DNA of 24,833 bases, from IMG/VR virus record IMGVR_UViG_3300044695_007157, positions 1 through 24,833 of that record, one strand, 5' to 3'. Position 1 is the first letter of the stretch. Every line of letters starts with the position of its first letter. A program made the position numbers and the translations under genes. This document shows positions 1 to 24,833 of this stretch, piece after piece. The notes beneath the pieces are model-generated. The model did no database searches, was not told the origin of the DNA, and saw only the letters and a list, made by a program, of their open reading frames with translations. Origin of the DNA: a virus.

Positions 1-14
1 AGGGAATTAAAATT

Positions 15-1022
15 ATGGCAACTTTAGCAGAAATCCGCGCAAAATTAAAACAAGCTGAATCACGTGGTTCAGACAATTCATCAAGAACATTTACAGATAA
101 TTCTATCTATCCTTTCTGGAACATACAAGAAGGTAAAGAATCAGTATTAAGATTTTTACCTGATGGTGATCCAAATAACACTTTTTTCTGGGTTGAAAGA
201 CAAATGATTAAACTTCCATTCCAAGGAATTAAAGGTGAAGCAGAATCAAAAGAAGTAACCGTGCAAGTACCTTGTATTGAAATGTACAACGATGGTTCAG
301 TATGTCCGATTCTATCAGAAGTCCGTGCATGGTTCAAAGATCCAGCATTAGAAGTTATGGGTCGTAAATATTGGAAGAAAAAATCTTATGTATTCCAAGG
401 ATTCGTAACGGAAGATGGTCTTAATGAACAAGAAAAACCAGAAAATCCAATCCGCAGATTTATTATCGGTCCACAAATCTTTACCTTAATTCGTTCAGCA
501 TTAGTTGATCCAGAGTTAGAAGATTTACCAACTGATTATATCAATGGGTTAGATTTCCGATTAAAAAAAGGCAGCAAAGGTGGGTACGCTGATTACTCTA
601 CTTCAAACTGGAGTCGTCGTACTCGTCCATTAGCAGATTATGAACAAGAAGCTGTTAATCAACATGGGTTATACAATTTAATTGATTTTTTACCTAAAAA
701 ACCTGGTGATGTTGAGTTAAAAGTTATTAAAGAGATGTTTGAAGCATCTGTTGATGGTGAAGCATTTGATGCAGAACGTTGGGGTCAATATTACAGACCA
801 GCCGGTATGAGCCAGCAAACTGGTGATCCAACTAAATCAACTGCAGCAGCTACAACACATGTTACAACTTCTACTCCAACGCCAGTAGTTGAATCAGCTC
901 CAGTAGTTGAATCAGCTGCAATTGTTGAATCAACTCCAGTAGTTGAATCAGCTTCAGCGAGTGGTGACAATCGAGCTGCTGATATATTAGCTATGATTCG
1001 CAGCCGCAATCAAGCTCAGTAA
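15..1022 (+). CDS. 32: gp32-like single-stranded DNA-binding protein
   Basis: T4 gp32 family protein that coats ssDNA during replication, recombination and repair and works with UvsX and the helicase loading system. The 335-residue length is close to T4 gp32 (301). The N-terminal part has the family layout: a short basic N-arm, then a core with the aromatic and basic segments FWVERQMIKLPFQ and GRKYWKKKSYVFQGFV and a late RPLADYE segment. Cysteines at VPCIE and SVCP may be what remains of the zinc site, but no second CxxC is seen. The C-terminal third is a Thr/Pro/Ala linker with four PVVESA-like repeats and ends in DILAMIRSRNQAQ, not the strongly acidic tail of T4 gp32. An AGGGA at the window edge lies 9 nt before the ATG. 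uvsX follows after a terminator. Confidence 0.9.
   Translation: MATLAEIRAKLKQAESRGSDNSSRTFTDNSIYPFWNIQEGKESVLRFLPDGDPNNTFFWVERQMIKLPFQGIKGEAESKEVTVQVPCIEMYNDGSVCPILSEVRAWFKDPALEVMGRKYWKKKSYVFQGFVTEDGLNEQEKPENPIRRFIIGPQIFTLIRSALVDPELEDLPTDYINGLDFRLKKGSKGGYADYSTSNWSRRTRPLADYEQEAVNQHGLYNLIDFLPKKPGDVELKVIKEMFEASVDGEAFDAERWGQYYRPAGMSQQTGDPTKSTAAATTHVTTSTPTPVVESAPVVESAAIVESTPVVESASASGDNRAADILAMIRSRNQAQ
882..953 (+). repeat. Four 18-bp tandem repeats inside gene 32
   Basis: Four consecutive 18-bp units based on CCAGTAGTTGAATCAGCT (882-899, 900-917, 918-935, 936-953). Units 1, 2 and 4 are identical and unit 3 differs at a few bases. They encode the repeated (P/A)(V/I)VES(A/T) segments of the linker between the gp32 core and its C-terminus. 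Such in-frame repeats change length easily by slippage. Confidence 0.9.
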
Positions 1023-1032
1023 TATCAATATA

Positions 1033-1063
1033 AAGTAGGGAGAAGGATCTCCCTACTTCTTTT
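1033..1063 (+). terminator. Rho-independent terminator after gene 32
   Basis: Perfect 11-bp stem (AAGTAGGGAGA / TCTCCCTACTT) with tetraloop AGGA, followed by CTTTT. It lies between gene 32 and uvsX and would separate the abundant gp32 message from uvsX or attenuate readthrough. Confidence 0.85.
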
Positions 1064-1077
1064 CACGGAGGATTTTC

Positions 1078-2196
1078 ATGGCTTCTAAAGCTTTCGACTT
1101 AACAAAATTTAGAAAAACCCTAACCAAAAGTATTGAAGGATTAGGTGTAGGATTCAATGATCCTACTGATTGGGTTTCAACAGGAAACTATGCACTTAAT
1201 TATCTCATTAGTTCCGACTTCAATCGAGGCATACCACTTGGTAAAGTAACAGTATTTGCTGGTGAATCTGGTGCTGGTAAATCATATATATGTTCTGGTA
1301 ATATAATTAAACATGCTCAACAACAAAATATCTATGTAGTATTGATTGACTCAGAAAATGCATTAGATGAAAAATGGTTACATGATTTAGGTGTCGATAC
1401 CAGTGAAGATAAGCTTCTTAAACTTAATATGGCTATGATCGATGATGTAGCAAAAACCATTAGTGAGTTTATGAAAGGTTACAAAGAAATGGGTGATGAA
1501 GATAGACCTAAAGTATTATTTGTCATTGATTCACTCGGAATGCTATTAACACCAACCGATGTTGACCAGTTTGAAGCTGGAAATTTAAAAGGTGATATGG
1601 GTAGAAAACCTAAAGCACTTACCGCATTAGTTCGTAATTGTGTCAATATGTTTGGTGCACAGAATGTTGGATTGGTCGCGACAAATCATAGTTACGCCAG
1701 TCAAGATATGTTTGATCCTGATGATAAAATTTCAGGTGGACAAGGTTTCATTTATGCCAGTTCTATTGTTGTTGCTATGCGTAAATTAAAACTAAAAGAA
1801 GACGAAGATGGGGTTAAAACCTCTACTGTAAATGGTATTAGAGCAAAGTGTAAAATTATGAAAACACGGTACGCTAAACCATTTGAAGAATTAGAAATTA
1901 GAATTCCATATACCACAGGTATGAATCCATATAGCGGTCTAGTAGATTTTTTTGAAAATCAAAAATTATTAGTTAAAGATGGTAATAGTTTACGATATGA
2001 CTTTACAGATGGAACATCTATTAAACAATACCGCAAAGAATGGCTTAAGAATGCCGGTGGATGTTTGGACTTGATGATGATTGATTTTTCAGAAAAACCA
2101 TTAACTCGTTCCGTAGTATCTGATACTGCCATTGCAGATTATGATGTTGATTACGAGACTGGTGAAATTACAATTAATGAAGATAATGGAGAATAA
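1078..2196 (+). CDS. uvsX: UvsX, RecA-like recombinase
   Basis: RecA/Rad51-family strand-exchange protein of T4-like phages. It forms filaments on ssDNA, displacing gp32 with help from UvsY, and drives recombination-dependent replication. Walker A GESGAGKS lies at residues 62-69. Walker B is KVLFVIDSLGML with Asp at 151. A RecA-type loop region (KISGGQGFIYASS) follows. The length of 372 is close to T4 UvsX (about 390). The C-terminus is acidic. The start is set by a strong GGAGGA Shine-Dalgarno 5 nt before the ATG. The next small gene starts 4 nt after the stop, and its ribosome site lies in the uvsX 3' end, so the two are coupled. Confidence 0.93.
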   Translation: MASKAFDLTKFRKTLTKSIEGLGVGFNDPTDWVSTGNYALNYLISSDFNRGIPLGKVTVFAGESGAGKSYICSGNIIKHAQQQNIYVVLIDSENALDEKWLHDLGVDTSEDKLLKLNMAMIDDVAKTISEFMKGYKEMGDEDRPKVLFVIDSLGMLLTPTDVDQFEAGNLKGDMGRKPKALTALVRNCVNMFGAQNVGLVATNHSYASQDMFDPDDKISGGQGFIYASSIVVAMRKLKLKEDEDGVKTSTVNGIRAKCKIMKTRYAKPFEELEIRIPYTTGMNPYSGLVDFFENQKLLVKDGNSLRYDFTDGTSIKQYRKEWLKNAGGCLDLMMIDFSEKPLTRSVVSDTAIADYDVDYETGEITINEDNGE

Positions 2197-2200
2197 AACG

Positions 2201-2440
2201 ATGTTGAATGAAGCACAAATTGGTGAAGTATGGATGTTATTTGCTGACTATCTTGATAAAAAACAAATTGATGTAGTAGCAGAACGGTATGTCGAATTAT
2301 TGGCAGATTTAGGGGTACGAGACCGAATACTTCAAAATGCAATCGGTGTAGATGCAATTCTTGATCAAGCTATTTCTTATTATTTAGAAAATGATGAGGA
2401 AGAAGATGAAGATGATGACTATAAGGAATTAGATTTTTAA
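2201..2440 (+). CDS. Small acidic conserved protein downstream of uvsX
   Basis: 79-residue acidic protein starting MLNEAQIGEVWMLF and ending in a run of Glu/Asp (NDEEEDEDDDYKELDF). An earlier in-frame ATG at 2132 lies inside uvsX and has no ribosome site. The ATG at 2201 has GGAGA (2188-2192) at suitable spacing, so that start is chosen. The stop overlaps the next start (TAATG), which implies translational coupling. Similar small acidic proteins beside uvsX are, as far as I recall, conserved in cyanophage-type T4-like phages. No biochemical function is assigned; a role with the recombination proteins is inferred only from position. Confidence 0.75.
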   Translation: MLNEAQIGEVWMLFADYLDKKQIDVVAERYVELLADLGVRDRILQNAIGVDAILDQAISYYLENDEEEDEDDDYKELDF

Positions 2441-2895
2441 TGAATTGGTATTCTCAGATAACGAGAGATATCACTAACCTTCCATCATGCATTGATTATT
2501 TCGAGGATGAATTAATCAATGCATCTTCAGAATGTAGACTTATAGGAAATATAGAAAAGGCAGCAGCAGCGATGCCAGGAATAGTTGAACATAGATATGG
2601 GCAGCTACAAGAAATGGAAGCTATATTAGAATACCTTAATATTGAATTACGGCGTATAAAAGCGTTTCATTTTAGAAAATACCTAGAAACATACAATCGA
2701 ATGTTATCACAAAAAGAATGTGATAGATTCGTAGAAGGTGAAGCAGAAGTTGTAGATTTCGAAAAAATAATTAATGATTTTGCATTGATAAGAAATAAAT
2801 GGTTAGGAATTACCAAGGCATTGGACCAGAAACAATGGCAAATTACCAACATCGTAAAATTACGAGTGGCTGGAATGGAAGATGCCACAATTTAA
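2440..2895 (+). CDS. Possible UvsY-like recombination mediator
   Basis: 151-residue, largely helical protein encoded directly after the uvsX operon genes, overlapping the previous stop by one base. By eye its C-terminal third (LSQKECDRFVEGEAEV, then a long helix, then QWQITNIVKLRVAG) follows the spacing of the UvsY C-terminus, where an acidic turn, an amphipathic helix and an x-I-x-x-I segment ending in AG are typical. UvsY helps UvsX displace gp32 from ssDNA, and T4 UvsY is 137 residues. The N-terminal half (MNWYSQITRDITNLP) is not recognisably UvsY. The match is weak pattern similarity plus position, so the name is tentative. A terminator hairpin follows immediately. Confidence 0.5.
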   Translation: MNWYSQITRDITNLPSCIDYFEDELINASSECRLIGNIEKAAAAMPGIVEHRYGQLQEMEAILEYLNIELRRIKAFHFRKYLETYNRMLSQKECDRFVEGEAEVVDFEKIINDFALIRNKWLGITKALDQKQWQITNIVKLRVAGMEDATI

Positions 2896-2898
2896 CTA

Positions 2899-2930
2899 AA
2901 AGTCAAGCAAATGCTTGACTTTCTTTTAAC
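2899..2930 (+). terminator. Terminator whose right arm carries the next promoter's -35
   Basis: Perfect 10-bp stem AAAGTCAAGC / GCTTGACTTT with loop AAAT, then CTTTT. It ends the uvsX-group transcript. The right arm contains TTGACT (2915-2920), which is the -35 box of the promoter reading into the next gene. Confidence 0.8.
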
Positions 2931-2943
2931 AATATTGTATAAT
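2915..2943 (+). promoter_or_regulatory. Consensus sigma70 promoter for the 2951 gene
   Basis: TTGACT (2915-2920), 17-bp spacer, TATAAT (2938-2943). The expected start point is about 2950, essentially at the ATG of the next gene at 2951, so the mRNA would be leaderless or nearly so. Confidence 0.75.
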
Positions 2944-2950
2944 ACTTGGT

Positions 2951-4144
2951 ATGAAAACAATAGACCAAATACTTAGAACATTAGTAAACGATCCACAATT
3001 GGTGTCAATTTTACAACCTGCAGATGTAAAAGCACTACGCGGATTAGTTTCAACGATTGATAATCATGTATTCCTTACAGCAGGTCAATCTCAATTCTGT
3101 TTATCACTATTAAACACTATTAAATCATCTATTAGGGGTATTGAACCAGATATATATGATGCATTATTAACCCCTACTTGGTCTAAACCATTTCGCAATA
3201 TCGAATATATTAAAAAAATGAGTATTGCCACTGATGATAATACTGGTTCTAAACATATACTTATTGAATCTAATTATTCTAATTCATTCAGAAATTTTAT
3301 GTTAAATTTGTATAAAACAGTACCAATGACTATGATAACTAGTGGTAAAGAATTTCATTCTCCACTCACTGAACATCATATTGTTGAATTAGTTAATTCA
3401 TTATCCCCATTAGGGTTTGATATTAGTGATGAAATTTTAGAATATTATGATACAATATGTTCATGGGATCAGGTAGAAATTAATAATCAGTTTACATTAA
3501 CCAATATAGCGGATGATGCAGCACAAGCAATTATTATGGATGATATCGGTAAAAACACCAACTTAGATTCATTGATTGTTGCAGATCGACGATTAAGGCA
3601 TCAATATCAAATACCACAACGCTTATATGATTTTTCAGCAGACCCATCATTAACTGAAATTATAGCAAAACGTTCTACACCTAAATTATGGATTAATAAT
3701 ACCAAATATACATTATCTGAATTAATTGCATCATTGCGTGAATTAAATAGACTGCCTATTTTATTTGTATTTGAAAATACTGATGCAATAAAAACCTGTG
3801 CAAGTTTGTACGGATTATCAGATTCATTAGTTGAAAATAATATTACCGATGGGGTTGGAATCTATTTTAGATTAGATAATAGTTCAGGTAAACAATTTAA
3901 TACCTTTATTGCTGATCATAATTACAATCAACAATTAGATAAGGATTTAACAATCGCTGGAATTTTAGCAGGAACTTTACCTAAATTTTTCTTAAAATCT
4001 GATTGGGAACCAAAAACTGTAATAGCAATCAATAATAACTCGCTGGGTGTGCCCTCTAAAACTGCAGTTTATGCAACTCGTTGTGATTTAATCATAACAT
4101 ATACAAAAGAACAACCAATAATGCTTAATTCAAGTCGTTGGTAA
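2951..4144 (+). CDS. Conserved phage protein of unknown function upstream of uvsW
   Basis: 397-residue protein not recognised as a named family. It starts MKTIDQILRTLVNDPQLV and has no signal peptide or membrane segment. The C-terminal half reads like an alpha/beta domain (LPILFVFENTDAIKTC, GVGIYFRLDN, TVIAINNNSLGVPS, CDLIITYT) and vaguely suggests a helicase-like or nucleotide-handling fold, but no Walker A or DExD motif is present. Its own sigma70 promoter abuts the start codon and no Shine-Dalgarno is evident. uvsW begins 44 nt downstream, so a role in recombination or replication is suggested by position only. Confidence 0.75.
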   Translation: MKTIDQILRTLVNDPQLVSILQPADVKALRGLVSTIDNHVFLTAGQSQFCLSLLNTIKSSIRGIEPDIYDALLTPTWSKPFRNIEYIKKMSIATDDNTGSKHILIESNYSNSFRNFMLNLYKTVPMTMITSGKEFHSPLTEHHIVELVNSLSPLGFDISDEILEYYDTICSWDQVEINNQFTLTNIADDAAQAIIMDDIGKNTNLDSLIVADRRLRHQYQIPQRLYDFSADPSLTEIIAKRSTPKLWINNTKYTLSELIASLRELNRLPILFVFENTDAIKTCASLYGLSDSLVENNITDGVGIYFRLDNSSGKQFNTFIADHNYNQQLDKDLTIAGILAGTLPKFFLKSDWEPKTVIAINNNSLGVPSKTAVYATRCDLIITYTKEQPIMLNSSRW

Positions 4145-4188
4145 TATAAAATATCGTTCTAGGATGAGCGAATTAAAAAAAGGGAATT

Positions 4189-6774
4189 ATGACAATAACA
4201 TTAACAATATGTGATGAAGTAAATATTAAAATTACTGGATTACCGCTTGATGCAAGAAAGAAATTGGCTGCAACATTTAAGTATGAAATACCATATGCCA
4301 AATATCATCCAGCATATAAATTAGGAAGATGGGATGGAAGTGTTAGTTTATTTGGTTTAGGTGGCAATGGATATCTAAGTCAATTAGAAACCATACTTAG
4401 TATTCTCAATAAAATGGGTGTTCAGATCGATGATGTTGTAGATGAAAGAAACCCGATCTCATTAAATTTTATTAAAATCACAGAAACATATTGGGCAGAT
4501 CAAGGTAAAGTATGGCCAAAAGGACATCCATTTGAGGGTGACCCAATAATGTTACGTGACTACCAAGTCGATGCAATTAATCGATTTTTAGAAAATCCAC
4601 AAAGTTTACAAGAGATTGCTACTGGAGCTGGAAAATGTCAGCCCTATTCTAGTAAGGTATTGACAAATTTCGGTTGGAAAACTATGGGGGAGTTACAAGT
4701 TGGTGATTATGTCATAACACCAACCGGTAAACCAGCAAAGATACTAGATACATATGAACCTGGTATTAAGGATGTATATGAATTAACATTTAGTGATGGT
4801 AGATCTACTAGATCATGTGGTGATCATATTTGGAGAATATATAATATTGATTGGAAAAGATCAAGTACGGGTCCATATCGAAATATTTCAACTAATGAAT
4901 TAATCAAATTAAAATCATCTACTAAACGTAACATCGGTATTCCATTAGTTACGATGGAAGATGATAATGTTGATATTATGTTACCAATGGATCCGTGGTT
5001 GCTTGGGTTTTTATTGGGTGATGGTAGTTTTAGAAATAACAAAGTTTCATTTACTTCTGCAGATCAAGAGTTAATTGATAAGGTTTCATCGAAATTGGAT
5101 GTTAATTACAAGGTTAACCATATATCCAGGTATGATTATAATATCACATTTGCAACCAATGAAATTTTGCAAGATACTAAATCCAACTACCTGAAAAACA
5201 AAGATAGAAATTCGAATGACAATATTACTGATGTTAACAGTTCATTTCACAAATATGTACACATTTTAAAAGAACTAAATTTGATGGAAACATATAGTCA
5301 TTCTAAATTTATACCTGAAATTTATTTCACTGCAAGTTTAGAACAGAGATTTGAATTAATAAGAGGATTGGTTGATAGTGACGGAACCATTGATAAATCT
5401 AGTGTTACTTTCACTAGTACTAGTTTAGAATTAGCTAAAGGATTTCAACAACTTATTCGTAGTGTTGGTGGTATTGCTAAAATAAAACATAAAACTAATA
5501 GAACATATATGTATAATGGAACTCGTAAATCATGTAAAGATGCCTATCTTGTTACGACTAAATTTCCGAAACCTTGGATTCTTGCTTCATTGACTCGGAA
5601 AGTTAATGCTACTAATTTTAAATATCAATATGGCAATACATTGAAACTTAATGTAACTGATATCAAGCAGGTATCTACTGAATGTGTTAAATGTATTTTA
5701 ATCGATAGTCCAGATCATTTATATATTACAGATGATTATATTGTAACACACAATACTATTACCACCGCCACATTATCTCAAGTATGTGAACAATTTGGTA
5801 GAACTATTATCATAGTGCCCAATAAATCATTAGTTGAACAAACTGAAGAAGACTTTATTAACTGTGGTTTAGATGTTGGTGTTTATTATGGTGATCGAAA
5901 AGATTTGTATAAAACTCATACAATATGTACTTGGCAAAGTCTCAATATTCTAGATAAAAAAAGTAAAAATCAAGAACATGATATATTAACATTAGCTGAA
6001 TTCCTAGATGATGTTAAAGCAGTAATTGTTGACGAAGTACATATGGCTAAAGCAGATGTGTTAAAGAACTTATTAACACAAAACCTTTGTAATGCTCCCA
6101 TTAGATGGGGATTGACCGGTACTATACCAAAAGAGAAGTATGAATATGAAAGTATATTTGCCAGCATTGGTCAAGTAGTTGGTGGAATCAAAGCATATGA
6201 ATTACAAGAAATGGGTGTATTATCACAATGTCATGTTAATATTCAACAGTTAATAGATATTCCAGAATTTAGAGCATATACTGATGAAGTTAAATATCTG
6301 GTAACTAACGAAGAACGGATGAGATATATTAGCAACTTAATACGTGATATTACTAAATTTGGTAATACCCTAGTATTAGTTAATAGGATTGACACTGGAA
6401 ATTTCATTATCAATGAAATTGAAGATTCTGTGTTCATTCATGGTAGCGTTAAGACCAAGGACAGAAAAGATGAATATGATGAAGTCAAAACAAGCGATAA
6501 CAAACTTATTGTAGCAACATATGGAGTTGCAGCAGTTGGTCTCAACATACCTCGTATATTTAATTTGGTATTATTAGAACCAGGAAAAAGCTTTACTAGA
6601 GTTATACAATCTATTGGTAGAGGCGTTAGAAAAGCAAAAGACAAGGATTTTGTTCAAATCTGGGACATTACATCAACATGTAAATTTGCAAAGCGTCATC
6701 TCACTGAACGTAAAAAATTCTACAAAGATGCAAAATATCCATTTACATTAGATAAAATAGATTGGAACAAATAA
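4189..6774 (+). CDS. uvsW: UvsW-like DNA helicase containing an intein
   Basis: Superfamily 2 helicase of T4 phages that unwinds branched recombination intermediates and R-loops. The 861-residue precursor contains a 373-residue intein (residues 150-522). Removing it leaves about 488 residues, close to T4 UvsW (503). Spliced host motifs are: P-loop ATGAGK joined to TITT; IIIVPNKSLVEQ (Ia); DEVH at 615-618 (II); GLTGT (III); and QSIGRGVRKAKD (VI). The N-terminal part (KLGRWDGSVSLFG) matches the UvsW N-domain style. The start has AGGGA 3 nt before the ATG. The next gene begins 2 nt after the stop. Activity should depend on splicing, because the intein separates the P-loop lysine from the following threonine. 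Confidence 0.92.
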   Translation: MTITLTICDEVNIKITGLPLDARKKLAATFKYEIPYAKYHPAYKLGRWDGSVSLFGLGGNGYLSQLETILSILNKMGVQIDDVVDERNPISLNFIKITETYWADQGKVWPKGHPFEGDPIMLRDYQVDAINRFLENPQSLQEIATGAGKCQPYSSKVLTNFGWKTMGELQVGDYVITPTGKPAKILDTYEPGIKDVYELTFSDGRSTRSCGDHIWRIYNIDWKRSSTGPYRNISTNELIKLKSSTKRNIGIPLVTMEDDNVDIMLPMDPWLLGFLLGDGSFRNNKVSFTSADQELIDKVSSKLDVNYKVNHISRYDYNITFATNEILQDTKSNYLKNKDRNSNDNITDVNSSFHKYVHILKELNLMETYSHSKFIPEIYFTASLEQRFELIRGLVDSDGTIDKSSVTFTSTSLELAKGFQQLIRSVGGIAKIKHKTNRTYMYNGTRKSCKDAYLVTTKFPKPWILASLTRKVNATNFKYQYGNTLKLNVTDIKQVSTECVKCILIDSPDHLYITDDYIVTHNTITTATLSQVCEQFGRTIIIVPNKSLVEQTEEDFINCGLDVGVYYGDRKDLYKTHTICTWQSLNILDKKSKNQEHDILTLAEFLDDVKAVIVDEVHMAKADVLKNLLTQNLCNAPIRWGLTGTIPKEKYEYESIFASIGQVVGGIKAYELQEMGVLSQCHVNIQQLIDIPEFRAYTDEVKYLVTNEERMRYISNLIRDITKFGNTLVLVNRIDTGNFIINEIEDSVFIHGSVKTKDRKDEYDEVKTSDNKLIVATYGVAAVGLNIPRIFNLVLLEPGKSFTRVIQSIGRGVRKAKDKDFVQIWDITSTCKFAKRHLTERKKFYKDAKYPFTLDKIDWNK
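4636..5754 (+). mobile_element. Intein with LAGLIDADG homing endonuclease in the UvsW P-loop
   Basis: In-frame protein-splicing element, residues 150-522 of the precursor. It starts with Cys1 (block A: CQPYSSKVLT, VGDYVITPTGKPAKI). Block B is around SCGDHIW. Two LAGLIDADG helices follow: WLLGFLLGDGSF (Asp278-Gly279) and LIRGLVDSDGTID (Asp396, Asp398). Block F and G are DHLYITDDYIVTHN, ending in the usual His-Asn. The first C-extein residue is Thr523. Both endonuclease helices keep their acidic residues, so the element looks competent for both splicing and homing. The insertion point, between Lys and Thr of the Walker A motif, is a highly conserved site of the kind inteins favour. Confidence 0.93.
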
Positions 6775-6775
6775 C

Positions 6776-7282
6776 ATGCAAATTTTAACACTAGATAATA
6801 TTTCATTCTCATTGAATAATCTTCCTGATGAGGTTGATGATACAACACGATTTGCTGTATTAGATAACAGTAATCCAATGGACCCAGATTTTTTCTTTGT
6901 TCCTCTTATATTTTTAGAATCATTCAATTCACCAGCAATGGTTTTGAAAATTGGTGATAATGAAATAACAATGCCATTGGATTGGTGCATTGCGGTAGGT
7001 GATAGTAATAGTGCAGCAAATATAGAAATACTACCATTGACCAGCTTAAATGATAGAGGTTTTGAAGCTTTTGTTTATAACCCACTAAGTTCATACCGAT
7101 TAGAATTTCAACCTGTTGAAATAATAAATTTCTACAATGATGTAAAATGGTATTTTCCAAAAATGAAGAATGGACAGTTGCTATCAACTCCATTAACTTC
7201 TGGAGCTAATCCACCATGTGCTTATTTTGTAAAAGAAGTATCACGACAAAGTGAACTAATTCATCTTGATAGATTAACATAA
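6776..7282 (+). CDS. Conserved hypothetical protein downstream of uvsW
   Basis: 168-residue protein, probably cytoplasmic and largely beta-strand. It contains ITMPLDWCIAVGD, LPLTSLNDRGFEAFVYNPL and NDVKWYFPKMKNGQLL segments. From memory, proteins with the LTSLNDRGF and DVKWYFPKLK segments occur next to uvsW in marine T4-like phages, but no function is known to me. It begins 2 nt after the uvsW stop and is therefore co-transcribed with it. The last codons contain the -35 of the promoter for the following gene. Confidence 0.8.
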   Translation: MQILTLDNISFSLNNLPDEVDDTTRFAVLDNSNPMDPDFFFVPLIFLESFNSPAMVLKIGDNEITMPLDWCIAVGDSNSAANIEILPLTSLNDRGFEAFVYNPLSSYRLEFQPVEIINFYNDVKWYFPKMKNGQLLSTPLTSGANPPCAYFVKEVSRQSELIHLDRLT

Positions 7283-7294
7283 TTATAGTATAAT
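7266..7294 (+). promoter_or_regulatory. Sigma70 promoter for the gp62-like gene
   Basis: TTGATA (7266-7271), 17-bp spacer, TATAAT (7289-7294), followed by AGG. The predicted start at about 7301 leaves a leader of about 3 nt before the ATG at 7304. The 12-mer TAGTATAATAGG recurs at the primase promoter. Confidence 0.7.
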
Positions 7295-7303
7295 AGGAAA
7301 TAT

Positions 7304-7792
7304 ATGGGAAAGAATGCACACGTGGATTTATTTAAGGATATGATTCCTGCTATTGATTTAGCTATTAAAGAGTTATGGGACGCATCAACTGATGACGGTC
7401 GTAAAGATATAATCGGTGACTTGTGGAATCTTAATCGATACATTAGTAACGTGAAAACAAAAAATAAAGATGTACAAGAACATTATGTATTAGCAGTTAA
7501 TGAATATTATAATAAAAACTGGAGTGTGATACAAAAGCACCCAAAGCTGTTATGGCTTTTATTGTGTATTTGTAGTTATGATAAAAAAACTACATATTAT
7601 CATGAATGGATTGGTAATAAAAAGAAAGTCAATACAGATGATAAAAAAATAAAATTTTTAGCTGAAATATATAAATCTAAGAAACTAGATGAAATTGAAC
7701 TATTAGCAACAATTATGTCTAATAAAGACATTAAAGAACTTGCCATGGATAATGGATTATCTGATACCGAAATTAATAAAATATTAAAATAA
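7304..7792 (+). CDS. 62: Probable clamp-loader small subunit (gp62-like)
   Basis: 162-residue mostly helical protein. The assignment is by pattern. It has an N-terminal DLFKDMIPAID helix, then LNRYISNVK, a KHPKLLWLLLCICS helix with KTTYYHEWIGNKKK, and a terminal helical bundle KDIKELAMDNGLSDTEINKIL. This follows the layout of gp62 in diverged T4-like phages. gp62 with gp44 loads the gp45 sliding clamp; neither partner is in this window. The length is slightly shorter than T4 gp62 (187). GGAA precedes the ATG. The stop overlaps the next ATG (TAATG). A non-gp62 conserved phage protein cannot be excluded. Confidence 0.55.
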   Translation: MGKNAHVDLFKDMIPAIDLAIKELWDASTDDGRKDIIGDLWNLNRYISNVKTKNKDVQEHYVLAVNEYYNKNWSVIQKHPKLLWLLLCICSYDKKTTYYHEWIGNKKKVNTDDKKIKFLAEIYKSKKLDEIELLATIMSNKDIKELAMDNGLSDTEINKILK

Positions 7793-8481
7793 TGTCAACA
7801 CCTGCCAAACCTTATATTTGTCAATATTGTAACCATGGATATTCACGGGAAAGTACTTTAATAACACATGTATGTGAGCAAAAGCGACGAGCACTTGCTC
7901 AATCTGAGAAACATGTAGTAATAGGGTTCGACACGTATCAACGTTTTTACAAATTAACTCAAAATGCAAAACATGAAAAAACATATGTTGATTTTTCAAA
8001 AAGTCCATATTACAATGCATTTGTTAAGTTTGGTAGCTTTGTTAATAATGTAAATCCATTATATCCAAATCATTTCATTGATTATGTTATTAAAAGTGGG
8101 GTTAAACTAGATCATTGGTGTAGAGATGAATTATATGATAAGTATGTTGTAGAACTAATACGATCAGAAAATGTAGAAACAGCTCTACAACGTAGTATTG
8201 ATCATATGCTACTATGGGCTGATAATAACAATTCTTCATGGAATCATTATTTTTTATATGTTAGTCTATCAAGAGCGACATATGATATTAAAGATGGTAA
8301 AGTAAGTCCATGGTTAATTTTAAATTCATCTACTGGTAAACAACTATTGAAACGATTAAATGATGAACAATTGCAAATGATAAGTCCAGTAATCGATCCA
8401 CAATTTTGGTTAGTTAAATTTAAACGATTACAATCTGATACTGACATGGTTAAACACGTAATTAATGAATCAAACTTATGA
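7792..8481 (+). CDS. Zinc-finger conserved phage protein
   Basis: 229-residue protein with an N-terminal C2H2/C2HC-type finger (Cys10, Cys13, His26, Cys28 in YICQYCNHGYSRESTLITHVC). A long conserved-looking body follows, with SPYYNAFVKFGSFV, GVKLDHWCRDELYDKY and SRATYDIKDGKVSPWLI. I recall closely similar proteins in other marine and freshwater T4-like phages, but no function is established. Nucleic-acid binding is inferred from the finger and from the replication-gene context. The ATG overlaps the preceding stop. At its own stop, ATGA overlaps a 13-codon mini-ORF (8478-8519) that ends directly against the next gene, suggesting a translationally coupled chain. Confidence 0.8.
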   Translation: MSTPAKPYICQYCNHGYSRESTLITHVCEQKRRALAQSEKHVVIGFDTYQRFYKLTQNAKHEKTYVDFSKSPYYNAFVKFGSFVNNVNPLYPNHFIDYVIKSGVKLDHWCRDELYDKYVVELIRSENVETALQRSIDHMLLWADNNNSSWNHYFLYVSLSRATYDIKDGKVSPWLILNSSTGKQLLKRLNDEQLQMISPVIDPQFWLVKFKRLQSDTDMVKHVINESNL

Positions 8482-8519
8482 AAGATTCAACACCATACAA
8501 AAAATGTAAGTGGGTATAA

Positions 8520-9083
8520 ATGGATATTGATATTGATTTCGCTGATAGAAAAATTGCTTTAGACAAAATACAGCATATTACCGCATCCAGACAGACAGAC
8601 ACAATCCTAGTAGCACATAATACCGGTGTGTATGTTCATGAAATTCCTTATAATCCAATTTCTAATCTTAGTACAATTGATTATAAACAGGCTGAACAAC
8701 GGGGATACTTCAAGATTGACTTCTTGAATGTACATGTATATAATGGCATTCGTGATAATGACCATTTAATTTCTTTGATGGAGACTGAACCACTATGGGA
8801 ACTTTTATTAAACGACGAGTTTGTAAATCTGTTATTTCATTTGAACGGACACGGAGACATTCTGAGGAAGACCTTGCCGACTTCAGTGGAACAATTAGCT
8901 GCCGTCCTATCGATGATCCGACCAGCAAAACGTTATCTGATTGGGAAAGATTGGCCGACGATAATGAAAGAAGTTTGGGAAAAACCGGTTAATGATGGCT
9001 ATTACTTTAAAAAATCGCATTCACATAGCTATGCAATGGCGATAGTTGTCCAAATGAATTTAATATGTGAAAACTTTACTTAG
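8520..9083 (+). CDS. Mini DNA polymerase III alpha-like protein
   Basis: 187-residue protein keeping the motif skeleton of the bacterial DnaE palm and fingers in the right order. DIDIDF (residues 2-7) carries the catalytic aspartate pair. GYFKIDFLN (62-70) is the counterpart of the GLVKFDFLGL motif with the third catalytic Asp. MIRPAKR (132-138) resembles the FRP motif, and YYFKKSHSHSYA (161-172) the FNKSHSAAYA motif. A full DnaE is about 1,100-1,200 residues; the PHP, thumb and clamp-binding regions are missing. I recall similar short proteins in other T4-like phages. Whether it is active is unknown. The start directly follows the TAA of a 13-codon mini-ORF, and the upstream ribosome site is weak. 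The 3' end overlaps the convergent gene by 8 bp. Confidence 0.65.
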   Translation: MDIDIDFADRKIALDKIQHITASRQTDTILVAHNTGVYVHEIPYNPISNLSTIDYKQAEQRGYFKIDFLNVHVYNGIRDNDHLISLMETEPLWELLLNDEFVNLLFHLNGHGDILRKTLPTSVEQLAAVLSMIRPAKRYLIGKDWPTIMKEVWEKPVNDGYYFKKSHSHSYAMAIVVQMNLICENFT

Positions 9084-9450
9084 ATTTTCTAACAAGTGTA
9101 ATTGATTTACGTTTTACTCGCTTAATTGTTAGCTCCATTAAATTAACTACTGGACCTAAAATTATGCGAGTATCTTTGCTATTAAATGTTTTTACAATAT
9201 AATTAAATGGGTGGATTTGATCTCGACAAAATATAGAAATAGGAAATTGTCTGTTAGATTCCCACCACCAAATCTCACCAATCTCTAAGAATAATTTTTT
9301 TTCTTCTTGGGTTCGTATCGAATTGTAATCATAAAAACTAGTTACATATTGATCCTGATTTATTACTATACCTATATATTCGTTACCACCATATGTGATC
9401 ACACTGATAAATGGTAAATTGTTCTCTATATTATCTCTTAATGTTGTCAT
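9076..9450 (-). CDS. Conserved hypothetical protein, leftward
   Basis: 124-residue protein with FISVITYGGNEYIGIVINQ, an EIWWWESNRQFPI segment and a basic C-terminus (LTIKRVKRKSITLVRKSK). The first half resembles a small beta-barrel. From memory it matches a widespread T4-like phage hypothetical family with the WWWESNR segment; its function is not known. It is the only leftward gene in the left half of the window. It lies convergent to the mini-DnaE gene (8-bp overlap) and divergent from the structural protein gene. A GATAAATA element on the minus strand 24 nt upstream of the start suggests late expression. Confidence 0.75.
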   Translation of the reverse strand: MTTLRDNIENNLPFISVITYGGNEYIGIVINQDQYVTSFYDYNSIRTQEEKKLFLEIGEIWWWESNRQFPISIFCRDQIHPFNYIVKTFNSKDTRIILGPVVNLMELTIKRVKRKSITLVRKSK

Positions 9451-9473
9451 TATATTATCTTAAAAAGTCTAAA

Positions 9474-9481
9474 TATTTATC
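9474..9481 (-). promoter_or_regulatory. Late-type promoter element GATAAATA (leftward)
   Basis: GATAAATA on the minus strand, one base off the T4 late promoter TATAAATA. It is placed so that transcription would start about 18 nt before the ATG of the leftward 124-aa gene. It forms a divergent pair with 9493-9500. Confidence 0.5.
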
Positions 9482-9492
9482 ATAACATTTCC

Positions 9493-9500
9493 GATAAATA
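9493..9500 (+). promoter_or_regulatory. Late-type promoter element GATAAATA (rightward)
   Basis: GATAAATA, one base off the T4 late consensus TATAAATA, 24 nt before the start codon of a virion structural gene. AAGGA (9511-9515) provides the ribosome site. Late expression fits the product. Confidence 0.6.
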
Positions 9501-9524
9501 CATTAATTATAAGGATGTTGCTAG

Positions 9525-10622
9525 ATGCAAAAAATATCAAGTTATTTATACCCTAATAGAATAGTATTGCTTGCTGATCTTGCAGGATTCAATGTGGAGT
9601 TTACAAACGTGTATCAAAGAAATGTAAAAATTTATAACGGAATCGACAATACGATTGAATTCGATATCAAAAATGCTGATCAAAAAAGAATAGATTTAAC
9701 TACTATAAGCCAAATCAAACTTAATATAATGGATGCAAGTGGGTATGAATTACCTAATAGCCCCTATGATGTTGTACCAACATTAATTAAAGGAATAGCA
9801 ACAGTAACCATTCCACAAGAAGATTTAGTAGACTTAGATAACCAATATCTAAAATATAGTGTGTCAGCACTTAAAGATGGTAAAGATGTGCTCTTGTATA
9901 CGGATGCTAGATTCGGAGCAGTTGGAACTATAGAACTTGTAGGGGATGCAATGCCATTAATACGGGATTCTAAGATATATAATACATTTACCGCAGAAAT
10001 AGACTTGAACGGTGTTCCAATCTATCACTCTAGTGCAATCCCTTGTAAATTCTATGAAGCAATACCAACAGAAACATTGAATTTTGATATCTATGTTACT
10101 AACTTTGCTGGTTCTATCTGGTTAGATGCAACTACCAACAGCACTATTAATCTTCAAGCATTCCAAGCAGCTGGTAAACCATTTGGTGCGTGGAACCAAT
10201 CAGCAGCTGATGGATTATATACCGGTATTATACCATTTGGGACAAGTATTCCAGTCGGTGATTATGAATATTTTAGAGTATCATATCAATCACCTTCAGT
10301 AAATGGAGTGGGTGCTTCATTTGATGTGCGTCAATCTGGTACTACTTATTCTGTTGTAGTGCATAGTACTGGAACTGGTTATACGGCAGGTTCCATTATA
10401 AAAATTCCAGGGAGTCATGTTGGTGGTATTGATGGAATCAATGACCTTATTATTACAGTAACTTCAGTTCATGGGGTCAGTTCAACAGCCCCATCTAGTT
10501 ATACTATTAGCTCTATTGGCGATATAAGTTGGACCGGAACCTCTGCTAATAATAGCAAATTCTTTCCAGCAGTAACTGGTGCCAATTATTCTGGTACTAT
10601 TGACAAGATAGTAGTTTCATAG
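9525..10622 (+). CDS. Virion structural protein, tail or fibre-associated
   Basis: 365-residue beta-rich protein. The N-terminal part (NVYQRNVKIYNGIDNTIEFDIKNAD, then short strands and a Gly/Asp-rich jelly) resembles N-domains of baseplate- or fibre-associated virion proteins in T4-like phages. The C-terminal part contains the module GVGASFDVRQSGTTYSVVV then GTGYTAGSIIKIPGSHVGG, a repeat type often seen in phage tail and fibre proteins. There is no signal peptide. AAGGA lies 9 nt before the ATG, downstream of a late-type promoter. It sits unusually among replication genes. Its 3' end contains a complete sigma70 promoter (TTGACA at 10600) for the primase gene. Confidence 0.75.
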   Translation: MQKISSYLYPNRIVLLADLAGFNVEFTNVYQRNVKIYNGIDNTIEFDIKNADQKRIDLTTISQIKLNIMDASGYELPNSPYDVVPTLIKGIATVTIPQEDLVDLDNQYLKYSVSALKDGKDVLLYTDARFGAVGTIELVGDAMPLIRDSKIYNTFTAEIDLNGVPIYHSSAIPCKFYEAIPTETLNFDIYVTNFAGSIWLDATTNSTINLQAFQAAGKPFGAWNQSAADGLYTGIIPFGTSIPVGDYEYFRVSYQSPSVNGVGASFDVRQSGTTYSVVVHSTGTGYTAGSIIKIPGSHVGGIDGINDLIITVTSVHGVSSTAPSSYTISSIGDISWTGTSANNSKFFPAVTGANYSGTIDKIVVS

Positions 10623-10628
10623 TATAAT
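10600..10628 (+). promoter_or_regulatory. Perfect-consensus sigma70 promoter for the primase gene
   Basis: TTGACA (10600-10605), 17-bp spacer, TATAAT (10623-10628). The -35 is inside the structural gene and its TAG stop abuts the -10. The predicted start at about 10635 leaves roughly 3 nt before the ATG at 10638. A 6-bp inverted repeat (10628-10633 / 10641-10646) brackets the start codon. Confidence 0.8.
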
Positions 10629-10637
10629 AGGCTTATT

Positions 10638-11612
10638 ATGAGCCTAATACCTGAAACATTACATTTATTTCTACCAGCAAAACGTAAACAAACTCCAAGT
10701 GGTTGGATAAGTTTTAATGCAGTTTGCTGTGCAGACAAACGACAACGAGGCGGTTTCATCGTAAATGAAGGCGATGCCGTGACTTATCATTGCTTTCATT
10801 GCGGATTTAAAGCAAGTTGGCAACCTGGAAGACAACTTAGTAAAAATATGAAAGCGTTGATGCGTCATTTGGGCATTGCCGATGATACCATTACTAAGTT
10901 AAGCTTCGAAGCAATAAAATTACTTAATGAACAAACCATGACCTTGGATAACCAAATTATTCCAAAGTTTGACACCAGAGCATTACCATTAGATGCCCAA
11001 CCAATTTTAAATTATATAGACAACGTACCAGAAAAGCTATTACCAGTTTTAAATTATCTCAATAGTAGAGGATTATATCTAGAAGATTACAACTTTTATT
11101 GGACCCATAGAACCGGATTTAATAATAGATTAATCATACCATTCTATTATCAAAATAATATTGTAGGGTATACAGCCAGGGCAGTAAATGAAGATAAAAT
11201 CAGATACCTGTCTGAACAACAACCAGGTTACGTCTTTAACCTAGATAAACAACATGATGACAGAAAATTCATTATAGTATGTGAAGGACCATTGGATGCC
11301 ATTAGTATAGATGGATGTGCATTATTAGGTTCAGAAATAAAAGACCAACAAAACTACTTGCTACAACAAGTACACAAACAATTAGTATTGGTTCCAGATA
11401 GAGATAAAGCAGGTCAAAAAGTTATTAAACAAGCACTTGAATATGGCTGGTCAGTGTCTATGCCTAATTATCCAGACGGCATAAAAGATGTCAATGACTG
11501 CGTAGTTAAGTTAGGCAGACTAGCTACTCTTTACTTGATAGTACAGTCAATACAATCAAACCCCCTTAAAATACAACTAAGGGAAAAACAATGGTTTAAG
11601 GATAAACAATGA
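10638..11612 (+). CDS. 61: DNA primase (gp61-like)
   Basis: Synthesises RNA primers for lagging-strand replication within the gp41-gp61 primosome. The N-terminal zinc-binding region has Cys30-Cys31 and Cys52-x2-Cys55 (YHCFHCGFK). The TOPRIM domain has VCEGPLDAIS with Glu216 and VPDRDKAGQK with Asp254 and Asp256. The segment GFNNRLIIPFYYQNNIVGYTAR before it is the typical primase core. The 324-residue length is close to T4 gp61 (342). No Shine-Dalgarno is seen within the predicted short transcript leader. The helicase gene follows after 81 nt. Confidence 0.92.
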   Translation: MSLIPETLHLFLPAKRKQTPSGWISFNAVCCADKRQRGGFIVNEGDAVTYHCFHCGFKASWQPGRQLSKNMKALMRHLGIADDTITKLSFEAIKLLNEQTMTLDNQIIPKFDTRALPLDAQPILNYIDNVPEKLLPVLNYLNSRGLYLEDYNFYWTHRTGFNNRLIIPFYYQNNIVGYTARAVNEDKIRYLSEQQPGYVFNLDKQHDDRKFIIVCEGPLDAISIDGCALLGSEIKDQQNYLLQQVHKQLVLVPDRDKAGQKVIKQALEYGWSVSMPNYPDGIKDVNDCVVKLGRLATLYLIVQSIQSNPLKIQLREKQWFKDKQ

Positions 11613-11656
11613 AAAAATAATTCGAATTACAATATAACGTAAAAGTTTTTAATTAA

Positions 11657-11670
11657 GAGCAAGGATGCTC
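11657..11670 (+). other. Short hairpin upstream of gene 41
   Basis: GAGCA / TGCTC stem with loop AGGA, 24 nt before the helicase start codon and without a T tract. The loop is the same as that of the terminator after gene 32. It may be a translational control or processing site; this is inference only. Confidence 0.35.
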
Positions 11671-11693
11671 ATAACAATATAACATGAGGGATT

Positions 11694-13076
11694 ATGAAAA
11701 AAAATATAGATTATGGATATGATATACAAAAACTTTACCTAGAAATGATGATGTCAGATGCATCAACTTTTATAAGATGCCAATCAATCTTCGACCATAC
11801 ACTATTCGATAGAAAACTACAAGTCGCAGCTGAATTCCTCGATAAATATGTTGAATCATATGGGGTAATGCCAACCTATGATATCATCAACGCCGCTACC
11901 GGGGTTTCATTTAAATATCCAGAAAACCTACAAGAAGCAAACTACGATTGGCTTCTAGAAGAATTCGAAACATTTACTCGTCATAAAGGACTAGAACGTG
12001 CTATCCTAGAATCAGCCGATGACCTAGAAAAAGGAGAATATGGGACAGTAGAAGATAGAGTTAAAAAAGCAGTTCAAGTAGGTCTACAAAAAGACCTAGG
12101 CACCGATTACTTCGAAAGTCCTAGAAATAGACTACTAAAAATCAAAGATAAAAATGGCCAAATCTCTACCGGATGGAAAGCAGTAGATGATAAACTATTC
12201 GGCGGTATGAATAGAGGAGAACTTAATATCTTCGCAGGTGGTTCAGGCGCAGGTAAATCACTGTTCCTTGCCAATCTAGGCGTTAACTGGGCAATGCAAG
12301 GTCTTAATGTCATATACCTTACATTCGAACTTTCAGAAGAACTGGTCTCAATGCGGATAGATTCAATGATGACCGGTATAGCTACAAAAGATGTCTTTAA
12401 ACAACTAGATGACGTAGAAATGAAAGTTAAAATGATCAGCAAAAAAGCAGGATCATTACAAGTCAAATATATGCCATCAGGTAAGAATGCTAATGATGTT
12501 AGAGCATTCCTTAAAGAATATGAAATAAAATACGAAAGAAAAGTTGATGTACTACTAGTAGATTACCTCGACCTTCTAATGCCAATGAGTAAAAAAATCT
12601 CACCAGCAGATCTGTTCATCAAAGACAAATACGTCTCAGAAGAACTTAGAAACTTGGCAGTTGAAAAAAATTGTATCTTTGTTACTGCATCACAGCTTAA
12701 TAGATCAGCAGTAGAAGAAGTTGAATTCGATCATAGCCATATATCAGGCGGTATCTCTAAAATCAATACCGCTGATAACCTATTCGGTATATTTACCAGT
12801 AGAGCAATGCGTGAACGCGGTAGATACCAAATACAACTAATGAAAACACGGTCAAGCCCAGGTGTAGGACAAAAAATAGACCTGGAATTTAATATCGACT
12901 CGCTAAGAATATCTGATTGCGAACAAGAACAAGAATACGGAAATTCTTCTACTCAATCAGCAGGATCCGCTCTTCTTCAAAGCATTAAACAACGATCCAC
13001 AGTAGAAGACCCAAAAATAACAGCTAATGTACAAAGCTCAAAATTGAGAAATCTTCTTAATAATCTACCAGAATAA
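11694..13076 (+). CDS. 41: Replicative DNA helicase (gp41, DnaB-like)
   Basis: Hexameric 5'-3' helicase that unwinds the fork on the lagging-strand template and binds the primase. Walker A GGSGAGKS lies at residues 182-189. Walker B is VDVLLVDYLDLL with Asp290. A RecA-core segment CIFVTASQLNRSAVEE follows, then the arginine-finger region FTSRAMRERGRYQIQLMKTRSS. The N-terminal domain (about residues 1-150) is helical as in DnaB-type helicases. The 460-residue length is close to T4 gp41 (475). GAGGGA precedes the ATG. The C-terminal tail (GSALLQSIKQRSTVE) resembles tails of T4-like gp41 proteins. Transcription is likely shared with the primase gene. Confidence 0.93.
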   Translation: MKKNIDYGYDIQKLYLEMMMSDASTFIRCQSIFDHTLFDRKLQVAAEFLDKYVESYGVMPTYDIINAATGVSFKYPENLQEANYDWLLEEFETFTRHKGLERAILESADDLEKGEYGTVEDRVKKAVQVGLQKDLGTDYFESPRNRLLKIKDKNGQISTGWKAVDDKLFGGMNRGELNIFAGGSGAGKSLFLANLGVNWAMQGLNVIYLTFELSEELVSMRIDSMMTGIATKDVFKQLDDVEMKVKMISKKAGSLQVKYMPSGKNANDVRAFLKEYEIKYERKVDVLLVDYLDLLMPMSKKISPADLFIKDKYVSEELRNLAVEKNCIFVTASQLNRSAVEEVEFDHSHISGGISKINTADNLFGIFTSRAMRERGRYQIQLMKTRSSPGVGQKIDLEFNIDSLRISDCEQEQEYGNSSTQSAGSALLQSIKQRSTVEDPKITANVQSSKLRNLLNNLPE

Positions 13077-13085
13077 GCAATATCA

Positions 13086-13119
13086 TCTTCCATGCTATAG
13101 TAAATAATAACATGGAAGA
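13086..13119 (+). other. Hairpin covering the start codon of the 73-aa gene
   Basis: Perfect 9-bp inverted repeat TCTTCCATG (13086-13094) / CATGGAAGA (13111-13119) with a 16-nt loop. The right arm contains the ATG at 13112, so the start codon would be paired in RNA. No clear Shine-Dalgarno precedes it. Confidence 0.5.
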
Positions 13120-13333
13120 ATTTCAATACCACGCAAAATTAAAATGGCCAACCACAGATATTAATAATATAAAATCTTGGTTTACAGAAATAAACAATCT
13201 AGAAGATTGGCTTAATTCCCACATAGGAAACCATATGCAAGATTGGAAATATATCAATAACTCTAATAACCTCATCATAGGATTCAACAAACCAGAACAC
13301 AAAACATTTTTCCTGATCGGTTATACTAAATAA
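13112..13333 (+). CDS. Hypothetical 73-aa protein
   Basis: Small protein not recognised as a family. It reads MEEFQYHAKLKWPTTDIN at the start, is Trp- and Asn-rich, and ends in LIIGFNKPEHKTFFLIGYTK. The C-terminal segment is repeated in degraded form at 14398-14469 (FKKPEHKTYFILAYDK), each time immediately before a kinase-like gene, so this protein was duplicated together with that gene. The start codon lies within a 9-bp stem. The next gene begins 4 nt after the stop, so the two probably work or travel as a pair. Confidence 0.65.
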   Translation: MEEFQYHAKLKWPTTDINNIKSWFTEINNLEDWLNSHIGNHMQDWKYINNSNNLIIGFNKPEHKTFFLIGYTK

Positions 13334-13337
13334 TAAT

Positions 13338-13925
13338 ATGAAAATAAATGAACTAACTGGTTATAAAAACGACCCACATTACCAAAAAGCTGTCGAAATC
13401 TTTAAAAACTATAGACTAACAGTCGGACAAAAATTAGCAACTTTCTCAACCTATATCCAAGAACAAGGCTTTAAACAACTAGGTAAACCAGGTGTGTCAG
13501 GAATGGCCTTCGAACATCCAACCTATCCTTGGGTCTTCAAAATATTTACAGATGATAACGGATACCTTCACTACTTTAACTACGCTAAAAATAACCAACA
13601 CAATCCTCACGTACCCAAAGTAAAAGGAAATCCACTACCAATTACTTCAGATTCATTCATGGGCAATACCTACCTAGTAAGAATTGAAAAACTACAAGAA
13701 ATGCCTCATAACCTAAAAATGAATCCACTTATCGGTATCATTACTAGCATAGACTCAAAAGAAGACCTAACCCCAGAAGTCAAAACTACTCTTAAAAGAG
13801 CCTTCCCAGAAATAATAGAAGTACTAGAAGATATAGTTAACTCAGGATTCTCAGTCGATCTACACCACGGCAACTTAATGATTAGAAAGAATACAATCGT
13901 TATAACCGACCCACTACTAGGATAA
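13338..13925 (+). CDS. Small protein-kinase-fold protein, copy A
   Basis: 195-residue protein with the core motifs of the kinase/aminoglycoside-phosphotransferase fold in the right order. A Gly-containing loop (LGKPGVSGMAFEH, residues 48-60) precedes the candidate ATP-binding Lys68 in WVFKIF. A catalytic-loop type DLHHGN lies at 174-179 and a metal-binding type ITDP at 189-192. The glycine loop is less canonical than in copy B. It starts with the MKI-x-EL leader shared by its neighbours. From memory, similar short kinase-like proteins are common in T4-like phages but uncharacterised. Substrate and activity are unknown; a pseudokinase is possible. Confidence 0.7.
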   Translation: MKINELTGYKNDPHYQKAVEIFKNYRLTVGQKLATFSTYIQEQGFKQLGKPGVSGMAFEHPTYPWVFKIFTDDNGYLHYFNYAKNNQHNPHVPKVKGNPLPITSDSFMGNTYLVRIEKLQEMPHNLKMNPLIGIITSIDSKEDLTPEVKTTLKRAFPEIIEVLEDIVNSGFSVDLHHGNLMIRKNTIVITDPLLG

Positions 13926-13929
13926 ATTA

Positions 13930-14211
13930 ATGAAAATATCAGAATTAATAGATCAAGAAATACTAGAACAACTTACTTACTTCGGTAGACCTTGTACACA
14001 AGATTGCTCAGGTCATAAAGCAGGTAGAGATTGGGAACTAAAAACCAATACCAATAATAAATCCAATACACCAAGTAATAGCTTTAATAACGGTACAGAA
14101 ATCGCTATAAACCATCGTAATGCCGGTACACAAAATCAAATTTCAGGCGGCGTTAGACAAAATGGTAGATTCGCTAAGTTTAAACAGATTCCAAGATCAC
14201 AATATAAATAA
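13930..14211 (+). CDS. Small GHxAG-motif protein, copy A
   Basis: 93-residue Asn/Gly-rich, basic protein: MKISELIDQEILEQL leader, then CTQDCSGHKAGRDW with two cysteines and the Ser-Gly-His-x-Ala-Gly core, a low-complexity Asn/Thr/Ser linker, and SNSFNNG followed by a basic tail (RFAKFKQIPRSQYK). From memory the CSGHxAG motif recurs in small proteins of many large phages, with no function known to me. A second, frameshifted copy lies at 16192-16483. It starts 4 nt after the kinase-like gene. Its last codons (Tyr-Lys-stop) spell TATAAATA, identical to the T4 late promoter, possibly by chance. Confidence 0.65.
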   Translation: MKISELIDQEILEQLTYFGRPCTQDCSGHKAGRDWELKTNTNNKSNTPSNSFNNGTEIAINHRNAGTQNQISGGVRQNGRFAKFKQIPRSQYK

Positions 14212-14223
14212 CCATCCTTACCC

Positions 14224-14258
14224 GGGGAATTTTCATTTCACGCTAATAAAAATTCCCC
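14224..14258. other. Inverted repeat after copy A
   Basis: 10-bp perfect arms GGGGAATTTT / AAAATTCCCC with a 15-nt loop and no T tract on either side. It lies in the short gene-free stretch 14212-14397, which also holds a 7-bp hairpin (14298-14304 / 14322-14328). It may be a weak terminator or processing site. Confidence 0.5.
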
Positions 14259-14397
14259 CCAGCAAAAAAATAGCAAGGTACTTAACAATCTACCACACTT
14301 CCTTTTAATGGGGGATATTTTAAGGAAGAGATAAACAAGAATGTAGCTCACGGGACGGCAATCCCCAACTACTTTAATACTGAAAATGAGTATCAAC

Positions 14398-14469
14398 ATG
14401 GATATTTATCACATCGCTTTCAAAAAACCAGAACATAAAACATATTTCATTTTAGCTTACGATAAATAA
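14398..14469 (+). pseudogene. Remnant of the 73-aa gene
   Basis: 23-codon open frame MDIYHIAFKKPEHKTYFILAYDK ending 4 nt before kinase copy B. Its last 16 residues match the end of the 73-aa protein at 13112-13333, which likewise sits just before kinase copy A. The upstream two thirds are missing. It is best read as the truncated 3' end left by a tandem duplication, though a translated micropeptide is possible. Confidence 0.6.
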
Positions 14470-14473
14470 GAAT

Positions 14474-15070
14474 ATGAAAATTAAAGAATTAACCGGATAT
14501 AAAAGCCATCCACATTTCCAACAAGCATCTCAAACATTTCAAGGTGATTTGAGCGCTTTTAAACCCCGTATTGATAAATTGGAACAGTTTCAAAAATATA
14601 TGTTGGATAACGGATTTAAACACCTGGGTACCGGATCCTACGGTTCAGCTTATATTCACCCAACTTATCCCTGGGTTTTAAAAATCTTTACTCACGACCC
14701 AGCATTTTTACAATATATTAAATATATTAGAACACATCAACATAACCCAAATGTCCCAAAAACTACCGGACCTATCATTAGAATCAACGAAAATACATTC
14801 GTGATTAGATTGGAAAAATTAGAACCAATTGTTGGTAAGAATCTTTCAGATCTAATGGCAGTTATTAAACCACTATTCTACGCACGTGAATTAACAACTG
14901 ACCAAAAAGAATTCCTACTGCAACACTATCCAGGTATTTTTGAAATTATTGACGATATGGATAAATTACCATCTCAACCCGAGTTGGACCTACATAAAGG
15001 TAACGTCCTATTACGTAACAATACCCCAGTTATCCTAGATCCAATCGTCGGAGCTACTTATGAAAATTAA
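14474..15070 (+). CDS. Small protein-kinase-fold protein, copy B
   Basis: 198-residue paralogue of the 13338 protein. It has a canonical glycine loop GTGSYGSAY (residues 52-60) and candidate ATP-binding Lys70 in WVLKIF. The catalytic-loop type DLHKGN is at 172-177 and the metal-binding type LDP at 188-190. Shared stretches with copy A include the MKI-x-ELTGYK leader, HPTYPWV and QHNP-x-VPK. With all motifs intact it looks more likely than copy A to be an active kinase; the substrate is unknown. The last residues (ATYEN) and the stop codon are supplied by the start of the next gene, which overlaps by 11 bp. Confidence 0.75.
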   Translation: MKIKELTGYKSHPHFQQASQTFQGDLSAFKPRIDKLEQFQKYMLDNGFKHLGTGSYGSAYIHPTYPWVLKIFTHDPAFLQYIKYIRTHQHNPNVPKTTGPIIRINENTFVIRLEKLEPIVGKNLSDLMAVIKPLFYARELTTDQKEFLLQHYPGIFEIIDDMDKLPSQPELDLHKGNVLLRNNTPVILDPIVGATYEN

Positions 15071-15080
15071 AGAAATTACA
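15060..15080 (+). repeat. Duplicated MKI leader, copy 1
   Basis: A 21-bp stretch beginning ATGAAAATTAAAG is identical to 16192-16212. Here it gives the start codon of the 380-aa gene and, in another frame (AT GAA AAT TAA), the stop codon of kinase copy B. Confidence 0.85.
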
Positions 15081-16202
15081 ACAGTTCTAGTTGAACTCAG
15101 AACAAATCCAAAACAGAATTCCAAAATTTCTGAAATGGACCAACTGAATCAAGCACTTGAGAAAAACGGTGGAAAAATGGATAATCTTTTTGTTAGATTC
15201 ACAGATGATAACAAATTAGGAATTAATCCACAACATTCTTATGCAACCCCGTTTGGGATATGTGCATATCCATTTGAATATGTGTACAAACGAAATTTAA
15301 ATGTGCCCTTTGCCGGTGATAGAAAGTTTGTGGTAATATTCACCGCCGATGACATGTCAAATGCATTGGATTTACAAAATACACCATTACAAAAGGCGAG
15401 AATAAAAATTATAAACGCGGCTGCTAAAGTTATAGACAATGATGAAAGTAAAGAACTAGTCAAATATAATATAACTTCTTCTAGAAAATTATGGTATAAG
15501 ATTTATAATATTGTTAGAAGTAATAGTGAAACCCCTAGAGAAGAAGGAATCACGATGATGAAAATTCTTAAAACAGCCGGTTATAATATGGTCGTAGACC
15601 ACGGCGACGGAATTATTCATAAAACAGAACCAGCACAAACTATTTTCTTATCTAAATCGGGTTTGACTATTGAAGCTATAATTGAAAGACGCAGAATCGA
15701 AAACGATAACAGAGTGAATATCGATACATACGTGGACACGGATACTTTTAAATATCAAAAATCATCGAATCCGACATTATCGAATGATGCACTGGTTAAA
15801 CAGGACCCAAGAATAGTTCTATCCATGAAGAAACCTACTAAAGAACAGATTGAAATCTATTATAATTGGGCTATTGATAATATGTATGCATATAAGTGGA
15901 ATAAGAATCGATTACCATTGCCGCACAAATACCAAATATTATTGGTGAAAAAAGACCCAAACGATATACAGTATTTAGACAATCCACCGGCAACTGTTCA
16001 ACAGGCAGCAGTTTTGACAGATTATATGTCATTATTCTATATTCAAAACACCCCGGACCCAAGTGCAGTTAACTTTGCACTACATCAATGTAATAAGGAA
16101 CTACCAGGCTACCTACCACATTTCATATCAATTATAGAAAGACGGTGGCCAACACAATATCAAAATATAATTGCAAAATATAGGGGCAATAATGAAAATT
16201 AA
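15060..16202 (+). CDS. Unknown 380-aa phage protein with MKI leader
   Basis: 380-residue protein, not assigned. After the MKIKEIT leader it has LGINPQHSYATPFGICAYP and NVPFAGDRKFVVIF. The middle carries TAGYNMVVDHGDGIIHKTEPAQTIFLS. The C-terminal third is helical and Tyr/Pro-rich. From memory, the pattern of a Y-x-TP-x-GI-x-x-YP block followed by D-x-G-x-GIIH-x-x-EP-x-Q occurs in uncharacterised proteins of other large phages. A vague likeness to ADP-ribosyltransferase folds is not strong enough to name it. The start overlaps kinase copy B by 11 bp, and its own stop lies inside the following MKI leader. Confidence 0.7.
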   Translation: MKIKEITTVLVELRTNPKQNSKISEMDQLNQALEKNGGKMDNLFVRFTDDNKLGINPQHSYATPFGICAYPFEYVYKRNLNVPFAGDRKFVVIFTADDMSNALDLQNTPLQKARIKIINAAAKVIDNDESKELVKYNITSSRKLWYKIYNIVRSNSETPREEGITMMKILKTAGYNMVVDHGDGIIHKTEPAQTIFLSKSGLTIEAIIERRRIENDNRVNIDTYVDTDTFKYQKSSNPTLSNDALVKQDPRIVLSMKKPTKEQIEIYYNWAIDNMYAYKWNKNRLPLPHKYQILLVKKDPNDIQYLDNPPATVQQAAVLTDYMSLFYIQNTPDPSAVNFALHQCNKELPGYLPHFISIIERRWPTQYQNIIAKYRGNNEN

Positions 16203-16212
16203 AGAAATTACA
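16192..16212 (+). repeat. Duplicated MKI leader, copy 2
   Basis: The second exact 21-bp copy. It starts the frameshifted gene at 16192 and supplies, in another frame, the TAA of the 380-aa gene. Confidence 0.85.
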
Positions 16213-16483
16213 GAATCAATATGACCTAGGACATAACGCAGGGGTGATATATCAATATGAACACCCAGACGAACCAATCGATACAACTTCAGATGCCGAA
16301 GAAGTCAATCCACAAAGACCAAGCTTTACTAACGGTAGACAACAAGCAGCTAGAATGATGAAAAAAGATTATACAGCAATCGGTGTTAATATCACTACAA
16401 AAGGCAAACGTGGATACCAAAAAACTAACTTCAATTATAAGTTTCCTAAAAGCCCAACTAATAACCAACCACCAATCGCATAA
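16192..16483 (+). pseudogene. Frameshifted GHxAG-motif gene, copy B
   Basis: The frame starting at the ATG reads MKIKEITESI and stops at 16222-16224. The +1 frame is open from 16196 to 16483 and reads DLGHNAG, then a hydrophilic stretch with PSFTNGRQQAARMM and a basic tail. The MKI leader, GHxAG core and SFxNG segment in that order match the 93-aa gene at 13930, so a single-base indel has split one gene. The only alternative start in the downstream frame is a GTG at 16244, whose nearest G-rich sequence directly abuts it. A pseudogene is more likely than programmed frameshifting, but the latter is not excluded. Confidence 0.65.
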
Positions 16484-16876
16484 GAATAGGGACTTGGATC
16501 AAAAACCAGCGATGTACTCACTACATTCCTTCTATTTAACTAACCTCTAATTACTCTCTGATACTGAATGAGTATCTAAGAGTTTTACAGGTTCCACAAA
16601 TTTCATCACACTCAGAAAAAATTTTTGCGCCGGAAAATTTTATAAGGTAATTAACACTTAATACACTTACTTTGTCAGCCAAATTTTTCTAATTTCAACA
16701 AAATAAAAAAATTTCCGGGAATTTTTGAAAAACGGTTTTCACTATACCCACTTAGTTTTTTACCCAAAATTTTCGGATTTTTTTCAAAAAAATTATCCGT
16801 CAGAAAAGTTGGGGGGAGGTACTTAAAGATTATGCGACTTGTTTTTCAACATATAGGGGTCTATTTTAGAAAATAA

Positions 16877-17008
16877 AATAGATAGAAAAATAGATAGAAA
16901 AATAGATAGAAAAATAGATAGAAAAATTGTTGATAAAATAGATAGAAAAATTGTTGATAAAATAGATAGAAAAATTGTTGATAAAATAGATAGAAAAATT
17001 GTTGATAA
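16877..17008. repeat. 12-bp tandem repeat array (11 units)
   Basis: Eleven head-to-tail 12-bp units. Four copies of AATAGATAGAAA are followed by alternating AATTGTTGATAA and AATAGATAGAAA, giving a higher-order 24-bp period. Eleven units span 132 bp without interruption. In one rightward frame it would encode repeating KIDR/KIVD tetrapeptides, but no ATG, GTG or TTG opens that frame. Confidence 0.9.
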
Positions 17009-17274
17009 AATCAAGAAGTTTTTTGCACGGCTCCACAATTTTGTTGCGAATAATTCTCATTTACACGCCACCCCCCTATCAGAATTTTTTATTTTTGTCA
17101 AGAACTTTTTTTCACGCGATTGAAAAAAAGTTGGCACGATTCTTGCATAGCACCCCCACCCCCCCCTATCATATTTTTATTTTTTTGTCAAGAAAAAAAT
17201 ATATTAAAAATATATTATTTTATTACGCGATAACATAAAAATATATTATTATGTATATTACCCCCACCCCCACT

Positions 17275-17314
17275 CGATATATTCAGAACATATTAGTTTA
17301 TCCTGAATATATCG
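17275..17314. other. 12-bp inverted repeat beyond the last leftward gene
   Basis: Perfect arms CGATATATTCAG (17275-17286) and CTGAATATATCG (17303-17314) with a 16-nt loop, 20 bp past the stop of the last leftward gene. There is no T tract, so it is either an unusual terminator or a protein-binding dyad. Confidence 0.6.
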
Positions 17315-17333
17315 CTTGGGGATATAATACCCT

Positions 17334-17525
17334 CTATCTATCAAACTCTAAAGAAAACCTGCCGTTTACTTGCCGAACGTGATAACCCCCAACGTAGGGG
17401 ATAAAAACGAAGGCTGTACAGCCTTCAATCCAAGAGTCTTGGATTGAAGGACTACCATTAAAAACGGTAGCCAATAACCGCTTTGCGCGGTCTACCGCGT
17501 TCTGTTCTGTTTTAAATACTTTCAT
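17334..17525 (-). CDS. Hypothetical 63-aa protein, last gene of the leftward array
   Basis: Small protein MKVFKTEQNAVDRAKRLLA followed by a beta-rich half (CTAFVFIPYVGGYHVRQVNG). AAGGA lies 10 nt before the ATG. It was not recognised as a known family. The coding region contains a perfect 13-bp inverted repeat (17422-17434 / 17438-17450) and an overlapping 14-bp palindrome AGGCTGTACAGCCT (17411-17424), followed leftward by CGTTTTTAT, which resembles an intrinsic terminator inside the gene. Upstream is a cassette-like hairpin with only a weak promoter, so expression may depend on readthrough. Confidence 0.6.
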   Translation of the reverse strand: MKVFKTEQNAVDRAKRLLATVFNGSPSIQDSWIEGCTAFVFIPYVGGYHVRQVNGRFSLEFDR

Positions 17526-17558
17526 TTTTTTTAATCCTTACTTAATAGTTTATTGAAG

Positions 17559-17582
17559 GCTGGATATAATAGTATATCCAGC
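17559..17582 (-). promoter_or_regulatory. Cassette-like hairpin with weak promoter
   Basis: Perfect 10-bp arms GCTGGATATA / TATATCCAGC with a 4-nt loop. The minus strand offers TATACT (17571-17576) as a -10 box, but no recognisable -35 lies 16-18 bp upstream. The position matches the other cassettes, between two leftward genes. Confidence 0.4.
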
Positions 17583-17598
17583 TAATTTATATTGAATG

Positions 17599-18123
17599 TT
17601 AGGCAGTTATAATCTGCCCTTTTATTTTTAGATATTTTATGTTTTCCAGCTTAACTATTCTGAAAATTGCTTGATGTTCAATGTTATTTTTAACATTGAC
17701 AACCACGCCGCTAGTGTCTAGCGTTTTTTTCGCCTCTGCTGGGGTTTGATATTGCGCCACCTGTTCCCGTGTCGCAAGTTTACCGTTTATAAAATAATCC
17801 GCTTTAGAATTATTCCAAATTAAACTCAAATAATACTCATCCTTTGTATTATGTTTGCAAAGTGAATAAGTATCCAAGTGATGAAAGTACGTTGCTGTTT
17901 TTTCAAAACTTTCAGCGTTAGATGTTTTTAACACCTTGTTTAAATAAGGGTCTGTAGTGTCATTGATGTTATTAAATAACATCACCGAACCCGTGGATTG
18001 TTTTTCTATTACAATCCCCGCTTTTTTATTGGCGGCTGAAAGGCTAACAGGGGTTAGCGTTTCAATTTGACAAATTGTGCTACCTTTTACGTTATTCAAA
18101 GCGTTTTGAATTTTGTTAAACAT
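17599..18123 (-). CDS. Hypothetical 174-aa protein
   Basis: 174-residue, probably cytoplasmic protein of unknown function. Its N-terminus is MFNKIQNALNNVKGS. The middle has HHLDTYSLCKHNTKDEYYLSL and IWNNSKADYFINGKLATREQVAQY. It ends in FRIVKLENIKYLKIKGQIITA. The second half looks like a small alpha/beta domain of a type I recall in other phage accessory regions. AGGA precedes the ATG. The transcript from its promoter at 18230-18257 would have an unusually long leader of about 100 nt with a GC-rich hairpin and a hexanucleotide repeat. A GGCAG / CTGCC hairpin spans the stop codon. Confidence 0.65.
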   Translation of the reverse strand: MFNKIQNALNNVKGSTICQIETLTPVSLSAANKKAGIVIEKQSTGSVMLFNNINDTTDPYLNKVLKTSNAESFEKTATYFHHLDTYSLCKHNTKDEYYLSLIWNNSKADYFINGKLATREQVAQYQTPAEAKKTLDTSGVVVNVKNNIEHQAIFRIVKLENIKYLKIKGQIITA

Positions 18124-18151
18124 TGTTTTAATCCTATAAAAAATTGATAAT

Positions 18152-18172
18152 CCGCGCGGCTATATCGCGCGG
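18152..18172 (-). other. GC-rich hairpin in the 5' leader of the 174-aa gene
   Basis: 7-bp arms CCGCGCG / CGCGCGG with a 7-nt loop, strongly GC-rich against an AT-rich genome. It is adjacent to three copies of the hexamer CGTGTC (18175-18192, plus-strand reading). Both lie inside the predicted leader and could act in translation control or RNA stability. Confidence 0.55.
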
Positions 18173-18229
18173 GTCGTGTCCGTGTCCGTGTCCGTATTTT
18201 TAAAGAGCGTCTACCGTTGTAGGCCTTGA

Positions 18230-18257
18230 ATTATACAGGATTGAAAAAAGCCGTCAA
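18230..18257 (-). promoter_or_regulatory. Sigma70 promoter of the 174-aa gene
   Basis: On the minus strand TTGACG (18252-18257), 16-bp spacer, TATAAT (18230-18235). Unlike the other cassettes it has no hairpin around the -10; the hairpin lies in the leader instead. Confidence 0.75.
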
Positions 18258-18326
18258 TCTTTTTTTCATTTATTTTTAGGTGTGGCAAAGTCTACGCAAG
18301 ATTATAAAAAATCGCGTATAAAGCAC

Positions 18327-18351
18327 GAAAAACCATTGAGCCTATCAATGG
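18327..18351 (-). terminator. Leftward rho-independent terminator
   Basis: Reading leftward: stem CCATTGA / TCAATGG with loop TAGGC, followed by TTTTTC. It ends transcripts arriving from 18.4 kb or beyond. Confidence 0.7.
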
Positions 18352-18457
18352 CATTGATAAACAACAAAAACCGCTCAAAACGGCTCAGATTGCCTTTAAT
18401 CTAAAATTGATAACGGATCACGCGATTACATAATCCCAGCGACAAAAAATGTCGTTC

Positions 18458-18476
18458 GAGAATGAGAATGATTATC
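18458..18476. promoter_or_regulatory. Fur-box-like operator
   Basis: GAGAATGAGAATGATTATC matches 16 of 19 positions of the Fur consensus GATAATGATAATCATTATC. A second match (15 of 19, with a perfect 13-bp core) is centred in the hairpin at 18504-18542, and a partial one lies at 18542-18552. No promoter with a good -35 was found next to it. Confidence 0.45.
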
Positions 18477-18503
18477 AATCGCGTGAAACATCCCGTGAAA
18501 CAT

Positions 18504-18542
18504 CGCATCTGTACTTGATAATCATTATCAAGTACAGATGCG
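18504..18542. other. Perfect 18-bp hairpin with a Fur-like core
   Basis: Arms CGCATCTGTACTTGATAA (18504-18521) and its exact complement (18525-18542) with loop TCA. It is the longest perfect inverted repeat seen in the window. The centre reads GATAATCATTATC. It lies 12 bp past the stop of the 110-aa gene and has no T tract. Confidence 0.8.
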
Positions 18543-18554
18543 AATGATTATCGT

Positions 18555-18887
18555 TTAATCCAGATTTTGATCGGGATAAGCTTCGATCCCGTTATCCCGT
18601 AAAACCTTGGCATAGGCAATCGCCCCAGCATACAAGGTATCGACGTTTTGAACCATCATCCGCGCTGGATTATGCAAGGTTAATGCCTTGCTTGAATAAG
18701 ATTTGTAAAATCCCAGCGCCAACAACTGTTTGCCTAATTTGGTTGATCCCTTCACACCGTAAACATTGACACGGGCGAACCCGCATGGTAGGTGGTCTTT
18801 GCCACCTAATTCTGAATTGAAATAATCAAGAGCCGCAGTTTTGGCGGCAGTAGTGGCTTGATCGTGGATAGTGTTAAAATCTGTCAT
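18555..18887 (-). CDS. Conserved phage accessory protein, 110 aa
   Basis: 110-residue protein containing LPCGFARVNVYGVKGSTKL and a following YSSKALTLHNPARMMVQN segment, ending in AYAKVLRDNGIEAYPDQNLD. I recall this CGFA-x-VNVYG-type protein from many phages and plasmids of Gram-negative bacteria, without known function. The start is chosen by GGAG (CGGAGAAAAACC) before the ATG. Base composition is visibly richer in GC than the core genes of this phage, consistent with acquisition from another source. It has its own promoter cassette at 18918-18953. Confidence 0.75.
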   Translation of the reverse strand: MTDFNTIHDQATTAAKTAALDYFNSELGGKDHLPCGFARVNVYGVKGSTKLGKQLLALGFYKSYSSKALTLHNPARMMVQNVDTLYAGAIAYAKVLRDNGIEAYPDQNLD

Positions 18888-18917
18888 GGTTTTTCTCCGT
18901 AAAGTTAAAGTTAAGGT

Positions 18918-18953
18918 GAGCCGCCATTATAGCGGCTCTGGTGGTTATGTCAA
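18918..18953 (-). promoter_or_regulatory. Promoter/stem-loop cassette of the 110-aa gene
   Basis: Minus strand: TTGACA (18948-18953), 16-bp spacer, TATAAT (18926-18931). The -10 lies in the loop of a perfect 7-bp inverted repeat GAGCCGC / GCGGCTC (18918-18924 / 18932-18938). Confidence 0.85.
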
Positions 18954-18962
18954 GCAATGATT

Positions 18963-19082
18963 TTAATAATCATCCCAGTGTTCAAGCCAACGATTTTCTG
19001 CCGCTTGCATTTGAATTGCGACTTTTGCTTCGTATGAAGCATCAAGAAAATTATAATACTCTTGAACGTGTGCATCCATCAT
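18963..19082 (-). CDS. Small hypothetical protein, 39 aa
   Basis: 39-residue peptide MMDAHVQEYYNFLDASYEA continuing to an end of AENRWLEHWDDY, predicted to form one or two amphipathic helices. It is supported by GAGG 6 nt before the first ATG and by its own promoter cassette at 19111-19142, arranged exactly as for the neighbouring genes. A start at the second, adjacent ATG is equally possible. No family is recognised. The stop lies 9 bp before the -35 of the next cassette. Confidence 0.65.
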   Translation of the reverse strand: MMDAHVQEYYNFLDASYEAKVAIQMQAAENRWLEHWDDY

Positions 19083-19110
19083 AAAAACCTCGTTAAGTTA
19101 TCAGGTGAAC

Positions 19111-19142
19111 GTGTATTATATCGCGCCTATACACAATGTCAA
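19111..19142 (-). promoter_or_regulatory. Promoter/stem-loop cassette of the 39-aa gene
   Basis: Minus strand: TTGACA (19137-19142), 16-bp spacer, TATAAT (19115-19120). The inverted repeat here is GTGTAT / ATACAC (19111-19116 / 19129-19134), overlapping the -10 rather than flanking it symmetrically. Confidence 0.75.
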
Positions 19143-19153
19143 GCGCGATTGTG

Positions 19154-19219
19154 CATATCAGAATATGCTAATATGCACAGCTAGCACATATCAGAATATG
19201 CTAATATGCACAGCTAGCA
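19154..19219. repeat. Exact 33-bp tandem duplication
   Basis: Two identical 33-bp units (19154-19186, 19187-19219) starting CATATCAGAATATGC and ending in CAGCTAGCA. The second copy forms the last codons and stop of the 60-aa gene. The first lies between that gene and the next promoter. Confidence 0.9.
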
Positions 19220-19383
19220 TTATCTGATAGCGCTTCCAGTCTATTGACTTCGGCTATTGCATCAACTTCATTATCAAAGCTGGATAGCACGGTATCCATA
19301 TAAACCGTGGTAGAATGTTCACTAACCGCTCTGTATGAATAGCGGCCTTCCCAAACAACAACGTCATAATAATACTTTGCCAT
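19201..19383 (-). CDS. Hypothetical 60-aa protein
   Basis: 60-residue protein MAKYYYDVVVWEGRYSYRA, then VYMDTVLSSFDNEVDAIAEV and a short tail ending NASCAY. A beta-strand pair followed by a helix is likely. No family is recognised. The start has GGAG (ACGGAGTTTTATC) before ATGGC, the common start context of this array. The last codons come from the 33-bp tandem duplication, so the C-terminus may have been altered recently. The leader and promoter are identical over 68 bp to those of the next gene upstream. Confidence 0.65.
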   Translation of the reverse strand: MAKYYYDVVVWEGRYSYRAVSEHSTTVYMDTVLSSFDNEVDAIAEVNRLEALSDNASCAY

Positions 19384-19446
19384 GATAAAACTCCGTAAAA
19401 AAGAAAAAAATAAATCAGGTGAGCCGCCATTATAGCGGCTCTGGTG
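19379..19446 (-). repeat. 68-bp direct repeat, copy 1 (promoter, leader and start)
   Basis: Identical base for base to 19757-19824. It covers the -10 and hairpin, the leader, the Shine-Dalgarno and the start codon. The distance between copies is 378 bp, enclosing one gene. Confidence 0.95.
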
Positions 19447-19456
19447 CGATTGTCAA
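19421..19456 (-). promoter_or_regulatory. Promoter/stem-loop cassette of the 60-aa gene
   Basis: Minus strand: TTGACA (19451-19456), 16-bp spacer, TATAAT (19429-19434) in the loop of GAGCCGC / GCGGCTC (19421-19427 / 19435-19441). The TGA stop of the upstream gene (19453-19455) lies within the -35 box. Confidence 0.88.
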
Positions 19457-19761
19457 GCTATTTCAGGCAATGGCAATCGCACCCGTGGGATTGCCAACTC
19501 TGGATACTCTTCGAGCCTTGAAAACCCAAATCCTAAAAGTGGACGTTCGAGCTTTATTTTCTCGCCTGAATATCGATTTTCGATTTCAGTTATCCAAGAC
19601 GGATCTTTGTATTCCCACCATTTTTCAAAGGCATAGCCACGCCCGTTCCATACACAACAACGGGCGAATAAAACCCCGTCCGCTCTCATCGCGGCCTCTG
19701 CTCTTTGGCCTCTGCTGTTATAACCAGAGAAAAAACGTACTGCCGGTGCTGACTTAGCCAT
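19453..19761 (-). CDS. Hypothetical 102-aa protein
   Basis: 102-residue protein: MAKSAPAVRFFSGYNSRG, GVLFARCCVWNGRGYAFEKWW, then a Glu/Arg/Pro-rich C-terminal half ending VRLPLPEIA. GC content is high for this genome. No family is recognised. The start context (GGAG, then ATGGC) matches the array. Its stop codon TGA is part of the TTGACA -35 of the next cassette. It is flanked by the 68-bp exact repeats, so it could be lost or circularised by one recombination event. Confidence 0.65.
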   Translation of the reverse strand: MAKSAPAVRFFSGYNSRGQRAEAAMRADGVLFARCCVWNGRGYAFEKWWEYKDPSWITEIENRYSGEKIKLERPLLGFGFSRLEEYPELAIPRVRLPLPEIA

Positions 19762-19824
19762 GATAAAACTCCGTAAAAAAGAAAAAAATAAATCAGGTGA
19801 GCCGCCATTATAGCGGCTCTGGTG
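19757..19824 (-). repeat. 68-bp direct repeat, copy 2 (promoter, leader and start)
   Basis: Exact copy of 19379-19446 at an offset of 378 bp. Sequence divergence begins immediately outside on both sides, just before the -35 and just after the second codon position. Confidence 0.95.
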
Positions 19825-19834
19825 GTTATGTCAA
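19799..19834 (-). promoter_or_regulatory. Promoter/stem-loop cassette of the 102-aa gene
   Basis: Minus strand: TTGACA (19829-19834), 16-bp spacer, TATAAT (19807-19812) in the loop of GAGCCGC / GCGGCTC (19799-19805 / 19813-19819). The TGA of the upstream gene (19831-19833) lies inside the -35. Confidence 0.88.
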
Positions 19835-20085
19835 GAAAAATAATCATCCACCGCTTGATCTATTTTGTCCTGTTCGCGGCTGGTGATTTTACGTTCAAGC
19901 CAAGGCGCTGGATAACCTTTTCTATCCAGAATTTCACCATTCCATTCTGAATATCCCCCAGCATCCAAATCATTGGATGCACCACGACCGCTGGCATCCT
20001 GACGGTAATAATCAGACACACCGATCAGGCACGGGATACCCGCGATTGAATGGTCAATGGTATGTGAAAAAGTAGACTTTGCCAT
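19831..20085 (-). CDS. Conserved phage accessory protein, 84 aa
   Basis: 84-residue protein with YYRQDASGRGASNDLDAGG and the segment EWNGEILDRKGYPAPWLERKI followed by a charged helix. From memory the ILDRxGxPAPWLERK segment is characteristic of a widespread phage hypothetical family in Gram-negative hosts; its function is unknown. The Shine-Dalgarno is GGGGGA rather than the GGAG of its neighbours. The stop codon is embedded in the -35 of the next cassette. Confidence 0.75.
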   Translation of the reverse strand: MAKSTFSHTIDHSIAGIPCLIGVSDYYRQDASGRGASNDLDAGGYSEWNGEILDRKGYPAPWLERKITSREQDKIDQAVDDYFS

Positions 20086-20112
20086 AAAATCCCCCGAAGG
20101 AAAGTGATTAAA

Positions 20113-20149
20113 GAAGCCGCTATTATAGCGACTTCAAAATCAATTGCAA
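20113..20149 (-). promoter_or_regulatory. Promoter/stem-loop cassette of the 84-aa gene
   Basis: Minus strand: TTGCAA (20144-20149), 16-bp spacer, TATAAT (20122-20127). Hairpin arms on the minus strand are GAAGTCGC / GCGGCTTC (8 bp with one T-G wobble). On the plus strand the same position is a C-A mismatch. Confidence 0.8.
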
Positions 20150-20155
20150 GCTTTT

Positions 20156-20521
20156 TTATTCAAATTCAGTTTCGACTTCGGTTTGAACGCCTTTGAAGTC
20201 GTCCACGCTCTGACATGGTTCACCCACCAACAAAGCTACTTTGTAGGCAAATTCAGGATCGATGCCTAACGATACCATCAATCGTTTGCCAACTTCGCCA
20301 AAAAAGTATAATCTAGCGTTCCGGCCTTCAACCTGATCGGTCAAGTTTTCCTTTTCTTCCAATGACATATCAGCAATGGCACGAAGTAAAACTTCTAAAC
20401 CAAGCTGTTGCATGGCAATTTGGTCATCGCTATCATCCCGCGCTGGGTTGATGTAATTCAATTGACGCGTAAATACTTCCCGCGCCATATCAACTGAAAC
20501 ATAATTTTGTTTTTTAGCCAT
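20156..20521 (-). CDS. Hypothetical 121-aa protein
   Basis: 121-residue helical protein: MAKKQNYVSVDMAREVF, then MQQLGLEVLLRAIADMS, a charged middle, and LMVSLGIDPEFAYKVALL before an acidic C-terminus. An upstream in-frame ATG at 20527 lies only 2 nt after the GGAG. The ATG at 20521 has the 8-nt spacing and ATGGC context used throughout the array, so it is preferred. No family is recognised. Confidence 0.65.
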   Translation of the reverse strand: MAKKQNYVSVDMAREVFTRQLNYINPARDDSDDQIAMQQLGLEVLLRAIADMSLEEKENLTDQVEGRNARLYFFGEVGKRLMVSLGIDPEFAYKVALLVGEPCQSVDDFKGVQTEVETEFE

Positions 20522-20557
20522 GTTCATTACTCCGTTTGTATCGTTGAAAGAAAGGAT

Positions 20558-20585
20558 AGTTTATCACACTTCTAGCCTTTGTCAA
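20558..20585 (-). promoter_or_regulatory. Sigma70 promoter without strong hairpin
   Basis: Minus strand: TTGACA (20580-20585), 16-bp spacer, weak -10 TAAACT (20558-20563). Only a 4-bp GATA / TATC dyad is present, so this cassette seems to have lost or never had the stem. Confidence 0.6.
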
Positions 20586-20588
20586 TAC

Positions 20589-20882
20589 TTAATGTTTATG
20601 GTCATCCCAACAACCAAACCCGTTGATATACACAAAGCCGCCACCTTCGGCCTTTGCTGTTGTGGCATTAGGTCTTGGCATTGTATTAGATATTTTTTGC
20701 ACCTGTCTTGACGCATAGGCACGATATTGACCAGTGCGGTTTTCCTGTTCTTTGGCTTTACAGGATTTTGAACAAAACTTCCCCCAGCCACGTTTCCGAT
20801 CAGCGATTCTAGCTTGAAAATCGCAATTGCATTTTTTACATTTTACCCAAACATAACCAGTTTTTGCGATTAAATCTGCCAT
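20589..20882 (-). CDS. Zinc-ribbon conserved phage protein, 97 aa
   Basis: 97-residue protein with a four-cysteine zinc site: VKCKKCNCDF, and after about 20 residues GWGKFCSKSCKAKEQ. A Gln/Arg-rich linker follows, with a Gly-rich C-terminus (GGGFVYINGFGCWDDHKH). From memory, similar small zinc-ribbon proteins are common in phages of Gram-negative bacteria; nucleic-acid or protein binding is plausible but unproven. An in-frame ATG exists at 20897, but GAGGG 8 nt before the ATG at 20882 decides the start. Confidence 0.7.
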   Translation of the reverse strand: MADLIAKTGYVWVKCKKCNCDFQARIADRKRGWGKFCSKSCKAKEQENRTGQYRAYASRQVQKISNTMPRPNATTAKAEGGGFVYINGFGCWDDHKH

Positions 20883-20905
20883 GATTAAAACCCTCAATTC
20901 GTTAA

Positions 20906-20943
20906 GATGGTGCTATTGTCGCACCATCCCAATTACCTGTCAA
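20906..20943 (-). promoter_or_regulatory. Promoter/stem-loop cassette of the zinc-ribbon gene
   Basis: Minus strand: TTGACA (20938-20943), 17-bp spacer, GACAAT (20915-20920) within the loop of an 8-bp perfect inverted repeat GATGGTGC / GCACCATC (20906-20913 / 20921-20928). Confidence 0.85.
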
Positions 20944-20950
20944 GCTTTTT

Positions 20951-21034
20951 TTAATCCAATAATTCAAGCGTTAAAAAAACATAACCACAAATAAAACCCA
21001 AGGTTATCACAACAACCGCTATAAATTCAATCAT
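20951..21034 (-). CDS. 27-aa single-span membrane microprotein
   Basis: A 27-residue peptide, MIEFIAVVVITLGFICGYV then FLTLELLD, almost entirely one hydrophobic segment. GGAG lies 9 nt before the ATG (CGGAGCAAAAAAA). It begins 17 nt past the stop of the 91-aa gene, with no promoter between, so it is the second cistron of that gene's cassette. It would insert in the inner membrane. The role is unknown; small phage membrane proteins of this size often modulate host envelope or lysis functions, but nothing here shows that. Confidence 0.6.
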   Translation of the reverse strand: MIEFIAVVVITLGFICGYVFLTLELLD

Positions 21035-21051
21035 TTTTTTTGCTCCGCTGT

Positions 21052-21327
21052 TTAATCGTAATCATCCACCAGATCACCGCAAGCAAGCCACAATAATCTG
21101 ATTATATTTTGTTGATGGTCTTTTAAATCGCTTTGATCCCATGCACCATATTCTGATAATACACTACTCAAAATATCTTTGTCAATCAATTTTGTTTGTC
21201 TTTTGATTGACACCTTTTCAGATAATGCGATAACATCCATTTCACATTCACCTGTATGACAAGCTTTTTTCGCATTGTTCAAGGTGATATTCAATTCAAT
21301 ACGACCGCAGGATGATGTCCACCACAT
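21052..21327 (-). CDS. Conserved phage accessory protein, 91 aa
   Basis: 91-residue protein starting MWWTSSCGRIELNITLNNA, followed by the HTGECEMDV segment with cysteines and by a helical half with SEYGAWDQSDLKDHQQN and IIRLLWLACGDLVDD. From memory the WWTSxCGRIEL and YGAWD segments mark a widespread phage and plasmid hypothetical family; its function is unknown. GGAG lies before the ATG. It probably shares its message with the downstream 27-aa membrane peptide. Confidence 0.75.
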   Translation of the reverse strand: MWWTSSCGRIELNITLNNAKKACHTGECEMDVIALSEKVSIKRQTKLIDKDILSSVLSEYGAWDQSDLKDHQQNIIRLLWLACGDLVDDYD

Positions 21328-21353
21328 ATTATTTGCTCCGCTGTGTTAAGTTA

Positions 21354-21388
21354 GGTGCATTATACAGCTAGCATAATGCACCTGTCAA
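21354..21388 (-). promoter_or_regulatory. Promoter/stem-loop cassette of the 91-aa gene
   Basis: Minus strand: TTGACA (21383-21388), 18-bp spacer, TATAAT (21359-21364). It has perfect 10-bp arms GGTGCATTAT / ATAATGCACC, with GCTAGC in the loop. Here the -10 overlaps an arm. Confidence 0.85.
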
Positions 21389-21395
21389 GCCTTTT

Positions 21396-21629
21396 TTAAT
21401 CGAAAGTTATAAAGGCAATTTGGCAAAGTCCCGCTGGTCTGATTTCAATCATATCACCGAAGTCATGTACCTTGGATTTGATGCCATTGAATCCAGTCGC
21501 TTTTTTCGCGGCTCTCACAATAGCCAATCGGCTATCGGTCTTAACTTCTAAGGCATGACGGCGAACCCACGAATAATTTGACTCTCCGCCGAAGGTGTCG
21601 GTATGTTCTACTTTGATTGATACTGCCAT
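21396..21629 (-). CDS. Conserved phage accessory protein, 77 aa
   Basis: 77-residue protein: MAVSIKVEHTDTFGGESNY, then SWVRRHALEV, LAIVRAAKKATGFNG and DFGDMIEIRPAGLCQIAFI. From memory the RAAKKxxG and GDMxEIRPxGxCxI pattern recurs in hypothetical proteins of phages infecting Gram-negative bacteria. A compact alpha/beta fold is likely; function is unknown. GGAG and the ATGGC start context match the array. Confidence 0.72.
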   Translation of the reverse strand: MAVSIKVEHTDTFGGESNYSWVRRHALEVKTDSRLAIVRAAKKATGFNGIKSKVHDFGDMIEIRPAGLCQIAFITFD

Positions 21630-21656
21630 TTGATTTGCTCCGTGTTAGTGAATAAA

Positions 21657-21691
21657 GGTGCATTATACAGCTAGCATAATACACCTGTCAA
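21657..21691 (-). promoter_or_regulatory. Promoter/stem-loop cassette of the 77-aa gene
   Basis: Minus strand: TTGACA (21686-21691), 18-bp spacer, TATAAT (21662-21667). The arms equal those at 21354 except for one base, which makes a T-G wobble on the minus strand and a C-A mismatch on the plus strand. Confidence 0.85.
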
Positions 21692-21695
21692 GCGT

Positions 21696-22070
21696 TTATG
21701 CAAATTCTATTTCACCAGTATAGTTATATGGTTTATCCCATTTGCCGATTTTGATGTCAATATACCAACCGACATCAAAATAATCGGTCATGATGTCAGA
21801 ATTATCATGATTGCCGGTCATCATTGCCGCCTTCAATTCTAGCAGACAATCTTTAGCACGTCCAGTAAAATGATCCGCAATCCAATAGGTATTAACGCTG
21901 ATATGACCATGACCACTATCTTTCAAAAAATCAATATCACCACTTGAAATTGTAACAATCAATGATGAATAATTATCTACTGAAATTGAACCTTTTAGGT
22001 TATATTTTTTCAACACCGCTTTGATTGCTGGTGTCAATTCTTTTTTTCTATCTTGGCTCATGTATGCCAT
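21696..22070 (-). CDS. Conserved phage accessory protein, 124 aa
   Basis: 124-residue protein: MAYMSQDRKKELTPAIKAV, a SGDIDFL segment, HGHISVNTYWIADHFTG, then MTGNHDNSDIMTDYFDVGW and IGKWDKPY. I recall the GNHDNSDIxTDYFDVGWY block from a family found in many phages, plasmids and prophages of Gammaproteobacteria; no function is known to me. GGAG precedes the ATG in the standard context. A second in-frame ATG (MSQDRK) could also be used. Confidence 0.78.
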   Translation of the reverse strand: MAYMSQDRKKELTPAIKAVLKKYNLKGSISVDNYSSLIVTISSGDIDFLKDSGHGHISVNTYWIADHFTGRAKDCLLELKAAMMTGNHDNSDIMTDYFDVGWYIDIKIGKWDKPYNYTGEIEFA

Positions 22071-22097
22071 TTGATTTGCTCCGGTGTTGTTGATAAA

Positions 22098-22131
22098 GTG
22101 CTATTATCTCAATTCTAATAGCACCTGTCAA
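22098..22131 (-). promoter_or_regulatory. Promoter/stem-loop cassette of the 124-aa gene
   Basis: Minus strand: TTGACA (22126-22131), 17-bp spacer, GATAAT (22103-22108). It has 9-bp arms GTGCTATTA / TAATAGCAC (22098-22106 / 22116-22124). The arm sequence differs from both neighbours while the pairing is perfect. Confidence 0.85.
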
Positions 22132-22140
22132 GATTTTATT

Positions 22141-22377
22141 TTAATATAGCGTGGCTATTTCAAGTGGTTTAAAAGCTGAGAAACGATCCCCGCCTAAATT
22201 GCGTTTGCAACAATCACAAGGCTTATGCGAGAAACCCAGCTCTGCACCACCAAAGAACGCATCTTTCGTGCCTTCAATGATAGCATAATCGATTTCTTCG
22301 GTGCTGTCAACTGGTAATTCGCCATTCGCGATTAATTGAATGCAATCTTCACAAACTGCTAATTCTAAAACTTCCAT
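22141..22377 (-). CDS. Cysteine-rich conserved phage protein, 78 aa
   Basis: 78-residue protein with two cysteine pairs: LAVCEDCIQLIANGELP near the N-terminus and HKPCDCCKRNLGGDRFSAF near the C-terminus, consistent with one zinc site. From memory the CxDCxxxIANGE and PCDCCxxxLGGxR pattern is a recurrent phage and plasmid hypothetical family. Function is unknown. GGAG with an 8-nt spacer precedes the ATG. Confidence 0.75.
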   Translation of the reverse strand: MEVLELAVCEDCIQLIANGELPVDSTEEIDYAIIEGTKDAFFGGAELGFSHKPCDCCKRNLGGDRFSAFKPLEIATLY

Positions 22378-22406
22378 TACTTTGCTCCGGTGTTGTTGTT
22401 AAGATA

Positions 22407-22440
22407 GGTGCATTATAGATTGTTATAACGCACCTGTCAA
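22407..22440 (-). promoter_or_regulatory. Promoter/stem-loop cassette of the 78-aa gene
   Basis: Minus strand: TTGACA (22435-22440), 17-bp spacer, TATAAT (22412-22417). Arms are GGTGCGTTATA / TATAATGCACC, 11 bp with one G-T wobble; the plus strand has an A-C mismatch there. Confidence 0.88.
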
Positions 22441-22443
22441 GCC

Positions 22444-22779
22444 TTAAATGTAAAAATGAATTCTATTTGGGTCGGTATCAATAAAGCATTGATCGGTAGT
22501 CCCAGCATGATAATTCTCGAAGGTATCGCCGTGCTTATCAATAAATCTATTAGCTTTGCCTATAAATTCAGGATTGATGCCAGCTTGAAATTTGGGATCA
22601 ATTTCATTAGGAAATAGATAATTAAATCCTTTATAATTGCCTGAATTATGCAATATACGTTCAACCATATATCTATAACCATTGACAAAATCCGATGATA
22701 CATTATTTGGATCATAGGTTTTAAAAAACTCGTTGGCTTCGGCTACCAGTATTGATACTTCAATTGTTTTTCTTGCCAT
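22444..22779 (-). CDS. Conserved phage accessory protein, 111 aa
   Basis: 111-residue protein: MARKTIEVSILVAEANEFF, GYRYMVERILHNSGNYKGFNY, and a C-terminal TDPNRIHFYI. From memory the ERxLHxxGNYxGFxYL and DPxRxxYY features are those of a small phage hypothetical family common in accessory regions; its function is unknown. GGAG precedes ATGGC in the standard context. The stop is 4 bp before the -35 of the next cassette. Confidence 0.75.
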   Translation of the reverse strand: MARKTIEVSILVAEANEFFKTYDPNNVSSDFVNGYRYMVERILHNSGNYKGFNYLFPNEIDPKFQAGINPEFIGKANRFIDKHGDTFENYHAGTTDQCFIDTDPNRIHFYI

Positions 22780-22805
22780 TTGATTTGCTCCGATTGATTA
22801 AGATA

Positions 22806-22839
22806 GGTGCATTATAGATTGATATAACGCACCTGTCAA
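22806..22839 (-). promoter_or_regulatory. Promoter/stem-loop cassette of the 111-aa gene
   Basis: Minus strand: TTGACA (22834-22839), 17-bp spacer, TATAAT (22811-22816). The arms are the same 11-bp wobble-containing pair as at 22407, and the loop differs by one base. Confidence 0.88.
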
Positions 22840-22843
22840 GAAA

Positions 22844-23278
22844 TTAAATATAATCTTTATACATCTCGCGATTGAACAAAGAACCATTGTTCTCATCAAC
22901 TAAACCGCGTAACTTAACAAAAAACTTGTCAAAGGCTTTGGATGCTTTTTTCTCATCACCTGTAAACTGTCTAAAACCTGTTTTAAGGCGCTTAATGGCA
23001 AGATATGATCCAGCATCAGGTTTTAAATCTAAGCCGCCTTGTAAATAACTGACTTCCATTTTTTCCAGATTATCACCGGATAAGAAAATAAGCCACTGGT
23101 GAAACATCGGATCATTTGGGCGAATCTTATTCGATACATCATTCAAATCACCAATCAAGCCACACCGAACATTGATTTGATGACCGGATAAGCCTTGATC
23201 CATAAAGGCACTAAAATAGCCTTTCGGAAACTGTGTTTTAAATGATTGTTCAAGGTCGTTGATCAATGATTGTGACAT
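22844..23278 (-). CDS. Conserved phage accessory protein, 144 aa
   Basis: 144-residue protein: MSQSLINDLEQSFKTQFPK, then INVRCGLIGDLNDVSNKI, RPNDPMFHQWLIFLSG, and a helical C-terminal half (KAFDKFFVKLRGLVDE). From memory a NDPxxHxF segment followed by YLAxxxxxxxxR is seen in related phage proteins. Function is unknown. GGAG precedes the ATG, which is not followed by the GC of the usual ATGGC context. Confidence 0.72.
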   Translation of the reverse strand: MSQSLINDLEQSFKTQFPKGYFSAFMDQGLSGHQINVRCGLIGDLNDVSNKIRPNDPMFHQWLIFLSGDNLEKMEVSYLQGGLDLKPDAGSYLAIKRLKTGFRQFTGDEKKASKAFDKFFVKLRGLVDENNGSLFNREMYKDYI

Positions 23279-23304
23279 CTGGTTTGCTCCGTTTGGTTAA
23301 GATA

Positions 23305-23338
23305 GGTGCATTATAGATTGATATAACGCACCTGTCAA
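23305..23338 (-). promoter_or_regulatory. Promoter/stem-loop cassette of the 144-aa gene
   Basis: Minus strand: TTGACA (23333-23338), 17-bp spacer, TATAAT (23310-23315), with the same 11-bp wobble-containing arms and the same loop as at 22806. Confidence 0.88.
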
Positions 23339-23346
23339 TAATTATT

Positions 23347-23667
23347 TTACATCGACCAGCTAATTTGCGACAATTCACCAGTGATGATATTACCACGAGA
23401 AAAGTTTTTTGCTGGTGCTTTAAAACTAGCGGCTTTTAAAACATCACCCGCTTTAAATTTACCGCTGTCAGCTTTAACGATAAAGCTGTGAACAGAACCA
23501 TCTTTAATTACTTTCAGATATGATTTTCCTTCGTCAACTCGAACACTGGCATTAAAATGATCGATTGCCGCTTGATTGTTATAGCCCATAACATTACGAT
23601 GCCAATTAGCATAATCGGCTTTGATGACATTCAAATAGTTTTCAACTTGTTCTTTGGTAATGCTCAT
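23347..23667 (-). CDS. Conserved phage accessory protein, 106 aa
   Basis: 106-residue protein: MSITKEQVENYLNVIKADY, SYLKVIKDGSVHSFIVKAD, and the C-terminal block FKAGDVLKAASFKAPAKNF followed by SRGNI. I recall the FKxGDxLKAASxxxPAxNxARGN block from a widespread hypothetical family in phages of Gram-negative bacteria. Function is unknown. GGAG lies before the ATG. Confidence 0.78.
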   Translation of the reverse strand: MSITKEQVENYLNVIKADYANWHRNVMGYNNQAAIDHFNASVRVDEGKSYLKVIKDGSVHSFIVKADSGKFKAGDVLKAASFKAPAKNFSRGNIITGELSQISWSM

Positions 23668-23687
23668 TTTTATTGCTCCGTTTGGTT

Positions 23688-23727
23688 AAGATGGTGCTAT
23701 TATCGCACCATCTTTTTAACTTGTCAA
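23688..23727 (-). promoter_or_regulatory. Promoter/stem-loop cassette of the 106-aa gene
   Basis: Minus strand: TTGACA (23722-23727), 17-bp spacer, GATAAT (23699-23704) in the loop of a perfect 10-bp inverted repeat AAGATGGTGC / GCACCATCTT (23688-23697 / 23705-23714). The TGA of the upstream gene (23724-23726) is inside the -35. Confidence 0.9.
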
Positions 23728-23945
23728 ATTTGTTTTAAAAATACTTGATCGCTTGATAACTTCGCTACTTGCCACCCGTGGCTTTTTAATAACGTGTTAT
23801 AATGTTTTTTCGGATACATCGGATCAAGACTCAATTCACCCGCTGAAAATTCGGCTATAACTTCGTTTGTTTCTGTTATAACACAACGACTGGTTGCCTG
23901 AGAAGCTGGCAATCCTGATTGGATTTGAAATTTTACTTCTATCAT
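23724..23945 (-). CDS. Hypothetical 73-aa protein
   Basis: 73-residue protein: MIEVKFQIQSGLPASQATS, a CVITETNEVIAEFSAGELSL segment, then DPMYPKKHYNTLLKSHGW and a short tail ending VFLKQI. An alpha/beta fold is likely; the family is not recognised. GGAG (CGGAGCAATAGCG) precedes the ATG. The stop codon TGA forms part of the TTGACA of the downstream cassette. Confidence 0.65.
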   Translation of the reverse strand: MIEVKFQIQSGLPASQATSRCVITETNEVIAEFSAGELSLDPMYPKKHYNTLLKSHGWQVAKLSSDQVFLKQI

Positions 23946-23967
23946 CGCTATTGCTCCGTTTGGTTAA

Positions 23968-24005
23968 GATGGTGCTATTATCGCACCATCCCAAATTACT
24001 GTCAA
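23968..24005 (-). promoter_or_regulatory. Promoter/stem-loop cassette of the 73-aa gene
   Basis: Minus strand: TTGACA (24000-24005), 17-bp spacer, GATAAT (23977-23982) in the loop of GATGGTGC / GCACCATC (23968-23975 / 23983-23990). The leader is the same as at 23688. Confidence 0.9.
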
Positions 24006-24008
24006 CTA

Positions 24009-24155
24009 TTATTTTTGTCTGCGATAAACCTTGATCGATGGATTATATCCATCATGGTTTATTAAACCTTCACGGACATAATCACGGTCACATGATGGTA
24101 AATAAAAAACAGTGTTGATCAATCTGCCGTACAAATAAACATTCCAAGCGGCCAT
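24009..24155 (-). CDS. Small conserved phage protein, 48 aa
   Basis: 48-residue protein: MAAWNVYLYGRLINTVFYL, PSCDRDYVREGLINHDGYN and a basic end KVYRRQK. From memory the WNVYLxGxxIxTVFF and LINHDGY pattern is that of a very small phage protein family seen in many Gram-negative phages. Function is unknown. GGAG (CCGGAGCAACAACG) precedes ATGGC, and it has its own promoter cassette at 24183-24216. Confidence 0.75.
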   Translation of the reverse strand: MAAWNVYLYGRLINTVFYLPSCDRDYVREGLINHDGYNPSIKVYRRQK

Positions 24156-24182
24156 CGTTGTTGCTCCGGTGTTGTTAAGATA

Positions 24183-24216
24183 GGTGCATTATAGATTGAT
24201 ATAACGCACCTGTCAA
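24183..24216 (-). promoter_or_regulatory. Promoter/stem-loop cassette of the 48-aa gene
   Basis: Minus strand: TTGACA (24211-24216), 17-bp spacer, TATAAT (24188-24193), with the same 11-bp wobble-containing arms as at 22806 and 23305. Confidence 0.88.
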
Positions 24217-24219
24217 TAA

Positions 24220-24387
24220 TTATTTTACATAGCCCAATGATCGCCATTGGTCATACGTGGTGTAATCATTAAAAACCACAAACTGACCAGCATTAGCGAC
24301 AACATGCGCCACTGATATTTTTATTTTTCTAATTATGGCATTAGGGAAAGCTTTTTGGGCTTCATATCGTGTGCTGAAATAATTCAT
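24220..24387 (-). CDS. Small hypothetical protein, 55 aa
   Basis: 55-residue protein: MNYFSTRYEAQKAFPNAII, then RKIKISVAHVVANAGQFVV and FNDYTTYDQWRSLGYVK. A helix followed by two strands is likely. It is supported by GGAG (ACGGAGCAGAAAA) before the ATG, by the promoter cassette upstream and by a stop just before the next -35. No family is recognised. Its own promoter lies inside the 3' end of the upstream gene. Confidence 0.65.
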   Translation of the reverse strand: MNYFSTRYEAQKAFPNAIIRKIKISVAHVVANAGQFVVFNDYTTYDQWRSLGYVK

Positions 24388-24406
24388 TTTTCTGCTCCGT
24401 CAATGT

Positions 24407-24688
24407 TTAAGATGGTGCTATTGTCTCACCATCCGGTAAACTTGTCAAATCCTGTTCGCAAATTTCAATGATTTGACACCTAATTCTATCTTTAATTGCA
24501 ATTGTTTCGATTAACGGTTGAATTTGGTAAACCGTTTCATATTCGCCCATTTCAAATTGAAAAATTTCAATTATTGTACCAACTTTTCCAACATTTAATT
24601 TTAAATATGGTAAAAGTTCAAGGTCATCACCATAATCACCGTCCATTGATTTTACTCTAACTCTATCACCAACTTTAAATTTTGACAT
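24407..24688 (-). CDS. SH3/KOW-like hypothetical protein, 93 aa
   Basis: 93-residue protein starting MSKFKVGDRVRVKSMDGDY, with KLNVGKVGTIIEIFQFEMG, features of a small SH3-like or KOW-type beta-barrel (GDRVRV followed by GxxGTI). Function is unknown. The final residues (DLTSLPDGETIAPS) are encoded by the downstream promoter cassette: the reading frame passes through TTGACA and the hairpin and stops just after it. This suggests that the original stop was lost when the cassette was recombined in. GGAG lies before the ATG. Confidence 0.7.
   Translation of the reverse strand: MSKFKVGDRVRVKSMDGDYGDDLELLPYLKLNVGKVGTIIEIFQFEMGEYETVYQIQPLIETIAIKDRIRCQIIEICEQDLTSLPDGETIAPS
24411..24448 (-). promoter_or_regulatory. 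Promoter/stem-loop cassette of the 55-aa gene (inside a CDS)
   Basis: Minus strand: TTGACA (24443-24448), 17-bp spacer, GACAAT (24420-24425). Arms are GATGGTGA / GCACCATC, 7 bp plus one mismatch. It is nearly identical to the cassette at 24712-24749, including flanks. Confidence 0.82.
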
Positions 24689-24711
24689 GATATTTGCTCC
24701 GGTGTTGTTAA

Positions 24712-24749
24712 GATGGTGCTATTGTCGCACCATCCGGTAAACTTGTCAA
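24712..24749 (-). promoter_or_regulatory. Promoter/stem-loop cassette of the 93-aa gene
   Basis: Minus strand: TTGACA (24744-24749), 17-bp spacer, GACAAT (24721-24726) in the loop of a perfect GATGGTGC / GCACCATC (24712-24719 / 24727-24734). Confidence 0.88.
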
Positions 24750-24755
24750 ATCTTT

Positions 24756-24833
24756 TTATGCTGTTTCGTTTTCGTAAAATTCGGTAATTTCAGCTAATAG
24801 CGAATCAATATCATTCAAGGCTTGTTGGTGTTG
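24756..24833 (-). CDS. Partial leftward gene running off the window
   Basis: The last 25 codons of a leftward gene, ending DSLLAEITEFYENETA. The start lies beyond the right edge. The stop is 7 bp before the -35 of the cassette at 24712-24749, as in the other array genes. The visible part is an acidic helix; nothing else can be said. Confidence 0.6.
   Translation of the reverse strand, partial: QHQQALNDIDSLLAEITEFYENETA

Follow-up and report, generated by a model that had tools for sequence, protein, structure and literature searches.

This work revealed an array of promoter/stem-loop cassettes that are probably of the PeSL (promoter-early stem-loop) type, in a phage lineage related to jumbo phages. 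The cassettes would provide (i) tiny genes with transcription starts of their own, (ii) the genes located upstream with 3′ boundaries and (iii) short homologies for gene shuffling. The window analyzed here is the whole stretch of 24,833 nucleotides of the IMG/VR record IMGVR_UViG_3300044695_007157, a fragment whose carrier encodes UvsX and a DnaB-type helicase that have their best named matches in jumbo phages. The anatomy and position of the cassettes, their excess over chance, a parallel in RB49 and one gene difference bounded by cassettes are established at the level of sequence.

The - strand of the window carries 19 leftward sigma70-type promoters between positions 24749 and 18230, in a region of small genes (ORFs of 39-174 aa). 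As expected of PeSLs, these promoters would be strong ones judging by their motifs: 17 of the 19 have an exact TTGACA, the exceptions being 18257 (TTGACG) and 20149 (TTGCAA), and their -10 is TATAAT (n = 12), GATAAT (n = 3), GACAAT (n = 3) or TAAACT (n = 1). The region 16800-24833 contains 51 promoter-like sites on both strands compared to 29.2 (sd 5.2) in shuffles, and all 10 sites that match at 12 of 12 positions are on the - strand. The original prediction that the leftward genes have 19 promoters of their own, mostly with TTGACA, is thus confirmed; the array, which had been placed at 17559-24749, has its promoters in 18230-24749 and none of the 19 in 17559-18229. Hairpins were tested by keeping the -10 fixed and shuffling the spacer and the downstream letters 2000 times. 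This test supports a stem-loop at the -10 of 15 of the 19 promoters at p <= 0.01 and of 16 at p < 0.02, the sixteenth being that of the 24448 promoter (p = 0.019). An inverted repeat had been claimed for 17, with the promoters at 18230 and 20558 as the only exceptions. Both indeed lack a hairpin beyond chance (named here by their upstream ends, 18257, p = 0.56, and 20585, p = 0.82), but so does 19142, whose 6-bp repeat is at chance level (p = 0.46).

All cassettes of the window are on the - strand. The first one (24711-24749) has its -35 at 24749-24744 and its -10 (GACAAT, 24726-24721) in the loop between the arms GATGGTGC and GCACCATC; its stem (24735-24711; E -14.8, p = 0.001) stands ahead of ORF 24407-24688. 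The GATGGTGC arms are also found at 23967-24005 (GATAAT in the loop, p = 0.0025, then ORF 23724-23945) and 20905-20943 (GACAAT in the loop, p = 0.0005, then ORF 20589-20882). Cassette 24410-24448, which precedes ORF 24220-24387, carries its -10 (GACAAT, 24425-24420) in the loop of a GATGGTG/CACCATC stem (E -10.0). Cassette 24183-24216 (arms GGTGCGTTATA/TATAATGCACC, p = 0.0005), followed by ORF 24009-24155, has its TATAAT (24193-24188) within the right arm; the GGTGCGTTATA arms recur, each time with p = 0.0005, at 23305-23338, 22806-22839 and 22407-22440, ahead of ORFs 22844-23278, 22444-22779 and 22141-22377, respectively. The GAGCCGC/GCGGCTC arms are found at 19799-19834 (-10 in the loop, p = 0.001, then ORF 19453-19761), and GAGCCGC arms also at 19421-19456 (p = 0.002, then ORF 19201-19383) and 18918-18953 (p = 0.0005, then ORF 18555-18887). 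The other cassettes are 23689-23727 (AGATGGTGC arms, GATAAT in the loop, p = 0.0005, then ORF 23347-23667), 22097-22131 (arms GTGCTATTA/TAATAGCAC, -10 GATAAT, p = 0.0015, then ORF 21696-22070, phrog_10415), 21657-21691 (GGTGTATTATGC arms with G.U pairs, p = 0.0005, then ORF 21396-21629), 21354-21388 (GGTGCATTATGC arms, p = 0.0005, then ORF 21052-21327) and 20113-20149 (arms GAAGTCGC/GCGGCTTC with one U.G, TATAAT in the loop, p = 0.0005, then ORF 19831-20085, which matches Pfam YuA_Gp49). The three promoters without significant hairpin are 20558-20585 (TTGACA-16-TAAACT, then ORF 20156-20527), 19115-19142 (then ORF 18963-19082) and 18230-18257 (TTGACG-16-TATAAT, about 106 nt ahead of ORF 17599-18123). 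The claim of one tiny gene per promoter nearly holds; the unit of 21388 includes a second ORF of 27 aa (20951-21034, found by eye).

A near-identical contig, G001, which comes from the metagenome IMG 3300034102 and has 99.84% identity with the window over 21.8 kb, extends the array to about 27 kb and 54 promoters, chosen by hand from promoter scans (automatic selection gave 42). The hand-chosen list excludes the window cassette 24448, which was tested separately, and includes its G001 counterpart 20793. Hairpins at p <= 0.01 are present in 25 of these 54 promoters, about 0.5 being expected, and in 21 of the 42 selected automatically, 20 of which span the -10. Their frequency is much lower in positions 1-20790 of G001 (9 of 35 listed promoters) than in the window (15 of 19; Fisher p = 4e-4). 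Therefore, the array continues beyond the window, which is its hairpin-rich end. Over the whole array, about ten arm families of unrelated sequences share the same placement at the -10, in agreement with the proposal that geometry rather than sequence is conserved. If the chance-level repeat of 19142 is disregarded, loops measure 3-10 nt. The right arm is confined to the stretch from the -10 to about +4 and ends near +1. Among the 23 hairpin cassettes for which an upstream ORF was assigned, 22 have the stop codon of this ORF at -4 to +9 nt relative to the -35, the stop at -4 being a TGA inside TTGACA itself. Such a close stop also occurs without a hairpin: 13 of 28 hairpin-less promoters have one within this range.

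The window and G001 differ by one gene, and this difference lies at cassette borders, as PeSL shuffling predicts. The gene encoding a 93-aa protein (24407-24688, - strand) is located exactly between two cassettes of the window, those starting at 24749 and 24448, and is missing in G001, where the site is occupied by a single, partly different cassette. This is one event between metagenome assemblies and, judged from their comparison, the observation that most favors a PeSL assignment, gene gain or loss between close relatives being bordered by cassettes. Since the cassettes are repeated in nearly identical form over roughly 30-85 bp, they would also offer short homologies for the gain or loss of single genes. 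Searching the phages collection at E <= 0.01 returned nothing for the 93-aa protein, and the window sequence did not match this collection either by megablast (12000-24833) or by blastn (18900-24833). Two arm patterns searched in viral_contigs matched G001 only.

PeSLs were reportedly described by Arbiol 2010 and Comeau 2014 in the T4-like phages RB49/phi1 and later in T4/PST and KVP40/nt-1. The array resembles them by its strong sigma70-type promoters combined with stem-loops, repeated among small accessory genes in a variable region, and by cassettes that border a gene differing between close relatives. The comparison with PeSLs, already proposed in the original prediction, was reinforced by reading 71 kb of RB49 directly: among the 37 promoters found, eight have a hairpin spanning the -10, with the -10 in the loop. 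Therefore, this placement, which had been put forward as a difference from RB49, does not distinguish the array from PeSLs. Differences concern (i) the arm sequences, which are unrelated to those of RB49, (ii) five further RB49 promoters that hold an entire hairpin in the spacer, a class absent from our 25 significant hairpins, (iii) the density of the array, in which about 27 kb contain 54 listed promoters, and (iv) the carrier, whose nearest named UvsX and DnaB belong to jumbo phages and not to Straboviridae. The design, already known in some T4-like phages, would thus extend from the T4 family to an uncultivated lineage related to jumbo phages. This array would be a rich further example in another phage group, the densest among those examined, with a gene found in one contig and missing from the other at a cassette border.

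Hairpins at the -10 are not common to relatives at large. Three related contigs (G008, G010 and G007) share runs of tiny genes, each after TTGACA/TATAAT, and G008 also shares a start-region pattern with the window, but their hairpins are few or absent (two of 28, none of eight and none of five promoters, respectively). KVP40 (50 kb) and T4 (47 kb) have zero of five and two of seven. In jumbo phages, CBB and pEa_SNUABM_47 each have one promoter whose TATAAT is enclosed by a stem (CACCCCGC-TATAATA-GTGGGGT type), as judged by fold; the -10 is in the hairpin loop as in the array, but these are single instances. They are two of 14 short stretches fetched, a third having its hairpin in the spacer; since these 14, taken from 67 perfect promoters listed in nine records, were partly picked by eye, no frequency follows. 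The ssb promoter of relatives was examined in seven sequences taken as orthologs (L024, L039, L040, L046, L054, L059 at 8407 and L079), after dropping a duplicate (L025) and hits elsewhere in L086 and L049 and a second one in L059. Three have a hairpin at p < 0.05, the other four being at 0.06-0.20. A leader pattern derived from the relatives had no match in viral_contigs.

Each cassette would fit a strong sigma70 promoter into the gap that separates the stop codon of a tiny gene from the ribosome site of the following one, with a stem-loop built around the -10 in about half of them. Promoter activity, the role of the stem in RNA and a recombinational origin of the gene difference are inferred. 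The own transcripts would begin at an A about 7 nt past the -10. As this A is located at the end of the right arm or just inside it, only the last few nucleotides of the stem would be kept. Given the position of the right arm, only RNA reading through from the upstream gene could fold, as initially argued on geometric grounds. Such RNA would contain the whole stem just after the upstream stop codon; at this place, the stem may mark a 3′ boundary by polymerase pausing or termination, or by blocking a 3′ exonuclease.

It is rather unlikely that promoters are joined here to ordinary intrinsic terminators, whose stems would halt upstream transcription at each cassette. PeSL stem-loops of RB49 and phi1 are said to be effective terminators, and the hairpin-less promoter 18257 has two U-tract terminator-like stems upstream (18386-18368 and 18352-18332). 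However, the U tract expected after the GC-rich stem of such a terminator is nearly always lacking: among 23 of the 25 significant hairpins (G001 1635 and window 24749 being left out), the 8 nt past the right arm contain a median of three T, and at least five T in a single case, although stems with U tracts do exist elsewhere in the same genome. Therefore, intrinsic termination is not predicted, and insulation by this means, as first suggested, is not supported. The -10-spanning hairpins of RB49 also lack a U tract in seven cases out of eight, so that the tails of neither set support intrinsic termination as the main function. Stems devoid of U tract thus amount to 22 of 23 here and seven of eight in RB49. 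We tentatively propose, as a possibility less probable than the PeSL assignment itself, that promoter hairpins without U tract are 3′-boundary elements acting only in read-through RNA, and that this layout arose repeatedly, with unrelated arms, in this phage, in RB49 and at single promoters of jumbo phages. If true, core-promoter DNA would double as an RNA end-former for the preceding gene.

It is unlikely that the palindromes are DNA operators, i.e., that a phage or host repressor binding the -10 repeat shuts early promoters, the families reflecting several repressors or a lax one. Arms are common to several promoters, and a dyad that stretches from -10 to +1 occupies a classic operator site. 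However, the array has no single conserved dyad common to its promoters but about ten unrelated arm sequences, with loops of variable length. Furthermore, imperfect pairs of non-duplicate arms lean to G.U in the sense RNA (12 compared to three A.C, p = 0.035), which a DNA-binding protein would not prefer; this excess comes from a small number of sites, some of them related, a single outer extension contains two of the three A.C pairs, and RB49 has four G.U and three A.C. Mutational bias does not explain it, since fourfold sites show no C-to-T bias on the sense strand (A 0.364, T 0.327, C 0.198, G 0.110). Finally, no repressor family was found among the array proteins scanned (10 against PHROGs and 17 against Pfam, two of the latter passing the cut-off), most of which belong to no family.

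Even less probable is that functionless hairpins hitchhiked on a few palindromic cassettes that recombination spread through the array. In favor of this view, many cassettes are nearly identical to each other, hairpin frequency is uneven between the window and the rest of G001, and hairpins are rare in G008. However, the identical placement of about ten arm families, the same geometry built from different arms in RB49 and, by fold, at one promoter each of CBB and pEa_SNUABM_47, and the hairpins of the ssb promoter all argue against it.

Under the PeSL reading, insulation cannot be a general need, since 29 of the 54 array promoters lack a hairpin at p <= 0.01 and 23 of these also lack a significant stem just upstream. 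Hairpin-less promoters show a weak trend to have another upstream stem at p < 0.05 (six of 29 compared to three of 25 hairpin promoters). In the window, this concerns two of the three hairpin-less promoters: 18257, with its two U-tract stems, and 19142, which has a strong stem just upstream of its -35 (E -22.8, p = 0.01).

The cassettes of this phage, each a sigma70-type promoter with a stem-loop around its -10 placed before a tiny gene, are of the type of the promoter-early stem-loops (PeSLs) of the T4-like phages RB49 and phi1; they form a dense array, and one gene difference between two related contigs lies at a cassette border. To our knowledge, PeSLs have been described in phage groups other than the one carrying these cassettes, so that, as far as these reports go, such elements are now found outside the groups of their original description. 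Nineteen leftward promoters, named here by their -35 positions, run from 24749 to 18230. When the -10 was kept fixed and the spacer plus 10 downstream bases were shuffled 2000 times, 15 of them showed a hairpin around the -10 at p<=0.01 and the 24448 promoter one at p=0.019, with none at the 20585, 19142 and 18257 promoters. The original prediction of an inverted repeat at 17 of 19 promoters is thus largely upheld, except that it counted in 19142, whose 6-bp repeat is at chance level. Directly upstream of 19142, a stem-forming repeat (TGTGCATATCAGAATATGCTAATATGCACA) occurs in tandem copies (19150-19229). At 18503-18543 there is an inverted repeat of 20 bp, perfectly matched around a 1-nt centre. 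Two U-poor stems at 17558-17618, where no leftward promoter match was found, span and immediately follow the stop codon of the final gene in the array (17599-18123).

The array runs on for a further 20.8 kb in G001, an IMG/VR contig of 42,561 bases that is 99.84% identical to the window across 21,772 bases. In a hand-chosen list of array promoters, 25 of 54 carry a hairpin at p<=0.01 (about 0.5 expected). Hairpins are more frequent in the window part (15/19) than in G001 1-20790 (9/35). Automatic selection gave 21 hairpins in 42 promoters, 20 of them spanning the -10, and zero qualifying promoters on the opposite strand. The arms belong to about 10 mutually unrelated families (for example GAGCCGC, GATGGTGC, GGTGCRTTATA, AGGGCTAT, TTATACCG and TGTATCCATT), and G001 7750 and 8232 bear an identical palindrome in opposite orientations. 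At G001 8232-8560, two perfect promoters stand in tandem, 154 nt apart; behind each comes a strong stem (AAGCTGGTAG...CTACCAGCTT type) and no clear ORF. These units possibly encode small non-coding RNAs of the phage.

A -10 inside the loop had been proposed as a difference from RB49. However, among 37 promoters found in 71 kb of RB49 sequence, eight have this same layout, with a significant stem spanning the -10 (e.g. ATGGGAGTA-gtatta-TACTCCCAT), and five more have the entire stem within the spacer. Such hairpins occur at 2/7 promoters in a T4 stretch and 0/5 in a KVP40 stretch. In the related contig G008 (18001-58000), small genes in a leftward array are likewise preceded by comparable promoters, yet only 2/28 of these carry a -10 hairpin; the related contigs G010 and G007 have 0/8 and 0/5. 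The promoter array of G010 shows a different stem position at 2362, where arms seen by eye (ACCCAAAG/CTTTGGGT) surround the -35 and not the -10. Of 14 short stretches from jumbo phages, partly picked by eye, two (CBB and pEa_SNUABM_47, judged by fold) have the -10 in a loop and one has a spacer hairpin. Perfect promoters number 0-21 per genome in nine named jumbo phages (287-490 kb), compared to 31 on the G001 array strand, for which a wider gap was permitted, yet all 31 have 16-18.

An upstream ORF was assigned for 23 hairpin cassettes, and for 22 of these the ORF's stop codon lies between 4 nt inside and 9 nt before the -35; where it is at -4, the stop is the TGA contained in TTGACA. This proximity is not special to hairpin cassettes, because 13 of 28 hairpin-less promoters share the range. 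The start region ATCTTAAC, about 7 nt past the -10, is common to the arm families and similar in RB49 and G008. By usual sigma70 spacing its A is the expected +1, and therefore the right arm ends a few nt from +1. As the earlier proposal held, the cassette's own transcript is unable to form the stem, which can fold only in RNA that enters from upstream.

The palindromes could alternatively be DNA operators. Imperfect pairs of non-duplicate arms, read as sense RNA, comprise 12 G.U and 3 A.C (two-sided p 0.035). This excess favours pairing in RNA somewhat more than an operator in DNA, although the sites are few and partly related and the counts in RB49 are 4 and 3. It could also arise if the sense strand had a neutral C-to-T bias, but fourfold-degenerate sites run the opposite way (A>T, C>G) and contradict this source. 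Ordinary terminators are disfavoured by the scarcity of U tracts: at least 5 T in the 8 bases after the stem are found for 1/23 stems (median 3) and for 1/8 in RB49. The genome does have terminator-like stems with U tracts at other places, including two that precede the hairpin-less 18257 promoter. In RNA, the hairpins may pause or terminate the polymerase with no U tract involved, or they may protect 3′ ends.

A cassette is also where the window and G001 diverge. In the window, gene Z is followed by a cassette, a 93-aa gene (24407-24688; no protein match at E<=0.01 in the phages collection), a second cassette and the next gene, whereas in G001 a single cassette separates gene Z from the same next gene. 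This single cassette resembles the window's first at its start and the window's second at its end, and its core matches the G001 21514 cassette; since it is mixed, a simple assembler collapse of two repeats would not be expected to yield it. It includes six substitutions, and gene Z has a 6-base indel close to its end. Otherwise, the two sequences differ over the aligned 21.8 kb by three substitutions near 2.8-2.9 kb and by indels of 24 bases (17012) and 1 base (17167) within a C- and T-rich stretch.

The window, a complete virus record of 24,833 bases, lacks near DNA matches for 12000-24833 and distant ones for 18900-24833 within the phages collection. Its rightward genes have family matches to single-strand DNA-binding protein, UvsX, helicase, primase, DnaB-type helicase and two T7-protein-kinase-like proteins. 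The best named matches are jumbo phages for UvsX (Vibrio phage 2.275.O, XbC2, CBB, Phosso and GAP32; 65-68%) and PA5oct for DnaB (52%). The kinase-like gene is apparently duplicated, judging from an 80% identical DNA repeat (13283-13390 and 14419-14526) at the start of both rightward ORFs (13338-13925 and 14474-15070). The PHROG text for this kinase family names RNase III as a target, which could bear on RNA hairpins.
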